Below are positions 1-64,000 of a DNA stretch of 64,000 bases, in pieces. Position 1 is the stretch's first letter; each line of letters starts with the position of its first letter. The stretch is from assembly GCA_017309275.1 (NCBI GenBank), contig JAFKLT010000036.1, positions 79,005-143,004 of the forward strand, read 5' to 3'. The notes under the pieces were generated by a model that saw only the letters and a program-made list of their open reading frames with translations, had not been told where the DNA came from and did not search any database. The position numbers were made by a program, and so were the translations under genes. This stretch comes from Sphingomonadales bacterium. Lineage in GTDB: Bacteria; Pseudomonadota; Alphaproteobacteria; Sphingomonadales; Sphingomonadaceae.

Positions 1-949
1 TGCCCTGGCCATGGTCGACCTCGACGACATTGCCATAGCCCGACTTCTGTCCGACGAAGCTGACGCGGCCCGGTGCGGCGGCAACGATCGGCGTGCCGAT
101 CGGGCCGCGGAAGTCGAGACCCGCGTGCATCGCGCCGGCGCCGGTGAAGGGGTCGCTGCGATAGCCGAAGCTCGACGTCATCATCAGCACGTCGGCGGGC
201 TTGCCCGACGGGACGGCGACGAGAGTACGTTCCAGCACTTCCATGCGGAACAGCGCGCCTTCGAGCGCGGCGAACGACGGGCCAAAGGCCTGTGCCTTGC
301 CCATCTTGCCGCGATAGGGAATGAAGGGCCCACCGCGTCCGGCCGCCGCGTTGCGGACGAGCGACGCCGGGTCCATTCCGAGCTGGGCGACCGCAACCTC
401 GGCCTTCGACGCGCGGTCGTTGACCGCGGCGAGCAGGCGCGCGGCAAATTGTTCCTGCCGCCGTTCGATGCGAGCGAGCGCCTGCGCTTCGGGGGGAAGG
501 TTCGGATCGATCGCGCTCGTTTCCAGCGCGGCGGGCTCGGCCTTCGTCTCGGTCCCGATTTCGGGCGTGACGGCGGCGGGCTCGACACCGAAATGATCCT
601 TCGACCATTGTTCGAGTTGTCCCTGCCGCTCTTCGAGGTCGGCGGCGGTTTCGGCGACGCGGTCACGGTATTTCGCGATGCGCGCCTCGGCCGCGGCGGC
701 GGCGGCCTGCTTTTCGGCGACTTCGGCGCGCTCGCCCGAGCTAAGCAGCTGGTTCGCGAGAATGGCGAGGGTAATCCCCGCCCAGACAAGCACGACGGTG
801 CCGGCGATCAACGCGACGCGCTTTTGCCAGACAGCCGAAATACGAAGGAAACGCACATGACCGTGCGTGCGAATGAAGATTTCATGGTCCTGAAACAGCG
901 CAGAGACGCGCTGGCGCAAATCGCGCAGGCCCGTTGATTTCGATGACAA
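1..949 (-). CDS. M23 family metalloendopeptidase, C-terminus cut by window edge
   Basis: Periplasmic cell-wall endopeptidase of the LytM/M23 family, which cleaves peptidoglycan cross-links. The reading frame translates as a short cytoplasmic N-terminus, one TM segment (about residues 43-62, rich in V/L/I/A), a coiled-coil-like Ala/Glu/Arg-rich stretch, and then the start of the M23 fold: the HAGLDFRGPIGTPIVAAAPG motif carries the Zn ligands H and D, followed by GYGNVVEVDHG. The rest of the catalytic domain, including the HxH, lies beyond position 1. No in-frame ATG is available. I chose TTG at 949 because it gives the N-terminus usual for sphingomonad members of this family; an internal GTG near 857 is the alternative. 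It is divergent from the next gene. Confidence 0.8.
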   Translation of the reverse strand, partial: MSSKSTGLRDLRQRVSALFQDHEIFIRTHGHVRFLRISAVWQKRVALIAGTVVLVWAGITLAILANQLLSSGERAEVAEKQAAAAAAEARIAKYRDRVAETAADLEERQGQLEQWSKDHFGVEPAAVTPEIGTETKAEPAALETSAIDPNLPPEAQALARIERRQEQFAARLLAAVNDRASKAEVAVAQLGMDPASLVRNAAAGRGGPFIPYRGKMGKAQAFGPSFAALEGALFRMEVLERTLVAVPSGKPADVLMMTSSFGYRSDPFTGAGAMHAGLDFRGPIGTPIVAAAPGRVSFVGQKSGYGNVVEVDHGQG

Positions 950-1181
950 GTGGCGACCCCATCTTGTTTTTATGTGGAGCCCTCCGCCCCGACTTGATGG
1001 GGCCCTTAACAGGCCCGCCGACCCCTTGCGAATCTTTGGCGGGCGACTCGCGCCGAGTCGAAAAGGACTCGCGGTGAACGGTGTCAGAAGGCGCAACCAG
1101 TGCCATTATGGCCGTATTTCGCGCCGCGAATCGCCCGTTAACATTGACGGCTTGCTTACCATTTCCGGGTAGGAGAAAGGG

Positions 1182-2588
1182 GTGACGCATATGCCCCATC
1201 TTTCGATATCCGAAGGCGCGAGCGCCGCTGAGGAACCGGCGCCTGCGAGTGTGCGGCGGCCGCGATCGGCGGTCAGCGCAGGGGTGGGGATCGTCGGCCT
1301 GCTCGGGCTGATGAGCTATCTGTTGATCGCGCGCTATGCGCCCGAGATCGCGGCCTGGCTGGGAATCGACTGGGGCGATCGCGGGCCGATGAACGGACCC
1401 AATTCGGCGATTCTCAGCGTGTTCGCGTGCGGCGTGCCGATGGTGCTGTGGTCGGTATTCGTCGACAAGGTGCATCGCAATCTATCGACCGGGATCGACT
1501 GGGCGCAGCGCCGCCCGTGGCGCGAAACGCTGGACATCAGCCTGACCAAGCTTGCGGGCCTGTGGGCGACCTGGGCGCTGATCGCGGGCTTCTATGCGAC
1601 GATGCGCTATTATTGGGAGGGAAATTACGCCTTCTCGATGGACCTGCTCGAACGGGTGGCGCCGTGGCTGTTGCTCGTCTCGGTGCCTTATATGTTCTGG
1701 CTCGACCGCCGCATGATCGAGCCGCGCGACGGCTGTTATCAGTTCGGCCGCTGGATGATCGCGCCGGGCCAGCCGGTCGACGGCCGCGCGATCGCGCATC
1801 ATTTTCGCGCCTGGGCGGTGAAGGCATTCTTCACCGCCTTCATGCTGTCGATCGTGCCGGGCAATTTCTCGTCGCTCGTCAGCGTGCAGATGAGCGAGGT
1901 GCTCGCCAACCCCTATATGATGGGGATCTGGGCGATCAACGTCCTGTACCTCGTCGACGTCCATATCGCGACGGTCGGCTATATCCTGACGATGAAGCCG
2001 CTCGATTCGCATATCCGGACGGCGAACCCCTATTTCATGGGATGGATCGCGGCGCTCGCCTGCTATCCGCCCTTCATCCTGATGAACGGCGGGCCGCTGG
2101 ATTATCAGGTCAATGGCGCCGACTGGGGCTATTGGCTGGAGGGGCATGATACGCTGATGGCCGTATGGGCGGGCGTCCTGTTCCTGCTGGTCGCGGTCTA
2201 TGCGTGGGCGACGATGGCGTTCGGCATCCGCTTTTCGAACCTGACGCACCGCGGCGTCATCACCCACGGCCCCTATGCCTTCACGCGGCACCCGGCCTAT
2301 GTCTCCAAGAATCTGAGCTGGTGGATCGGCTCGCTGCCCTTCCTCGTCACCGCAGGCGGTGCGGTCGAAGCGGTGCGCAACACGCTGCTCCTCGCGGCGG
2401 TCAGCGGCATCTATTATTGGCGCGCGAAGACCGAGGAGAAGCATCTTCTCGCCGATCCCGCCTATCAGGCCTATTGGAGCTGGGCGCAGCAGAATGCGCT
2501 GATACCGCGGCTATTCGGCCGCCTTTCGGGGCGCCCGCGCCCGCTGATCCGCCTCGAGCCCGATCCGCGCGTCGGTCCGGTCGCTTAG
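1182..2588 (+). CDS. Isoprenylcysteine carboxylmethyltransferase (ICMT)-like membrane protein
   Basis: Polytopic inner-membrane protein of 468 aa with about eight hydrophobic segments. The C-terminal part holds the ICMT/PEMT methyltransferase signature: a THGPYAFTRHPAYVSKNLSWW block followed by an E-E-x-H-L region (AKTEEKHLL) and Y-x-x-Y near the end, which in this superfamily form the SAM pocket. The long N-terminal membrane region exceeds the roughly 200 aa of minimal bacterial ICMT-like proteins. The bacterial substrate is unknown; prenylated cysteine is not expected. GTG at 1182 is chosen because AGGAG lies six bases upstream; ATG at 1191 is too far from it. It converges on the TonB receptor gene across a hairpin. 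Confidence 0.75.
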   Translation: MTHMPHLSISEGASAAEEPAPASVRRPRSAVSAGVGIVGLLGLMSYLLIARYAPEIAAWLGIDWGDRGPMNGPNSAILSVFACGVPMVLWSVFVDKVHRNLSTGIDWAQRRPWRETLDISLTKLAGLWATWALIAGFYATMRYYWEGNYAFSMDLLERVAPWLLLVSVPYMFWLDRRMIEPRDGCYQFGRWMIAPGQPVDGRAIAHHFRAWAVKAFFTAFMLSIVPGNFSSLVSVQMSEVLANPYMMGIWAINVLYLVDVHIATVGYILTMKPLDSHIRTANPYFMGWIAALACYPPFILMNGGPLDYQVNGADWGYWLEGHDTLMAVWAGVLFLLVAVYAWATMAFGIRFSNLTHRGVITHGPYAFTRHPAYVSKNLSWWIGSLPFLVTAGGAVEAVRNTLLLAAVSGIYYWRAKTEEKHLLADPAYQAYWSWAQQNALIPRLFGRLSGRPRPLIRLEPDPRVGPVA

Positions 2589-2597
2589 GTAGAGGAC

Positions 2598-2625
2598 CCT
2601 CCCCATGCCCTTCGGCACGGGGAGG
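2598..2625. terminator. Bidirectional hairpin between convergent genes
   Basis: CCTCCCC at 2598-2604 pairs with GGGGAGG at 2619-2625. An inner TGCC/GGCA extends the stem after one A-C mismatch, and the loop is CTTC. It sits in the 45-bp gap between two convergent stop codons. It lacks a long T-tract, so its efficiency is uncertain. Confidence 0.55.
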
Positions 2626-2633
2626 ATCGATCA

Positions 2634-4895
2634 TCAGAACTTGAAGCCCGCCTCGACGCCCCAGATGCGGGGTTCGTTGACGTAGCTGGTCAGGTTGTTG
2701 AAATCGATGCCGCCCGTCGGCGATGCGTCGTTCGTGATGTTGCGCACGAAGCCCGCGATGTCGAAGCGGTCGGTGCGATAACCGACGCGCAGCCCGCCTT
2801 CGAGCAGCTTGTCGTCCGAAAATTCGACCGAGCGATAGAGGAAGAACTGGATCTTCGAACGATAATACCAGTCGGTGAAGGCATAGATCGCGCCGTTGCC
2901 GACCGGGATTTCATAGCCCGCGGTCCAGTTCACCGTGAATTTCGGCGATTGCGGAAGCTGGTTGCCGTCGATCGAATAGATGCCGGGGCTGCCCGGGCGG
3001 ACCGGGTCGAGGATCGTGCACGGCGTTGCCGAGCCGCAGCCCGCGACGAAGGCGTTGGCATCGTCGATCTTCGCGACGTTCCAGGCGCCGCCGACGGTGA
3101 AGGTCAGCCCGCGCGCGGGCGCGGCCTGCAGCTCGGCCTCGATCCCATGACCCTTGGCGTCGACGTTGAGCAGGCTGGCGACGTTCGACGTGCCGCCGAC
3201 CGCCGTCAGCTGAAGATCCTTGGTGTCGAAATAATAGCCGGTCAGGTTGAAGCGGACGCGATTGTCGAGGAAGGAGGTCTTGATCCCCGCCTCATACGAC
3301 ATGGTTTCTTCCTGGTCGGCGGTCGAGATCACGCGCGAGAAGGTCAGGCGGCCCTGCACCGAGGGCGCCCGGTAACCGCGTGCGACGCGCGCATAGACGG
3401 TGACATCGTCCGATGCCGCATAGGTCGCGCTGGCGTCCCAGGTCAGCAGCTTGCCCTTTACGTTGGCGGCCTGCGGCGGAACCGGAGTATTCGGGCTGAC
3501 GACGAAGATCGGCCGCGTCTCGACCGGGCGCGAGGCGACGAAATCGCGGGTGTCGTGATTGTAGCGCGCGCCCGCCTGAAGCTTCAGGCCGTTGTCGAAC
3601 GCATAGTTGACCGAGCCGAAGATGCCATAGGCCTCGCTCTCCTGACGCTGGATCGCGATCGCCGACGGGGTGACGTCGGTCGGCCCGCCGAACTCGAAGC
3701 TGGAGATGTCGAGGTCTTCGTTGAAATAGAAGGCGCCGAACTGGTAGCCGAGCCCGCCGCTGTTGTTCGACGCGACGCGCACCTCCTGCGTGAACTGGTC
3801 GAGGCTGGGCACATTGTCCTGGCTCTGCGCCTGGAAGGGGATGAGGCCAGGGCCTGACACGGGCAGGAAGACGGCGCCGAAGCCGCCGTCGATGTCGCCG
3901 CGGCTGCGGAGATTGCCGTTCCAGTAGGAGGTGACCGAATAGAGCGTCACCGGCCCGAAATCATATTCGAGGTTGAGTCCGACATTATAGGTGTTGAGCT
4001 TCTGGAAATTCAGCCCGTCCTGATAGACCTTGTCGCGCTCGAATTCGGTGCCTGCGCCGCCGAGACCGACGAGATGATTGCTGCCCGGTACCTGCGTATT
4101 GGCGCGGAAGATGATCGCCGATCCGTCATAGACGCGGACCTGGCCGGTCACGCGGCCGGTGAAGGGGCCGCTTTCATATTGCAGCTGAAGCCGCGCGGCG
4201 ATGTCGTCATAGCCGCCCAGATCCTTTTTCTGCGTCGTGGCTACATTGTCTACCCAGTTGTCGCGATGCTGAAACAGCGTCGAGAGACGGACCGAAAAGC
4301 CATTGTCGTCGGCGGCGCCCGCCGCGACCTCGACCTGGCTGGTGCCATAGCGTCCATAGCTCGCCCGGGCGTAGCCGCCGGTCTTGCCGGGGCGGACGGT
4401 GTCGAACTTGACGATGCCCGCGGGCGTGTTGCGGCCGAACAGCGTGCCCTGCGGCCCGCGCAACACTTCGACGCGGTCGAGGTCGAAGATCGGGAAGCCC
4501 TTCAGGATCGGGTTTTCGAGAACGACGTCGTCATAGACGACACTTACCGGCTGCGAGGCGTTGAGGTCGAAGTCGGTGTTGCCGAGCCCGCGGATATAAA
4601 AGCGCGGGAAGGTGCGGCCGAATGAGCTTTCGATGTTGAGGCTGGGAACGCGGCCCGCGAGGACGCGGACGTCGGCACCCGTCGAGGTGATCGCGCCCAG
4701 CGTGTCGCCGGCCAGGACGCTGACCGACACTGGCACGTCCTTCAGGCTTTCCTCGCGGCGCTGCGCGGTGACGACGATATCGCCAAGCCCGCTGTTTTCG
4801 GCGGCGGGGGCGCTATCCTGGGCGGCGGCGGGTACGGCCCAGCCGCTGGCGGCGAGGGCGAAAGCTATAGCGGTAGCGGAAGGAAAGTGGCGCAT
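2634..4895 (-). CDS. TonB-dependent outer-membrane receptor
   Basis: Outer-membrane active transporter of 753 aa. Residues 1-25 form a signal peptide ending AAAQ. A TonB-box-like GDIVVTAQRREES follows, then the plug domain (DVRVLAGRVPSLNIES, IRGLGNTDFD, VEVLRGPQGTLFGRNTPAG) and a 22-strand-type barrel ending in the C-terminal Phe expected for BAM insertion (GVEAGFKF). The sequence type is the Caulobacter/sphingomonad receptor class, whose members take up varied ligands such as vitamins, sugars, siderophores or aromatics; the ligand cannot be read here. The ATG at 4895 has AGGAAG six bases upstream. No FecR/sigma partner or TonB gene is adjacent. Confidence 0.93.
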   Translation of the reverse strand: MRHFPSATAIAFALAASGWAVPAAAQDSAPAAENSGLGDIVVTAQRREESLKDVPVSVSVLAGDTLGAITSTGADVRVLAGRVPSLNIESSFGRTFPRFYIRGLGNTDFDLNASQPVSVVYDDVVLENPILKGFPIFDLDRVEVLRGPQGTLFGRNTPAGIVKFDTVRPGKTGGYARASYGRYGTSQVEVAAGAADDNGFSVRLSTLFQHRDNWVDNVATTQKKDLGGYDDIAARLQLQYESGPFTGRVTGQVRVYDGSAIIFRANTQVPGSNHLVGLGGAGTEFERDKVYQDGLNFQKLNTYNVGLNLEYDFGPVTLYSVTSYWNGNLRSRGDIDGGFGAVFLPVSGPGLIPFQAQSQDNVPSLDQFTQEVRVASNNSGGLGYQFGAFYFNEDLDISSFEFGGPTDVTPSAIAIQRQESEAYGIFGSVNYAFDNGLKLQAGARYNHDTRDFVASRPVETRPIFVVSPNTPVPPQAANVKGKLLTWDASATYAASDDVTVYARVARGYRAPSVQGRLTFSRVISTADQEETMSYEAGIKTSFLDNRVRFNLTGYYFDTKDLQLTAVGGTSNVASLLNVDAKGHGIEAELQAAPARGLTFTVGGAWNVAKIDDANAFVAGCGSATPCTILDPVRPGSPGIYSIDGNQLPQSPKFTVNWTAGYEIPVGNGAIYAFTDWYYRSKIQFFLYRSVEFSDDKLLEGGLRVGYRTDRFDIAGFVRNITNDASPTGGIDFNNLTSYVNEPRIWGVEAGFKF

Positions 4896-5066
4896 GGCAA
4901 GCTTCCTGAAATGGACAGAATGGGAGAGGCGGCGGAAAATCCGACCCTGTGGTTGGCGTCGGTCGGGTGCGTGGTCAATCGCCCGCGAACGCGCCGCTGA
5001 CGTTCGTGTCCGCAGTGTTGCGCAATTGCTGCAGTTTGTGACAGTCGGGCCGAAAGGCGCGCGGCC

Positions 5067-5390
5067 TTACGGGTTCGCGACCCCGGCCGCCGTCGCGGCT
5101 TCGGCCGCGCGGCGCGCCTGCAATTTGGCGTGGGCGTCGTCGATGATCCGCCATGCGCGGGCGCAGCGGCGCTGGTCGGCGCTGCGCTTGCTGTTGCAGA
5201 CCTCGTCGAGTCGCCTGAGGATGGTCTGCACCTGTGCCTCGCGATCGGGCACGAGCACTCCGGCGCTCGCATAATAGTTGGAGTTGAAATTGGAACCGAT
5301 ATCGGCGGCCGAATTGACGGTCTGCGCCGATGCGGGCGTGGCCGCCGACAGCAGGGCGAAAGCAACCAGACTCATCTTGACAGCGCGCAT
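5067..5390 (-). CDS. Small secreted hypothetical protein
   Basis: 107 aa with a clear Sec signal peptide (hydrophobic core LVAFALLSAATPASAQ, predicted cut after AxA about residue 22). The mature part is polar and helical, with two Cys flanking a basic stretch (EVCNSKRSADQRRCARAW) that could form a disulfide in the periplasm. It ends in an Ala-rich tail. I recognise no family. The ATG at 5390 is preferred over the GTG one codon upstream because AGGGGAG lies six bases before the ATG. It stands alone between the receptor gene and gshA on the same strand. Confidence 0.65.
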   Translation of the reverse strand: MRAVKMSLVAFALLSAATPASAQTVNSAADIGSNFNSNYYASAGVLVPDREAQVQTILRRLDEVCNSKRSADQRRCARAWRIIDDAHAKLQARRAAEAATAAGVANP

Positions 5391-5470
5391 CACCGGCTCC
5401 CCTGAAAATGGGCTAGGTCACGATGATATCACGGAAATCCTCTGTCGCAAAATCCGTGCGGCGGCCGCCT

Positions 5471-6844
5471 CTAGAAGCTGAGCTCGTCGTAGATTTTCGA
5501 GAGATCGCCGGCCCAGGGGCCTTCGTAGCGGTCGAGCAGGTCGTGCGCGGGAGATTTGCCGCTCTTCGCGATCTGCCGCAGCGGTTCGAGGAAGCCGACC
5601 TCGTTATCGCCCATCGAGTTGACCTCTCCGCGTGCGGCGAGGCCGGCGGCGGCGATGTCGAGAACCTGATGTGCGAGCTGGCCGACGGTGCCGCCGCCGG
5701 GCGCCGGGGCGTCGAGACCCTCGCTCGGTACGGCATCGCGCAGCGCCTGCTGTTCCTCGATGCTCCAGCCCTTGACCAGATCCCAGGCGGCGTCGAGTGC
5801 GCCCTGGTCATAGAGAAGGCCCACCCACAGCGCGGGGAGCGCGCAGATGCGGTTCCACGGGCCGCCATCGGCGCCGCGCATTTCGAGGAAGCTCTTGAGT
5901 CGCACTTCGGGAAAGGCGGTCGACAAATGGTCGTTCCAGTCGGAGAGGCGTGGCAGTTCGCCCGGCAGCACCGACAGCTCGCCCTTCATGAAATCGCGGA
6001 AGCTGAGGCCCGCCGCGTCGATATATTTGCCGTCGCGGAAGACGAAGTACATCGGCACGTCGAGCATATAGTCGACATAGCGTTCGTATCCGAAGCCGTC
6101 CTCGAACACGAAGGGCAGCATGCCCGTGCGCGCCGGATCGGTATCGGTCCAGATATGGCTGCGGTACGACATGAAGCCGTTCGGTTTCCCTTCGGTGAAG
6201 GGAGAGGAAGCGAAGAGCGCGGTCGCGAGCGGCTGAAGCGCCAGGCTCACGCGGAATTTCTGCACCATGTCGGCCTCGCTGGAATAGTCGAGGTTGGTCT
6301 GGATGGTGCAGGTGCGCAGCATCATGTCGAGCCCCATCGTGCCGACGCGCGGCATATGGTCGAGCATGATCTTGTAGCGACCCTTGGGCATGATCGGCAG
6401 GTCGGCGCGGGTCTTGTCGGGCCACATGCCCAGCCCCAGGAAGCCGAGCCCGAGTTCGGCGCCGACTTCCTTGACCTGTTTCAGATGGCGGCCGGTTTCG
6501 GCGCAGGTCTGGTGGAGATTCTCGAGCGGCGCGCCCGACAGTTCGAGCTGGCCGGCGGGTTCGAGGCTGACGGTGCCGTCGCTGCCCGCCAGCGCGATGA
6601 CATTGCCGCCCTCGATCACCGGTTCCCAACCGAAACGGGTGAGCGCCATCAGCAGGTCGTGGATGCCGCCGGGCTCGTCGTACGACGGCGCGCGATGATC
6701 CGCGGTACGGTAGACGAATTTTTCGTGCTCGGTGCCGATCCGCCATCGATCCTTGGGCTTTTCACCCTTGGCCATGGGGGCCGCGAGCTGATCGCGGCTT
6801 TCAATGATAGGATCGTTCTGATCGGAAGCCGTGCGCGTGCTCAT
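5471..6844 (-). CDS. gshA: Glutamate-cysteine ligase, plant-type
   Basis: Cytosolic ATP-dependent ligase that joins glutamate and cysteine in the first step of glutathione synthesis. The 457 aa are full length for the proteobacterial/plant-type GCL (GCS2 family). The signature blocks are present in order: RIGTEHEKFVY near the start (substrate and Mg binding Glu), GGNVIALAG, SLEPAGQLELSGAP, the MPKGRYKIMLDHMP region, TCTIQTNLDYSSEADM, and SFLEMRGADGGPWNRI with a further Mg-binding Glu. The ATG at 6844 has a weak GCGGAA upstream. It is read from its own promoter in the 273-bp gap downstream of rsmE. Confidence 0.95.
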   Translation of the reverse strand: MSTRTASDQNDPIIESRDQLAAPMAKGEKPKDRWRIGTEHEKFVYRTADHRAPSYDEPGGIHDLLMALTRFGWEPVIEGGNVIALAGSDGTVSLEPAGQLELSGAPLENLHQTCAETGRHLKQVKEVGAELGLGFLGLGMWPDKTRADLPIMPKGRYKIMLDHMPRVGTMGLDMMLRTCTIQTNLDYSSEADMVQKFRVSLALQPLATALFASSPFTEGKPNGFMSYRSHIWTDTDPARTGMLPFVFEDGFGYERYVDYMLDVPMYFVFRDGKYIDAAGLSFRDFMKGELSVLPGELPRLSDWNDHLSTAFPEVRLKSFLEMRGADGGPWNRICALPALWVGLLYDQGALDAAWDLVKGWSIEEQQALRDAVPSEGLDAPAPGGGTVGQLAHQVLDIAAAGLAARGEVNSMGDNEVGFLEPLRQIAKSGKSPAHDLLDRYEGPWAGDLSKIYDELSF

Positions 6845-7063
6845 TTCCGCGCCATTAGGACGCTGTGCAAAAAAAGCAATCCGATCAGTTCACCGTGACA
6901 TCGAAGGTGGTCTTTTCCGGGCTCGCGTGGCTGCAACGGCGAGCGCCAGCGAACATGGTCAGTGTTCGGGCCGACAGCGATCGCTGGCCCCCACGCCAGC
7001 GATCTCGGCTCTGGTCTCGCCGTTGCATCGCCGACCCTTGCGGTCAATATGACTAATATGGAG

Positions 7064-7090
7064 TTAAAAGCTGCCAGATTGGCAGCAATA
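7064..7090 (-). terminator. Rho-independent terminator of rsmE
   Basis: On the minus strand a GCTGCC/GGCAGC stem with a five-base loop is followed directly by TTTTAA, about 30 bases after the rsmE stop codon. The stem is short (6 bp), so the strength is modest. Confidence 0.5.
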
Positions 7091-7117
7091 TTGTCCGAGA
7101 ATGGGACAGAATAGCAG

Positions 7118-7864
7118 CTACTTGGCTGCCCAGTCGCCGTTCAGCGCCATCCACAGGCCGGTAGCGGCGATGGCGGCCGTCTCGGCGCGCAAAATCCGCG
7201 GGCCGAGCGTCACGCGGCGGACGGCGGGCGTCGCGACCAGCATTTCGCGCTCGCGCACCGTGAAGCCGCCTTCGGGCCCGGTGAGGATCGCGGCGGGCGC
7301 CGGCGCGGCGACCGATGCCATCGGGGCGCCGCCCTCTTCGTCGGCGAACAACAGCGCGCGCTCCGCCGGCCATTCCTTCAGCAACTGCGGCAGCTTCAAC
7401 GGCTCGGCCAGTTCGGGGAGTGCGGTACGGCCGCATTGCTCGCACGCCTCGACGATCTGTGCCTCGATCCGTTCCTGCTTCACCCGCTCGACGATCGTCC
7501 GTTCGGTGATGACGGGTTGAAGCCGTGCGACGCCCAGTTCGGTCGCCTTTTCGATGATCCAGTCGAGTCTGGCCTTCTTTACCGGCGCGAAGCAGAGCCA
7601 CAGGTCGGGCACGCGCTCGATCTCGCGCATCTGGCGCTCGATGCGGATCGTTGCCGCACGCTTGCCGGCGTCGGCGATCGTTCCGAGCCATTCGCCGCTG
7701 CGATTGTCGAACAGAAGCAGCGGGTCGCCGGCCTTCATCCGCATGACGTGAAGCAGATAATGCGCCGCCGGACCGTCGATGACCGGCGCGGCATCGAGTC
7801 CCAGTGGCTGGTCGACGAAAAGGCGGGGTGTACTGGCGGGCGGCCAGGCTGGTGTCGCGGGCAT
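7118..7864 (-). CDS. rsmE: 16S rRNA m3U1498 methyltransferase RsmE
   Basis: SPOUT-fold SAM-dependent methyltransferase modifying U1498 of 16S rRNA. The N-terminal PUA-like domain begins RLFVDQPLG and includes HYLLHVMRMKAGD. The C-terminal trefoil knot carries ILTGPEGGFTVREREML and the signature LGPRILRAETA. I start at ATG 7864 (248 aa, matching the family's usual size). The open frame continues about 64 codons further upstream, but that extension is basic and unlike the family. The nearer upstream ATG at 7900 is the only realistic alternative. Confidence 0.92.
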   Translation of the reverse strand: MPATPAWPPASTPRLFVDQPLGLDAAPVIDGPAAHYLLHVMRMKAGDPLLLFDNRSGEWLGTIADAGKRAATIRIERQMREIERVPDLWLCFAPVKKARLDWIIEKATELGVARLQPVITERTIVERVKQERIEAQIVEACEQCGRTALPELAEPLKLPQLLKEWPAERALLFADEEGGAPMASVAAPAPAAILTGPEGGFTVREREMLVATPAVRRVTLGPRILRAETAAIAATGLWMALNGDWAAK

Positions 7865-8070
7865 AAGATGCCGAATAGCAGAGTGAGATTTCTTGTGCAT
7901 CTGTTGCGGCGAACGGCCGCATTCTGTCCCGATACGGGGCAAAAGTGGCAGAAAAGCGCGCATGTCACGGTCGGCGATTAGCAATTTGGTAAGCACTCCT
8001 CCCCTAGGTGCAAGGATACCGGAAGCGCATCTGGGTGGGTGGCGCCTCTGGTCCAAGAGGGGTTTAGACC

Positions 8071-10008
8071 ATGCGAGGGATCTCTTTCAGCCGCCTGCGG
8101 GCTGGCACCTCGAAGCTAATTCGCGACCAGCGCGGCAACGCCATGATGTTGACCGCGGCCGCAATCGTGCCTGTGCTGGGCATGGTCGGTTCGGGCGTCG
8201 ATATCGGCCGCGCCTATATGGCGCAGCTTCGCTTGCAGCAGGCGTGCGACGCCGGCGTTCTCGCCGGCCGCCGTTCCATGGCGGCGGGAACCTATACCGC
8301 GACCGCAAAGGCAGAAGCGAACAAGATGTTCGGCTTCAACTTCCCCGACGGCACCTATGACAGCAGCCGGACCCAGTTCACGTCGCAGGGCCAGGGCACC
8401 GCGAACGTCGTGGGCACCGCGAGGACGCACCTTCCCACGACGGTGATGCGCATCTTCGGCAAGACCGGATTCGAGCTGTCGGTGAACTGCACCGCGAAGC
8501 TGGAAATCTCGAACGCCGACATCATGCTGGTCCTCGACGTCACGGGCTCGATGGACACGATCAACTCGGGCGATTCGGTGTCGCGCATCGAGGCGCTGCG
8601 GAATGCGTCGATCTCTTTCTTCGATACGCTGACCAACGCCGACCTTGGCGACGGTCGCCTGCGCTTTGGCGTCGTACCCTACAGCGGCACCGTCAATGTC
8701 GGCGCGATCCTGAACACCGCCAACCCCGCGTGGATTTCCGACACCGCGACGATTCCCTCGCGCACGCCTTATTGGAAGACGGTGTGGGGCACGGGAACGA
8801 CCAGCAACGGTACCGCGACGAACGGCACCAACAGCTATGGCACGTGGGGCAGCTGGGCCGACTTCAGCTCGACCCAGGCGAACTGCAAGACGCCCAACCA
8901 GGCCGCGGCGACCACGCCCGCCAAGTCGGGCAGCACCTATTCGACGCAGACCGCGCAATATGTCGACGGCAGCGGCAACCAGATCACCAAGACCGACGTC
9001 AAGCAGGACTACACCTACAAGGAAAACCAGTATCAGTGGATCACGACGAGCGGCGGCAAATGCCAGCGCCGCCAGCGTACGGTCACCTATACTGAGACGA
9101 CGCCGCAGACGCTGACGCAGCCGCCGGTGAAGCAGTTCGATTATTTCCAATATGAGAACCGCAGCCTCAACGTCGCCGCGGGCAAGGGTGGCGGCTCGCT
9201 GACCTTCGATACCGGTACCAAGGGCGTCAACGAAACCTGGAACTGGGCCGGCTGCATTATCGAGCGCCAGACGAAGCCGTTCAACTCGACGACGACGGCG
9301 CCGTCCGACGCCTATGACATGAACATCGACATGGTCCCGACGTCCGATCCCGCGACGCAGTGGCAGATGTTCCTGTCGGACTTTGCGTACAGCCGCAGCG
9401 GTATCGCCGCGACGACGTCGACGAGCACGTCGAACGTCAACAGCTTTGCCGACAATGCCGCGGGTGGTTCGGATATCGCCGCATGCCCGCCGGCCGCGAT
9501 GAAGCTGACGACGATGACCAAGAATGATCGCAGCACCTTCGTCAACTATATCGGCTTGCTGCGTGCACAGGGCTATACCTATCACGACGCCGGCATGGTC
9601 TGGGGTGCGCGGCTGCTGTCGCCGACGGGCCTGTTCAAGAGCGAGAATGAAACCGCGCCGAACAACCGGCCGATCAGCCGTCACATCATCTTCATGACCG
9701 ACGGTGAACCGACGGCGCCGCGCTCGAACTTCTCGTTCCAGAGCCAGGAGCAGTCGACCGGGCGCATCGGCGCGACCAGCGACACCGACGCGGTCAACCG
9801 CCACGTCAATCGCTTCCTGCAACTGTGCGAACAGGTGAAGGGCAAGAATATCACCATCTGGGTGGTCGGATTCGGCGTGAACCTCACGACCCCGCTCAAG
9901 ACCTGCGCGACCGCGGACAAGGCCTATCAGGCCGCCAACGCCGCGCAGCTCAACGCCAACTTCCAGGCGATCGCGCAGCAGATCTCGAAGCTGAGGCTGT
10001 CGCAATGA
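8071..10008 (+). CDS. TadG-like Flp pilus protein with von Willebrand A domain
   Basis: 645 aa. Residues 1-60 hold a basic N-terminus and a prepilin-like TM segment (GNAMMLTAAAIVPVLGMVGSG, then DIGRAYM), typical of TadE/TadG proteins. A vWA domain follows with MIDAS D156-V-T-G-S160 and later IIFMTDGEPT. It is interrupted by a Ser/Thr/Gly/Asn-rich stretch (about residues 230-420) containing several Cys. These minor pseudopilin-like proteins are anchored in the inner membrane and face the periplasm; vWA versions probably bind partners through a metal ion. GAGGGG precedes the ATG. It is the first gene of a three-gene unit with ATGA overlaps. The cpa/tadABC machinery is not in the window. Confidence 0.85.
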   Translation: MRGISFSRLRAGTSKLIRDQRGNAMMLTAAAIVPVLGMVGSGVDIGRAYMAQLRLQQACDAGVLAGRRSMAAGTYTATAKAEANKMFGFNFPDGTYDSSRTQFTSQGQGTANVVGTARTHLPTTVMRIFGKTGFELSVNCTAKLEISNADIMLVLDVTGSMDTINSGDSVSRIEALRNASISFFDTLTNADLGDGRLRFGVVPYSGTVNVGAILNTANPAWISDTATIPSRTPYWKTVWGTGTTSNGTATNGTNSYGTWGSWADFSSTQANCKTPNQAAATTPAKSGSTYSTQTAQYVDGSGNQITKTDVKQDYTYKENQYQWITTSGGKCQRRQRTVTYTETTPQTLTQPPVKQFDYFQYENRSLNVAAGKGGGSLTFDTGTKGVNETWNWAGCIIERQTKPFNSTTTAPSDAYDMNIDMVPTSDPATQWQMFLSDFAYSRSGIAATTSTSTSNVNSFADNAAGGSDIAACPPAAMKLTTMTKNDRSTFVNYIGLLRAQGYTYHDAGMVWGARLLSPTGLFKSENETAPNNRPISRHIIFMTDGEPTAPRSNFSFQSQEQSTGRIGATSDTDAVNRHVNRFLQLCEQVKGKNITIWVVGFGVNLTTPLKTCATADKAYQAANAAQLNANFQAIAQQISKLRLSQ

Positions 10009-10601
10009 TCCGGCGTCTGGCCTCGCTTCGGAAGCTTCGTCGCGACAATCGCGCGACCGCGATCCTGGAATTCGCATTGACGGCGCCGGTCTTCCTGCTG
10101 CTGATCATGGGGATCTTCGACTATTGCTGGCAGATGTATGCCCAGCAGGTGCTGCAGGGCGCGGTCAGCCAGTCGGCGCGTTCGTCGACGCTGGAAGGTT
10201 ATGTGAGCGATCCGTCGGGGCTGGATGCCAAGGTCCGCTCGCAGGTGCTGAAGGTATTCAAGAACGCCGACGTCCATTTCTCGCGCAAGGCTTATGAAAG
10301 CTTCAGCGAGGTGAGCAATCCGGAAACCTTCGACGACCGCAACGGCAATGGCGTCCGCGATCCGGGCGAATGTTTCGAGGACGTCAACAACAACGGGACG
10401 CTCGACAACGACCGCGGGTCGACGGGTAACGGCAGCGCGGACGACGTCGTCCTCTATACCGCGTCGATGAAGTTCAAGCGCGTCCTGCCGGTCTGGCGCG
10501 TTCTCGGCATGCCGCAGGAAACGACATTGTCGTCGAGCACGATCCTGCGCAACCAGCCGTACAGCGCCAACACATCGACCAAACGGGTGATTTGCACATG
10601 A
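10005..10601 (+). CDS. TadE-family pilus assembly protein with EF-hand-like repeats
   Basis: 198 aa. A basic N-terminus is followed by the TadE-type signature A-T-A-I-L-E-F-A-L and one TM helix (APVFLLLIMGIFDYCW). The start overlaps the stop of the upstream vWA gene (ATGA), which places it in the same operon. Residues about 104-135 carry two Asp/Asn/Gly motifs, DDRNGNGVRDPGE and EDVNNNGTLDNDRG, which resemble calcium-binding EF-hand/dockerin loops (D-x-N/D-x-N/D-G). Calcium binding is inferred from that pattern only. The position in the Tad pathway (minor pseudopilin) follows from the family. Confidence 0.82.
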   Translation: MIRRLASLRKLRRDNRATAILEFALTAPVFLLLIMGIFDYCWQMYAQQVLQGAVSQSARSSTLEGYVSDPSGLDAKVRSQVLKVFKNADVHFSRKAYESFSEVSNPETFDDRNGNGVRDPGECFEDVNNNGTLDNDRGSTGNGSADDVVLYTASMKFKRVLPVWRVLGMPQETTLSSSTILRNQPYSANTSTKRVICT

Positions 10602-11284
10602 CCCAGATATTCCGCCCCCGGCTTCCGCGCCCGATGAGCGGCGCCGCGCGCCGTGTCGCCCGCCGCCTGCGCCTCGACAAGCGCGCGACGGTCATGATCG
10701 AAATGGCCTTTTGCATCCCGCTGATCGTGCTGATCGGCTTCGGTGGCCTCGAAATGGCCAACCTGACGCTGGTTACGACGCGGATCAGCCAGATCGGCCT
10801 GGGCGCCGCCGACAATGCGTCGCGTATCGCGGTCGGCAGCAACCTGTCGCTGCCGCGCGTGCGCGAACTCGACATCAACGATGTCTTTGCCGGCGTTGAA
10901 AAGCAGGCGAAAGGCCTCGATTTCAAGAAGCACGGCCGCATCATCCTTTCGAGCCTCGAACGGAATACCGACGGCGGGCAGACCATCAAATGGCAGCGCT
11001 GCTATGGCGATCTCAACGTCAAGTCGGCCTATGGCCAGGAAGGCAAGGGTGCGACCGGCACCGGCTTTGCCGGCATGGGCAAGGCGGGCGCGGAGATGAA
11101 GGCGACCGACGGCACGGCGATCATGTTCGTCGAAATTACGTATAAATATCAGCCGCTCGCCTATGGCAACTGGCTCGGTCCGCGGACGCTCCGTTCGGAG
11201 GCCGCGTTCAATATTCGCGAAGGACGCGACCTGTCGCAGGTCTATAATCCCTCGCCGGCCGTGACCAAGGCCGCCTGTACCTGA
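10598..11284 (+). CDS. TadE-family pilus assembly protein
   Basis: 228 aa, the third member of the TadG/TadE unit, with its start overlapping the previous stop (ATGA). The N-terminus is strongly basic (RRVARRLRLDKRA), then VMIEMAFCIPLIVLIGFGGLEMANL gives the TadE signature Glu and one TM helix. The periplasmic remainder has no obvious enzymatic motif and a Cys near its C-terminus. An upstream in-frame TTG at 10592 is possible, but the ATG at 10598 fits the coupling. No strong terminator follows. Confidence 0.82.
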   Translation: MTQIFRPRLPRPMSGAARRVARRLRLDKRATVMIEMAFCIPLIVLIGFGGLEMANLTLVTTRISQIGLGAADNASRIAVGSNLSLPRVRELDINDVFAGVEKQAKGLDFKKHGRIILSSLERNTDGGQTIKWQRCYGDLNVKSAYGQEGKGATGTGFAGMGKAGAEMKATDGTAIMFVEITYKYQPLAYGNWLGPRTLRSEAAFNIREGRDLSQVYNPSPAVTKAACT

Positions 11285-11365
11285 CGGCCGGGGAGGCCGC
11301 ATAGCGGCTGCCGCTTCCACAAGGGCATTTATCGCGGGCGCGCGGGCTGCTATCGCCCGCGACCG

Positions 11366-12274
11366 ATGACCGCAACGCATCCTCCCGACAGCCAGCTCCA
11401 GGGCTTCCTGGCCTTCCTGCCCGCGGGCGCGCGGCCCTATGCGCTGCTGGCGCGTTTCGATCGCCCGATCGGCTGGTGGCTGCTCTATTGGCCGTGCGCG
11501 TTCGGGCTTGCGCTTGGCGGCGGGGCTGCGAGTCATTGGCCGCTTTTCCTGTGGCTGCTCGTCGGCGCGATCGCGATGCGCGGCGCCGGCTGCGTCTATA
11601 ACGACATCGTCGATCGCGACCTTGACGTTCAGGTGGCGCGTACCGCCTCGCGCCCCGTCGCGAGCGGCGCGGTTTCGGTGCGGAACGCGCTGCTGTGGAC
11701 CGTGCTGCTGTCGCTGATCGGACTGCTCGTGCTGATCCAGCTGCCATGGCGGGCCCAGATCGTCGCGCTCGCCAGCCTGTTTCTGGTCGCTGCCTATCCC
11801 TTCATGAAACGGATCACCTGGTGGCCGCAGGCGTGGCTTGGCCTGGTGTTCAGCTGGGGTGCGCTGGTCGCGTGGGTCGCGGTCGGCGGCATCGACGGCT
11901 GGGCGCTGCCGCTGCTTTATGCCGGATGCATCGCGTGGGTCATCGGGTACGACACCATCTATGCGCTGCAGGATATCGAGGATGACGCGCTGGTCGGCGT
12001 GAAGTCGAGCGCGCGCGCGATGGGTGCGCATGTGAAGAGTGGTGTCGGTTTCTGCTATGCGACTGCGCTTGGTTGTTGGGGGGGCGCGCTGTGGCTTGTG
12101 CGGCCCGACCCGCTGGTGTTCGTCGCGCTGCTGCCCGCGCTGCTGCACCTGACCGGGCAGGTAGTGACGCTCGACCCGGCGAATGGTGCCGACGCGCTCG
12201 CCAAGTTTCGCAGCAACCGCTTTGCCGGGCTGCTGATCTTCGCGGCGATGCTGGTCGTGGGCAGCGCCCCCTGA
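11366..12274 (+). CDS. ubiA: 4-hydroxybenzoate polyprenyltransferase
   Basis: Integral inner-membrane prenyltransferase that attaches the polyprenyl tail to 4-hydroxybenzoate in ubiquinone synthesis. 302 aa with about eight TM helices. The two Asp-rich Mg-diphosphate sites are intact: N79-D-I-V-D-R-D-L-D87, and Y195-D-T-x(6)-D followed by IEDD, with the usual GVKSSARAMG continuation. The PFMKR basic loop is also present. The start is ATG 11366 without a clear Shine-Dalgarno. The stop lies directly against the smc stop codon (convergent, no gap). Confidence 0.93.
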   Translation: MTATHPPDSQLQGFLAFLPAGARPYALLARFDRPIGWWLLYWPCAFGLALGGGAASHWPLFLWLLVGAIAMRGAGCVYNDIVDRDLDVQVARTASRPVASGAVSVRNALLWTVLLSLIGLLVLIQLPWRAQIVALASLFLVAAYPFMKRITWWPQAWLGLVFSWGALVAWVAVGGIDGWALPLLYAGCIAWVIGYDTIYALQDIEDDALVGVKSSARAMGAHVKSGVGFCYATALGCWGGALWLVRPDPLVFVALLPALLHLTGQVVTLDPANGADALAKFRSNRFAGLLIFAAMLVVGSAP

Positions 12275-15200
12275 CTATTCGGCGGCGAGCAACTCTTCGG
12301 CGCCGCCCAGGTCGACGGAGACGAGCCGGCTGATCCCCTTTTCGATCATTGTCACGCCGAACAAGCGGTGCATGCGCGCCATCGTCACCGCATTGTGGGT
12401 GACGATCAGATAGCGTGTATTGGTCTCGCGCGTCATGCGGTCGAGCAGGTCACAGAACCGCTCGATATTCGCATCGTCGAGCGGGGCGTCAACTTCGTCG
12501 AGAACGCAGATGGGTGCGGGGTTGGTCAGAAACAGGCCAAAGATCAGCGCGACCGCCGTCAGCGCCTGCTCGCCGCCCGAAAGCAGGGTAAGCGTACCGA
12601 GGCGCTTGCCGGGCGGCTGGGCCATGATCTCCAGCCCGGCCTCGAGCGGGTCGTCCGAATCGACGAGTTCGAGATGCGCCTGGCCGCCGTTGAACAGGGT
12701 GGTGAACAGGCGCTGGAAATGCTCGTTCACCGTCTCGAATGCCGCGAGCAGGCGGACGCGGCCCTCGCGATTCAGATTGCCGATCGAGCCGCGAAGGCGG
12801 TGCACCGCCTGCGTCAGTTCCTCGATCTCGGCGGCGTTGCGCTCGCGTTCGGTGTCGAGTTCGGCGAGTTCGTCGGCGGCGACAAGGTTGACCGGGCCAA
12901 GCCGCTCGCGGTCGGCGATCAGCCGATCGTGCTGGGCCGACTCCTGCGCTGCGTCGCCGACGCTGTCTTCTTCGAAGCCGGCCTTTTTGGGGAGCAGCGG
13001 TGGCGGGCATTCGAAGCGCTCGCCCGACAGGCGGCCCATCTCGATGCGGCGCAGCTCGGCATTTTCGGACCGCGCGACCGCGCCGGCGCGGTTTTCGCGT
13101 GCGGCGGCCACGCGCTCGCGGATCGCGGTGAGTGCGGTCTCGGCTTCTCGTAGCGCGGCTTCGGCTTCGCGTTCGCGTGCCTCGGCGGCGCTGACCTGTT
13201 CGCGCAGGCTGGCCTGCTGGGCCTCTGCGGCGCCGCGTTCGGCGGCGAGCTTTTCGGGCAAGTCGGCCAATTTGGCGGCTTCGGCCGCCAGGCTTTCGGC
13301 GCGCTTGTCCATTTCCGTGACACGCCGCGCGGCTTCGCCTGCACGGGCCTTCCAGCTTTTGATCTCCGAACTCACGACCGCTTGCCGCTCGTTCAGCGTG
13401 GCCAGCACGCGGTCGTGTGCGGCGAGGGCGTCGCGCGCTTCACTGGCATCGGTGCGCGCGCGATTGGTGGCGGCTTCCTCCGCGTCGAGCGCCGCCCGAG
13501 CGATGCTGTCGTCGGGCAAGGCCGCAAGCGCGGCTTCCTGCGCGGCCAGTGCATCGGCCGCTTCCTTTGCGGCGTCGGCGATCTCGGCAAGGCGGCGGTT
13601 GAAGAGTGCGGCGGCGTCGCGATGACGGTCGAGCGCCGCCTGCGCCTGGTCGGCGGCGCGCAGCGCGGTGCGGCGGGCTTCGTCCGCCTGCGCGAGGCCC
13701 TTCCGTGCGGCCGCTGCCGCCTCGGTCACTTCGGCCGCCCTTGTGGCTCCGGCATCGCGTCGGTCGCGAAGTTCCTGCACCCCCAGTTCGACCTGGGGAC
13801 GCTGGCTGGCGAGCGCATCGAGGCGGTTCTGCCGTTGCAGCCGTTCGGTCGCCGTGGCTCCGTCGCCGCGCGTGACGAAACCGTCCCAGCGCCGCATCAC
13901 GCCATCGGTGGTGACAAGCCGCTGACCGACGGTGAGGGGCTGGCCGGCGTCGGTGTCGGCGACCGCGATCTGCGCGAGACGGCGTGCGAGCGCCGGCGGG
14001 GCATCGACGAAATCGGCGAGCGCTTGCGTGCCGGGGGGAAGGGCGGGGTCGTCCTTGCCCTTGTCGGCGCCGCCCCAGCTACGCGCGGCGCCCCTGTCGG
14101 TGCCGGCATCCAGATCGTCGCCGAGTGCAGCCGCCAGCGCCGCCTCATATCCCGGCGTCACTCGAAGCTTGTCGAGAACCCGGTCTTCATCACTTCGTGC
14201 GGCGGCCAGTGCGCGTTCGAGTGTTGACGCTTCGCCATCGAGCGCGGCCAGCGCGGCGCGGGCCTCGGCGAGCCCGGCCTCGATTGTCGCCAGGTCGGCG
14301 GCGGTCGCTTCGCGGTCGGCCTCGGCATCCTGCAGCGCGCTTTCTGCTCGAGTGATGGCCGCTTCGGCGTTCTCGGCTGCCTTTATGCTGTCAGCATGAG
14401 CGGCCGCGAGTGCGGCGCTGTCGCCGAGCGCGGCGATTTCGGCGTCGACGCGCGCCTTGTCGTTGGCCACGCGGCGGACCGCGGCTTCGGCGGTATCGCG
14501 CGCCGATACCGCGATGCGGCGATCGGCGGCTTCGCTTGCGGCCCTGGCGCGCGCCTGCGCGAGTGCGACTTCGGCATCGCGTAGGCGCGTCTGCGCTGCC
14601 TGGTTGGCATCGACCAGCGCCGCCTTGTTCGTATCCTGCGCGGCGATGTCGTGGACCAGGCCCTTGGCCTCGGTGTCGAGCGCGGTGAGCGCGGTGTGCG
14701 CTTCGCGCGCAAATTCGCCTTCACGCGTGCGGTCATCGGCAAGCCGCGCCTGTTGGATGGTCAGATCCTCGAGCCGTTGGCGCGCGGCCCGTTCCTCGCC
14801 CTGCAGGCGGACGAGAGTCGCGGTCGCTTCGGCAAGGGCGTCGCGCCGCGCCTGGGCGTCCGCGCGTGCAGCGCCGACGCGGGTCGCGACCTCGACCTGC
14901 GCGGCCGAGACGGTTTCGAGTTCGGTTTGCGCGGTTTTCACCGCCGCCTCGGCGGCATCGGCGTCGCGTCGCGCCTGATCGGCCGCGGCCGCTGCGTCGC
15001 GCCAGCGCGCGAAGATCAACCGCCCTTCGGCGATGCGAATGTCTTCGGACAATTTCTTGTACCGCTCGGCCGCGCGCGCCTGACGGCGGAGCGCGTTGGC
15101 GCGAACCTCCATGTCCGCGACGATCTCGGACAGGCGATTGAGGTTCGTCTCGGTCGCGCGCAGCTTTTGCTCGGCGTCCTTGCGACGGACGTGCAGGCCG

Positions 15201-15718
15201 GCGATGCCCGCCGCTTCTTCGAGCATGGCGCGGCGATCGGTCGGCTTGGCGGCGATGACGTTGGCGATCTTGCCTTGGCTCACGAGCGCGGGGCTGTGCG
15301 CGCCGGTCGCCGCATCGGCAAAGATCAGCGCGACGTCCTTTGCGCGCACGTCGCGGCCATTGGCGCGATAGGCCGATCCGGCGCCGCGCTCGATCCGGCG
15401 GATGATTTCCAGCTCATGGCCTTCGCTGGCGTCCGACAGGCCGGCGACGATGCCGCCTTCCGTGTCGCAATGGATCGCGACCTCGGCAAAATCGCGCGGG
15501 GGACGCGACGTCGTTCCCGCGAAGATGACGTCTTCCATCCCGCCGCCGCGCATCGACTTGGGGCTGGATTCGCCCATGACCCAGCGAATCGCTTCCAGCA
15601 AGTTGGACTTGCCGCAGCCATTGGGCCCGACGACGCCTGTAAGCCCGGGTTCAATGCGCAGTTCGGTAGGTTCGACGAAGGATTTGAAACCGGTGAGGCG
15701 CAGCCGTTTTATCTGCAC
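12275..15718 (-). CDS. smc: Chromosome segregation protein SMC
   Basis: 1147-aa condensin ATPase that organises and segregates the chromosome. Walker A G31-P-N-G-C-G-K-S38 lies at the N-terminus. Long Ala/Glu/Arg-rich coiled coils flank a hinge region around the middle (about residues 500-640, including the PGTQALADFVDAP and VTTDGVMRRWDGF blocks). The C-terminal head has the ABC signature LSGGEQALTAVALIF and Walker B CVLDEVDAPLDDANI. GTG at 15718 is the start, with GAGGTGG upstream. The coiled-coil bias produces several long spurious frames on the other strands. It is convergent with ubiA and in line with the dsb genes. Confidence 0.96.
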   Translation of the reverse strand: MQIKRLRLTGFKSFVEPTELRIEPGLTGVVGPNGCGKSNLLEAIRWVMGESSPKSMRGGGMEDVIFAGTTSRPPRDFAEVAIHCDTEGGIVAGLSDASEGHELEIIRRIERGAGSAYRANGRDVRAKDVALIFADAATGAHSPALVSQGKIANVIAAKPTDRRAMLEEAAGIAGLHVRRKDAEQKLRATETNLNRLSEIVADMEVRANALRRQARAAERYKKLSEDIRIAEGRLIFARWRDAAAAADQARRDADAAEAAVKTAQTELETVSAAQVEVATRVGAARADAQARRDALAEATATLVRLQGEERAARQRLEDLTIQQARLADDRTREGEFAREAHTALTALDTEAKGLVHDIAAQDTNKAALVDANQAAQTRLRDAEVALAQARARAASEAADRRIAVSARDTAEAAVRRVANDKARVDAEIAALGDSAALAAAHADSIKAAENAEAAITRAESALQDAEADREATAADLATIEAGLAEARAALAALDGEASTLERALAAARSDEDRVLDKLRVTPGYEAALAAALGDDLDAGTDRGAARSWGGADKGKDDPALPPGTQALADFVDAPPALARRLAQIAVADTDAGQPLTVGQRLVTTDGVMRRWDGFVTRGDGATATERLQRQNRLDALASQRPQVELGVQELRDRRDAGATRAAEVTEAAAAARKGLAQADEARRTALRAADQAQAALDRHRDAAALFNRRLAEIADAAKEAADALAAQEAALAALPDDSIARAALDAEEAATNRARTDASEARDALAAHDRVLATLNERQAVVSSEIKSWKARAGEAARRVTEMDKRAESLAAEAAKLADLPEKLAAERGAAEAQQASLREQVSAAEAREREAEAALREAETALTAIRERVAAARENRAGAVARSENAELRRIEMGRLSGERFECPPPLLPKKAGFEEDSVGDAAQESAQHDRLIADRERLGPVNLVAADELAELDTERERNAAEIEELTQAVHRLRGSIGNLNREGRVRLLAAFETVNEHFQRLFTTLFNGGQAHLELVDSDDPLEAGLEIMAQPPGKRLGTLTLLSGGEQALTAVALIFGLFLTNPAPICVLDEVDAPLDDANIERFCDLLDRMTRETNTRYLIVTHNAVTMARMHRLFGVTMIEKGISRLVSVDLGGAEELLAAE

Positions 15719-15800
15719 GAAACCACCTCGCGCAGTCTAACGAATCGGAGCTGTTGCAACCGTGGTGTCACATATCCCCCTCGCGCCGTCATGCCGCGCC

Positions 15801-15852
15801 CCAGGGGGAGTCGCAAGGGGAGTCGTGGGGGGGTAGGCTGCCCCACCCCCCT
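15801..15852. repeat. G-run hairpin and GGGGAGTCG direct repeat downstream of the dsbA-like gene
   Basis: GGGGAGTCG occurs twice (with a third G-run after it). A run of seven G at 15827-15833 can pair with CCCCCC at 15846-15851, and an outer CCAGGGGG/CCCCCTGG pair encloses the block. It follows the stop codon of the dsbA-like gene on the minus strand. There is no T-tract, so it may slow or stabilise rather than terminate the transcript; this is inference. Confidence 0.4.
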
Positions 15853-15864
15853 GGACGAAAGTGA

Positions 15865-16608
15865 TCAGCGCGCGCCCATCGTACGCAGGCGGTCGCGCAG
15901 CGGACCCCATGCCGCGATGCCTTCGGCAACCTGGCCGTTGATGATGAAGGTCGGCGTGCCCTGGATCGTGTATTTCTCGGCAGCGGCGTTGGTGCCCTGC
16001 TCAAGCTTCGAGATATTGTCGATATTGCCGAGGCAGGTGTTGATCTGGTCGGCGGTGACGCCGCGCGACTGGAAGAAGGTGTCGAGCTTCAGCGCCTTCG
16101 ACAGCGCGACGAAGCGCTGTGCGGGGGGCTGTTCCATCGCGACCTTGATCGCCTGCTGGTCACCCGCGTTCGCGAACAATTCTTCCTGCGACGCAAAGAC
16201 ATTTTCCTGCAGCGGGAAATAGCGATCGACGGGCGCGCAGTGGATGATGGCTGCGGCCGATGCGTCGAGCGGGTCGCGGATGAAATTGCGGACCTCCAGG
16301 CTGACGCGGCCGGTGTCGATGAAGTCGCGCTTGATCTCTTCGTGGCTTTCCTTCGAGAAATCGGCGCAGTGCGAGCAGGTGAGCGACGCGAACTCGAGGA
16401 CTTTGATCGGCGCGTCGGGGTTGCCCATGAGATAGCCGCCGTCCGCGGTCTTGCTGACCGTCTGCGACCAGCTCTTGCCCGCCGGCGCCGCGACCTTGGC
16501 GATGGCGTCCTGTTCCTTGCTCTGGTCGGTCTTGCTTTCGCCGCAGCTGGCAAGCGCGAGTGCGCCGAGCGAGGCGAGGAGGAGGGTACGCAGCTTGGGC
16601 TGGGTCAT
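15865..16608 (-). CDS. DsbA-family thiol:disulfide oxidoreductase, probable lipoprotein
   Basis: 247 aa. The N-terminus is a lipoprotein signal (LLLASLGALALAS-C, lipobox LxAS-C with Cys about residue 22), so the protein is probably membrane-tethered in the periplasm. The thioredoxin fold carries the redox centre C-S-H-C in FASLTCSHCADF, and the cis-Pro loop GTPTFIINGQ is intact. Helical insertion as in DsbA/DSBA_2-like proteins (DUF-type thioredoxin_4). It probably oxidises or isomerises exported cysteines. AGGAGGAGGG lies upstream of the ATG in the preceding gap region. It is followed by a G-rich hairpin and preceded by a paralog with the same CSHC motif. Confidence 0.85.
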   Translation of the reverse strand: MTQPKLRTLLLASLGALALASCGESKTDQSKEQDAIAKVAAPAGKSWSQTVSKTADGGYLMGNPDAPIKVLEFASLTCSHCADFSKESHEEIKRDFIDTGRVSLEVRNFIRDPLDASAAAIIHCAPVDRYFPLQENVFASQEELFANAGDQQAIKVAMEQPPAQRFVALSKALKLDTFFQSRGVTADQINTCLGNIDNISKLEQGTNAAAEKYTIQGTPTFIINGQVAEGIAAWGPLRDRLRTMGAR

Positions 16609-16647
16609 GGTCAGGCTTTCTCCGGATGAAATTTCGTTGGCGGGCTT

Positions 16648-17364
16648 TTACGAGGCCTTCAACGCGGCGTCGAGTTTCGTTTTGAGCGCGGGCCATGCCG
16701 CGACATCGGCGTTGCGGCCGTTGATGAAGAAGGTGGGGGTGCCCTCGACACGATCTGCCTTCAGCGCGATGTTGGTCATGCCGGTGATTTCGGCCTGCGC
16801 GACCTCGCTGTCGAGGCAGGCATTGAGCGTCGCCGCCGTATAGCCGCGCTTCTGCATCAGCGCGAACAGCCCGGTGTCGGCCGCGATCTTGCGCGCGCGC
16901 TGGCTGGCGCTGCCCTGATACCAGCTCGTCTTTTGCGCGTCGCTGGCCTTTACGACCTTGTTCAGCCACTCCGGCTGGGCTGCGAAGATCGCCTGATGAT
17001 TGCCGGCAAAACTATTGATGGTGCCGCAGCGCGCGAGAAGCGCGGCGGTCATGTCGACGGGATCGCGAACCAGGTTGCGATATTCGAAGAGCACCAGGCC
17101 CTTGTCGATATAGAGCGTCTTGAGCGGCACGTTACCGAGCTTGGCGAAGTCGGCGCAGTGGCTGCAGGTATAGCTGAAATATTCGACCAGCTTTACCTTC
17201 GCATTCGGATTGCCGACGATATGGGCGCCGATCGCGCTGGTGGTGATCGTCGCCGACCAGGGCTTCGCGGGCGTCGCGGCGGCGGTCAGCATGGCCAGTG
17301 CAGAAATCGACAGCGCGGCGACGGCAGTGCGGCGGGACAGGAGTGCGGCACGAATTGCGGACAT
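16648..17364 (-). CDS. DsbA-family thiol:disulfide oxidoreductase (second copy)
   Basis: 238 aa. A Sec-type signal peptide (RRTAVAALSISALAMLTAAATPA) is followed by a thioredoxin_4/DsbA-like domain with C-S-H-C in YFSYTCSHCADF and a cis-Pro loop GTPTFFINGR. No lipobox is seen, so it is probably soluble in the periplasm, unlike its neighbour. I start at ATG 17364 (AGGAAG upstream); the open frame runs much further upstream through the dciA gene in another frame and is spurious there. It sits between dciA and the lipoprotein paralog, probably as one transcription unit. Confidence 0.85.
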   Translation of the reverse strand: MSAIRAALLSRRTAVAALSISALAMLTAAATPAKPWSATITTSAIGAHIVGNPNAKVKLVEYFSYTCSHCADFAKLGNVPLKTLYIDKGLVLFEYRNLVRDPVDMTAALLARCGTINSFAGNHQAIFAAQPEWLNKVVKASDAQKTSWYQGSASQRARKIAADTGLFALMQKRGYTAATLNACLDSEVAQAEITGMTNIALKADRVEGTPTFFINGRNADVAAWPALKTKLDAALKAS

Positions 17365-17378
17365 GGGTAAGCGTCTTC

Positions 17379-17948
17379 CTAGCTTATCTTGGGGATTTTG
17401 GACGCCGAACCCAGCCCTGCCGCCATGCGTTCGAGCACGGTGCGAAGTTCCGGGTCGCCGATATCGCGCAGGCTGTCCCCCAGTTCGGCGGGTATGGGCT
17501 TCAGCATTGCCGGCTGCTGAACGGGAGCCGCGGGCGTGACCTGGCCGTGCGTCATGCGAACGGTGGCGATCGCGGCATAACCGAAGAAGCGATTGACCGC
17601 GCCGATGATGTCGGGCGCGACATGTTGCAGCATCGGCGCATGCGCGCCGCTGATCGTCAGATGGAGCGTGCCGCCTGCCTTTTGTCCGGCCGGGAAGCGG
17701 ATCATCGCAGGCTGGGTGACGTCGGCCAGCCGGTCGCCGACGATCTCGCGCCAACGGCTGACGATCGACGACTGGATAAAGCCGAATTTGCGGAAAGCGG
17801 TGCGGCCGATCTCGGGGACCAGGTCGGCGATCGCGCGCGCATCGCCGCCGCGCGGCCTTTCGTAGCTGCGCGTTTCGGGCTTTTTCTTCGCCGCCTTCTT
17901 GGCGCCTTCGCCTCCGGGAGTAGCTGCTTTCGCCATCATCGCCGCCAT
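17379..17948 (-). CDS. dciA: DUF721/DciA-family protein
   Basis: 189 aa. The N-terminal half has the DUF721 (DciA) core: FRKFGFIQSSIVSRWREIVGDRLADVTQPAMIRFP followed by GGTLHLTI and AHAPMLQHVAPDIIGAVNRFFGY. DciA is the ancestral bacterial loader of the replicative helicase DnaB; this assignment rests on family membership. The N-terminus is a Lys/Ala-rich basic tail and the C-terminus is a Pro-rich linker plus a short amphipathic end. The start codon lies only 14 bp from the divergent mutY start, so promoters must sit inside the neighbouring coding regions. Confidence 0.85.
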   Translation of the reverse strand: MAAMMAKAATPGGEGAKKAAKKKPETRSYERPRGGDARAIADLVPEIGRTAFRKFGFIQSSIVSRWREIVGDRLADVTQPAMIRFPAGQKAGGTLHLTISGAHAPMLQHVAPDIIGAVNRFFGYAAIATVRMTHGQVTPAAPVQQPAMLKPIPAELGDSLRDIGDPELRTVLERMAAGLGSASKIPKIS

Positions 17949-17962
17949 GCCATAGGCAGGGG

Positions 17963-18994
17963 GTGAGCGTCCAGTTGTCCGACTCCCCGGAAGATAGTTT
18001 CTCCGCGCGCCTGCTTGGCTGGTATGACCGGTCGGCGCGCGTATTGCCGTGGCGATATCCGCCGGGCAGCGACGCCGTTCCCGACCCCTATCGCGTCTGG
18101 ATGGCCGAGATCATGCTGCAACAGACCACCGTTGCGGCGGTCGCGGGTTATTTTCGGCGCTTCATCGAACGATGGCCGACGGTGGCCGACCTTGCCGCCG
18201 CTGACGATGCCGACGTCATGGCGGCATGGGCGGGGCTTGGATATTATGCCCGCGCGCGTAACCTGCTCGCCTGCGCTCGCGCGGTAGTGGCCGACCATGG
18301 TGGGCGCTTTCCCGACACCGAAGACGGGCTGCGGGCGCTGCCCGGCGTCGGCGATTATACCGCCGCCGCGGTCGCCGCGATCGCCTTTGGCCGGCCATCG
18401 GTGGTGATCGACGCCAATATCGAGCGCGTGATCGCCCGGCACAGGTTGATCACCACGCCGCTCCCCGCCGCGAAGCGGCAGATACGCGCCGACCTGGCGC
18501 CGCTCGTGCCGTCCGATCGCCCCGGTGATTTCGCGCAGGCGCTGATGGATTTGGGCGCGACCATCTGTACGCCGCGCGGACCCGCTTGCGGCATCTGTCC
18601 GGTGATGGCCGACTGCCGTGCGCGTGGGCGAAGCGATGTCGAGGGGCTACCGGTCAAGCCGCCCAAGAAGGCGAAGCCGCGGCGCCATGGCGTTGCCTAT
18701 TGGATCGAGGATGCCGGACGCATCTGGCTCGTCCGCCGTCCCGACAAGGGGATGCTCGGTGGGATGCGCGCGCTGCCGGGCGGCGAGTGGGGCGATGCCC
18801 CGTCTTCCGAGTCCGCGATCGTTCATGTCGACCATGGTTTCACCCATTTCGACCTGCGGCTCGGTCTGGTCCTCCGCGAAATCGAGCTTGCCGCAGGGGA
18901 AGGCGAATGGTGGCCGCTTTCGGCGCTTGACGCGGCGGGATTGCCGACGCTCTATCGAAAGCTGACCGACAAGATGCGGGAGAGAGACGCATGA
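17963..18994 (+). CDS. mutY: A/G-specific adenine glycosylase
   Basis: Base-excision repair enzyme removing adenine opposite 8-oxoguanine. 343 aa. Catalytic Glu49 is in WMAEIMLQQT, the helix-hairpin-helix is LPGVGDYTA (about 126-134), and catalytic Asp150 is in VVIDANIERV. The 4Fe-4S cluster ligands are C202, C209, C212 and C218 (C-x6-C-x2-C-x5-C). The C-terminal NUDIX-like domain (about 235-340) that recognises 8-oxoG is complete. The start is GTG 17963, preceded closely by AGGCAGGGG. The stop overlaps the start of the serine hydrolase gene (ATGA). Confidence 0.95.
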   Translation: MSVQLSDSPEDSFSARLLGWYDRSARVLPWRYPPGSDAVPDPYRVWMAEIMLQQTTVAAVAGYFRRFIERWPTVADLAAADDADVMAAWAGLGYYARARNLLACARAVVADHGGRFPDTEDGLRALPGVGDYTAAAVAAIAFGRPSVVIDANIERVIARHRLITTPLPAAKRQIRADLAPLVPSDRPGDFAQALMDLGATICTPRGPACGICPVMADCRARGRSDVEGLPVKPPKKAKPRRHGVAYWIEDAGRIWLVRRPDKGMLGGMRALPGGEWGDAPSSESAIVHVDHGFTHFDLRLGLVLREIELAAGEGEWWPLSALDAAGLPTLYRKLTDKMRERDA

Positions 18995-20280
18995 ATATGA
19001 TGGTTTCGCGCCGGACGCTGCTCGGCGGAATCGCGCTGGGAGGCGCGGGCGTGTTGCTGCCGAACGGCGCGCTGGCGTGGAAGGCCGATGGCGCGGCGCT
19101 CTATCCCTCGACCTATGGCTTCATCAAAGGCTTCGTCGATCGGCGTGAGCTGGCGGGCACGCTCGCCGCAATCGGCAAGGGGCAGGACGTCCCCGATGTG
19201 TTCGGCGCGGGCACGCAGGCGATGGATTCGGCCAAGGCGGTCGATGGCGACACGCTGTGGCGGCTCTATTCGATGACCAAGCCGGTGACGGGCATGGCAG
19301 CTATGCTGTTGATCGAAGAGGGCAAGATGAAGCTCGATCAGCCGATCGCTGATTTCCTACCGGCCTTTGCCAAGATGAATGTGCAGAATAGCCCCGACGG
19401 GTCGCTGACCGACGTGCGCCCGGCCAAGGGGCCGATCACGGTGCGCCAGCTTCTGACCCATACGGCGGGGCTGGGTTACAATATCGTCCAGAAGGGGCCG
19501 CTCCGCGACGCTTACAACAAGGAGGGCATTCTTGGGGGTCAGGTAAGTCGCTTGCCGATCCCCGGCTTTCCGCCGATGAACCCGGCGCCCAGCCTCGCGG
19601 CATTCGCCGACCGGCTGGCGACGCTGCCGCTGGTATATGAACCCGGCACGCGCTGGAGCTATTCGGTCGGGCTCGACCTGATGGGCCGCGTGATCGAGGT
19701 TGCGTCGGGCCAGCCGTTCGATGCCTTCCTGAAGGCGCGCATCTTCGATCCGCTCGGCATGAAGAGCACGGGCTTTCAGGTCGCGGCCGCCGATGTAGGC
19801 CGGCTTACGACCAACTACGCCCCTTTCGGCGGGGCGCTGCTGCCGATCGACCCGGCGACCAGCTCGATCTATCTCGACAAGCCGCCGATCCCCTATGGCG
19901 GCGGCGGCCTGGTATCGAGCGCGCGCGATTATGACCGTTTTCTCGCGATGCTGCTGGGCGAAGGCGAGACGGGTGGTGTGCGCATCATGAAGCAGGAGAC
20001 CGCCCGGCTCGCGATGTCGAACCTGTTGTCCGACGCGGTCGACCGCAAGGGCACTTTCGTCGAGGGCGAAGGCTTTGGTGCGGGTGGTCGCGTGTCGCTG
20101 CCGACGTCGCCCACCGGCGAGGGCATATTCGGCTGGGGCGGCGCAGCGGGAACGATCGCGTTCGTCGATCGCAAGCGCGGGTACCGCGTCGGCGGCTATG
20201 CTCAATATATGCCGTCGGAGGCGCTGCCGTTCCAGCGCGACTTCGGCAAGGCGTTCTTCGCCGATGCGTTGACGCGCTGA
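18991..20280 (+). CDS. Tat-exported serine hydrolase, beta-lactamase/PBP4* fold
   Basis: 429 aa. A twin-arginine signal (S-R-R-T-L-L-G-G followed by a hydrophobic core) directs export. The class C beta-lactamase/esterase fold is shown by the nucleophile motif S94-M-T-K97 (SxxK), the Y224-S-V motif (YxN-like, often YSxG in esterases) and the C-terminal GWGGAAGT block replacing KTG. YSV and WGG favour an esterase or D-aminopeptidase-like hydrolase over a true beta-lactamase. The start overlaps the mutY stop (ATGA) with GGGAGAGA upstream, and the stop overlaps nudC by one base, so mutY, this gene and nudC form an operon. Confidence 0.85.
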   Translation: MNMMVSRRTLLGGIALGGAGVLLPNGALAWKADGAALYPSTYGFIKGFVDRRELAGTLAAIGKGQDVPDVFGAGTQAMDSAKAVDGDTLWRLYSMTKPVTGMAAMLLIEEGKMKLDQPIADFLPAFAKMNVQNSPDGSLTDVRPAKGPITVRQLLTHTAGLGYNIVQKGPLRDAYNKEGILGGQVSRLPIPGFPPMNPAPSLAAFADRLATLPLVYEPGTRWSYSVGLDLMGRVIEVASGQPFDAFLKARIFDPLGMKSTGFQVAAADVGRLTTNYAPFGGALLPIDPATSSIYLDKPPIPYGGGGLVSSARDYDRFLAMLLGEGETGGVRIMKQETARLAMSNLLSDAVDRKGTFVEGEGFGAGGRVSLPTSPTGEGIFGWGGAAGTIAFVDRKRGYRVGGYAQYMPSEALPFQRDFGKAFFADALTR

Positions 20281-21149
20281 TGCCCTTGCCGCTTGGTTTC
20301 ACCGGCGCGCGGCTAGACCGCGCCGACCAGCTCCGCACCGACCCCGATGCCTTTGCCGCCGCGACGGTCGATCCGCGCGCGACCTGCCTCGCGATGGACG
20401 GGATCGACCCGGTACCGGGCGAGCGCGGCGGGTTGGTGTGGGAGCTGCTCGATCCCCGCGACGAGCGGCCGTTGATGCTGCTCGGTCTCGACGATTCGGG
20501 GGCGCCGCGTTTCGTTCGCGCCCCTGCGCCGGGCGCGCGAATCGATGCAAGATCGCGAACGGTGATGCGGCTTCTGCCCTTGCTGTCGCCCGAAGAGACG
20601 GCGCTTTACGGTGGTGCGCGTAGCCTGGTCGACTGGCACGCGCGGCATGGTTTTTGCGCCGTATGCGGCGTGCCGACGGAGATTTTTCGCGGTGGCTGGG
20701 GGCGCCGCTGTGGCGCGTGCGGGGCCGAGCATTTTCCGCGCGTCGACCCGGTCGTGATCATGCTCGCAGAACATGACGGGCGGGTTCTTTTGGCGCGCCA
20801 GCCCGGCTTTCCGCCCGGTTTCTTCTCCGCGCTCGCAGGCTTTGTCGAGCCGGGCGAATCGCTGGAGGAGGCGGTTGCGCGCGAACTGTTCGAGGAAGCG
20901 GGAATCCAGGTGTCCGACGTGACCTATGTCGCCAGTCAGCCGTGGCCTTTCCCCTCGTCGCTGATGATCGGTTGCCGCGCGGTCGCCCACGATGCTGCGC
21001 TGACGCTCGATACCACCGAGCTGGAGGCGGCGATGTGGGTCGACCGCGCCGAGGTGCGTGCGGCGCTTGCAGGCGAGATGGGCGCCAGCTTCATGGCGCC
21101 GCCGCCGCTGGCGATTGCGCGCTATCTGCTGGAAGATTGGGCGCGTTAA
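20280..21149 (+). CDS. nudC: NAD(+) diphosphatase / decapping enzyme NudC
   Basis: 289 aa. Hydrolyses NADH/NAD to NMN and AMP and can remove NAD caps from RNA (family knowledge). A zinc ribbon has Cys126, Cys129, Cys144 and Cys147. The NUDIX box G187-x5-E-x7-REx2EEx-G-I is intact (GFVEPGESLEEAVARELFEE then AGI). The NudC-specific S-Q-P-W-P-F-P-S-S signature follows. Start TGATG overlaps the upstream stop by one base. It is convergent with the PopZ-like gene across a 91-bp gap in which I see no clear terminator. Confidence 0.94.
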   Translation: MPLPLGFTGARLDRADQLRTDPDAFAAATVDPRATCLAMDGIDPVPGERGGLVWELLDPRDERPLMLLGLDDSGAPRFVRAPAPGARIDARSRTVMRLLPLLSPEETALYGGARSLVDWHARHGFCAVCGVPTEIFRGGWGRRCGACGAEHFPRVDPVVIMLAEHDGRVLLARQPGFPPGFFSALAGFVEPGESLEEAVARELFEEAGIQVSDVTYVASQPWPFPSSLMIGCRAVAHDAALTLDTTELEAAMWVDRAEVRAALAGEMGASFMAPPPLAIARYLLEDWAR

Positions 21150-21240
21150 AGCGGCCTTGCCGACGATCGCTTGACGCCTTCTTCGCCGGCGTCGTGCGCT
21201 ACCGCTTCCTCATGCCCGCGGCATCGGAAGGATCATCAGC

Positions 21241-21666
21241 TTAGAATTTTTTCCCCGTGATCCGGCTGATTTCCTTGGCCACCATCGCCTCGACCATGCC
21301 GGGCAGATTGGTGTCGAGCCAGTCCTTCAGCATCGGGCGGAGCGCTTCGAGGACGACTTCCTCCATCGTGCGGCCGCCGGTCGGTGCGGTCGCGGCTGCT
21401 GCGACGGCGGGCGTAACCGCCGCGGTCAGCGCCTCGAGCGACTGGCGCGCGGCGTCGGCGCTCGCGGCCGAAACCAGCTCTTCCTCGGTCGGCATCACGG
21501 GAGCGGGCGCGCTTGTCGATTCGTCCTCGTCGTTGAGGTCGAGAACATCTTCGCTCTCGCGGGATATGGGCTGTCCACGGACGCCGGGCGCCTCGTCACG
21601 AGCAATAACACGCCGAATCGACGACAATATGTCTTCCATAGATGGTTCCCGCGACATGTCGCCCAT
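21241..21666 (-). CDS. PopZ-like DUF2497 protein
   Basis: 141 aa. It starts MGDMSREPSMEDILSSIRR, the conserved N-terminal helix of DUF2497 proteins. A Pro/Asp/Glu/Ser-rich disordered middle follows, and the C-terminal trimeric-helix region LRPMLKDWLDTNLPGMVEAM then VAKEISRI. In Caulobacter, PopZ forms a polar scaffold that anchors the ParB-origin complex; the same role is inferred here. ATG 21666 has GGGGGC upstream; GTG at 21684 is in frame and possible. It lies downstream of the tolC-like gene on the same strand. Confidence 0.85.
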   Translation of the reverse strand: MGDMSREPSMEDILSSIRRVIARDEAPGVRGQPISRESEDVLDLNDEDESTSAPAPVMPTEEELVSAASADAARQSLEALTAAVTPAVAAAATAPTGGRTMEEVVLEALRPMLKDWLDTNLPGMVEAMVAKEISRITGKKF

Positions 21667-21753
21667 ATTGCCCCCACTGCCCACGAAACTCAGGGTCGCC
21701 CCTAAGGGCGATTAACCATCTTCTTACCGGTCGGGGGCGGCTCTTGCCAAGCC

Positions 21754-23241
21754 TTATTGTCGCGGACCCGTTTCGACATAGACGGGAACGTTGGCGGTGG
21801 CGGGGGGAACGGCCTTGGTATCGGTCGCCACCTGCTGCGGCTTCGGATCGTCGGCCCAATCCCAGATCTGGCCCTTCACGCGGCGATAATTGACCTCCGG
21901 ATCATAGAGGGCGCCGCCCTCTATCCCCAGGTCGCGCGCTTCGGCCTTGCCCATCGCGGCCAGAACCGAGAAGGCGGCGACATAGGAATTGCGGCGGGCC
22001 GAGACGAGTTGGACCTGCGTGTTCAAATATTCCTGCTCGGCATTCAGAATGTCGAGGATCGATCGCGTGCCGACGCTGTTTTCGGCGCGCACGCCCTCCA
22101 GCGACAGGCCGTTCGCACTGACTGCCTGCTCGGTCGCGGCGATGATTCGCTCGTTCGCCTGCCACGCGGCATAGGCGCCGCGCGTCTGTGCGATCACGTC
22201 GCGTTCGATGGCGACATAATTTTCGATCGCCTGGCTCGTCTGCGCCTGCGCCTGGCGCACGCGGGCCGAGGGGCGCCCACCCTGGAAGATCGGCAGCGTC
22301 ATCGAGACGCCGGCGATCGTGCTCGTCGTCGTATTTTCCGACGTCGTGTTCCCGGAGGGGATCGAGTTCAGATTATTGTTGTATCCGCCGGTGACCGTTG
22401 CCGACACCTTGGGCGCACGGCTCGCCTGGGCGGTGCCGATGTCGGCGCGCGATGCGTTGAGGCGCTGGTTGGCGGCGTCGATGTCCGGGTTGTTCGTCAG
22501 CGCGATCGCCACCGCGTCCTCGGCCGTCGCCGGCAGGTTCGGCAATACCGGCGGGGCTTCAAGGTCGACCGGTGCATCGCCGACGAGCTTGATGTAATTT
22601 TCGCGGCTGCGGATCAGATTGGCCTCAGCCGTGCGCAGGTCGCCCTCGGCCAACGCGAGGCGCGCCTGCGACTGCGCGACGTCGGTGCGCGTCAGGTCGC
22701 CGATTTCGAAACGATCGCTCGTCGCCTGAAGGTTCGTCTTGAGGACCGAGACATTCTTCTGATTGAGCTGGACGATTGCGATGTCGCGGATCACGTCCAT
22801 ATAAGCGCCGACGGTCTGCGAAAAGACGCTGGCTTCGGTCGCGCGGAGGTCGGCCTGTCCGGCTTCGACCCTGAACTTGGCGGCCTTTACCGCGTTGCGC
22901 ACGGCGCCGCCCTGATAGATGGGCACCGAAACCTGGGCCCCGGTCGACAGCGAACGCCCCGGCGTGAAAAAGCTGTTGCCGGGAACGAGCAGATTTTCCT
23001 GATAATCGACGCTGACGCCAGCCGACGGCAATCCCGAAGCCTTCTGGATCGGCACATTCTCGTCATTCGCGCGCTGTCCGGCACGTGCGCCGGTCAGCGT
23101 AGGATTATTCTCATAGGCCTTGGCAAGGGCGCCCTGCAGCGTTTCGGCGTGCGCCGGCGATGCGGCGACCAGCGCACAGAGCGCCATGCCGGCAAGCCAG
23201 CGGGTGCGACGGCCGGTTTCTCTGTTCTTCTTGTCGTACAT
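21754..23241 (-). CDS. TolC-family outer-membrane efflux/secretion channel
   Basis: 495 aa. A signal peptide ends SPAHA-E about residue 32. Two OEP repeats follow, each with the long coiled-coil helices and beta strands typical of TolC (VSVPIYQGGAVRNAVKAA, VSMTLPIFQGGRPSARVRQA). It is longer than CusC/OprM types and lacks a lipobox, so it fits type I secretion/TolC. The C-terminal tail (DWADDPKPQQVATDTKAVPP) is disordered. I start at ATG 23241; the open frame continues upstream through pcm in another frame and is spurious there. It is 37 bp downstream of pcm on the same strand, so probably co-transcribed. Confidence 0.92.
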   Translation of the reverse strand: MYDKKNRETGRRTRWLAGMALCALVAASPAHAETLQGALAKAYENNPTLTGARAGQRANDENVPIQKASGLPSAGVSVDYQENLLVPGNSFFTPGRSLSTGAQVSVPIYQGGAVRNAVKAAKFRVEAGQADLRATEASVFSQTVGAYMDVIRDIAIVQLNQKNVSVLKTNLQATSDRFEIGDLTRTDVAQSQARLALAEGDLRTAEANLIRSRENYIKLVGDAPVDLEAPPVLPNLPATAEDAVAIALTNNPDIDAANQRLNASRADIGTAQASRAPKVSATVTGGYNNNLNSIPSGNTTSENTTTSTIAGVSMTLPIFQGGRPSARVRQAQAQTSQAIENYVAIERDVIAQTRGAYAAWQANERIIAATEQAVSANGLSLEGVRAENSVGTRSILDILNAEQEYLNTQVQLVSARRNSYVAAFSVLAAMGKAEARDLGIEGGALYDPEVNYRRVKGQIWDWADDPKPQQVATDTKAVPPATANVPVYVETGPRQ

Positions 23242-23278
23242 CTCGATGTTCAGCCTGAAACGGGGAAGGGAGGGGCCG

Positions 23279-23941
23279 TCAGAATTGAAATTGCTTGGGC
23301 GCGGCAAAGCCGGGCAGGGGAGCGACGTCCATGTCGGCGAAGGGGCGCAGCGCAATCGTACCGCCGGTCTTGACCCCCTGGACGAGGCGGGTGACGCTGC
23401 CTTCGCGGCGCGCGGCGACGATGCGGCCGCCCTCGGCAAGCTGCTTTGCGAGCGTGTCGGGCAGCGCCTCGATCGCGCCTTCGACGATGATGCGGTCGAA
23501 CGGTGCGGCCTTCGGTGCTCCTGCTGCGAGCGGACCTTCGACCCACTGGATCGCGGTGCCGGCAGTGGCTGCGCGCGCGGCCGCCAGCAGGTCGGTCGAT
23601 TCCTCGACGGCATGAACCTCGGTACCCAAACGGGCGAGCAGCGCGGCGGTATAGCCCGTCGCGGCGCCGATCAGCAGCACGCGCAGCCCGGCGTGAAGGT
23701 CCGCGGCGACGAGCAGACGGCCGGTGACGAGCGGCGCGTTCAGCGCACGACCCTCGCCGAGCGCGATCGCACGATCCATATAGGCAACGCCCGACAGCGC
23801 TGCGGGGACGTGCGCCTCGCGCGCGACCGCGCCTATCGCGGCGATCACCGCGGGGTCGACCACGTCGTTCGTCCGGAGCTGGCTGTCGATCATCGCAGCG
23901 CGCATTTCGGCCGCACCAATCTCGCTCAATTTCGTTGCCAT
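23279..23941 (-). CDS. pcm: Protein-L-isoaspartate O-methyltransferase-family protein
   Basis: 220 aa. N-terminal AAEMRAAMIDSQLRTNDVVDP is the Pcm-type lid. The SAM-binding Rossmann motif I is VLLIGAATGYTAALLARL with downstream VHAVEES. The motif post-II FDRIIVEGAIEALP is present. The expected role is repair of isoaspartyl residues, but the motif I GAATGY in place of the usual GTGSGY and the short substrate region leave room for a related methyltransferase. It heads a probable pcm-tolC unit; a palindrome lies about 60 bp upstream of its ATG. Confidence 0.82.
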   Translation of the reverse strand: MATKLSEIGAAEMRAAMIDSQLRTNDVVDPAVIAAIGAVAREAHVPAALSGVAYMDRAIALGEGRALNAPLVTGRLLVAADLHAGLRVLLIGAATGYTAALLARLGTEVHAVEESTDLLAAARAATAGTAIQWVEGPLAAGAPKAAPFDRIIVEGAIEALPDTLAKQLAEGGRIVAARREGSVTRLVQGVKTGGTIALRPFADMDVAPLPGFAAPKQFQF

Positions 23942-24001
23942 CGTCGCGTTTCCGATTCCCTGAGGGCTAGAGCCATGCGTGCACCTCTAGCCGAAGCCAA
24001 A

Positions 24002-24023
24002 CTGTATTGCAATGCTAATACAG
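24002..24023. promoter_or_regulatory. Operator-like palindrome upstream of pcm-tolC
   Basis: CTGTATT (24002-24008) and AATACAG (24017-24023) form perfect 7-bp inverted arms around an eight-base spacer, 61-82 bp upstream of the pcm start. The size and A+T-rich arms fit a dimeric repressor site (TetR/MarR-like). No regulator gene is adjacent, so the ligand protein is unknown. Confidence 0.45.
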
Positions 24024-24185
24024 CAATGTCGCCGCACGCCCGCGCATAGCTGGCAAAGCAGGGGCCGCCAACCCTGCATCGTCACCTGTCAAAACCGGAT
24101 GCGAACGCGAAATTGCGAAACAATCGGATTGCAGTCGAGAAACTTAATCGCTAGTGGCGCTGTCTCCACGCAAATCTGCGCCTGA

Positions 24186-24259
24186 GGCCCGATGGCGGAG
24201 TGGTGACGCAGCGGACTGCAAATCCGTATACGCCGGTTCGATTCCGGCTCGGGCCTCCA
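24186..24259 (+). tRNA. tRNA-Cys (anticodon GCA)
   Basis: Complete 74-nt cloverleaf with encoded CCA. The acceptor stem GGCCCGA/TCGGGCC pairs in all seven positions, the anticodon arm is GCGGA-CTGCAAA-TCCGT with anticodon GCA, and the T arm is GCCGG-TTCGATT-CCGGC. The discriminator base is T (U73), the tRNA-Cys identity base. An integrase gene starts 168 bp downstream in the same direction, so the 3' end of this gene is the likely attachment site of the mobile element. Confidence 0.96.
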
Positions 24260-24372
24260 TAAACCTGTCAGCCGAGGTGTGCTGATGGTTGAAAAAACCC
24301 CTGATTTCCGATAGTTTAAGGCCATTCGCTGATTGCCAGTGATGGCCTCTGTTTGCCCGTAGTTGCAGATGT

Positions 24373-24424
24373 TGGGGGCCTAATCAGGGGGCTTCGCCAA
24401 GCCTCCATGAAAGCGAGGCCCCCA
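24373..24424 (+). promoter_or_regulatory. Nested hairpin covering the integrase ribosome-binding site
   Basis: TGGGGGCCT (24373-24381) and AGGCCCCCA (24416-24424) are perfect inverted arms. Between them GGGGGCTT and AAGCCTCC form a second stem with a CGCC loop. The only Shine-Dalgarno-like sequence for the GTG start at 24427 (GCGAGG) lies partly inside the right arm, so the structure could hide it in mRNA. It could equally be a recombinase or excisionase binding site in DNA. Confidence 0.5.
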
Positions 24425-24426
24425 CC

Positions 24427-25620
24427 GTGCTAACCGACACCGCAATTCGAAAGGCGAAACCCAAGGACAAGCCCTACAAGGTCTCAGATTCGCAGGGCCT
24501 GTATCTACTGGTTAATCCAAGGGGCAGCAAGCTGTGGCGCGTCAAATACCGCATAAACGGCGTGGAGCGAAAACTGGCGATTGGCTCCTACCCCGAAATC
24601 ACCTTGGCGGAGGCGCGTAGCGCTCGCGATGCTGCGCGCAGACAATTGGCCCATTCGATCGATCCCAATTTTGTTAAGCGGCAAGCTCGCATCGAGGCGG
24701 GCATCCGAGCCAGCAATAGTTTTTCGAATGTGGCGCAGGAATTGATCGAGAAGAAGACGCGGGAGGGCTTGGCGGAGCCGACGCTGGCAAAGATGCGCTG
24801 GTTCGTGAAACTGCTCGGAACCGATTTTGGAAAGCGTCCCGTGGCGGAGATCACGCCGCAGGAATTGTTGCACGAATTGCGGAAGCATGAGCGGCGCGGT
24901 CGACTGGAAACGGCGAATCTCTTACGGGCCTTCGCCAGTCGCGTGTTTCGCTATTCGGTTGCCACCGCCCGCGCGGAACGCGATCCGGCGCAATTATTGA
25001 TCGGCGCGCTGACCACGCCGAGGGTCAAACATTTTCCCGCTATCACCGATCCGGTCACATTTGGGGCGTTGCTTCGCGCGATTGAAGATTATCAGGGCGA
25101 CCCCGCCGTGATGCACGCGCTGAAGCTGACGCCCCATGTTTTTCAGCGTCCCGGCGAAGTCCGTCATATGGAATGGACGGAGGTAGATTTCGGCAAGGCG
25201 GTCTGGATCATTCCAGAAGGGAAGATGAAGATGCGCCAACCTCATTCGGTCCCCTTGTCGCGGCAGTCTCTCGCGATCCTCACCAATATGCGATCCCTGT
25301 CCGGTTCTGGCCGCTATGTGTTCCCGTCAATCAGATCGCGGGCGCGGCCGATCAGTGAGAATACGATCAATGCAGCGCTCCGCCGGATGGGTTATCCCAA
25401 GGACCAAATGACTGCGCACGGCTTTCGCACATCGGCATCCTCGCTCTTGAACGAATCTGGCAAATGGAACCCCGACGCGATCGAGCGGGCGCTGGCGCAC
25501 ATGGTCGCGGGTAGCGTTCGGCGCATATACAATCAGTCAGCCTATTGGGCTGAGCGCGTTGAAATGGCGCAATGGTGGAGCGACTATCTGGATGAATTGC
25601 GCGAAGGAGGGAACAGATGA
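24427..25620 (+). CDS. int: P4-type tyrosine integrase
   Basis: 397-aa site-specific recombinase. The N-terminal DUF4102 arm-binding domain starts MLTDTAIRKAKPKDKPYKVSD and includes GLYLLVNPRGSKLWRVKYR. A SAM-like core-binding domain follows (FSNVAQELIEKKTREGL). The catalytic domain shows the Arg of the HVFQRPGEVRHMEW block, the H-G-F-R box (TAHGFRTSASS), AHMVAGSVRRIYNQSAYW with the second His and the nucleophilic Tyr, and the usual MAQWWSDYLDEL end. The GTG start at 24427 follows a hairpin. The protein is full length and all catalytic residues are present. The stop overlaps the next gene (ATGA). Confidence 0.94.
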   Translation: MLTDTAIRKAKPKDKPYKVSDSQGLYLLVNPRGSKLWRVKYRINGVERKLAIGSYPEITLAEARSARDAARRQLAHSIDPNFVKRQARIEAGIRASNSFSNVAQELIEKKTREGLAEPTLAKMRWFVKLLGTDFGKRPVAEITPQELLHELRKHERRGRLETANLLRAFASRVFRYSVATARAERDPAQLLIGALTTPRVKHFPAITDPVTFGALLRAIEDYQGDPAVMHALKLTPHVFQRPGEVRHMEWTEVDFGKAVWIIPEGKMKMRQPHSVPLSRQSLAILTNMRSLSGSGRYVFPSIRSRARPISENTINAALRRMGYPKDQMTAHGFRTSASSLLNESGKWNPDAIERALAHMVAGSVRRIYNQSAYWAERVEMAQWWSDYLDELREGGNR

Positions 25621-26516
25621 CAGACCGCCCCGGACAAGGTTGGAAAATCTTTGCAAACGGGGAAGAAGCCGACAACGTGCCGCTCTGGAAGGCTCTGGCT
25701 CAATTCAGGTCGGACGATCTGGACGAGGGCTTGAGCCTGAACGCGGCGATCATCAATGAGGCCAAGCCGTCGCCGGTTCGATATTATAATCTCGCCTTCG
25801 TCATCAGCTTTGCTTTCGGGTTCCTGTCCGTCCTCCTCTTGATCGGCCTTCTTGTGTCAGGCCATTCGACAGCGACGGACCTTTTCTTCTACCTCACATT
25901 GGTCACACTGGCGGCCACGATAGCGCCGCACCTATGGCGTCAGGGCTATCAATACGGCCTGAAAATTCCCGACACGCCGTTGGAATTGCCCCATGCGCGG
26001 GACAGGCTCTTTGATGAAGTGCTGGGCTATTTGCAGAAGGTGGACGGTCCGCAAGTCTATTATATTTCTCGCTTTCGCAAGAAGCGGGTTCCTCTCAAAC
26101 GCAGGCAGTTCTTCGGCAGGCTGCGCTATTTCCTGTTCTCCGAACACAGCAAGGATCGGGGAATGGTCATGCGTTACCCGACCGCAATGTCACTACCCGC
26201 CGACCTTTATCTTCATCGCGATGACGTCGATTACATGCTCACGATGATCGCGCCGAAGCGCAAAGGCGGATCGGGCCGCAATCCCAAATATGCCTATACC
26301 GAGGCCGTTTTCGACTTGCGCAGCGACCCGAGATTGGATGGCTTGGACCTGAACGATGAAGCGACGGCGATTTATTCGATCACGGGTTGGCTTGTTGAAT
26401 GGTTCGACAGCGCAGCCAATGTGTCCGGCGAGATACCCACTCGTAAGCAATTGACCCCTTACGGCAGAAAAATTCTTGATCATTTGAAAAGGCCCCCGCC
26501 TCCGGAAGACGAATGA
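25617..26516 (+). CDS. Hypothetical membrane protein co-translated with the integrase
   Basis: 299 aa of no family I recognise. The start overlaps the integrase stop (ATGA), so the two are co-expressed. The N-terminal ~55 residues are cytoplasmic-like, then two closely spaced TM helices (about 60-82 and 87-105) form a hairpin. A long soluble C-terminal region is rich in basic and aromatic residues (RFRKKRVPLKRRQFFGRLRY). Base composition is visibly lower in GC than the flanking housekeeping genes, consistent with acquired DNA. A membrane hairpin with a large soluble domain next to an integrase could be an accessory or defence/exclusion protein, but nothing in the sequence proves this. Confidence 0.7.
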   Translation: MTDRPGQGWKIFANGEEADNVPLWKALAQFRSDDLDEGLSLNAAIINEAKPSPVRYYNLAFVISFAFGFLSVLLLIGLLVSGHSTATDLFFYLTLVTLAATIAPHLWRQGYQYGLKIPDTPLELPHARDRLFDEVLGYLQKVDGPQVYYISRFRKKRVPLKRRQFFGRLRYFLFSEHSKDRGMVMRYPTAMSLPADLYLHRDDVDYMLTMIAPKRKGGSGRNPKYAYTEAVFDLRSDPRLDGLDLNDEATAIYSITGWLVEWFDSAANVSGEIPTRKQLTPYGRKILDHLKRPPPPEDE

Positions 26517-26691
26517 CCGCCGGTTTCCTTTTTTGCGACTCGGTTGTGGCTTTTTTGCGCGCATCGATTCTTTTCCGACTTTGAAGCCATTGGCAGATTT
26601 CTGCGGCTCTCCCATTCCTTGCCGACACATCGTCAACCATGTGCAACTTGGCATGTCTCTCGCCGCGAATCGGCAGCATGGAGACACGCAC

Positions 26692-26865
26692 ATGGAACCT
26701 ATTGCCATATCGATTAATGACACCGCGAAGGCGCTCGGCGTCGGACGGTCGTCGGTTTACGCCCTCATCAAATCCGGTGGCCTCGACGCCATTAAGATCG
26801 GCAGGCGAACTCTGCTGACGACCGAGTCCATTCGGCGCTTAGCGCAATCCGGCACCGCCGTTTGA
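26692..26865 (+). CDS. Excisionase/AlpA-like helix-turn-helix protein
   Basis: 57 aa. ISINDTAKALGVGRSSVYALI is a MerR-like winged helix-turn-helix of the HTH_17/excisionase type, followed by the wing IKIGRRTLLTTESIRRL. Such small proteins act as directionality factors for tyrosine integrases or as activators of int (AlpA). GGAGA precedes the ATG at 26692. The open frame extends upstream, but no extra conserved sequence is there. It lies 175 bp after the membrane protein gene and probably has its own promoter. Confidence 0.8.
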   Translation: MEPIAISINDTAKALGVGRSSVYALIKSGGLDAIKIGRRTLLTTESIRRLAQSGTAV

Positions 26866-26972
26866 CCCGAAGGCGCTCCGCGGTCCGGGCCTTTTGAATG
26901 GGCGGACTGCTCCGTGCCTTCTCCACGAAGCACCCGAAAGCTCTGCATCGTGAATTCACGAAAGGATTTCTC

Positions 26973-27587
26973 ATGTCCATTTTCCGCCGCGCCATAGATC
27001 GGCTCGCCAATCGTTTATGGGCGGGCCGCAAGGTCACACTCCGATTCACCGCCGACTATCGCATCGCCGGTTTTACATTGCCGCTCATCGAACGGCTGCT
27101 CTTGGACAACGACGATGGAGAAACCTATCGCTGTTCCATCGCGCAATGGACGCTCAACGAACGGCCCTCCCTCCACATCTACCGGGGCGAGCTTTCAAGT
27201 TTGCGGATCGATGGTCCGTTGCAGAAGGCGGGCATGAGCTATCTTCCGCTGGGCGGATTGATCGAGACTCCAAGCGTGACTGCGCACCTCAATCCGGTCG
27301 AAGCTCAACAGCTCGATGGGCGAGTGCAGGAGGCCATCGAGAAAACGATACTCCACTGGGTTGTCGAGCATCGTCTCTACGATCAGCCGCGTCAGCGCCG
27401 CGAGATCAACCGTCGAAGAGCCGACCGCGACTCCCGCGCGATCATCGCCGCATGGGTAGCGGAGCATTTCGCCAAGCCGGTGACGGACTTTCCATCGAAC
27501 GAGAGCGACCAACCTGCCGAGTGCTGTTGCGGCGACCCCGATGGCTCCGTGTGCGATGCTTGCCGGAAAGGTTCGGACCATGCCTGA
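26973..27587 (+). CDS. Hypothetical protein, element accessory gene
   Basis: 204 aa without a recognised domain. The N-terminus is basic (MSIFRRAIDRLANRLWAGRK) and the middle alternates strands and helices. The C-terminus ends in a Cys cluster (AECCCGDPDGSVCDACRKG) with five Cys in about 13 residues, which could bind zinc. AAAGGA lies upstream of the ATG at 26973. Its place between the HTH gene and the mobilization genes suggests a role in element control or transfer. No signal peptide or TM segment is seen. Confidence 0.65.
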   Translation: MSIFRRAIDRLANRLWAGRKVTLRFTADYRIAGFTLPLIERLLLDNDDGETYRCSIAQWTLNERPSLHIYRGELSSLRIDGPLQKAGMSYLPLGGLIETPSVTAHLNPVEAQQLDGRVQEAIEKTILHWVVEHRLYDQPRQRREINRRRADRDSRAIIAAWVAEHFAKPVTDFPSNESDQPAECCCGDPDGSVCDACRKGSDHA

Positions 27588-27678
27588 TCCGGTCGCCCTT
27601 TTGGCAAAGTCGCAGGGCCGCGATGCTACGCATCGGACCCGTAATTTGGATACACACCTCACGCACGCGTGCATCCAG

Positions 27679-27780
27679 CTTTTCCGCCACTTTTCGAGGG
27701 TGCGATCAGAGTGCGCTCCGCCATTGCTTCGCCGAAGTGACGCTTTTCCGCCAAAATTCGAGGGTGCGATCCGCACCCTC
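27679..27780. repeat. Direct and inverted repeats upstream of the mobilization genes (candidate oriT or operator)
   Basis: A 29-bp unit (CTTTTCCGCCA, three variable bases, then TTCGAGGGTGCGATC) occurs at 27679-27707 and 27743-27771 with 26 of 29 bases identical and a 64-bp period. The second copy runs into a perfect 9-bp inverted repeat, GAGGGTGCG-ATC-CGCACCCTC (27760-27780), which ends just before the Shine-Dalgarno of the RHH gene. The whole block is non-coding. Position and structure fit an oriT with relaxosome-protein sites, or an autoregulatory operator for the RHH protein. Confidence 0.55.
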
Positions 27781-27794
27781 AGGGAGGCGGCGCG

Positions 27795-28163
27795 ATGAAG
27801 ACCGTCCAACATTCCATCCGCCTGCCCGCGGCGCTCGACACCGCGCTTCGCGCGCTGGCCGACCGGCAGGGCAAGACGGTTTATGCAATGCTCCGCCGCT
27901 GCGTGAAGACAGGGATCGACGGTCATGTAAATCCCACCGACGGCAGCTCAGACGATCGCGAACTTGTCGCCGAGGTGGCGTCGATGAGCACCCGCCTCGC
28001 CGATGTCGAACGCCTGCTCGACCGAACCTTGCACACGGCCTGCGCTGCCTATTGCTATGCCCGCAGTGCCGCGAAGGGCGGCGGCAAGACCGACGAGGTC
28101 ATCACCGCCGAGACGAACCGGGCCTATGATCGGCAACGGGCGGCAGCGGGGGAACGGTCATGA
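27795..28163 (+). CDS. Ribbon-helix-helix relaxosome accessory protein
   Basis: 122 aa. The N-terminal 35 residues (TVQHSIRLPAALDTALRALADRQGKTVYAMLRR) have the beta strand plus two-helix pattern of a ribbon-helix-helix DNA-binding domain. The rest is helical with heptad-like spacing (ASMSTRLADVERLLDRTL), probably an oligomerisation region. The ATG at 27795 has AGGGAGG upstream and lies 14 bp after a perfect inverted repeat. It overlaps the coupling-protein gene (ATGA). By analogy with TrwA/MobC it should bind oriT and regulate the operon; this is inferred from position. Confidence 0.72.
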   Translation: MKTVQHSIRLPAALDTALRALADRQGKTVYAMLRRCVKTGIDGHVNPTDGSSDDRELVAEVASMSTRLADVERLLDRTLHTACAAYCYARSAAKGGGKTDEVITAETNRAYDRQRAAAGERS

Positions 28164-30058
28164 GCGGGCCTCATGATCTCCGGCTTCATGCCGAGACGCT
28201 GCGGCGTCATCTTCGCTACAGCCAGACGCGGCGGTTCAAACGGCAGTTCGCGATCATGGTCTCGTCGATCGCGCTCGGCGGTTTGGCCGCGCCCTATATG
28301 ATGCTCGATTCGAGCATCCTTCGGGACACCGGCACCCATTATCATGCGAAGATGCTGTCATGGTTTGCAGGCGACGGCGGCGATCCAGGGATAGTGATCC
28401 GTTATGAGGGGAGAGACTATCTGACGCCCGCTCGCACGGTCGCGACCGATCCCTATTTCGTCCGCCGGGCGAGCGTCGCCAAGTCGTTTGTCATGCGCGG
28501 CGCCATGCTGGGGTTTGTCGCGTGGCTTTCGGGCCTGTTCCTGCTCCGCGATGTCGCGGCGCGCCGACGCGAACGGGCGCTGCGCGACCGCGTGATCGAC
28601 GGCACCAGGGTGACGAGTGAGAAGGAGCTTGTGAAGCTGGCGCGGACCGAAGCCGGCGCGCATCCGCTGGCGATCGGCCCGGTTCCCTTTCCCCGCCGCC
28701 TCGAAACCCGGCACATGGCGATGGTCGGCACGACCGGCAGCGGCAAGACGACAGTGCTGCGCCAGATGCTCGACGGAATTGCGGCGCGCGGCGAAGCCGC
28801 GCTGGTCTATGACACCAGCGGAGAGTTCATCGCCCATTACTTCCGGCCCGAGTGCGGCGACATCATCCTCAATCCGTTCGACGCCCGCTGCGTCTATTGG
28901 TCGCCCTTCGCCGAGATCGCCCACCCCGCCGACGCCGATCGCATCGCGCAGCAGCTCGTTACCGAGACCGGGAAGCAGGACGACGACGTCTGGCTGGAAA
29001 CCAGCCGCATTCTCGTTGCCAACATGATCCGGGAACTGTGGAAGGAGAAGAAATGCACGCTGCCCGACTTGCTCGAAGCGCTGCAGAAGATGGACAAGGA
29101 TAAGCTCAAGACCTGGCTCAAGGACACGTCGTCGGCGCGCACCTTCTCCGACGACGCCGACCGCGCCACCGGCAGCGTGCTTTTCATGCTCGCGAAGGCC
29201 GCGAACCTGATCCAGTTCCTTCGGATGCCCGAGGAAGGCGAGAAGGTCTTTTCGTTCCGCGACTTCATCGCCAGCCTCGATGAGACGAAGGGCGCCAAGC
29301 CCTGGATCTTCGTGCCGCGAAAGGAAGAGCAATTTGTGGCGTTGAAGCCGCTGCTAGCCTGCTGGCTCGAATGCGCCGCGAGCGCCATGTTGGGCCTTGC
29401 TCCGTCAGCCGACCGGCGCGTCTGGTTCCTGCTCGACGAACTTGCCGACCTGCCCCGCGTCGACAATCTGACGCGCTTGCTGCCCGAGGGCCGCAAGTTC
29501 GGGGCAGCGGTCGTGCTGACCTTTCAGGGCGTGGGCCAGATGCGGCATCGCTATGGCGACGATCTTGCCGAATCCATGCTTGGCTGCTGCAACACCAAGC
29601 TCTTCCTCCAGATGGGCGACGGCGAGTCCCGGCGCTGGGCGAGCGACACGATCGGCACCTGCGAGGTCGAGGTCCAGACCATGACCGGCGCGCTCGGCGA
29701 TGGCGACGACAAGCCACGGATGACGCTCGGCCGTCAGCGCAAGACCCGTCCCGCCGTGTTCGAAAGCGAACTCCGCCTCGCCCGCTATGAGGGCTATTTG
29801 CTGTTCCCCGATGGGTTGCCGGTCGCGCGCATCGCGCTCACCGCCGACCATATTGAGAAACGCGGTGAGCCGCGCCAGCCCGCGTTTGTCGCCGCGAACC
29901 CGGAGACAACGCTCTGGCACCGGCCGTTGGAGTCGGCGCCCAACGAAGAGTCCGACAGCGCAGTGCCGACACCGGCCGAGGAGCCGGTCGTCGAAAAGCC
30001 GAAGATAAGGAAGAAGCCGCCGACACCCCCGCCTGCAGACGATGGTGGGCCGATCTGA
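28160..30058 (+). CDS. Type IV coupling protein, VirD4/TrwB family
   Basis: 632-aa inner-membrane ATPase that links the relaxase-DNA complex to a type IV secretion channel. Two TM helices at about 31-48 and 111-129 bracket a small periplasmic segment. The AAA-type domain has Walker A G190-T-T-G-S-G-K-T-T and Walker B V421-W-F-L-L-D-E-L-A, followed by LPRVDNLTRLLPEGRKFG and the FQGVGQMRHRYG block typical of TrwB/TraD. The C-terminal ~60 residues are Pro/Glu/Lys-rich and disordered, the usual relaxase/T4SS contact region. It overlaps the RHH gene upstream (ATGA) and the relaxase downstream (TGATG). Confidence 0.93.
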   Translation: MSGPHDLRLHAETLRRHLRYSQTRRFKRQFAIMVSSIALGGLAAPYMMLDSSILRDTGTHYHAKMLSWFAGDGGDPGIVIRYEGRDYLTPARTVATDPYFVRRASVAKSFVMRGAMLGFVAWLSGLFLLRDVAARRRERALRDRVIDGTRVTSEKELVKLARTEAGAHPLAIGPVPFPRRLETRHMAMVGTTGSGKTTVLRQMLDGIAARGEAALVYDTSGEFIAHYFRPECGDIILNPFDARCVYWSPFAEIAHPADADRIAQQLVTETGKQDDDVWLETSRILVANMIRELWKEKKCTLPDLLEALQKMDKDKLKTWLKDTSSARTFSDDADRATGSVLFMLAKAANLIQFLRMPEEGEKVFSFRDFIASLDETKGAKPWIFVPRKEEQFVALKPLLACWLECAASAMLGLAPSADRRVWFLLDELADLPRVDNLTRLLPEGRKFGAAVVLTFQGVGQMRHRYGDDLAESMLGCCNTKLFLQMGDGESRRWASDTIGTCEVEVQTMTGALGDGDDKPRMTLGRQRKTRPAVFESELRLARYEGYLLFPDGLPVARIALTADHIEKRGEPRQPAFVAANPETTLWHRPLESAPNEESDSAVPTPAEEPVVEKPKIRKKPPTPPPADDGGPI

Positions 30059-32829
30059 TGGTCGCGTCGGTATCGGCGCTGACCAGTTCGGCGCAGGCAA
30101 GCAGCTATTATGAGGCCGACGATTATTACGCCGAGGGCGGGCTGTCGCCGTCCGAATGGCACGGCAAGGGCGCCGAGGAGCTTGGGCTGTCGGGTGATGT
30201 CGATCGCGACATCTTTCGCGAACTGCTCGACGGCAAGGTCGCGGACCAGCAGCTCGGCACGGTTCGTGACGGCCAGCTTGAGCATCGGCCCGGCTGGGAT
30301 GTGACGCTGAGTGCGCCCAAGTCGGTGTCGATCATGGCCGAGGTTGCGGGCGACCGGCGACTAATCACCGCACATGGGGACGCGGTGAAGACGGCACTCG
30401 CACATGTCGAGGCACATATGGCTGCGACCCGCGTCCGGCATGGCGGCAGCGTGACGCGCGAGGGCACCGGCAATCTCGTCGTCGCCAGCTTTCAGCATGG
30501 GACGAGCCGCGCCCAAGACCCGCAATTGCACACCCATAATGTCATTATGAACGCGACGCAGGGCGGAGATGGAAGCTGGCGCAGCCTGGAGCCTCGCGCG
30601 ATATATCAGCTCCAGAAGCAGATCGGCGCCATCTACCGGCAGGAGTTGGCCTTGAAGGTCCGCGAGCTTGGCTATGAAATTGCACCGGGCAAGGAGTCGA
30701 TGTTCGAGATCAAAGGCGTCTCGGAGGACGCGATGGCGGCGTTCAGCACGCGCAGCGCCGAGATCGAGGCGGCACTGGGCGAACGCGGGACTTCGCGCGA
30801 AGATGCCAGCGCCGCTGAGAAGCAGGTCGCTGCGCTCGATACGCGGCAGGCGAAGGTGGCCACCGATCATGGCGCGCTCGTCGCCGACTGGCGCGAAGCC
30901 GCCGACCGGGCGGGATTCGATGCCGATGCCCGGCTGGCGTTGGTGCGCGAGGCCAAGGCCAGGGCAGCGAACGGCCTTCACCTTCCCGATCCATCCGTCG
31001 CCGATCGCGCCGTTGCCCATGCCGCCGACAAGCTTGGCGAGCGGCAGTCGGTGTTCTCGGTCGCGGCGCTTCATGAGGAAGCGGGGCGGGTTGGATTGGG
31101 GAAGGTCGGCTATGCGGAGATTGGCGACGCGATCGGGCGGGCGACAAAGGATGGTGAACTGGTCGATCGCACCTTCGTCGATCGGCGCGGCGCCGCGTTC
31201 ACGGGGTTCACGACGCGGCAGAATATCGCGGCCGAGAAGACATTGCTTCGTATCGAAGCGCACGGGCGCGGTGCGTTCGCGCCGACCGCCTCGCAGCTTA
31301 CCGCCGCCAAGGCGGTCGCGGGTGCGGCGGCGCAGGCGGAGCGGTCCGGCTTTCGCTGGAACCCTGACCAGAAGGCCGCGACCGAGCAGCTTCTTGCCAG
31401 TCGCAATCGGATCACCGCGGTGCAGGGCTATGCCGGGACCGCCAAGACCACGACGGTGCTCGCCACCTTCGCGCGCGAGGCCGAAGCGCGCGGCGTATCG
31501 GTGGTCGCATTGGCACCGACGGCTTCGGCAGCGATGACACTCGGCGAGGCGCTCGGCACGCGCGGCGATACGGTCGCGCGCCATTTGCTCGTGTCGGAAG
31601 GTTCGGCGCCCGGTCAGCCGGTGGCATGGATCGTCGATGAGGCTTCGCTGCTGTCGGCGCGCGATACCGCGCGGCTGTTCAAGTTGGCCGAGCAGCATGG
31701 TGCTCGGATCATTCTCGTCGGCGATGTGAAGCAACTCGGATCGGTCGAAGCCGGCGCGGCGTTCGCGCAGCTCCAGAGTGCTGGCATGGAAACCTCCGCG
31801 CTTGGCGAAATCGTCCGGCAGAGCAATGCGTCCACGAGGGAGGCAGTGCTCGCCTCGATCGAGGGCGATGCAAAGAAAGCGCTCGCAGCGCTTGATCGTG
31901 GCGGTGGCCAGATCGTCGAACACGCCGATCGCGCTGGCCGCTTCGCTGCAATCGCCGAACGCTATGCCGGACTCCACAAGGCGGCACGGGCGCGAACGCT
32001 TGTCATCGAGCCCTCGCGCGAAGGCCGCGATGCGCTGACAGCAGACATAAGGGAGGCTCTAGTCAAGTCGGGCGCGCTTTCCGGTCCCGCCGTCGCCGTC
32101 GAAAGCCTCGTCAACAAGGGGCTGACCCGCGCGGAGGCGCGCGACCCGCTAAGCTACGACCGGGGCGATGTAGTACGCTTCACGCGCGACTATCCCGACA
32201 AGGGCGTCGCACTCGGCGAGGCCTATCGCGTCGAGGCGGTCAATCCGGCGAAAGCCGCCATCGCGCTGAGGTCCGAGGATGGACGCGAGGTCGATTGGCG
32301 GCTTCGCCAATGGGGCGCCGGCAAGGCGCAGGCGTTCGCGCCCCAGAATATCGACCTCAGGACCGGCGACTGCATCCGCTTTACCCGCAACGATCGCGAC
32401 GCCGGGCGGGTCAATGGCGCGCGCGGCGAAGTGACGGCGATCGATGAGCAGGCGCGGACCGCGACTTTGGTTGGTGCTCGCGGGCAGATGCAGACGCTCG
32501 ACCTCGACGCAGCGCGCGACCGGCATATCGCCCACGCTTATGTCGATACCGCCTTTGCCGCACAGGGGCGAACCGCCGATCATGTCATCATCCACGCCGA
32601 CAGCCGCGCTACCAACCTGGTCGACCAGAAAAGCTTCTACGTCGGTATCTCGCGAGCGAAGGAGTCAGCGACGATAGTCACCAATAATCGCGCGAAGCTG
32701 GTTTCGGCGATCAATGAACGTGCTGGCGTCGTGCAGACGGCCATCGCACAGGCTGCGATGCCGGCGTCCGTCGCTCACAACGCAGCGGGCTCGGCATTGT
32801 CTAAAAACCTTGCGGCATTCGGACTTTGA
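30058..32829 (+). CDS. MobF-family conjugative relaxase-helicase
   Basis: 923-aa enzyme that nicks oriT and unwinds the transferred strand. The N-terminal relaxase has paired Tyr (Y17, Y18, Y23, Y24), WDVTLSAPKSVSI, and the three-His metal site H147, H158, H160 (DPQLHTHNVIMN). The SF1 RecD-like helicase has Walker A in QGYAGTAKTTT (about 456-466) and Walker B WIVDEAS (about 524-530), with VGDVKQLGSVEAG and the C-terminal motif YVGISRAKESATI. Size and order match TrwC-type relaxases. It is the third gene of a coupled operon. No signs of truncation. Confidence 0.95.
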   Translation: MVASVSALTSSAQASSYYEADDYYAEGGLSPSEWHGKGAEELGLSGDVDRDIFRELLDGKVADQQLGTVRDGQLEHRPGWDVTLSAPKSVSIMAEVAGDRRLITAHGDAVKTALAHVEAHMAATRVRHGGSVTREGTGNLVVASFQHGTSRAQDPQLHTHNVIMNATQGGDGSWRSLEPRAIYQLQKQIGAIYRQELALKVRELGYEIAPGKESMFEIKGVSEDAMAAFSTRSAEIEAALGERGTSREDASAAEKQVAALDTRQAKVATDHGALVADWREAADRAGFDADARLALVREAKARAANGLHLPDPSVADRAVAHAADKLGERQSVFSVAALHEEAGRVGLGKVGYAEIGDAIGRATKDGELVDRTFVDRRGAAFTGFTTRQNIAAEKTLLRIEAHGRGAFAPTASQLTAAKAVAGAAAQAERSGFRWNPDQKAATEQLLASRNRITAVQGYAGTAKTTTVLATFAREAEARGVSVVALAPTASAAMTLGEALGTRGDTVARHLLVSEGSAPGQPVAWIVDEASLLSARDTARLFKLAEQHGARIILVGDVKQLGSVEAGAAFAQLQSAGMETSALGEIVRQSNASTREAVLASIEGDAKKALAALDRGGGQIVEHADRAGRFAAIAERYAGLHKAARARTLVIEPSREGRDALTADIREALVKSGALSGPAVAVESLVNKGLTRAEARDPLSYDRGDVVRFTRDYPDKGVALGEAYRVEAVNPAKAAIALRSEDGREVDWRLRQWGAGKAQAFAPQNIDLRTGDCIRFTRNDRDAGRVNGARGEVTAIDEQARTATLVGARGQMQTLDLDAARDRHIAHAYVDTAFAAQGRTADHVIIHADSRATNLVDQKSFYVGISRAKESATIVTNNRAKLVSAINERAGVVQTAIAQAAMPASVAHNAAGSALSKNLAAFGL

Positions 32830-32881
32830 CCTCTTCAACCGAGATTGTGCTGACATCGAGCATATCCACCTGTGGTCGAAG

Positions 32882-33394
32882 TTAGGGCAGGAGCAGACCC
32901 CACTCGGCCCGCCACCATTCTCGGTTCTCGACCGTGTCGACCACCCTGCAGTCGAGGCGGTCCAATGCCGGGTCCGAGATCATCGAGAAGGCAAAAGGAA
33001 TCTTGGAAAGCCACCCAAGTGACGATTGTAACTCTTCCCAGGAGATCGAGTGCTTCAGGCCGTTCAACTCCCAGCTCAAAACGGCAGGGGCGTCGCCGAC
33101 CGACCCCATAATTCCGATCAGGCCGTGACAAATCCCGTTGCGAATATCCAGCTGCCCCTGAAGCTGCAATCTGAGAGTAGCCGCTAGCAGGGAGCACAGC
33201 GTTTCGGGTGGCTGGGCCTCGACGACCGCGCCCTCCCAAATTCCTATAACGGCTTTGATGCCGTGTGCCTTGGCCGGGAGGAATCCCAAAAGACGGACGA
33301 CGTCATCACGAGCAGATCGTTCAATCCTGGACCAGAGCAGAATCAGCGATCCTATGGCGCCGCTCATCTGATTGAATGTCACATCCAATGGCAT
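32882..33394 (-). CDS. Hypothetical protein (element cargo)
   Basis: 170 aa, no family recognised. The sequence is mainly helical with several Trp and Leu (LLWSRIERSARDDVVRLLG, RNGICHGLIGIMGS, EWWRAEWGLLLP). The I-G-S-L-I-L-L-W-S-R-I-E pattern and the RNGICHG motif resemble small helical proteins such as HEPN-like R-N-x(3)-H domains; that similarity is only suggestive. GGGGTG lies before the ATG at 33394. It is 19 bp downstream of the 75-aa gene on the same strand and converges on the relaxase gene. Confidence 0.6.
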   Translation of the reverse strand: MPLDVTFNQMSGAIGSLILLWSRIERSARDDVVRLLGFLPAKAHGIKAVIGIWEGAVVEAQPPETLCSLLAATLRLQLQGQLDIRNGICHGLIGIMGSVGDAPAVLSWELNGLKHSISWEELQSSLGWLSKIPFAFSMISDPALDRLDCRVVDTVENREWWRAEWGLLLP

Positions 33395-33413
33395 TTCACC
33401 CCACTTGGAGACT

Positions 33414-33641
33414 TCATGGCAGGTCAGGCCAAGACCACAGAGGCTCAGCGTCCATCCCTTCTACCTGCGCGCTTGTTTCTGGAGCGATCGAAGGCGGAGC
33501 GGGCGGGTCAAATAGTTCGTCGAACACATCGCCGAACCAGCGTTCGAACACGGCAATCTCCACCTCTGTGACGGGAACCGGATCGGGCCAATCGTCGACC
33601 ACATTCCACTTTGAGAGGTCATGTTTCGGCGGTCTGCCCAT
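33414..33641 (-). CDS. Small hypothetical protein (element cargo)
   Basis: 75 aa, acidic (pI clearly low), with a short basic MGRPPKHDLSKW start resembling an AT-hook-like GRP motif, then WPDPVPVTEVEIAVFERWFGDVFDELFDPP. GTGAGGAAA lies upstream of the ATG at 33641. It precedes the 170-aa gene by 19 bp and is divergent from the MNT-HEPN gene. No function can be assigned; the tight two-gene arrangement of a small acidic protein and a larger partner is of the kind seen in toxin-antitoxin pairs. Confidence 0.55.
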   Translation of the reverse strand: MGRPPKHDLSKWNVVDDWPDPVPVTEVEIAVFERWFGDVFDELFDPPAPPSIAPETSAQVEGMDAEPLWSWPDLP

Positions 33642-33795
33642 GTATTTTCCTCACCCATGCTTAGAGGCCAGGTTGCTGAGCTCGCCCAGACTTCATGGTT
33701 TTGCCAATTTCCTCTCCGAAAAATGGTCTTCGGCAGAGCTGTACACCGGCTACCCGATTGTCCTTGCCAAACCACTACAGTTTCTCGAAGATTCT

Positions 33796-34722
33796 ATGAG
33801 CATGCGAACAGACGTCGATCACCTACCTGCCGCCAAGCAGCGCGAACTTGAACGCGTCGTCGAGACGATCTTCGCCGAGTTTCGGGGCGCGACCGAAAAT
33901 GCGACTGGCCCGCGCAAGGGTGCGCGTATTCTCAAGATCATCCTGTTTGGCAGCCACGCGCGGGGCGACTGGGTCGATGCGCCGTTGTCGGCGAACCAGT
34001 ATAAATCCGACTATGACATCCTCGTCATCGTCAGCCAAAAAGAGATGACCGACCGCGCCGCCTATTGGGCGACTGCCGAGGACCGTCTCATTCGCGCTTA
34101 CACGATCGAGAAAACGCTGCACACACCGGTCAATTTTATCGTCCACAGCCTGCACGAGGTGAACGATGGGCTCTCACATGGCCGTGTCTTCTTCATGGAG
34201 GTCGTGAAAGACGGGATCGCGCTCTACGAAGCCGATGACCGAGAATTGGCTACGCCGAAGCCGAAAACACCGGAACAGGCGTTGGAAGCCGCCAAGGAAT
34301 ATTTCGACGAGTGGCTGACCAGCGCCATGGATTTTTACGATCAGGCAAAACATGCGATGGAGCGCGGGCGTGGCAAGATCGCAGCCTTTGAACTTCATCA
34401 GGCGACCGAGCGCCTGTATTCCTGCGTCCTACTAACGCTGACGCTCTACACACCCTACAACCATAACATCGCGTTCTTGCGTTCGTTGGCTGAGGGGCTG
34501 GACCGCCGTCTTTACGGTCTCTGGCCGGAAGACACCCATCGCGAGCGATCGATGTTCCAGAAACTGAAGGAAGCCTACACCAAGGCTCGCTATTCCAAGC
34601 ATTACAAGATCAGCGAGGAAGAGCTGACTTGGCTCGGGGAGCGCGTCGAGGAACTCGGGCGCGTGGTCCATCAGGTCTGTTCGGACAAGATCGCCGAGCT
34701 TGAGGCGGCGGCGCGCCAATAG
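33796..34722 (+). CDS. Nucleotidyltransferase-HEPN fusion protein
   Basis: 308 aa. The N-terminal minimal nucleotidyltransferase (about 20-150) has the catalytic pattern F-G-S-H-A-R-G-D-W-x(12)-S-D-Y-D (metal-binding SDYD) and a third strand VNFIVHS. The C-terminal half (about 165-300) is a HEPN domain with FELHQATERLYSCVLL and TPYNHNIAFLRSLAEGL. Separate MNT and HEPN proteins often form toxin-antitoxin systems in which the MNT adenylylates the HEPN ribonuclease; here both are on one chain. ATG 33796 is the start. A second MNT-like gene follows 220 bp downstream. Confidence 0.85.
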   Translation: MSMRTDVDHLPAAKQRELERVVETIFAEFRGATENATGPRKGARILKIILFGSHARGDWVDAPLSANQYKSDYDILVIVSQKEMTDRAAYWATAEDRLIRAYTIEKTLHTPVNFIVHSLHEVNDGLSHGRVFFMEVVKDGIALYEADDRELATPKPKTPEQALEAAKEYFDEWLTSAMDFYDQAKHAMERGRGKIAAFELHQATERLYSCVLLTLTLYTPYNHNIAFLRSLAEGLDRRLYGLWPEDTHRERSMFQKLKEAYTKARYSKHYKISEEELTWLGERVEELGRVVHQVCSDKIAELEAAARQ

Positions 34723-34942
34723 GCGGTAGCCCCGGGCCCGCTTGCCGGGACTCCCGGATTCTGGCATAATCGTCGGCACGGAATGGAACGACTGGCGGCC
34801 ATTCCGGGGATTATCCTGCCAGGCATCATGTAGGTCCGGCTGCGTGTCGGACGGTTGCTGATCGCCGCACCAGCGGCACCACAGCGAACACCGCTTGCCC
34901 ATCCGCGCGCGATCGCGCGGACCGCCGCGATGCGAGCTGCAA

Positions 34943-35434
34943 ATGACACCCCCAACAACCGACGTTTACGCGCGCGAAGTCGTGATGGCGCGCGTCGGCC
35001 ATCTCATCCGGCGCAAGCAGCGCGAAATCGAGCGCATCACCCGCATATTACGCGGCCTATTCGACCCCTTGCAGGTTCAGGCGCCCGAACCGGGACGGAT
35101 CAAGCGGATCATCCTCATCGGTCCCTATGCGCGGCGATCCTGGTACGAAGACAGCCGGACGATCGAATTTTCCGATTATGAATTCTGGGTCGTCGTCAAT
35201 CATCCGCTGTTCACCGACGAACGCTGTTGGCAGCGGGCGCGGGCGACTATCGACCGCGAGCTTGGCAATCGCTGCGCGGTCGATGTCGAGATTTATTCGA
35301 AGTCCGACATACGCGCCGCGAAGGCCGAGCGCGACACGTTCATTCTCGATCGGATCGAGGGCGGGATCAACCTCTATCGTGCGTCGCGCGATGCACCGCT
35401 GCGTACAAACGGTCATGGGGAGGAACGGTCATGA
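34943..35434 (+). CDS. Degenerate nucleotidyltransferase-like protein
   Basis: 163 aa. It aligns by eye to the N-terminal domain of the upstream MNT-HEPN protein (IKRIILIGPYARRSW versus ILKIILFGSHARGDW). The active-site signature is altered: G-S becomes G-P, A-R-G becomes A-R-R, and S-D-Y-D becomes S-D-Y-E. There is no HEPN domain. It may be an inactive regulatory paralog, or use Glu for metal binding. The 220-bp gap upstream holds an inverted repeat (GGAATGG/CCATTCC at 34780-34805) and a 14-bp palindrome at 34906-34919. It overlaps the sigma-factor gene (ATGA). Confidence 0.72.
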   Translation: MTPPTTDVYAREVVMARVGHLIRRKQREIERITRILRGLFDPLQVQAPEPGRIKRIILIGPYARRSWYEDSRTIEFSDYEFWVVVNHPLFTDERCWQRARATIDRELGNRCAVDVEIYSKSDIRAAKAERDTFILDRIEGGINLYRASRDAPLRTNGHGEERS

Positions 35435-35943
35435 GCCCTCCCTCATCGGTCGCCTCGTTCGACGAATTCTACCGCCGCGAGAATAGACAACTGTTCCATT
35501 TTTTCAGGCGCCGCGTCGGGCGCGAAGAAGCTTCCGACCTCGCGCAAGAGGCGTTCACACGAATGTTGCGTACCGGAGCATTTGAAAGGGTCGAGAACCC
35601 CCGCGCATACCTCTTCCGGGCTGCCCGCAATCTCGTGATCGAGCGCGCACGCCAAGGGAAACGCAAGGGAGCGGGACTGTTCTCTTTCGATGACGAGCGT
35701 GATGCGCCCGCCGGCCCAGAACAGACGTTGGCAATGGAGGCATCGGATATGCGGCGGGGCTTACGGCGCGCGTTTCTTGCTATGCCCCGCCGCACGCGGC
35801 GTATTTTCCTGATGCACAGGTTGCGGCATCAAACTTACCGGGAAATCGCGGAAGAGATTGGCATCCGGGAACAGGGCGTTGAATATCATATGATGCGTGC
35901 GCTCTCGCGATGTCGGAAGGCGGTCGCGTTTCAGTGCTGGTGA
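35431..35943 (+). CDS. ECF-type RNA polymerase sigma factor (FecI-like)
   Basis: 170 aa. Region 2 is FDEFYRRENRQLFHFFRRRVG through DLAQEAFTRMLRTG, then NPRAYLFRAARNLVIERAR. Region 4 is an HTH, AFLAMPRRTRRIFLMHRLRHQTYREIAEE followed by IGIREQGVEYHM. It is of FecI-like length. No anti-sigma (FecR) or TonB receptor gene is next to it. The start at 35431 overlaps the upstream stop (ATGA) with GGGGAGGAAC as ribosome-binding site, so it is co-translated with the degenerate nucleotidyltransferase. Confidence 0.88.
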   Translation: MSPPSSVASFDEFYRRENRQLFHFFRRRVGREEASDLAQEAFTRMLRTGAFERVENPRAYLFRAARNLVIERARQGKRKGAGLFSFDDERDAPAGPEQTLAMEASDMRRGLRRAFLAMPRRTRRIFLMHRLRHQTYREIAEEIGIREQGVEYHMMRALSRCRKAVAFQCW

Positions 35944-36300
35944 ACGGCGGTTAACCGCGCTGGGCCTTCCGCTTTGCGCCTCATCTGCGACATTCGGATG
36001 CTCGAAGCCTCTTCTTGAAAGCTGTCATTGATGCTTTTTCCAAGCCTCTTCTCATGTTGCCGATCGATCGTCGCCGATTTCGCTCCACAATGCCTTGGGA
36101 AGCGACGGATAATATCAGCCGGACATGTGAGCCAATCCGCGATTCCGTCTTCCACCACCGGATCAAGGCTTCGATTGATGCCGGTCTTGACCGACTTCGG
36201 GCAGCCGAGACATTGTTGTGCGTGTAATGATTGCACTATGCCCTGCTATTAGGCGCCGTCTTAAGGGACGATCCGGCGTCGATAAAAGATATAAGATAGA
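35944..36300. other. Intergenic stretch at the presumed element/cluster junction
   Basis: 357 bp without a convincing gene. It contains an 11-bp direct repeat AAGCCTCTTCT at 36005-36015 and 36042-36052. A 101-codon minus-strand frame (35931-36236) overlaps the sigma-factor end and has no recognisable domain or ribosome-binding site. The promoter of the downstream DUF35-thiolase pair should lie near its right side. The element's right border may be here, but I saw no copy of the tRNA-Cys 3' end. Confidence 0.5.
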
Positions 36301-36738
36301 ATGAGGGCCGCAGTGACAACCGAATCCGTCTCACTCGCCCGGCCGTTGCCGGCCATCAACGAAATGAACGGCTATTTCTGGCGTGGCGGCGCCGATGGGC
36401 GCCTGCACATCATGCATTGCGGCGACTGCGACCTGTATTTTCATCCCTATCAGTCGTTCTGCAGCGCATGCCATTCGGCCAATGTCGCCCCGGCGCCGGT
36501 GTCGGGCCGTGCCACGGTGCTGTCCTCGACGATCAACCATCAGCCCTGGTTTCCGCATGTCCCGGTGCCTTATGTCGTTGCGCTGGTAGAGTTGGAGGAA
36601 AGGGGCCCCGTGCGGCTGTTGACCAATATGTTCGGTGAGCCAGTTGACGCAATTGTGCCCGGCATGCTCGTCACGGTCCATTTCGAGCAGCATGGCGATA
36701 TCTTCGTTCCGCTGTTCCGGCCGGCCGGGGCAGCATGA
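36301..36738 (+). CDS. DUF35 zinc-ribbon/OB-fold protein, partner of the next thiolase-like gene
   Basis: 145 aa. A rubredoxin-like zinc ribbon has Cys40, Cys43, Cys54 and Cys57, followed by the OB fold (VSGRATVLSSTINHQPW, PYVVALVELEERGPVRLLTN, PGMLVTVHFEQ). DUF35 proteins dock onto thiolase-superfamily enzymes; in steroid degradation the ChsH2 DUF35 domain is needed for Ltp2 aldolase activity. Overlap ATGA with the next gene supports a complex. ATG 36301 has a weak ribosome-binding site; GTG 36313, preceded by GAGGG, may be the true start. Confidence 0.85.
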   Translation: MRAAVTTESVSLARPLPAINEMNGYFWRGGADGRLHIMHCGDCDLYFHPYQSFCSACHSANVAPAPVSGRATVLSSTINHQPWFPHVPVPYVVALVELEERGPVRLLTNMFGEPVDAIVPGMLVTVHFEQHGDIFVPLFRPAGAA

Positions 36739-37913
36739 CAACCTATTTCGAGAAATCCTGCGTCATCTCAGGCGCCGGCATGTCGACGATGTACCGCAAG
36801 CCCCAGGTCTATCCGTTCAACCTTGCGGTGGATGCCTGCCGCAATGCCATCGCAGACGCCGGCCTCGAAATCGGGGATATCGACGGCATTGCCTGCTGGC
36901 CGCACGCTGCGGTCCATGTCGGGCATGGATCGTCGGCGGCCAGCCCCGTCGATATCAAGAACTCGCTCGGGCTGAAGCTCAATTGGTTCGAGGCGGGAAT
37001 GGGCCCCGGGCAGTTCGCCAGCATCGCCAATGCGATCGGCGCGATTGCGGCAGGCTATTGCAACCATGTGCTGTGTTACCGCGCCGAGGGCGAACGCTGG
37101 GTGCCGATGTACGGCAGCGCTTTCGCGGATGGTAATTTGCCCACGCCTGAGGGCTTCAATCAGTGGACCACGCCTTATTTCGCGCCCTCCGCCGCCACCT
37201 GGATCGCGCTGCACGCCGATCTGCACATGCGGCAGACCGGCCTGACGCGCGAACAGATGGCGATGATCCCGATCAACCAGCGCAAGAACGCTGCCCTCAA
37301 TCCGAACGCCGTCTATCGCGAGCCGATCACGCTCGACGACTATCTGGCCGCGCGCATGATCACGACGCCCTTCTGCATCTTCGACTGCGACGTCCCGATC
37401 GACGGTGCCGCGGCCGTCGTCATTTCGCGTGCCGATGCGGTTCCCGCTTCGTCGCGTCCGACGGTGCGTTTCGAAGCGGTGGGCACCGCTCTCCACGAAC
37501 ATTTTTCTTGGTTCCAGCGTCGCGATTTTCCCAACATGGCGATGAACGACGCGGCCAAGATGCTCTGGTCGCGCACCGACCTGACCCCGGACGATCTGAC
37601 GAGCGCGCATCTCTATGACGGCTTCAGCTGGCTGACGGTCCTGTGGCTCGAGGCTCTCGGCATCACCAGACCGGGCGAGACCGGCGCCTTCCTCGAAGGC
37701 GGGCAACGTATCGCGCTCGACGGCCTCCTCCCGCTCAACACCAATGGCGGGCAATTGTCCGAAGGGCGGCTTCACGCCTTCAACCATCTGGTCGAAGCCG
37801 TGCGCCAGCTGCGCGGCGAGGCGGGCGATCGCCAGGTTGCCGACGCGAAAGTCGCGGTGTGCAGCGCCGGCGGCGGTGTCTTCGGTTCGGCGCTGCTGAT
37901 CGTGCGCGATTGA
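36735..37913 (+). CDS. Thiolase-superfamily protein without the nucleophilic Cys (Ltp2-type retro-aldolase candidate)
   Basis: 392 aa of the SCP-2 thiolase/lipid-transfer type. Where true thiolases carry the acyl-accepting Cys, this protein reads FEAGMGPGQFASIAN, with no Cys. The C-terminal G-H-P-x-G motif is replaced by NTNGGQLSEGRLHAFNHLVEA, a form seen in Ltp2-like proteins. The HLYDGFSW block keeps a Tyr in the catalytic loop. With the overlapping DUF35 gene, a C-C bond cleaving aldolase acting on a 3-hydroxyacyl-CoA is more likely than a thiolase. The protein is otherwise complete. Start has CCGGGG upstream. Confidence 0.8.
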   Translation: MTTYFEKSCVISGAGMSTMYRKPQVYPFNLAVDACRNAIADAGLEIGDIDGIACWPHAAVHVGHGSSAASPVDIKNSLGLKLNWFEAGMGPGQFASIANAIGAIAAGYCNHVLCYRAEGERWVPMYGSAFADGNLPTPEGFNQWTTPYFAPSAATWIALHADLHMRQTGLTREQMAMIPINQRKNAALNPNAVYREPITLDDYLAARMITTPFCIFDCDVPIDGAAAVVISRADAVPASSRPTVRFEAVGTALHEHFSWFQRRDFPNMAMNDAAKMLWSRTDLTPDDLTSAHLYDGFSWLTVLWLEALGITRPGETGAFLEGGQRIALDGLLPLNTNGGQLSEGRLHAFNHLVEAVRQLRGEAGDRQVADAKVAVCSAGGGVFGSALLIVRD

Positions 37914-37933
37914 TGATAAAGGATGGGAGCAAT

Positions 37934-39262
37934 ATGCAAACCGGCGACGAGTTGACCCCCAGCCGCTATGCACGGAGTCCCGCATACCGCTGGTACGCGG
38001 TCGGCGTCCTCATGCTGATCTACATGTCCCATGCGGTCGATCGGTCGATGCCGTCGATCCTGACCGAGCCCATCCGCGCGGAATTCGGCCTGTCCGACGC
38101 CCAACTCGGATTGTTCACCGGCGTTGCCTACGGTCTCGCGCTTGCGGCCTTCGTGCTGCCGATGGGCTATTTCAGCGACAGGGTGCACCGCCGCAACTTC
38201 CTGGCGGTCATCGTTTTCATCTGGAGTATCTGCACCGCGCTCGGCGGATTCGCGCGCGATTTCTGGCATCTCTTGATCACGCGCACCGGCGTTGGCGCGG
38301 CCGAGGCCGGCGCGGCGCCCGCCGCGTTGCCGATGCTGATGGACATGTTCCCCGCGCGCGGCCGCGGACTAGCGTTCGGTATGTTCTATGTCAGCGCCAA
38401 TCTCGGCGCCGTCGTCGCGTCGGCGGCGGGCGGCTATATGGCCGACCATCATGGCTGGCGGACCGCGCTGTTCGTCGCCGGCGCGCCCGGTATTTTCGCT
38501 GCGCTGCTGCTCTTTTTCACGGTCGAGGAACCGCGCCGCGGCGAGATGGAAGAGCCTGGCGCCGACGGCACTATCGCGCCGGTAGCAAAGGCGCGCTTCG
38601 TCGATGTGCTGCGGTTCATCTGGCACAAGCCCGCGCTGATCTTTCTGATCTCCGGTTGTTCGCTGCTCGGGCTGATCAGCATCTCGCTGGGGGCGTGGGC
38701 CGCTTCCTTCTTCGTGCGCGTCCATGGCCTCTCGCTATCGGAGGTCGGGCTGCTGATCGGGATTTTCGGGGGGCTTGGCGGCGTCGTCGCACCCGCGGTC
38801 TATGGCAAGCTCGGCGACACGCTGCTCATGCGCAATCCGGCCTGGCCTTTGCGGCTCGTGTGGATCTCGGCGATCGTGGCGCTGTTCTCGGGCTATATGA
38901 TGCTCTTCTCACCCGTGCTCGCGATCGCGGTGGTCGGTTATGGCCTCGGCGAGTTTCTGCGCAGCGGCTATCCGCCCCCCGCTTACTCGACCCTCCTCAA
39001 CGAAACGCCCCCGCATATGCGCGGAACGATGACCTCGATCGTGCAGTTTACCAGCGTGCTGATCGGTTTCGGTCTCGGGCCGGTGATGGTCGGCATGCTG
39101 TCCGACTTCTACGGCGGCGGCGTCATGATCCGCTACGCACTGGCAACCGGGTTGCTGGTGTTCATTCCGGTCGTTCTGTTCCTCGCGATCGCCTCGCGAA
39201 TGCTTTACGGGCGGCGGCGCGATGCGGAATTACCGGGCGTGGAGGCTCAGCCGATCGCTTGA
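37934..39262 (+). CDS. MFS transporter (anion:cation symporter-like)
   Basis: 442 aa with about 12 TM helices. Inter-helix motif A GYFSDRVHRRN follows TM2, and YMSHAVDRSMPSIL in TM1 resembles the ACS/spinster-like families. A charged central loop (EEPRRGEMEEPGADG) separates the two halves. Likely an inner-membrane importer or exporter of an organic acid linked to the catabolic cluster; the substrate is unknown. ATG 37934 is preferred (GGGAG five bases upstream); an in-frame ATG at 37913 overlaps the thiolase stop but has no ribosome-binding site. A strong terminator follows immediately. Confidence 0.85.
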   Translation: MQTGDELTPSRYARSPAYRWYAVGVLMLIYMSHAVDRSMPSILTEPIRAEFGLSDAQLGLFTGVAYGLALAAFVLPMGYFSDRVHRRNFLAVIVFIWSICTALGGFARDFWHLLITRTGVGAAEAGAAPAALPMLMDMFPARGRGLAFGMFYVSANLGAVVASAAGGYMADHHGWRTALFVAGAPGIFAALLLFFTVEEPRRGEMEEPGADGTIAPVAKARFVDVLRFIWHKPALIFLISGCSLLGLISISLGAWAASFFVRVHGLSLSEVGLLIGIFGGLGGVVAPAVYGKLGDTLLMRNPAWPLRLVWISAIVALFSGYMMLFSPVLAIAVVGYGLGEFLRSGYPPPAYSTLLNETPPHMRGTMTSIVQFTSVLIGFGLGPVMVGMLSDFYGGGVMIRYALATGLLVFIPVVLFLAIASRMLYGRRRDAELPGVEAQPIA

Positions 39263-39270
39263 AAAAAAAA

Positions 39271-39300
39271 GGCCGCGCCGTAGATGGCGCGGCCTTTTTT
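39271..39300. terminator. Strong bidirectional rho-independent terminator
   Basis: GGCCGCGCC (39271-39279) and GGCGCGGCC (39286-39294) form a perfect 9-bp GC stem with loop GTAGAT, flanked by nine A on the left and at least six T on the right. It serves both the MFS gene and the convergent acyl-CoA dehydrogenase gene. Confidence 0.92.
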
Positions 39301-39319
39301 ATCCGGGGCTGTTCAGATG

Positions 39320-40528
39320 TCAGCCGGGAATTTCGTTGAAGGGCACGCCTTTGTCGGGCCGGTGATCCTGCGGCAACCCGAGGATACGCTCGGCGATCGT
39401 GTTGAGCAGCATTTCGTCGGCGCCGCCAGCAATGCGGCCGGTTGGCGCCGTGAGCCACGAGGTCGCCCAGTCGTCCTTCCGGGTCGCCTGTTCGTTCCAC
39501 TGCACCCCTGAAACGCCCTGGATATCGATCATGAATTCTGATAGCCGCTGCCGGTTGCGAACCGATACCAGCTTGTGAATTGCGCCTTCGGAACCGGGCT
39601 GCGTACCGGCCTCCAGCGAGAGAAGGGCGCGGCGGTGAATCGCCGCGAGCGCGGCCTGGGTGGCGAAATTGCGCGCGATGCGTTCGCGAACCCGGCCATC
39701 TTCGATCAACGCACGGCCGCTCCGCTTCATGCGGGTCGCATCGGCGATGGCCCGCGCGATCGACGGGCCGTTCGCGGCCGGATCGGTCGCCGAATAGCGT
39801 TCGATGATGAGGGTTTCCATCGCGACGCCGAACCCCCCACCAACGGGGCCAAGGCGCTGGGCGTCGGGTATCCGGACGTCATCGAAATAGACCTCGTTCA
39901 CATGGGCGTCGCCGGCGGCAAGCGTCACCGGCCGGATAGTGACGCCAGGTGCCTTCATATCGACCCAGAAATAGGTGAGGCCGCGATGCTTTGCGACGCC
40001 CGGATCGGAGCGTGCGACGATCACGCCATAATCGGCAAGGTGCGCCCAGCTCGTCCAGAGTTTTTGGCCATTGAGCACCCAGTCGCCCGTATCGGGGTCC
40101 TGGATCGCGCGCGTGCGAAGCGCGGCAAGGTCGGATCCCGCGGCAGGCTCGGAAAAGAGCTGGCACCAGATTTCGTCGCCACGCAGCGCCGCGATCGCGC
40201 GCTCCTGTTTCCAGCCGTCGGGAAGATAACGCAGCATGATCGGAACGGGCATGCCAAGGCTGATGCTGAAATATTCGGTCGGAAAACCGTGAAGAATCTC
40301 TTCGCGGTCGAACGTCAGCTTTTCGGTGGGGCTGAGCCCTTGGCCGCCATTCTCCTTCGGCCACGAGATGCCGCTGTAGCCGGCTTCATATTTGGCTCTG
40401 AGGTAGCGCCGGCCGAGCGCGAGATCTTCGGCGGGCGACAAGCCTCGCCGCGCATCGCGGCCGAACTCGGCAATACGACTCTCGATCCACGCCCGCGCGG
40501 CGTTCCTGTAGGCAGTGAGGTCGGTCAT
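39320..40528 (-). CDS. Acyl-CoA dehydrogenase, large subunit of a heteromeric pair
   Basis: 402-aa flavoprotein oxidising an acyl-CoA to the enoyl-CoA. N-terminal helical domain, then the FAD/substrate beta domain with WCQLFSEPAAGSDLAALRTRA and GQKLWTSWAHLADYG, and a C-terminal helical domain ending IAGGADEMLLNTIAERILGLPQD, the usual FAD-contacting block. The sequence type is the long-chain/cyclic substrate class that pairs with a shorter partner. Its start overlaps the stop of the 366-aa partner gene (ATGA), so the two should be made together, as in the ChsE alpha2beta2 enzymes of steroid degradation. Confidence 0.88.
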   Translation of the reverse strand: MTDLTAYRNAARAWIESRIAEFGRDARRGLSPAEDLALGRRYLRAKYEAGYSGISWPKENGGQGLSPTEKLTFDREEILHGFPTEYFSISLGMPVPIMLRYLPDGWKQERAIAALRGDEIWCQLFSEPAAGSDLAALRTRAIQDPDTGDWVLNGQKLWTSWAHLADYGVIVARSDPGVAKHRGLTYFWVDMKAPGVTIRPVTLAAGDAHVNEVYFDDVRIPDAQRLGPVGGGFGVAMETLIIERYSATDPAANGPSIARAIADATRMKRSGRALIEDGRVRERIARNFATQAALAAIHRRALLSLEAGTQPGSEGAIHKLVSVRNRQRLSEFMIDIQGVSGVQWNEQATRKDDWATSWLTAPTGRIAGGADEMLLNTIAERILGLPQDHRPDKGVPFNEIPG

Positions 40529-41625
40529 TGCGCGGCTCCTTGCAGTTGGCTGATCACTTCGTCTTCCCAGAAGATGAGTGGACCGGCTTCGACGGAAAGG
40601 GTGCGCGCGCGCCGTTGGTGAAGATGGAGGTCCGCTTCCCACGTGACGCCGATGCCGCCATGGACCTGCACCGCGTCGCGCGACACGCCGTCATAGGCCT
40701 CGGTCGCCGAGATCCGTGCGGCGGCCGCATAGAGGCCGAAATCGGGTTGCCCGGCGCACGACGCCGCGTGAATCGCATTGGCGCGCGCCAGTTCGACGAG
40801 GACATAATCTTCGGCGATGCGATGCTTCACCGACTGGAACGCGCCGATGGGCTGGCCAAAGGCGCGGCGGGTCAAGGCATAATCGCGCGCGGCCGTGAGC
40901 ATTTTCTGAGCCCCGCCGACCTGTTCGAAGCTGACAATGACCGCCAGCAGGCGCAATATCTCGCGGGCGCCGGCCGGCGCATCGGTCGCGCCGGGAAGTT
41001 CCCGCGCTTCAACGTCGACGAAGGTCAGGTCGGCGGTGCAGCGGCTGTTGTCGAAGGTGTCGAGCAGCGAGCGGGTAATTCCGGGCTGCGCCAGATCGAC
41101 CAAGGCGAGGACAGGCCCGTTTTCGCCTTGAGCGAGGACGATCGCGGCGTCGGCGATCCCGCCGGCGGTGACAGCCGGTTTCATCCCCGACAGCCGGCCG
41201 CCCTCGAGGCGCAGCGCCGGCGCGTCCGGAAGCATGTCCTGTCCCTCGCCGAAGGCGATGGCGCCGATGGCGCTGCCCGCGGCCAGCTGCGGTAGCCAGT
41301 GGTTCTGCTGCTCGTCGGCACCGAAGCGCAGCAAGGCCTGGCCCAGCGCGAAGGAGGACGTGAGCGCCGCAACACCCGTCACCGCCGCGCCGCACGCCTC
41401 GGCAACGAGCCCCAGTTCGAGAAGCCCGAGATCGAGGCCGCCGAAAGCCTCGGGATAGCAGATCGCCGTCCAGCCCTGCGCACCGAAAAGCGCCCAGAGC
41501 TCGCGGTCGAATGTGCCGCGCCCGAGCAGATAGGTCTTGAGCCGCTCGCCAGAATAATGCGCCGTCAGCAGCCGTTGTGCCTCATCGGCGATTTGAAGCT
41601 GCGCTTCGTCAAATAGAACCGACAC
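40525..41625 (-). CDS. Acyl-CoA dehydrogenase, small partner subunit
   Basis: 366 aa. N-terminal helices (LFDEAQLQIADEAQRLL) and a C-terminal domain with TRRAFGQPIGAFQSVKHRIAE and QVHGGIGVTWEADLHLHQRRA match acyl-CoA dehydrogenases, while the middle beta domain is reduced, as in the small subunits of heteromeric enzymes. GTG 41625 is chosen because AGGGAG lies six bases upstream; the frame is open further upstream without conserved sequence. First gene of a two-gene unit divergent from the crotonase gene at 41815. Confidence 0.86.
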   Translation of the reverse strand: MSVLFDEAQLQIADEAQRLLTAHYSGERLKTYLLGRGTFDRELWALFGAQGWTAICYPEAFGGLDLGLLELGLVAEACGAAVTGVAALTSSFALGQALLRFGADEQQNHWLPQLAAGSAIGAIAFGEGQDMLPDAPALRLEGGRLSGMKPAVTAGGIADAAIVLAQGENGPVLALVDLAQPGITRSLLDTFDNSRCTADLTFVDVEARELPGATDAPAGAREILRLLAVIVSFEQVGGAQKMLTAARDYALTRRAFGQPIGAFQSVKHRIAEDYVLVELARANAIHAASCAGQPDFGLYAAAARISATEAYDGVSRDAVQVHGGIGVTWEADLHLHQRRARTLSVEAGPLIFWEDEVISQLQGAAQ

Positions 41626-41814
41626 AATCGCTCCCTGAATAAATTCGGTCGCTGTCCTTTCCGCCGGGAATCCGGCGCAGGCAGCGGAGCAATTGAGCAC
41701 AGAGCGGGAGCGGAATTCATAGGGGAACATCGCCGGATTGGAGGGCGACCTCACATGGCTAATGAGCGAGGGTCTGGGCTATGGCGATGGCGAAACCCGG
41801 AGATGGATGAGCAG

Positions 41815-42609
41815 ATGACCCTGTCCCAGACGATCGAAGCGCCCGTGACGGTGCGAACGGTGAACGGCGTCTGCCGGATCACCCTCAACCGGCCCGACCG
41901 GCTGAACGCGGTCACGCCCGATCTCTACGAGGCGCTGGGACCGATCGTCGAGCGCGCGGCGGCAGACTGCGAGGTTCGCTGCGTCGTTCTGACCGGCGCG
42001 GGGAAGGCCTTTTGCGCGGGCCGCGACCTCAAGGCCGGATCGCCCGATCCCGCCGCGGCTTCGGCGGGGGCGTGGATCGAGCGTCGGATCGACTATCTGC
42101 GCCGCCATGCGCGGATCGCGCATGGTCTTCACACGATGGGCAAGCCGGTAATCGCGATGATCAACGGGGCATGCGCCGGCGCCGGGCTGAGCCTTGCGGG
42201 TGCCTGCGACATTCGCATCGCGGCGCGGTCTGCGGTGCTGACCTCGGCGTTCGTCAAGGTCGGGTTGCCGGGCGACATGGGCGGAATCTGGTTCTGGTCG
42301 CGCATCCTCGGGGCTGGCAAGGCGCGGCGGCTCTATCTGATGAGCGAGCGTTTCGACGCGGACGCGGCGGCGGAATTCGGGATCGTCGATCAGGTCGTCG
42401 ACGACGATGCGCTGGCGGAAACGGTCGAGACGCTGGCGAGGTCCTTCGCCGATGGATCGGCGCGTGCCTATCGTTATGCAAAGGAGGCCCTCAACGCCGC
42501 CGAAAGCGCGAACCTCGACGCGATACTCGATCTCGAAGCCTCGCATATGGCGATGGCGGGCATCGACGCCGCTTTCGCCGCCGGGGAGTATGAAACACAT
42601 CACAGCTGA
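41815..42609 (+). CDS. Enoyl-CoA hydratase/isomerase-family protein (PaaG-like active site)
   Basis: 264 aa, crotonase fold with oxyanion-hole blocks AFCAGRDLKAG and NGACAGAGLSLAGACD. Both catalytic Glu of classical hydratases are absent (GAGLSLA in place of GGCELA; VKVGLPGD in place of PEIxLG), but the Asp of KVGLPGDMGG is in the position used by PaaG-type isomerases. Isomerase or ring-opening activity is therefore likelier than simple hydration. In-frame ATGs also occur at 41755 and 41803; 41815 has GGATGAG at a workable distance. A 17-bp hairpin follows the stop. Confidence 0.82.
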   Translation: MTLSQTIEAPVTVRTVNGVCRITLNRPDRLNAVTPDLYEALGPIVERAAADCEVRCVVLTGAGKAFCAGRDLKAGSPDPAAASAGAWIERRIDYLRRHARIAHGLHTMGKPVIAMINGACAGAGLSLAGACDIRIAARSAVLTSAFVKVGLPGDMGGIWFWSRILGAGKARRLYLMSERFDADAAAEFGIVDQVVDDDALAETVETLARSFADGSARAYRYAKEALNAAESANLDAILDLEASHMAMAGIDAAFAAGEYETHHS

Positions 42610-42626
42610 CCTGCCCGTCGGGCAGG
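42610..42626 (+). other. Short perfect hairpin between two crotonase genes
   Basis: CCTGCCC-GTC-GGGCAGG begins directly after the stop codon of the first crotonase gene and ends before the GAAGGAG ribosome-binding site of the next. It has no T-tract. It may modulate translation or mRNA decay between the two genes. Confidence 0.45.
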
Positions 42627-42640
42627 CGAAGGAGACTATC

Positions 42641-43438
42641 ATGTCGATCATCAAGACCGAAAGGCATGGCGCGATCGCCGTGCTGATCCTCGACCGCCCC
42701 GAAACGATGAACGCGCTGGGTGCGCCGGGTGACGGCGACGCGATCGCGGCGGCTTGCGCTGAAATCAACGCCGACCCCTCGGTGCGCTGCGCCATCCTGA
42801 CCGGCAGCGGAAAATGCTTTTCGGCGGGAGGCGATGTGAAGGCGATGCGCGACGGGACCGGCAATTTTTCGGGCGGCGGCGTCCAGATCCGCGAGGGATA
42901 TCGCAGCAACATCCATCGCGCGGCGCGCGCACTCTTCGGGCTCGACATGCCGTTGATCGCCGCGGTCAACGGACCCGCGATCGGGCTTGGTTGCGACGTT
43001 GCCTGCATGGCCGATATCCGCCTTTCATCCGACAGGGCCAAATATGGCGTGACCTTCCTCAAGCTTGGCCTTGTCCCCGGCGACGGCGGAACCTGGCTCT
43101 TGCCGCGAACGATCGGCATGAGCCGCGCCGCCGAGCTTTTCTTCACGGGCGACACGATCGATGCCGACGCGGCGTGCCAGTGGGGCCTGGTCAGCCGGGT
43201 CGTTCCGCATGACGCGTTGATGGATGAAGCCATGGCCCTGGCCGAAAAGATTGCCGCAATGCCGCCGCATGCGCTGCGCATGACGAAGTCGATGCTGCGT
43301 CAGGGGCAGACGGTCACCTATGACACCGCGCTTGAACTGGCCGCGGTGATGCAGTCGGTCAGCCACCTCACGAATGATCACAAGGAGGGCGTGTCGGCGC
43401 TTCTCGAGAAGCGATCACCGAATTTCAACGGGAGCTGA
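42641..43438 (+). CDS. Enoyl-CoA hydratase/isomerase-family protein (PaaG-like)
   Basis: 265 aa. Oxyanion-hole blocks CFSAGGDVKAM and NGPAIGLGCDVACMADIRL are intact. The first catalytic Glu is Asp or shifted (GCDVA), the second is missing (TFLKLGLVPGDGGTWLLPR), and the GDGG Asp matches the PaaG isomerase class. ATG 42641 has an ideal GAAGGAG. It is the second gene of the pair with the crotonase at 41815 and converges on the crotonase at 43460. Confidence 0.84.
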   Translation: MSIIKTERHGAIAVLILDRPETMNALGAPGDGDAIAAACAEINADPSVRCAILTGSGKCFSAGGDVKAMRDGTGNFSGGGVQIREGYRSNIHRAARALFGLDMPLIAAVNGPAIGLGCDVACMADIRLSSDRAKYGVTFLKLGLVPGDGGTWLLPRTIGMSRAAELFFTGDTIDADAACQWGLVSRVVPHDALMDEAMALAEKIAAMPPHALRMTKSMLRQGQTVTYDTALELAAVMQSVSHLTNDHKEGVSALLEKRSPNFNGS

Positions 43439-43459
43439 TGGCGCGCGTGGACCGGCGGG

Positions 43460-44257
43460 TCAGCGCAGCCACCATTTCGCCTTCGGCGCCGTTTTGCGGT
43501 CGACGCTCGCCGTCGAAATGGGGTTGCCGATCTGGGTGTATTTCAGCGCATTTTCCATCGCTTCGCGGTGCGGAAGGCTCAGTGCTTCCCACATCGCGCG
43601 TACCGATCCCTCGATCGCGACCGGATGTTTTTCGGCGATCAGCGAAGCAAGATAGCGCGCTCGTTCCCAGAGCTGGTCGGCCGGGAGCACTTCGGTCACG
43701 AGGCTGATGCGAAGCGCGGTCTGGGCGCTGATGCGCTCATGATTGCCGAGAAGCACCATGCGCTGCACCTCCGAGAAGGGCATACGCGCCATGGCTCCGA
43801 CCGGTTCGCACGCCGAGACCATGCCGAAATTGACGTGCGGATCGAAAAAGGTCGATTCCTCGCTGCAGATGATGATGTCGGCTTCGTTGAGAAAATAAAA
43901 GGCGCCGCCGGCGCACATTCCGGACACCGCGACGATCAGCGGCTTCCATACCTTGTTGCTCTTGGCACCCAGCGATTCGGCGGGGTCGTCGAGCGACCAG
44001 GGCTTGAGCCGCGACTCGGGCGTGCGATAGGGGGTGACGTCGGGGCCACCCTTGGTGTCTGCGCCTGTACAGAAAGCGGGGCTGGGCGCAGCGCGGAGCA
44101 CGATGACGCGCACGTCTTCATCCTCGCGCAGACGCTTCCAGACCTCAACGAATTCGTTCGTCATGTCGCGTGTGAAGCTGTTGTATGCCTCGGGACGATT
44201 GAGAGTAATCGTCGCAATATGATCGGCGATATCCAGCAATATAGTTTTATAGGCCAT
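43460..44257 (-). CDS. Enoyl-CoA hydratase/isomerase-family protein
   Basis: 265 aa, crotonase fold (TITLNRPEAYNSFTRDM, AFCTGADTKGG, SGMCAGGAFYFLNEADIIIC). The residues at the two hydratase Glu positions differ (GGAFYFL; FFDPHVNFGMVSACEP), so the reaction is uncertain; isomerase, lyase or hydrolase members of the superfamily are possible. ATG 44257 has GGGAGTGAGAG upstream; an in-frame ATG at 44296 has no conserved extension. Divergent from the LysR gene, with a LysR-type box between them, so it is the best candidate target of that regulator. Confidence 0.82.
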   Translation of the reverse strand: MAYKTILLDIADHIATITLNRPEAYNSFTRDMTNEFVEVWKRLREDEDVRVIVLRAAPSPAFCTGADTKGGPDVTPYRTPESRLKPWSLDDPAESLGAKSNKVWKPLIVAVSGMCAGGAFYFLNEADIIICSEESTFFDPHVNFGMVSACEPVGAMARMPFSEVQRMVLLGNHERISAQTALRISLVTEVLPADQLWERARYLASLIAEKHPVAIEGSVRAMWEALSLPHREAMENALKYTQIGNPISTASVDRKTAPKAKWWLR

Positions 44258-44384
44258 TCGTCTCTCACTCCCGGTTTTGCCGCGATCTTGCCGCATATCC
44301 TGACAACTTCACAAAGACGAATATAACATCGCCGCGCCCCAATCTCGCATAGGACACGCATCTGCGATTGAAGGGAGGTTGAGT

Positions 44385-44405
44385 TTTGTGTAAGGTCGTC
44401 ACAAA
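44385..44405. promoter_or_regulatory. LysR-type operator (TTTGTG-N9-CACAAA)
   Basis: Perfect 6-bp inverted arms around a nine-base spacer, containing a T-N11-A core typical of LysR-family recognition sites. It lies 43-63 bp upstream of the LysR start and 128-148 bp upstream of the divergent crotonase start, the usual layout for auto-repression plus activation of the divergent gene. Confidence 0.62.
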
Positions 44406-44447
44406 TAGAGGGCCCGATAACAGGGAATCATGTGGAGAGGTGAACGG

Positions 44448-45416
44448 ATGTCCAATCTCGATCGTTTGATCCGCTTCTCGGTCGTTGCCGAGGAAATGTC
44501 ATTCAGCAAGGCCGCGCGGCGTCTCAACGTCGACCAGCCCTGGCTGTCGCGGCAGATTCAGCAGCTCGAAGCCCAGATGGGCTTTCCCCTTTTCGTGCGA
44601 AGCACGCGGCGGGTCAGCCTGACGGACGAGGGCGAGGCGCTTTTCGCCTCCGCGCACGAGCTTGCGGAAGCCGCCGAGCAATGCCGTCAGTCATCGCGCG
44701 ACCTGATGCGCATGCACAGTCAGACGCTCGTGCTTGGCGTCAATCCCTACACCTTCTGGGTTCCCGCGCGGAAGCTCGCGATCGAGACCTTCCAGGCCCG
44801 GCACCCGCGCGTGACGATCGATATCGTCAGCAATTACAGCGCGCGGCTGATATCGAAATTGCAGAAGCGGCTGATCGACGTCGCGCTTGTCGGGCAGCCC
44901 TGCGAATTTCCCGGGCTGGAGACGCTGATCCTCTATTCGAGCCCCGTGAGCCTGCTGGTTCCGCCTGGCGATCCGCTCGCCGGTCTCGGCAAGGTACCGG
45001 TGAGCGCGCTCGCGGGCCGCGAGATTCCGGTCACCAACCCCAAGCTCAATCCCGAGCGGTGGGACATGCTCTACAAACCCTTTTTCGACGCCGGCGCACA
45101 CCCGATGATCGTCAGTGAGGGGGAAACCGCGGTTCCCTTCTACGCACGCGACCGGGGTTTGCCGGTGCTGACCGTCGGCTGGCCGCACAGCGAACAGGGC
45201 GCGCTCGCGGATTTCATCCATCTCGATATCGAGGACGACGTACCGGTCGCGAAATATGCATTGGTGCGCCGCGAGGAACCCGCGCGTGGTCTGCTCGATC
45301 ATTTCTGGCAGACGGCCGAGCGCGTCGCGGCAGAATTCGAGGTGCCGCAGCCCTCGCTTCCGAAGCCTGTCGACAGATCGGTAGACCTCGCTCTGCAACA
45401 TGCCCTGGTTGCATGA
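44448..45416 (+). CDS. LysR-family transcriptional regulator
   Basis: 322 aa. The N-terminal winged HTH (LDRLIRFSVVAEEMSFSKAA, RRLNVDQPWLSRQIQQLEAQ) is classical, including the S-x-x-Q-x-x-LE ending. The effector-binding domain follows (TLVLGVNPYTFWVPARKLAI, VDVALVGQP), with an extended C-terminus of about 30 residues. ATG 44448 has GAGAGGTGAAC upstream; an ATG at 44430 is less likely. It is likely to control at least the divergent crotonase gene and perhaps the whole catabolic cluster in response to a CoA thioester or free acid. The alpha/beta hydrolase gene follows after 15 bp. Confidence 0.9.
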   Translation: MSNLDRLIRFSVVAEEMSFSKAARRLNVDQPWLSRQIQQLEAQMGFPLFVRSTRRVSLTDEGEALFASAHELAEAAEQCRQSSRDLMRMHSQTLVLGVNPYTFWVPARKLAIETFQARHPRVTIDIVSNYSARLISKLQKRLIDVALVGQPCEFPGLETLILYSSPVSLLVPPGDPLAGLGKVPVSALAGREIPVTNPKLNPERWDMLYKPFFDAGAHPMIVSEGETAVPFYARDRGLPVLTVGWPHSEQGALADFIHLDIEDDVPVAKYALVRREEPARGLLDHFWQTAERVAAEFEVPQPSLPKPVDRSVDLALQHALVA

Positions 45417-45431
45417 AGATCGGCTGAGGAA

Positions 45432-46337
45432 TTGCTGGCATATCCCGATAGTCCCGTTTTCGATATCGAAGGTCCCGACTGGTTTGCATCCGCGCTCGCG
45501 AAGGAGCCCGAACGCGGGACGTGCGAAGTGCTCGGGGCGGCGATCGAAACGCTCGCCTGGGGCGACCGGGGCAAGCCCGGCCTTCTCTTCCTGCACGGCA
45601 ACGGCGGTCATGCCGACTGGTGGCGTTTCATTGCACCCTTTTTCGCCGCGGACTTGCGGGTTGGCGCCATTTCCTGGTCGGGCATGGGGAGATCGGAATG
45701 GCGGACGAGCTATCCGCCCGAGGTGCATCTGGCAGAACTGCTTGCCGGGGCCGAGGCGACGGGACTGTTCGAGGGGCCGGGGCGGCCGTCGATCGTGGCC
45801 CACTCCTTCGGAAGCGCGATCGCACTGAAAGTGGCTGCGAGTCCCGATGGCGCACGCTTCGAGCGGCTGATCGTCGCCGACAATGGCGCACGGCCGCCGC
45901 GCGAGGATGCGTTCGAAAATCGAAAGCCGTGGACGAATCAGGGCTATGCCAGCCTCGATGAGGGCGCGGCGCGGTTCCGTTTGAGGCCCGAGCAACGGTG
46001 CGACAACGACTATCTCCTGGCCTTCATCGCCCGGCGTTCGCTCGCGCAGCGCGACGGCCGCTGGCACTGGTGTTTCGACCCCGACGCCGACCGCAGCCGG
46101 GGCGTCCCTTTCACGGCCCATTCGGGCGAGGTGATTGCCGCGGCCCAATGTCCGCTCGATTTTCTGTGGGGCGACCGTTCCTCGTTGGTTCCGGGCGAGG
46201 TGATGGCGGCGACGCGCGCGGTTGCGCCGCGCGGAACGCGCTTTGTGACGCTTCCCGATGCCGGACACCATCTGATGCTCGACCAACCGCTCGGCTTTGT
46301 CGCCGCGGTCCGGGCGCTCCTCGAGCCTAGGGTTTGA
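45432..46337 (+). CDS. Alpha/beta hydrolase
   Basis: 301 aa. The oxyanion-hole HGNGG (FLHGNGGHADWW), nucleophile elbow A-H-S-F-G (IVAHSFGSAIAL), a likely acid in FLWGDRSSLVP and the His in DAGHHLML are all in the expected order. The elbow's first position is Ala instead of Gly. A lid-like insert lies at about 165-220. Likely esterase, thioesterase or C-C hydrolase. The start is TTG 45432 with GAGGA just upstream. It follows the LysR gene by 15 bp, so probably one transcript, and its last 11 bp overlap the convergent SDR gene. Confidence 0.82.
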   Translation: MLAYPDSPVFDIEGPDWFASALAKEPERGTCEVLGAAIETLAWGDRGKPGLLFLHGNGGHADWWRFIAPFFAADLRVGAISWSGMGRSEWRTSYPPEVHLAELLAGAEATGLFEGPGRPSIVAHSFGSAIALKVAASPDGARFERLIVADNGARPPREDAFENRKPWTNQGYASLDEGAARFRLRPEQRCDNDYLLAFIARRSLAQRDGRWHWCFDPDADRSRGVPFTAHSGEVIAAAQCPLDFLWGDRSSLVPGEVMAATRAVAPRGTRFVTLPDAGHHLMLDQPLGFVAAVRALLEPRV

Positions 46338-47076
46338 TCATGCGCGTTCGCGGCGCCGTGAACGGTGGCCCGCCGAGCGAATGGCGCAGATTCTCCCCGC
46401 CGTCGATCGTCACCGTCGTCCCGGAAAAATAGACGCCATAGGCCGAGCAGAGGTAGAGCGCCGCCGCCACGACATCGTCGACCGTCCCGATCCGCCCGAG
46501 CGGGACCGTGTCGCCGGGATGAATGCCGCGCTGTTCAGCCAGTTCAAAGGCGGGGTCGTCCCGCCCTTCGATCATGCCGGTCGCAATGACGTTGCACCGT
46601 ATCGCATCCTCCGCCCATTCGACCGCAAGGCTGCGCGCGAGATTCTGGAGCGCCGCCGATGCAGCAGCCGTCACCGACGAGCCCGGCAGGCCAAGCTCGA
46701 CGGCCTCGGTCAGCATCAGGATCGATCCGCCACCCCGCGCCAGTTGCCGGCGCCGCGCGAACTCGGTCGAATAGTCGAATGCCGTGTCGAAGAGGCGGCT
46801 CATCACACTTCGCGCCTGCGCCAGCGGAATATTTTCGGCCGGTACAAGCGTCTTTTGCCAGATGCAGTTCACCAATATGTCGACGGGGCGTCCGACGCTT
46901 TCGAAGCCCGCGGCCGCGCGCTCGCCATCGGCGGCAATGAAGACATCACCGCCGAGTTCGGCAAACGCCGCCGCGAGGCCGCGCGAAACCGGATCGGCGC
47001 CGTCGGTCAGCAGGATCACCTTTCCGGCAAAGCTTCCGTCCGGGACGGGATAGGCGCGGGCTGCGGTCATGGTCAT
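46327..47076 (-). CDS. SDR-fold protein lacking the catalytic Tyr-Lys
   Basis: 249 aa with Rossmann and C-terminal SDR elements (VKVILLT-type strand, EWAEDAIRCNVIATGMIEG, TVTIDGGENLRHS). The glycine-rich motif is degraded (TDGADPVSRG in place of TGxxxGxG), the N-A-G motif is VNCIW, and the Y-x3-K pair is absent (GSSVTAAASAALQNLARSLA). NAD-dependent redox chemistry is therefore doubtful; a non-catalytic partner of the upstream SDR is possible. ATG 47076 overlaps the upstream stop (ATGA); GTG 47085 is an alternative. Last gene of the hydratase-SDR-SDR unit. Confidence 0.78.
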   Translation of the reverse strand: MTMTAARAYPVPDGSFAGKVILLTDGADPVSRGLAAAFAELGGDVFIAADGERAAAGFESVGRPVDILVNCIWQKTLVPAENIPLAQARSVMSRLFDTAFDYSTEFARRRQLARGGGSILMLTEAVELGLPGSSVTAAASAALQNLARSLAVEWAEDAIRCNVIATGMIEGRDDPAFELAEQRGIHPGDTVPLGRIGTVDDVVAAALYLCSAYGVYFSGTTVTIDGGENLRHSLGGPPFTAPRTRMIKP

Positions 47077-47921
47077 CCCATCCACAGGTTTTCGCGCTCA
47101 TAGGGCGAGACGAATTCGGGCTTCAGCACATCGCGGCGCAACCAGTCGCCGCCGTCGAGGATCAGGTTCGTGCCCGTGATATGGCGGGCAAAGGGCGAGC
47201 ACAGGAATGCCGCGGCGCGGCCGATTTCCTGCGCGCGCAACGGGCGCTGTGCGGGGATCGACTTTGCTCTTGGCCCTTCGGTTCCGGGGTCGAAGCCCGG
47301 AATGCCGGCGTGCGGATAATTGCCGATCACCAGGCCGTTGACGCGAACGCCGTGCCGCGCCCACTCGGCTGCGAGCGTCAGCGTCAAGTTCATCTGACCC
47401 GCTTTCGCCGCGGCTGAATGCGCGTCTCCCGGCAGGCCGAGCCAGACATAGCTTGCCAGATTGTTGACGATTGCGCCGGGCCGGCCGTCCAGCCGGCGAA
47501 AAAATTCCTGGCTGCAGAAAAATGTCCCGTCGAGTGCGATTTGGGTGACCGCGCGCCAGGCATTCGGGCTGATGCGCTCGGCCAGCAGCGGAAAGTTCGC
47601 GCCCGCATTGTTTGCGAGAAACGATACCGGGCCGGCCGTTCGTTCGATCCGTTCGAATGCGTCGCGCACCCTTTCGGGATGCCGCACGTCGAGGGCGACG
47701 GGCAGGGCGGAGAGTCCTTCATTGTCCAATCGACCGGCCACCTGCGTCAGCCTGTCGATGTCGCGGCCGGCGATCGCGACCGTCGCCCCGCAGCGTGCGA
47801 AGGCTTCGGCCATCGCCAGTCCGGTTCCGCTGCCGCCACCGGTCACCAGCGCGACCTGGCCGGCGAATATATCCGCCGGCAGCATCGGATCCGTCGCGGC
47901 GGGCGGTTCGGAAAAACTCAT
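47073..47921 (-). CDS. SDR oxidoreductase, 2,4-dienoyl-CoA reductase-like
   Basis: 282 aa. Cofactor motif VTGGGSGTGLAMAEAF and NNAGANF are intact. The active-site region reads GDAHSAAAKAGQMNLTLTLA: the Lys is kept but the usual Tyr is replaced, as in the dienoyl-CoA reductase (DECR) subfamily, where the motif is S-A-x-A-K-A-G and the Tyr comes from elsewhere. The C-terminal I-L-D-G-G-D-W block fits. It may reduce a dienoyl-CoA or oxidise a hydroxyacyl-CoA. It overlaps both neighbours (ATGA on each side), placing it between a hot-dog hydratase and the degenerate SDR. Confidence 0.83.
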   Translation of the reverse strand: MSFSEPPAATDPMLPADIFAGQVALVTGGGSGTGLAMAEAFARCGATVAIAGRDIDRLTQVAGRLDNEGLSALPVALDVRHPERVRDAFERIERTAGPVSFLANNAGANFPLLAERISPNAWRAVTQIALDGTFFCSQEFFRRLDGRPGAIVNNLASYVWLGLPGDAHSAAAKAGQMNLTLTLAAEWARHGVRVNGLVIGNYPHAGIPGFDPGTEGPRAKSIPAQRPLRAQEIGRAAAFLCSPFARHITGTNLILDGGDWLRRDVLKPEFVSPYERENLWMG

Positions 47922-48775
47922 GCGCTGCGCAGTTCGGCGCGTCCGTTTTTGAGGACCGTTACCCCGCGATCGGGAACATGGGCTTCGAAGGAAATGATAT
48001 CGCCGTCACGCCACAGGTCGACGACCAGCGTGTCGCCGGGGAAGACGGGCGCCGAAAAGCGGGTGGCAAGGCTTGCGAGCTGCCCGGGATTCCATCCGGT
48101 GAACCCCTCCACAACCGCGCGGCAGGCGATGCCGTAGGTGCAAAGGCCATGGAGGATCGGCCGGTCGAACCCCGCGCGCTTCGCCGCATCGGGATCGATA
48201 TGCAGCGGATTCATGTCGCCGCTCAGCCGGTAGATCAGCGCGAGGTCGGGGCGGGTTGGATAGGTCAGGCTCAGGTCGGGCGCGCGGTCGGGTACCTTGT
48301 GGGGGTCGGGTGCGCCTTCGCCCGGCGCGCCGCAGTGGCCGTCGGCGCGGGCAAAGGAGGTCGCGCGCACGGTCGCCAGCAATTCGCCCGTCGCGGTGTC
48401 GCGCAGGGCGGTTTCGGTGACGCACACCGCGCCCTTGTCGCCCTTGTCATAGATAGCGACGACATGGCCTTCGCCCGTAATTTCGCCCTCGGGCGGGATC
48501 GGCCTGTGCCAGACGATCGCCTGCTCGCCGTGCACCGAATACCGGTAATCGAAACCCAGCTGGGCCACGGTGACTCCGAGACCCCGGGTCAGGACGGCAG
48601 CGAGGGTCGGCATCACCTTCTGATCGACTTCGTGAACAAAGGGCAATTCGTTCCGATCGAGCGGATCCGACGCCATGCCGAGACCGAGCGCATAAAGAAT
48701 GGCATCGGTCGCCTTCCAGGACTTTTGTCCGCCCGAGCTCTTTTCTTGCAGCACCGCGGGATATTGGATCGGCAT
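47918..48775 (-). CDS. MaoC-like (R)-specific enoyl-CoA hydratase 2
   Basis: 285 aa with two hot-dog repeats. The C-terminal one has the hydratase-2 motif D-x-N-P-L-H (SGDMNPLHIDPDAAKRAGF) and HGLC. The N-terminal one begins with ILYALGLG and VMPTLAAVL, as in peroxisomal MFE-2 hydratase domains and 3-alpha,7-alpha,12-alpha-trihydroxy-cholestenoyl-CoA hydratases. It should produce (3R)-hydroxyacyl-CoA. ATG 48775 has a perfect AGGAGG. First gene of a three-gene coupled unit with two SDR genes. Confidence 0.9.
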   Translation of the reverse strand: MPIQYPAVLQEKSSGGQKSWKATDAILYALGLGMASDPLDRNELPFVHEVDQKVMPTLAAVLTRGLGVTVAQLGFDYRYSVHGEQAIVWHRPIPPEGEITGEGHVVAIYDKGDKGAVCVTETALRDTATGELLATVRATSFARADGHCGAPGEGAPDPHKVPDRAPDLSLTYPTRPDLALIYRLSGDMNPLHIDPDAAKRAGFDRPILHGLCTYGIACRAVVEGFTGWNPGQLASLATRFSAPVFPGDTLVVDLWRDGDIISFEAHVPDRGVTVLKNGRAELRSA

Positions 48776-48962
48776 ATCGGCCTCCTGCCTGTGTGATTTG
48801 TGATGACCTTTCATTATCGCTATCGGGGCAGAGGCAAGCCGTCCAGCGGCGCTTCGTGGGCAAATATGCCAATCCGGGCAGCGATCCGGTCGAACAGGCA
48901 CTAAAGCTGCGCGCCGCTTTGCTTTCTAGTCACCTATACAGAACAGAGAAAGGAAAGCCGGG

Positions 48963-49748
48963 ATGGTGCTGAATATCAGACGGGAAGGGCGCGTTGCGGT
49001 GCTGGAGCTCAACCGGCCGGACCGTCTCAATGCGCTGACCGGCGAGCTTCACGACGCCCTCAACGACGCGGTCGCGGGTGCGGCGCGCGACGATGGCGTG
49101 GGATGCGTGGTCGTGACCGGGGCGGGTCGCGCCTTTTGCGCCGGCGGCGACACCCAGTCGGGCGGACGCCGCGAGACCGGACCACGAAGCCAGGAGCAGC
49201 GCGTCGACACGATGGTGCACCACGCCGAGACGGTGAAATTGCTCCATATGATGCCGAAACCGACGCTAGCTATCGTCAATGGCGCCGCCGCGGGCGCTGG
49301 GCTTGCGCTTGCGCTTGCGTGCGACATGCGGATCGCCGCTGCCGATGCGATGATGACCACCGCTTATGTCAGGCTCGCGCTTTCGGGCGACTTCGGTTGC
49401 ACCTATTTCCTGACGCGGCTGGTGGGGCCCGCCATCGCCAGCGAACTGCTGTTCCTGAGCGAAAAGATCCAGATGGACCGGGCGGTGCAGCTGGGCCTGG
49501 TCAATCGGGTCGTACCCTCCGATGATCTGCTGGCTGAGGGAATGCGTATGGCGCACGCGCTTGCTGCGATGCCGCCGGTGACGTTGCGCCTGATGAAGCG
49601 CAATATAGCGGTCGCCTCCGGCGCGGGGTTCGACGAGATGATCGAACGCGAGGCCGCCGCGATGGTCCGCTGCACGAAGACGCAGGACGCCAAGGAGGCG
49701 CTGGCCGCGCGCCGCGAAGGGCGTCCCGCGGTCTTCGTGGGCTATTGA
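48963..49748 (+). CDS. Enoyl-CoA hydratase/isomerase-family protein (PaaG-like)
   Basis: 261 aa. Oxyanion-hole blocks AFCAGGDTQSGG and NGAAAGAGLALALACD are present. Neither classical catalytic Glu is in place (GAGLALA; AYVRLALSGDFGC), while the S-G-D Asp is at the PaaG position. The C-terminal helix LRLMKRNIAVASGAGF is usual for the family. ATG 48963 has GAAAGGAAAG. It is divergent from the MaoC-like hydratase unit across 187 bp and converges on the thiolase gene. Confidence 0.84.
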   Translation: MVLNIRREGRVAVLELNRPDRLNALTGELHDALNDAVAGAARDDGVGCVVVTGAGRAFCAGGDTQSGGRRETGPRSQEQRVDTMVHHAETVKLLHMMPKPTLAIVNGAAAGAGLALALACDMRIAAADAMMTTAYVRLALSGDFGCTYFLTRLVGPAIASELLFLSEKIQMDRAVQLGLVNRVVPSDDLLAEGMRMAHALAAMPPVTLRLMKRNIAVASGAGFDEMIEREAAAMVRCTKTQDAKEALAARREGRPAVFVGY

Positions 49749-49756
49749 TCGGGCGC

Positions 49757-50893
49757 CTACGCCTTTTCGAGAATATGGACCGCCGAGCAGGTTCCCAGCC
49801 CGACGACATGAGCAAGGCCCATCCGCGCGCCTTCGACTTGTCGCTCGCCCGCCTGACCGCGCAGATGCAGGCTTAGCTCATAGAGATTGGCGACCCCGGT
49901 GGCGCCGATCGGATGTCCCTTGGACAGGAGGCCGCCCGAGACGTTGACGGGAATACGCCCGCCGAGCGCGGTGGCGCCGCTGTCGATCATGTCATTGGCT
50001 TCGCCCGCTCCGCATAGCTGCAGATTTTCATAGTGGAGCAGTTCGGCCGTGGCGAAACAGTCGTGCAATTCGACGAGGTCGAGATCCTTGGCCTCGATGC
50101 CGGCCATCTCGTAAGCGCGCTGCGCAGCGATCTGCGTCGCGCTGTTGATATCGGGCATCTGCGGATTGCGCTGTTGCCAGGGATCCGACGCGAGCGCCGA
50201 CGCGCGGATCCGGATCGCGCGGTCCATCAGGCCGAGTTCGCGAACTTTCTTTTCGGACATCAAAACCACGGCAGCCGCCCCGTCGACGTTGATCGAGCAC
50301 ATCAGCTTGGTGTTGGGATAGGCGATCATCTCCGCTTCCATCACCATCTCAAGCGGGGTTTCCTTGCGCAGCACGGCCTTCGGATTCATCGTCGCATGAT
50401 GGTGGTTCTTGACCGAGACCTTGGCGAATTGCGCAAAGCTGGTGCCATATTTGGCGGCATATTCGCGGCCGGCCTCGGCGAAGGTAGCGGGCATCGAGGT
50501 CGATCCCATCAGCCCCTCGATCGGGATCGAGGCCTGCCGCGCGGCACCAAGCATCCCCATCCCGGTCATCTGCTCAACGCCGACCGCCAGCGCGATATCA
50601 TAATCGCCCGTCCGTACCGCCATCCACGCCTCGCGGACCGCCGTGGCTCCGGTGGCGCAGGCGTTGGACACATTGGCGATCGGAATTCCGGTCTGGCCGA
50701 TCTGCTGGAAGATCTTCTGGCCGACCATCGTCTGGAAGACACAGCCGCAATAGGCGGTCTGGACGTCGTGAACGGTGATCCCGGCATCGTCGAGTGCGCC
50801 GAGGACCGCTTCGGCACCCAGCGAGGCGGGCGTCCGATGCGGATAGCGTCCAAAGGCGATCATTTCGATTCCGGTGATATAGACATCGCTCAT
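49757..50893 (-). CDS. Thiolase, SCP-2 type, with intact active site
   Basis: 378 aa. The acyl-accepting Cys is present in NVSNACATGATAVREA, and the C-terminal motifs ELHDCFATAELL and GLLSKGHPIGATG carry the catalytic His. It should cleave a 3-oxoacyl-CoA with CoA. This contrasts with the Cys-less paralog at 36735. A DUF35 gene lies 15 bp upstream on the same strand, so the two probably form a complex. ATG 50893 has AAAGG upstream. Confidence 0.9.
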   Translation of the reverse strand: MSDVYITGIEMIAFGRYPHRTPASLGAEAVLGALDDAGITVHDVQTAYCGCVFQTMVGQKIFQQIGQTGIPIANVSNACATGATAVREAWMAVRTGDYDIALAVGVEQMTGMGMLGAARQASIPIEGLMGSTSMPATFAEAGREYAAKYGTSFAQFAKVSVKNHHHATMNPKAVLRKETPLEMVMEAEMIAYPNTKLMCSINVDGAAAVVLMSEKKVRELGLMDRAIRIRASALASDPWQQRNPQMPDINSATQIAAQRAYEMAGIEAKDLDLVELHDCFATAELLHYENLQLCGAGEANDMIDSGATALGGRIPVNVSGGLLSKGHPIGATGVANLYELSLHLRGQAGERQVEGARMGLAHVVGLGTCSAVHILEKA

Positions 50894-50908
50894 TGAATTG
50901 ACCTTTCG

Positions 50909-51343
50909 TCAGTCGGCCGCAAGCGGCTCGAAGAAATGGCTGATATAGGCGTTTCCGTCGGCATCGCGGCGGCCGAGCGCGTCGTCGAAGACGATCCGGA
51001 CGCGCATCGCACCGTCGATCCGGTCCGCGTCGAAAGGGACGCCGCGCAGATTGCCCTTTAGCGACGGGCCATCGTCGATATCGACGACGGCCGAAATGAA
51101 CGGCACGGCGGTGCCCGGAAAGCTGCGATGGACGATCGAGTAGCTGTGCAGCGTGCCTTCATATTTCGGCTCATGCGCATCGAAGCCCTCGCGCGACCCG
51201 CAGCGTGCGCAGGCGAGCCGTTCGGGTTCGAGGAACATCGTGCCGCAGGATTTGCATTTGAGAAACGACAGGCGCGGCTCGGGCCCGTCGAGATGGATAT
51301 AGGAGGCCGCGGGGAGCGGCGGAGAGGCTGGCGTGTCGGTCAT
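50909..51343 (-). CDS. DUF35 zinc-ribbon/OB-fold protein, partner of the SCP-2 thiolase
   Basis: 144 aa. Zinc ribbon Cys30, Cys33, Cys45 and Cys48, then the OB-fold strands (KYEGTLHSYSIVHRSFPG, PFISAVVDIDDGPSLKGNL, MRVRIVFDD). TGGAGC lies before the ATG at 51343. It sits between the acyl-CoA dehydrogenase fusion and the thiolase genes with gaps of about 15-20 bp, so all three are probably one operon. It probably acts as acyl-CoA-binding or structural partner of the thiolase. Confidence 0.86.
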   Translation of the reverse strand: MTDTPASPPLPAASYIHLDGPEPRLSFLKCKSCGTMFLEPERLACARCGSREGFDAHEPKYEGTLHSYSIVHRSFPGTAVPFISAVVDIDDGPSLKGNLRGVPFDADRIDGAMRVRIVFDDALGRRDADGNAYISHFFEPLAAD

Positions 51344-51363
51344 GTCAAAGCTCCATTTGCCAA

Positions 51364-53653
51364 TTAGCCGGCACTTGCCGGGCGAAGACCGCCAAGTGCG
51401 TCGGCGGTCCGGGGGGCGGGGGTTTCGTCGTCGGCCCAGGGGTCACGCGGCATGCCAAGCACGCGTTCGGCGAGCTTGTTGCGGTGGATCTCGCTCGTTC
51501 CGCCGCCGATCGTCGACGCGCGCGTCGAAAGCCAGGCACGCGTCCAGCGCGTTTCTTCCAGCCCGGACGCGCCCTGTGCATCGACCATCAGTTCGAACAA
51601 TTCCTTCTCATTCTCTTGCCCGACGAGCTTCGAGATCGAGCCCTCGGCGCCGGGATTGTCACCCGCGGTGAAGCGCGCCACGTTGCGCAGACCGTGCAGC
51701 TTGACGATCTGGGTCGTGGCCCAGGCGTCGGCGAAGCGAGCGCGCAGGTCGTGGTCGATCCCGTGCTGCGCCTCGCGCCCGGCAATCGTACGCGCTATTC
51801 GCGCGACCGTTTCGGCCTGCGCCGCCTGCGAGCCGAGAAAATTGGTGAGATGTTCGCCGACCATCGTCGTGCGATTGATCCGCCAGCCGTCGTTCATCGG
51901 TCCGACGATATTATCCAGCGGCACGCGCACATTGTCGAAGAACACTTCGTTGAAATGATAATCGCCGTTGTTCCTGCGAATGGGGCGCACCTCGAGCCCA
52001 TCGCTGTCCATCGGGATCAGAACCACGCTGATGCCCGCATGCTTGGGATGCAGCGGGCCGGTGCGGATCAGCGCGTACATCCAGTCGGCCATCTGCGCCT
52101 GGCTCGTCCAGATCTTGTGGCCGTTGATGACCAAGTCGTCGCCATCGACTTCGCCGCGCGTCCGCAGCGATGCAAGATCGGACCCGGCGCCGCGTTCGGA
52201 AAATCCGCCCGCCCACAGGATGTCGGCGCGCCTTGTCGGGGCAAGCAGCTGCTTTTGCCTTTCGGACCCGTGCGCGATCAGCGTCGGACCAACAAGCATC
52301 AGGCCGCGATTTCCCGGGAGCGGCGGCAGGCCGCGCCGCGTCATTTCGGCATAATAGAGAACTTGCTGGGTGAAGCTTGCCTCGCGGCCCCCCGCCGTCT
52401 TCGACCAGTGCAGGGCCGCCCAGCCGGCATCGGCCAGTTCGCCTTGCCAGGCTCTGCGTTCGGCCATTCCCGCTCGCTTGAGAGCTTTGGCCCGCTCGAC
52501 GGTCACATTCTCGTCGAGCCACGCGCGAAAGGGCTCGATGAACCCCTCGTCTTCGCCCGACGGGATGAAGCCGAGGTCCATGCCCGCAAACTGGTCCGCG
52601 CGCGATCGCGCCCCCGAATTTGCTGCCTGCAGCGCATTCTCTCCCAGCAGGCGCAAATTCTGCGTGAAGCTGCCCAGCGTCAGGTTGCAATGTTTCGCGC
52701 GGCGCATCAGCAGATGAAGATCATGTTCCCATGTGCAGCCGATCGCTCCGTGCATCTGGACAGCCTCACCCGTTACCCACATGGCGGCGCGGTTCGTCTG
52801 GGCTTTTGCAAGCCGGGCCGCGTCGGGGTCGGGGACGCCGTCGTTGATCGACCGGACGGCCCCCCACAGCGCCGACCGCGCGCCCTCGACCGCGATCAGG
52901 CAATCGGCAAGCTTTTGCTTTACCGCCTGAAAACGCCCGATCGGCTGGCCGAACTGTTCGCGTTGCAGCGTGTAGTCGCGCGTCATATCGAGCGCGGCCT
53001 GGGCAACGCCGAGCGCTTCGGCGGCAATCAGCGTCTGCACGATCGACATCAGGCGCCGGATCGGGAAATCCGAAACGCCTTTGGCGGGCGCACCGTCGAA
53101 CTCGACCCGCGCCAGCCGGCGCGTCGGGTCGAGGCTGGGAATCTCGGTTCGCGTAACCCCTCCGAGCGAAAGATCGATGCTCCACCAGCGGCCGCTTGCG
53201 GGAACGAGCACCACTTCGATCGCCGCACCGTCGACCATATCGGGGATGATTCCGCTGATCAGGCAGTCATCGCCGGTATCTCCCGGCACGAGGGTGAGCG
53301 CTGCGGCAGGCCCCTCCGCTGCCGAGAGCCCGGCGCCGACAACGATCTCGCCGGCCGCCAGCGCCTGTCCAAGACGGGTCGCATGCGGCGTCGCCGACGA
53401 TCCCAGAATATGCGCCGCGGCAAAGGCCGTCGTGATCGGGATCGGCGCGGGCGACCGCTTCTTCGGCGAGGGTCATGTCGACGCCGCCGTGGGTGCCGGG
53501 AAGCGTTATGCCGAGAAACCCGAGCTCCGCGAGGTTCGACCAAAGGGCGCCGTCGATCGGCGGGCCGCCCTCGGCTGCATGACGGGCCGCGTCGCGCGTG
53601 CTGAGCAGGCGGCCCAGTATGTGGCTGATCTCTTCTTGATCGGGCGTGAGCAT
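51364..53653 (-). pseudogene. Fused tandem acyl-CoA dehydrogenase, interrupted by an apparent +1 frameshift
   Basis: The gene would encode about 762 aa: a small-subunit-type dehydrogenase (starting MLTPDQEEISHILGRLL) fused to a full large-subunit-type dehydrogenase (from about DEGFIEPFRAWLDENV, with GGFSERGAGSDLASLRTRG and STIGGGTSEIHRNKLAERVLG). The first 68 codons are in one frame (to MTLAEEAVA). From PIPITTAFAAAHILG onward everything is in a second frame to the end. Removing one base from a GGG run at 53449-53451 (plus strand) restores a single frame. AGGAAA precedes the ATG at 53653. It is either a recent inactivating mutation, a sequencing error or a slippage site. Confidence 0.78.
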
Positions 53654-53898
53654 CAAATTTCCTAGCGAAGCCGCAAATATGCTCGCAGCGTTGTCGAAGC
53701 TTCGTGCTCGCGTCCAAGATGAAGTCGCCGACCGGCATGACCCGAATGACATAAAAGGAAATCGGACAGCGATTGCGCCTGGAAATGGCCTGTTCGCCCG
53801 CTTGATGGGAAAACGGCAGATGCGGCGGCGCGATAGACATTGGTCCGCGCCACCGACTCTCGGCCATCGTCCGGTGCATAATAAGGGCCAGCGTCTAG

Positions 53899-55086
53899 AT
53901 GCAGATTGAATTCACCCGACAGGAACAGGCGTTTCGCAGCGAAGTTCGCAGCTGGCTGCGAGCGAACGTGCCCGCAGGCGAGCGGCCGATCCATAGCGAC
54001 CGCAACCTCGATATTCGCGAGTTCGACCTCGAGTGGCAGCGCAAGCAGTTCGATGCGGGCTGGGCGGGGATTTCGTGGCCGAGCGAATATGGCGGCCGCG
54101 GAGCGAGCCTGATCGAGCAACTTATCTGGCACGAGGAATATGCTCGCGCCGGGGCGCCGCGGGCAGGATCCTGCTTCGTCGGTCTCAGTCACGCCGGGCC
54201 GACGCTCATCGCGCGCGGCACGCCCGAACAACAGGCCTTTCACCTGCCACGAATTCTCCGCGGCGAAGCCGTCTGGTGTCAGGGATTTTCGGAGCCGGGC
54301 GCAGGGTCGGACCTTGCGGCGCTCAGCACCCGCGCCGAGATCGATGGCGATCATCTCGTCGTCAACGGGTCGAAGATCTGGACCAGCTATGCATCGGTCG
54401 CCGACTATCAGGAGCTTTTATGCCGGACCGAAGCGGGCGGGCGAAAGCATAGCGGCATCAGCTGGGTCATCTGCCCGATGGATACGCCCGGGATCGAACT
54501 GCGCCCGATCCTCACGATGGTCGGGCCGAACGATTTCCACTTTTGTCAGGTATTTTACAACGACGTGCGCATCCCGCTCGCCAATGTCGTCGGTGAAATC
54601 AACGACGGCTGGGGCGTAGCCAACGCGACGCTGGGCTTCGAGCGCGGGACTGGGTTCATTGCCGATCAGATCCAGAACAGCGAGCTGGTCGAAAGGCTGA
54701 TCGCGATGGCGCGGGAGCGACGCGGCCTCGACGGCCTGTCCGCCGCCATCGACGACGGCGATTTCGCGTCCCGCCTCGCCATGTCGCGGGCCGAGATGGC
54801 GGGCGTCCGGGCCATGACCTATGCCACCGTCTCGCGGGCCGCAAACGAGAATCCCGGACCCGAAGGCTCGCTGGTGAAGCTGTTCTTCTCCGAAGCTTCG
54901 CAGCGGCTGCGCCGGCTGGGGGTCGACCTGCTCGGCCCGGAAGCGCTCGAGCTATCGTCGGACGCCGGCCTGACAACGCCCTATTTGCGATCCTACGCGG
55001 CGTCGATCGGCGGCGGTACATCCGACGTACAGCGTAACATCGTCGCCGAGCGTGTGCTCGGTTTGCCGCGAGGGCCGCGGCCATGA
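53899..55086 (+). CDS. Acyl-CoA dehydrogenase, large subunit of a heteromeric pair
   Basis: 395 aa. N-terminal helical domain (EFTRQEQAFRSEVRSWLRAN), flavin-binding block WCQGFSEPGAGSDLAALSTRA, NGSKIWTSYASVADYQ, and C-terminal SIGGGTSDVQRNIVAERVLGLP. FAD and the acyl-CoA site should be formed with the next protein. The stop overlaps the start of the small-subunit gene (ATGA). It is divergent from the fused, frameshifted dehydrogenase gene. AAGGG lies 12 bases before the ATG, a long but acceptable spacing. Confidence 0.9.
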   Translation: MQIEFTRQEQAFRSEVRSWLRANVPAGERPIHSDRNLDIREFDLEWQRKQFDAGWAGISWPSEYGGRGASLIEQLIWHEEYARAGAPRAGSCFVGLSHAGPTLIARGTPEQQAFHLPRILRGEAVWCQGFSEPGAGSDLAALSTRAEIDGDHLVVNGSKIWTSYASVADYQELLCRTEAGGRKHSGISWVICPMDTPGIELRPILTMVGPNDFHFCQVFYNDVRIPLANVVGEINDGWGVANATLGFERGTGFIADQIQNSELVERLIAMARERRGLDGLSAAIDDGDFASRLAMSRAEMAGVRAMTYATVSRAANENPGPEGSLVKLFFSEASQRLRRLGVDLLGPEALELSSDAGLTTPYLRSYAASIGGGTSDVQRNIVAERVLGLPRGPRP

Positions 55087-56120
55087 TCGACATGGAGATG
55101 TCTTCTGAACAACAGCAGATCGTCGATTCGGTCCGCTCCTTGCTGACCGACGTTTTGCCTTATGAGCGTTTCGTGCCGCGGCCGACGCCGGTTCCGAACC
55201 AGGATCGCGCGCAATTTCCGAAGCTGGGCGAGCTTGGCGTTTTCGGGCTGGGCCTTTCCGAAGCCGATGGCGGTGTCGGCTATTCGATGGTCGAAGAGGT
55301 CCTCGTGGCACGCGAACTCGGCCGGTTCCTCGTTTCCCCCACCGCAATCGCCACGATGATCGGCGTCCATGTCGCGCAGGCGGCGGGCGACCCGGAGCTT
55401 GCAAGGCGGCTGATGCAGGGCGGCACGCCGGTGGCTCCCGCACTCGCTTTCAATTCCGCCAAGAATCACTTTGCCGGCGAATATCATCTTGTCGACGGCG
55501 ACCGGGCCGAATGGGCGCTTGCATGGAGCGAAGCCGGCGTCGCTCTCGTGGGCTTCGATGACTGGTCGGAGCTAGAGGCCGTTCCTTCGATCGACAGCAC
55601 GCTTTGGCTCGCGCGCGTTCGATTCAACGGCCTGATGCCGGACTTGCGGGTTGTGGCGGCCAAGGGACTGTGGCGCCGCGCCCAGTTACTGGTCTGCGCC
55701 TATCTGACCGGGGTTGCGGAGGCCGCGCTCGACGATTCGGTCGAATATGCGAAGGTGCGCGAGCAGTTTCAGCAGCCTATCGGCGGGTTCCAGGCGATCA
55801 AGCACCGCTGCGCGGACATGCTCGCGCGCTCGTCGGTCGCGTGGAACAGCACGATCTTTGCTGCGCTGACGGATGTCGTGGAAGGACAGGATGCCGACTT
55901 CCAGGCCATCGCCGCTAAACTGCTGGCCAGCGACGCGGCGTTCAGGAATGCCGCGATCAATATCCAGAATCACGGCGCTTATGGATTTACTGGCGAGCAT
56001 CACGCCCATCTCTTTGTGAAGCGCGCCCATATGCTCGACCGCTTCGGCGGCGATGCGACCTATCAGAAACAGCGCATGCTCGGGGCGAAGCCGCCGTCGC
56101 AGGAGTCGGTCTCATTATGA
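55083..56120 (+). CDS. Acyl-CoA dehydrogenase, small partner subunit
   Basis: 345 aa. The C-terminal helical domain is recognisable (YAKVREQFQQPIGGFQAIKHRCADML, NHGAYGFTGEHHAHLFVKRA), but the middle FAD domain is reduced and lacks the SEPxxGSD block, as in small subunits of alpha2beta2 dehydrogenases. Translationally coupled to the large subunit (ATGA). The arrangement large-small is the reverse of the minus-strand pair, where the small subunit comes first. An acyl-CoA ligase gene follows after 40 bp in the same operon. Confidence 0.87.
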   Translation: MIDMEMSSEQQQIVDSVRSLLTDVLPYERFVPRPTPVPNQDRAQFPKLGELGVFGLGLSEADGGVGYSMVEEVLVARELGRFLVSPTAIATMIGVHVAQAAGDPELARRLMQGGTPVAPALAFNSAKNHFAGEYHLVDGDRAEWALAWSEAGVALVGFDDWSELEAVPSIDSTLWLARVRFNGLMPDLRVVAAKGLWRRAQLLVCAYLTGVAEAALDDSVEYAKVREQFQQPIGGFQAIKHRCADMLARSSVAWNSTIFAALTDVVEGQDADFQAIAAKLLASDAAFRNAAINIQNHGAYGFTGEHHAHLFVKRAHMLDRFGGDATYQKQRMLGAKPPSQESVSL

Positions 56121-56160
56121 TCGGTCAGCGAGCCTGGACAAAACAGGAAGGGAATATCGA

Positions 56161-57675
56161 ATGACGACCATCGCGGATCAGATCGCGGCCCATTTCGCGA
56201 GCTTGCCGATGCTTGAGCCCGACAGCATCGCCGTGCGCTATGGCGACACGCAGACGAGCTGGGGCCAGCTCGGGCAGGTCGGCGACGGCATCCTTGCGAG
56301 CCTTGACGCCGCGGGTGTGCCCAAGGGGTCCTCGATCGGCTGGATCGCCCGCAACGATCCCGCGCTTCTCGGAGCCCTGATCGGCCTGATCAAGGGCGGG
56401 TACACGGTATCGCCAGTCAATCCGCATCAGCCGGTGGCGAAGATCGCCGAACAGTTGCGGGCGCTCCGGATGGCAGCCAGCGTCGGCGTCGCGCAGGATT
56501 TCCATCCCGAAGTGCGTGAAGCCCTTGCCGATACCGGCGGGGTCGGTGTGGTGATCGACGCACATGCGACGCCGGCCGCGCAGCTGCTCAGAACCGGTGA
56601 CGTCGTCGGCCCGGGACCGTTCCGAAGGCTCGATGATGCGATCGTCGAGCGTCTGACCAGCGGGACGACGGGCGAGCCCAAGCGCATTCAGGTGCCGGCG
56701 GCAACCTTCCAAAAGGCGCTGGAACTCGGCGCCCGGTCGGAAAAGAACAAACAGGCCGAACCGCTCAAGGTCAAACGCTCGCCGGGCATCCTGCTCACCA
56801 CATTCTCGCATTCGGGAGGGCTCTGGGGCGCCCTTCTGGCTCTCAATCAGGCGCGCCCGGTCGAACTGTTCGACAAGTTCGACGTCGAGCGCTGGGCCGA
56901 TGCGGTCGAGCGCGGTCAGGTCAAGGCCGCCAATCTGGTGCCATCGATGATCACTATGGTCCTCGAACAGGGGGTTCTGCCCGAAAAGATCAAGAGCCTG
57001 CTCGTCATTCGCGCGGGAACCGCACCGCTCGATCCCGAGACGCAGCGCTTGTTCGAGGAGACGTACGGGATTCCGGTCCTGACCGAATATAGCGCTTCTG
57101 AATTCATGGGCGGCATCGCTGGATGGTCGCTTGCCGATCACAAGGCCTATGGCGAATCCAAGCGCGGCGCCGCGGGTACGCTGCGCCCCGACATGCAGGT
57201 CAAAATCACCGACATCGAGACGGGCGAAGAACTGGAGCGCGGCCAGATCGGCATTCTCAACCTCAAATCGCCGCGCATCGGTCCAGATTTTATCAAGACC
57301 ACAGACCTTGCGTCGTTTGACACCGACGATTTCCTTTGGATCCACGGCCGGGCCGATGAAGCGATTAACCGTGGTGGGTTCAAGATCCTGCCAGAGAAGG
57401 TCGCCGAGACGCTGCGGCTGCACGAGGCGGTGCGCGAGGCCGGTATTCTGGCAGTCAGGGACAGTCGGCTCGGCCAGGTCCCGATCGCGGTAGTCGAGAT
57501 TGTCGACGGGGCCCGGACGAGCGAGCAGGAGCTCAAGGATTTCGTCCGGTCGCAAATGCCGGCCTATATGGTTCCGACCGCGATCGAACTGGTCGATGCC
57601 TTGCCGCGAACGCTATCGATGAAGGTCGACCGGCCAGCGCTGCGCGCGCTCTTCAAAGACAAATATCAGTTCTAG
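56161..57675 (+). CDS. Acyl-CoA synthetase (AMP-dependent ligase)
   Basis: 504-aa ANL-superfamily ligase that activates a carboxylic acid to its CoA thioester via an acyl-adenylate. The AMP-binding P-loop is L165-T-S-G-T-T-G-E-P-K, the A5-like motif is LTEYSASEFMGG, and FLWIHGRADEAINRGGFKI is the hinge region with the A8 Gly-rich loop. The C-terminal catalytic Lys is in LPRTLSMKVDRPAL. The N-terminal domain is short, similar to FadD3/FadD-type ring-degradation ligases. GGAAGGG lies before ATG 56161. Co-directional with the dehydrogenase pair and downstream genes to 61595. Confidence 0.9.
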   Translation: MTTIADQIAAHFASLPMLEPDSIAVRYGDTQTSWGQLGQVGDGILASLDAAGVPKGSSIGWIARNDPALLGALIGLIKGGYTVSPVNPHQPVAKIAEQLRALRMAASVGVAQDFHPEVREALADTGGVGVVIDAHATPAAQLLRTGDVVGPGPFRRLDDAIVERLTSGTTGEPKRIQVPAATFQKALELGARSEKNKQAEPLKVKRSPGILLTTFSHSGGLWGALLALNQARPVELFDKFDVERWADAVERGQVKAANLVPSMITMVLEQGVLPEKIKSLLVIRAGTAPLDPETQRLFEETYGIPVLTEYSASEFMGGIAGWSLADHKAYGESKRGAAGTLRPDMQVKITDIETGEELERGQIGILNLKSPRIGPDFIKTTDLASFDTDDFLWIHGRADEAINRGGFKILPEKVAETLRLHEAVREAGILAVRDSRLGQVPIAVVEIVDGARTSEQELKDFVRSQMPAYMVPTAIELVDALPRTLSMKVDRPALRALFKDKYQF

Positions 57676-57725
57676 CCATTCGGAAAACGGACGGTTTCAC
57701 CTACAGCATCTGGATAAGGGACATT

Positions 57726-59003
57726 ATGGCAACGCAACCGCAGGCCGATACCCCGCGCGATATCGATTCGACGATCAGCGACGAAGATATCGAACGGGCC
57801 AAAGCACAGATCGGCATTCCGCAGCGCCGTTTCGTGAAGGCGTTCAATGAAACCGCAACGACCGACGGTATGCGACATTTCGCTTTCGGGCTGGTAGGCG
57901 ACGACAATCCGCTCTGGCACGATCCCGAATATGCGAAGAATACACGCTGGCGTGGGCCCGTCGCGCACCCTCTGTTCATCCAGACGATGGGGATCAACGA
58001 ATGCCCACCCTATTCGCCCGAGCACAAGGCGCTATTTCGCGGGCTGTTCCGCGGGATCGGCAAATATCTGGCCTCGACTACCTGGACTTTCTTCAAGCCG
58101 ATTTTCCCCGGCGACGCCGCTTATGAGGAATATGTCACCTCGGACATTCAGGTGAAGCAATCGAGCTTTTCGGGAGGACGCTCGGTCATCGACAGCTACC
58201 GCTCGCTCTATGTCGACGCCGCGGGCACGCCGCTGGCAACGCGCGAACATTCGCTCGTCAATGCGGAGCGCAAGGGGTCGAAGGAAAAGGGAAAATATGC
58301 CGACCTTGCGCGGCACACCTACACGCCCGACGACATTGCGCGGATCGACGAGGTTTATGCCGCCGAGCAGCGGCGCGGGGCGACGATCCGCTATTTCGAG
58401 GACGTCGAAGTCGGCGAGGCGCTGACCCCGGTCGCGAAGGGACCATTGTCGATGGTCGATCTGATCTGTCGTCATATCGCAACGGGGATGGCCGACGGAT
58501 ATGACATCGGTCCGCTGCGCTATGGCTGGCGGGCGCGAGGCAAGATCGCGCCCTTCTACACGCCCGACGCCTGGGGCGTGCCGCAGCCGCAGCAGCGCGT
58601 GCACTGGGACGACAGTCGCGCGCAGGATCTCGGCCTGCCCGGCGGATATGATTATGCGATCATGCGTTTTGCGTGGCTGACGCATCTACTCACCAACTGG
58701 ATGGGCGATGACGGCTGGATCGAAAGCTATGGTGTCGAGCTGCGCCAGTTCAATTTCGTGGGCGATTTCCACATCATCGGCGGCAGCGTGACGGGCAAGT
58801 CGATCGAGAACGGCCGTCCGACCGTCGAGATCGTGCTCGAAGCGACGAACCAGCGCGGCGACATCACCACGCGCGGAAAGGCGAAAATTCTGCTCCCCTC
58901 GCGCGAATATGGCGCGATCATCCTGCCCCAGGCGCCGATCGAGCTTGTCCGCCGCGGCGCGAATATGATGGCCGAGGCGGCCGCGCGCAAAGCGGCGGGC
59001 TGA
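57726..59003 (+). CDS. MaoC-like dehydratase with FAS1-type N-terminal hot-dog
   Basis: 425 aa. The N-terminal part (residues about 25-190) is a MaoC_dehydrat_N/FAS1 dehydratase-like hot-dog (FAFGLVGDDNPLWHDPEYAKNT, GDAAYEEYVT). The C-terminal part (about 225-400) is a second hot-dog (IRYFEDVEVGEALTPVAKG, NFVGDFHIIGGSVTGK). It should hydrate an enoyl-CoA or dehydrate a hydroxyacyl-CoA. The classical D-x-N-P-x-H appears as DDNPLWH in the N-terminal repeat. AAGGGAC precedes ATG 57726. 50 bp after the ligase gene, 12 bp before the SDR gene. Confidence 0.85.
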   Translation: MATQPQADTPRDIDSTISDEDIERAKAQIGIPQRRFVKAFNETATTDGMRHFAFGLVGDDNPLWHDPEYAKNTRWRGPVAHPLFIQTMGINECPPYSPEHKALFRGLFRGIGKYLASTTWTFFKPIFPGDAAYEEYVTSDIQVKQSSFSGGRSVIDSYRSLYVDAAGTPLATREHSLVNAERKGSKEKGKYADLARHTYTPDDIARIDEVYAAEQRRGATIRYFEDVEVGEALTPVAKGPLSMVDLICRHIATGMADGYDIGPLRYGWRARGKIAPFYTPDAWGVPQPQQRVHWDDSRAQDLGLPGGYDYAIMRFAWLTHLLTNWMGDDGWIESYGVELRQFNFVGDFHIIGGSVTGKSIENGRPTVEIVLEATNQRGDITTRGKAKILLPSREYGAIILPQAPIELVRRGANMMAEAAARKAAG

Positions 59004-59015
59004 GACAAGAAGGAC

Positions 59016-59921
59016 ATGTCCATGGTTGATAAACTGCGGTTCGACGACGAAGTCGTCATCGTAACGGGTGCGGGCAGCGGGCTCGGGCGCGCCTACGCAC
59101 TCGAACTCGCCGCGCGCGGGGCAAAGCTGGTCGTCAACGACCTCGGCGGATCGACCGAGGGGAAGGGTGCCGACGCGTCGGCAGCGTCGTGCGTGGTCGC
59201 CGAAATCGAGGCCGGGGGCGGCGAGGCGGTGGCAAGCTTCGACAGCGTTGCGACACCTGCGGGCGGAAAGGCGATCGTCGATGCGGCGCTCGATAAATGG
59301 GGCCGACTCGATGCCCTGATCTCCAACGCGGGCATACTGCGTGACCGCAGCTACGCCAAGCTCGATCTGGACGAAGCCCGGTCGGTCATCGACGTGCATC
59401 TTTGGGGCGGCGGTTTTTACGTCGCGCAGCCGGCCTTCGCGGCGATGAAGGAAAGCGGGCGGGGCGGCCGGATTCTGCTGACCACCTCTGCCTCCGGGCT
59501 GCTCGGTAATTTCGGCCAGGCGAGCTATGGGGCCGCGAAAATGGGTCTCGTAGGCCTGATGCGAACCTTGCAGATCGAGGGCGAGAAGGCCGGGATCAAG
59601 GTGAATGCGCTGGCGCCGATCGCCGGCACCCGCCTGACGGGCGCGCCCGTCGACGACAATGCGCCCAAAGGGCCGGGTAAGGTTGCGCCCATCGCGGTCG
59701 CGCTGGCACACGCCCAATGCCCGACGAACGGCGAGATCTATATGGCGGGCGCCGGCTGGTATTCGCGGGTGATGATCGGCGTTACCGAGGGCTGGGTCTC
59801 GCCCGACGCGACGGCCGAGACGATCCTCGCCAACTGGGACAAGGTCTCCGACGCATCCGCCTACAGCGAGCCGCGGAGCGCTGGCGATATCAGCACGATC
59901 ATGCGAAGGATCACCGGATGA
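59016..59921 (+). CDS. SDR dehydrogenase, MFE-2/HSD17B4-like (3R)-hydroxyacyl-CoA type
   Basis: 301 aa. TGAGSGLGRAYALELAARGA, NDLGGST and SNAGILRD are the cofactor and structural motifs, and the active site S-x(12)-Y-x3-K is intact (TTSASGLLGNFGQASYGAAKM). NDLGG after strand 2 and NAGILRDRSYAK are signatures of the dehydrogenase part of peroxisomal multifunctional enzyme 2, which oxidises (3R)-hydroxyacyl-CoA. It follows the dehydratase gene by 12 bp, so the two steps are probably coupled in metabolism. Confidence 0.9.
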   Translation: MSMVDKLRFDDEVVIVTGAGSGLGRAYALELAARGAKLVVNDLGGSTEGKGADASAASCVVAEIEAGGGEAVASFDSVATPAGGKAIVDAALDKWGRLDALISNAGILRDRSYAKLDLDEARSVIDVHLWGGGFYVAQPAFAAMKESGRGGRILLTTSASGLLGNFGQASYGAAKMGLVGLMRTLQIEGEKAGIKVNALAPIAGTRLTGAPVDDNAPKGPGKVAPIAVALAHAQCPTNGEIYMAGAGWYSRVMIGVTEGWVSPDATAETILANWDKVSDASAYSEPRSAGDISTIMRRITG

Positions 59922-59942
59922 TCCCTTCAGGAAAGACGGTCG

Positions 59943-60722
59943 ATGACTGACAGCATAGGAATGGACGTCACAGGGGCAGTAGCGGTCATCACCCTCAACC
60001 GTCCCGATCGCCATAATGCGATGGACAATGCGATGAGCGCGGCCTTTGGCGAAGCGATCTCGGCTGCTCAAGACGATCCCGAGGTGCGCGCCATTCTGCT
60101 GCGAGGCGAAGGCCAATCCTTTTGCACCGGCCGGGACACCGCGGCGCTCGGCGTCCGCGCACCCGGCGTCAGCGATTTTGCGCATGTCAGCAAGAGCCAG
60201 AAGCGGAAGTTCCAAATCCTCGACAGCCAGAAGCCGTTCGTTGCCGCGATCCGGGGCTATGCGATCGGAGGCGGGTGCGAACTGGCTTTGCAGTGCGACA
60301 TCCGCGTCGCATCCGAGACGGCGAAATTCTCGCTCCCCGAAATCGACCATGGCATCATCACCGACGGTGGTGGATCGGTGATTACAGCCGCTGTCGCCGG
60401 TGCATCGCGGGCCAAATATCTGCTGATGACGGGCGAACGCATCGACGCGGCGCAGGCGCTGGCCTGGGGCATGGTCGACTTCGTCGTCGCCGATGAAAAT
60501 CTCGACGCGCGGGCGCTCGAAATCGCGAGCAAGATCGCCGCGCGCCCGCCGATCCATGTCGCCATGGCCAAGCAACTGATCGACGGCGTGCACGGTGACC
60601 AGATACGCCGCGGTATTCGCGAGGAACTCGTCGCCATATCGGCGCTCTACAAGACCGAGGATCGGCAGGAAGCACGCGCTGCGCGCGCGGAAAAGCGCGA
60701 TCCTGTTTTCAAAGGACTTTGA
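59943..60722 (+). CDS. Enoyl-CoA hydratase with both classical catalytic Glu
   Basis: 259 aa. Unlike the four other crotonase-fold proteins in the cluster, it keeps GGGCELALQCD and FSLPEIDHGI, the two Glu-bearing motifs of true hydratases. Oxyanion-hole block SFCTGRDTAALG is also intact. It should add water to a trans-2-enoyl-CoA giving the (3S)-hydroxy product. Start ATG 59943 has CAGGAAAGA upstream. The next gene begins four bases after its stop. Confidence 0.88.
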   Translation: MTDSIGMDVTGAVAVITLNRPDRHNAMDNAMSAAFGEAISAAQDDPEVRAILLRGEGQSFCTGRDTAALGVRAPGVSDFAHVSKSQKRKFQILDSQKPFVAAIRGYAIGGGCELALQCDIRVASETAKFSLPEIDHGIITDGGGSVITAAVAGASRAKYLLMTGERIDAAQALAWGMVDFVVADENLDARALEIASKIAARPPIHVAMAKQLIDGVHGDQIRRGIREELVAISALYKTEDRQEARAARAEKRDPVFKGL

Positions 60723-60725
60723 CCG

Positions 60726-61595
60726 ATGGCGCTTGCCGAACCCTTTGCCGTCGATCATCCGTTTCTGCCCGCCGACACGTTCAAGGACGATGTCATCCTC
60801 GTGACGGGTGGTGGCACCGGGCTCGGGAAGGCGATGGCGCAGATGTTCGCACGCCATGGAGGCCGGATCGCGATCGCGAGCCGCAAGGAAGAGCACCGCG
60901 CGGCGGGCGTTGCCGCGATCGAAGCGCTCGGCGGCGTAGCCATTGGAGTGGCGCTCGACATTCGCGACCCCGATCAGGTGAAACGTGCCTTTGACGAAAT
61001 CGAAGCCGCGTTGGGGCCGGTCACGATCCTGATCAACAATGCCGCCGGTCGCTTCATGGCGCCCGCTGAGGACATCACGCCCAATGGTTGGCGCGCGGTC
61101 ACCCAGATCGTTCTCGATGGCACGTTCTTCTGTTCGCAGGAACTCCATCGGCGCCGGTTGGCTGCCGGCGGCACCGGTGCCATCCTAAACATCGGCGCGA
61201 CTTTCGCATGGACCGGCGGTCCAGGTTCGTCGCATTCGGCCGCAGCGAAGGCCGCGGTCACCAATCTCACCCAGACGCTTGGCGTCGAATGGGCGATCGA
61301 CGGGGTGCGGATCAACACAATCGCGCCCGGTTATTTCCCGCATGACGATACCGCCGCGCATATGAAGGGCGACTGGTCGGGCGAGGAAAAGCGGGCGAAG
61401 CAGATGCCGGCGGGCCGCGTCGGCCGGTTGCAGGAACTCGCTTGGTCGGCTGTCTTCCTTTGTTCGCCTTACGCCTCCTACATCACGGGCCATACGCTGG
61501 TGGTGGACGGCGCGAACTGGCTCCGTCATCGAGCCTCCAGCGCGCCCGATTTCGTGCCCGTTCGCGAATGGGCGCGGAAAAGCCCGGGCGGCTGA
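60726..61595 (+). CDS. SDR oxidoreductase, 2,4-dienoyl-CoA reductase-like
   Basis: 289 aa, similar in size and motifs to the SDR at 47073: VTGGGTGLGKAMAQMFARHG, NNAAGRF, and SSHSAAAKAAVTNLTQTLGVEW, where the SDR Tyr is replaced but the Lys is kept. C-terminal VVDGANWLRHR. DECR-type enzymes reduce 2,4-dienoyl-CoA in unsaturated fatty acid or ring degradation. It is the last gene of the plus-strand operon 53899-61595 and converges on the MFS gene with 15 bp between stops. Confidence 0.84.
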   Translation: MALAEPFAVDHPFLPADTFKDDVILVTGGGTGLGKAMAQMFARHGGRIAIASRKEEHRAAGVAAIEALGGVAIGVALDIRDPDQVKRAFDEIEAALGPVTILINNAAGRFMAPAEDITPNGWRAVTQIVLDGTFFCSQELHRRRLAAGGTGAILNIGATFAWTGGPGSSHSAAAKAAVTNLTQTLGVEWAIDGVRINTIAPGYFPHDDTAAHMKGDWSGEEKRAKQMPAGRVGRLQELAWSAVFLCSPYASYITGHTLVVDGANWLRHRASSAPDFVPVREWARKSPGG

Positions 61596-61610
61596 CGCCG
61601 GCTTCGTGCC

Positions 61611-63266
61611 TCAGGGCGTCGATACGGCCGATGGCTCGATCGGCAGGAGGCCATGGTCGGGCGTCGCCTCCTTCCAGCGAACCGACCCCATCGGACGTTC
61701 GAGCATGATCGTTGCACGGATCAGCCCGGGACCCGCGTGCAGGGCGGCGACTTCCTTTTGAATCTGCGCTTCCCGGACGGTCGGGCGATCGCGCTGGCGG
61801 AGAAAATCGAGCCAGGTCGCGCAGACATAACGTTCGCGCCAGATCCAGGGGTCGCGAATGTCGCGGGCGACCGAGCAGGAGCGTGCGCCATTGCGCTTCC
61901 GGCTCCGCTGCAGTTCCTGGACCAGGATGTAGAACCGGCGCGCCCGGTCCGGCGCGATGCGATAGTCGATCTCGACCGCGATCGGCCCGCTGCGCGGGGT
62001 CAGCGCGAGCGCCGCGGACAGCTCCTTTCGCTGCGCCGACATTTCCTTGTCTTCGACATTGACGACCGGCATCGGCATCCATCGACCGAGGATCAAAGCC
62101 ACTAGGACCAGAAGCGCAGCCGATGCATAAAGCGCGCCCGCGAGTCCGATTTCGGTCGCCGCCCGGCCCCACGCCCAGCCACCGAGCGCGATGCCGCCGG
62201 CCGTCGCGGCCTGGAAGGTCGCGAGCGTGCGCCCGGCGACCCAGCGCGGTGCCGTCAACTGGATGCTGATATTGCAGATTGCGACCGATATCAGCCAGCA
62301 CGCCCCCGCAACCGCGAGCGCGAGCGAGGTGAGGATCTGGGAATGGCTGTTGCCAACCACGACCGCCATCGTCGCAAGGCTGAGGCTGCAAAGCCGCATG
62401 GTCGCTTCGGTCGAGAATTTCGCGCGCAACGAAGCCAGCGCCAGACCGCCGAGAACGGCCCCGATCCCGAACGCGCCGAGCAGCAGGCCAAAAATCCGGG
62501 AATCGCCGTGCAAAATGTCGCGCGCGATCAGCGGAAGCAGGGCGGCAATCGCGGTTCCGGCAAAGGCCGCCGAAAATGTCCGCCACAATGGCGTCTGGAT
62601 ACGCGGCGAGTGCAGGACATAGCGGAGCCCGGCGACCGTGGCTTCGATCAGCCTTTCGGGTGGCAGCCGCGGAATCTCCCGCGCGCGTTTCCACAGGATC
62701 ATCACCGCGATCAACGGCAGATAACAGACGGCCGCGGCTATGAACGCCGCAGCGACCCCGGCCCACGCGACGATGACGCCGCCGATCGCCGGGCCGAAGC
62801 TGCGCGCGACATTGAAACTGACGCTGTTGAGCGCGATCGCGCTGGGAAGCAGCGCGGGAGTGACTTGCTCGCCGACCGACGCCTGCCAGGACGGGCCGAA
62901 CAGCGCCATTCCGCTGCCGACGAGGAAGGTGAAAATCAGAAGGCTGGCGGGGCCGACATGCCCCCCGAACACCGCGATCGACAACAGGACCGAGCCGACA
63001 AGCGATGCGATGATCGAGAAGAGAATGACGAGGCGCCGGTCGTATATATCGGCAATGGCGCCGGCGGGCAGGGCGAAAAGCGTGATCGGGAGGGTGAGTG
63101 CCGTCTGGACCAGCGCCACCTGTTCGGGCGTGCCGTTCATCTCGACCATCGCCCAGCCGGCGCCGACGCCCTGTATCATCCGTCCGGTGTTGGATAGCAG
63201 GCTCGCCGTCCATATCCGCCGGAACAGGCTTTGCCTCAGCGGTTCGATCATTTCGGTGGAGATCAT
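61611..63266 (-). CDS. MFS transporter with a C-terminal soluble domain (EntS-like fusion)
   Basis: 551 aa. Residues about 1-405 form 12 TM helices of the enterobactin-exporter-like MFS_3 family (SNTGRMIQGVGAGWAMV, GAIADIYDRRLVILFS as motif A, MALFGPSWQASVGEQV). After the membrane part a soluble C-terminal domain of about 120 residues follows (GPIAVEIDYRIAPDRARRFY, RDIRDPWIWRERYVCATW), with the fold pattern of a ferredoxin-like/antibiotic-monooxygenase dimeric domain. Probably an exporter. ATG 63266 has GGGGACGGA upstream. Confidence 0.84.
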   Translation of the reverse strand: MISTEMIEPLRQSLFRRIWTASLLSNTGRMIQGVGAGWAMVEMNGTPEQVALVQTALTLPITLFALPAGAIADIYDRRLVILFSIIASLVGSVLLSIAVFGGHVGPASLLIFTFLVGSGMALFGPSWQASVGEQVTPALLPSAIALNSVSFNVARSFGPAIGGVIVAWAGVAAAFIAAAVCYLPLIAVMILWKRAREIPRLPPERLIEATVAGLRYVLHSPRIQTPLWRTFSAAFAGTAIAALLPLIARDILHGDSRIFGLLLGAFGIGAVLGGLALASLRAKFSTEATMRLCSLSLATMAVVVGNSHSQILTSLALAVAGACWLISVAICNISIQLTAPRWVAGRTLATFQAATAGGIALGGWAWGRAATEIGLAGALYASAALLVLVALILGRWMPMPVVNVEDKEMSAQRKELSAALALTPRSGPIAVEIDYRIAPDRARRFYILVQELQRSRKRNGARSCSVARDIRDPWIWRERYVCATWLDFLRQRDRPTVREAQIQKEVAALHAGPGLIRATIMLERPMGSVRWKEATPDHGLLPIEPSAVSTP

Positions 63267-63440
63267 GCGGCATCCGTCCCCTTATGCGACATACCCGGTC
63301 CGCAGCGGGCCGAAACCGCGGGTGGGCGTGCCAACAGGCCGATACTGCCCATTCCAGGGCCGATAATCCTATGCGTAATCGCGCCCGCCGGGCGCATCTC
63401 GGCCATAGTCGGCCCGTTTATTTTCCGATAGCGAGGCATC

Positions 63441-64000
63441 ATGCAATTGCGCGCCGACAGAGACTTGCAGGCCCGATGGCGCGCCGACGGCCATTGGCGG
63501 GATCAGACGCTCGATCAAGCCTTTGCGGCCGCGGCCGATCGCCATCCCGATGTCCTGCTGACCGTCCACGCCGCCGGCGATCCGCGCTCCATTTCGCTCG
63601 GGGACCTGCGCGAGCGCGGGCGGGCGCTCGCGGGGGCGCTGCGCAGCCTTGGTCTGACGGCCGGCGACGTCGTGGCGATGCAGCTTCCCAATTCGATCGA
63701 GGCGGCGCTCGTCTATCAGGCTGCGGCAGCGCTCGGTTGCATCATCCTGCCGATCGTTCCGATCTACGGACCGCACGAACTTGGCTTCGTGTTGCGCGAC
63801 GCCCGCGCGAAAATCCTGTTCGTGCCCGCCCGCTGGCGACGCACCGACGGCGTCCAGCGCGTCCGAGACATCGGCAATGCACCCGATCTCGCGGCGGTCG
63901 TCGTCGTCGGTGAGGGCGATTTCGGTGAATATTTGCGTTGGGACGATTTCGAACGTCGGGGGGAGGCAGGCATCTGGCCTAGCGTCGGCGCCGACGACCC
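63441..64000 (+). CDS. Acyl-CoA synthetase (AMP-dependent ligase), cut by the right window edge
   Basis: The first 186 codons of an ANL-superfamily ligase, open to the last base. The N-terminal domain is recognisable: RSISLGDLRERGRALAGALR, GDVVAMQLPNSIEAALVYQA, and ILPIVPIYGPHELGFVL followed by RDARAKILFVPARWRR. The AMP-binding P-loop lies beyond the window, so the catalytic class cannot be confirmed. The upstream 174 bp separate it from the divergent MFS gene; GAGGCATC precedes ATG 63441. It is the second ligase of the cluster. Confidence 0.86.
   Translation, partial: MQLRADRDLQARWRADGHWRDQTLDQAFAAAADRHPDVLLTVHAAGDPRSISLGDLRERGRALAGALRSLGLTAGDVVAMQLPNSIEAALVYQAAAALGCIILPIVPIYGPHELGFVLRDARAKILFVPARWRRTDGVQRVRDIGNAPDLAAVVVVGEGDFGEYLRWDDFERRGEAGIWPSVGADD

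Follow-up and report, generated by a model that had tools for sequence, protein, structure and literature searches.

The question raised by this locus is why an acyl-CoA dehydrogenase gene, with a small-type and a large-type unit fused, does not read through in one frame on the minus strand at 51364..53653 of the window (the whole 64,000-nucleotide stretch of DNA that was analysed). Sequence comparison with relatives identified it as a disrupted fused gene. The upstream reading frame (53267..53653, minus strand) consists of 128 codons and a TGA, beginning at ATG 53653. It is dehydrogenase-like for about 65-68 codons, up to a GGG run at 53449-53451; agreement with the relatives extends over the first ~65 codons, and the remainder is out of frame, ending at the TGA that forms codon 129 (53269-53267). 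Beyond the GGG run the dehydrogenase homology resumes in a different frame, which is open for 702 codons to a stop at 51364. The first listed start in this second frame, GTG 53289, gives a downstream open frame of 641 aa (51364..53289, minus strand) that covers what is left of the first unit together with the second. In Pfam searches the first fragment contained a partial acyl-CoA dehydrogenase N-terminal domain (profile positions 23-67 of 113), and the second contained two C-terminal-domain stretches, one N-terminal domain and one middle domain, and thus corresponds to the remainder of a first unit plus a second. Two dehydrogenase units in one open frame, as present in intact relatives, are absent in the window allele owing to the lesion. 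The original prediction had described a two-unit fused gene whose frame breaks at the GGG run after 68 codons; this break, near 53450, is real, homology continues in the other frame, and both units were seen in the window frames.

The nature of the break was determined by MAFFT alignment and gap placement against Sphingopyxis macrogoltabida, with S. bauzanensis as outgroup. A single extra base in an otherwise perfect gene had been proposed, and a one-base insertion at the GGG run is ruled out by the alignments with both species. The window has a net 23 bases fewer at this run than the plasmid of S. macrogoltabida, its closest relative, and alignments with S. bauzanensis and the Sphingopyxis MAG L011 give the identical 23-base gap. 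The deletion site was mapped to 53449..53459 (minus strand), with the GGG run at the deletion junction. Of the gap placements scored over bases 120 to 259 of the gene, two came out best, with 16 mismatches in the compared stretch, and lie between 53451 and 53449; the next ones have 17 mismatches. The gene is not perfect apart from the gap either: the count of flanking changes varies with the chosen placement; the two best leave four base changes within ~9 bases next to the gap, and those ranked after them leave five. At the four altered bases S. macrogoltabida (L090) and S. bauzanensis (L089) agree. Four or more changes in 9 bases have a probability of about 4e-6 at the window-branch rate (26 changes in 1923 bases), a value calculated for one chosen place and left uncorrected. 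The clustering of these four changes beside the gap suggests that they and the gap probably arose as one complex deletion. A search of the window, the S. macrogoltabida locus and the G068 stretches for sequence that could have templated the altered bases returned only scattered 11-13-base matches, and within 800 bases in the window no template match of at least 9 bases was found besides the lesion site itself.

With respect to the frame, a net loss of 23 bases is equivalent to the gain of one, which explains the one-base reading. At the lesion the two nearest relatives read EVIAAEALGRIVAPIP, and the window has EEAVARA, after which the frame shifts. The lost segment is present in 7/7 alphaproteobacterial relatives examined, and by alignment also in two actinobacterial fused proteins and in both small subunits encoded in the window. 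Since the segment is common to the relatives, the proposed removal of one base does restore the frame, but about 8 residues would still be absent. The locus has what characterizes a pseudogene by deletion: compared with intact orthologs it is short of 23 bases net, which is no multiple of three, and it has a stop at codon 129.

The seven alphaproteobacterial relatives (L009, L010, L011, L012, L013, L090 and L092) represent S. macrogoltabida, S. bauzanensis, the Sphingopyxis MAG L011, Sphingobium Sx8-8, Hyphomonas johnsonii, a Hyphomonadaceae MAG and G441. A single open frame runs through both units in six of them, the exception being MAG L011, which is broken elsewhere; the frame break of the window is conserved in none (0/7). 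The fused form is therefore the normal state of this gene, not a special feature as had been hinted. As a finding that would refute it, the original prediction had named orthologs that begin in the second frame and lack an N-terminal extension. This was checked, and the N-terminal part stands in all seven relatives, where it carries 23 bases more than in the window. In contrast to the disrupted window allele, plasmid NZ_CP009430.1 of S. macrogoltabida 203 encodes an intact ortholog of 770 aa (WP_054734878.1) within an 806-codon open frame spanning both units, with 98% protein identity to the window downstream of the lesion. The same protein is encoded on plasmid NZ_CP013345.1 of strain 203N, and the two strains are identical across the 2.5 kb compared. 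The neighbour genes on both sides of the dehydrogenase are the same in S. macrogoltabida and the window, and positions 36159..64000 align to the 422-kb plasmid with 93.2% identity over 27.8 kb; in the window, however, a tRNA-Cys and an integrase gene are close to this block. Within 51500-52499 the identity rises to 98.4-99.4% in two half-kilobases, compared with ~95% in the adjoining sequence and 93.2% block-wide; recombination is perhaps the source.

Because the gene is intact in the closest named relatives, the disrupted gene is an ordinary broken gene in a Sphingopyxis-type bacterium. In our judgement, the cause is very probably a complex deletion that recently abolished the function of this gene, within a cluster for the catabolism of bulky acyl-CoAs. 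The main competitor, to which we give a small share of the probability, is a local mis-assembly or collapse that would leave the gene intact in the organism. The genome is a draft assembly in 121 contigs, and false breaks can occur in records of this very gene: the copy in the Sphingopyxis MAG Bin6 (L011) is broken at 4753 and 6334 by short losses in base runs, which are probably sequencing errors. Compared with S. bauzanensis (L009), MAG L011 has nine indels in 11.9 kb, seven of them single-base and six in short runs, and at least two of the nine disrupt its copy of the fused gene. The window lesion, being 23 bases with adjacent substitutions, does not look like such a run-length base-calling error, and the 23-base pattern across the junction was found once in the genome. 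The rest of the block speaks against mis-assembly as well. BLAST opens 13 gaps across the 27.8 kb aligned with the S. macrogoltabida plasmid, and 12 are intergenic or at gene ends (36253, 36284, 36295, 39261, 39301, 39308, 39320, 56104, 59002, 59016, 60723 and 63268), three of which (39261, 39320 and 59002) coincide with stop codons. According to the gene table of the relative, the indel at 53450 is the sole one inside a gene body; for this count the minus-strand frame 58686-61148 was treated as spurious, as it has no Pfam match and three plus-strand genes lie there. The one-base indel at 56104 changes the final codons of the small-subunit gene 55083-56120, whose S. macrogoltabida counterpart is longer (a 1080-base CDS).

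Two further readings would keep the locus functional. In the one, programmed ribosomal frameshifting, raised earlier as slippage, would link the overlapping frames by a +1 shift near the run of three C. It is ruled out for practical purposes, with a probability close to nil: none of the relatives examined needs a frameshift here, all encoding the protein in frame, the run coincides with the deletion junction, and the shifted product would still be ~8 residues shorter than the relatives' proteins. In the other, which we consider highly improbable, the downstream open frame would be a working shorter gene after N-terminal loss. It does offer 641 aa open from GTG 53289 and moderate constraint on the window branch, but in the product the first unit would have no N-terminal domain, and all six intact alphaproteobacterial relatives reach upstream of GTG 53289. 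The constraint was estimated over the 641 codons after the lesion, polarised with S. bauzanensis and with 9 ambiguous changes excluded. The window branch has 18 synonymous and 8 nonsynonymous changes, and the S. macrogoltabida branch has 19 and 3. The nonsynonymous share is higher on the window branch (8:18 versus 3:19) but not significantly so (Fisher P 0.19), and relaxed selection there is thus suggestive at most. Judged from these substitutions, the rest of the disrupted gene looks still constrained; either the lesion is recent, or the nonsynonymous excess is chance. A single, probably recent event, as originally proposed, is supported, and we return to the complex deletion as the preferred reading.

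The surrounding genes give an indication of the pathway involved. On the same strand lie a ChsH2-type Zn-ribbon/OB-fold protein (50909..51343, minus strand; PF12172 and PF01796) and a thiolase-family protein (49757..50893, minus strand). The block 36159-64000 contains genes for acyl-CoA dehydrogenases, MaoC and crotonase hydratases, SDRs and thiolases, together with an acyl-CoA synthetase, a LysR regulator and transporters, some of these names being taken from the annotation of the relative. Two split acyl-CoA dehydrogenase pairs are included: a divergent pair at 53899..56120 on the plus strand (large subunit 53899-55086, small subunit 55083-56120), and a second pair at 39320..41754 on the minus strand (small 40525-41754, large 39320-40642; starts uncertain). 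The halves of the disrupted gene resemble the separate genes of these two pairs, as the original prediction had noticed. By its annotation, the gene setting appears to be as in pathways shortening branched or steroid side chains, and the fused gene putatively belongs to the breakdown of bulky fatty or steroid-like acids. Upstream of the block, positions 24186-35434 carry a tRNA-Cys followed by a tyrosine integrase, a TrwB/TraD-type coupling protein and a TrwC-type relaxase, and the catabolic block common to the S. macrogoltabida plasmid begins at 36159, after the relaxase region. The two together resemble a conjugative or mobilizable element that has integrated and carries the pathway. One open frame at 33376-34719 combines a polymerase-beta-type nucleotidyltransferase match (below the Pfam cut-off) with a HEPN domain, and is like a joined MNT-HEPN toxin-antitoxin pair.

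The fused gene is rare. A match at E up to 1e-150 was obtained in 4/80 genomes of the genus, and a match at E up to 1e-120 in 2/397 genomes drawn evenly from the family, its own genome being included in both counts. It is also found in Sphingobium and Hyphomonas. The other loci in the set of 80 matching loci are mostly mycobacterial, with about 34-37% identity. Frames were opened for L009-L014, L081, L086 and L087, and also for L016 and L026. The three mycobacterial loci opened (L014, L016 and L026) have one frame each of >700 codons, L081 matches the large half only, and for L087 there was no long frame at the place examined. A relative on a Roseovarius plasmid (L100) is a split pair, and L091 (G085) seems to be the MAG copy L011.

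Phylogenies of the two halves were built to compare the fused proteins. In the large-half tree (21 rows, row L008 being the same gene as winL1), the seven alphaproteobacterial fused rows, including the window, form one group with support of 100/100, four actinobacterial fused rows form a separate group (100/99), and a fused protein on a Mycobacterium avium plasmid (L102) falls outside both. A single clade of all fused rows is disfavoured in this tree (p-AU 0.012), this grouping having already been inspected in an earlier tree before the test. In the small-half tree (15 rows, only 3 of them split) a single fused clade is not rejected (p-AU 0.48). An alphaproteobacterial fusion independent of the actinobacterial FadE34-type one, with the subunits joined more than once, is a tentative and somewhat doubtful proposal.

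FadE34 and CasC, the latter from Rhodococcus jostii RHA1, are single two-unit chains. The fadE34 gene presumably sits near HsaA, HsaD and HsaC genes, as at the mycobacterial locus L014, where these three lie close by and score above the NCBIfam cut-offs; the specific steroid-ring gene models were applied to four window proteins only. The mycobacterial relatives share with FadE34 (ChsE3)/CasC the tandem arrangement of a small-type and then a large-type unit in one chain. FadE34/ChsE3-like proteins have about 36% identity to the window gene; the two fused groups are separate in the large-half tree. A literature search on FadE34 as a fused acyl-CoA dehydrogenase gave no match. Two articles state that the substrates which ChsE3/FadE34 and CasC dehydrogenate are steroid CoA esters whose side chain has five carbons, and that ChsE4-ChsE5 and ChsE1-ChsE2 are heterotetramers (PMC6678751, PMC6273163). 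These two complexes and Tcur3481/Tcur3483 (PDB 6wy8) contain the same two kinds of subunit, encoded however by two genes instead of one.

Taken as a recent complex deletion, the lesion can be accounted for as follows. The ancestral product would have been an ordinary two-unit, FadE34/ChsE3-like acyl-CoA dehydrogenase putting a double bond into a bulky acyl-CoA. About 200 bases into the gene, a deletion amounting to 23 bases net would then recently have taken a segment common to the relatives out of the first unit's N-terminal domain and put the rest out of frame. From the normal start, translation would stop at codon 129, and no full-length enzyme would be made. We infer that the deletion is present in the organism and not just in the assembly, and that the gene is probably null; the neighbouring split dehydrogenase pairs, or nothing, may replace the lost step.

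For the reading of single genomes, this locus means that a net loss of 3n+2 bases can mimic a one-base insertion when one sequence is considered by itself, and that slippage should be proposed only after comparison with a close relative. As for the organism itself, the strain is predicted to lose one step of dehydrogenation in a pathway for a bulky acyl-CoA, if no paralog covers this step.
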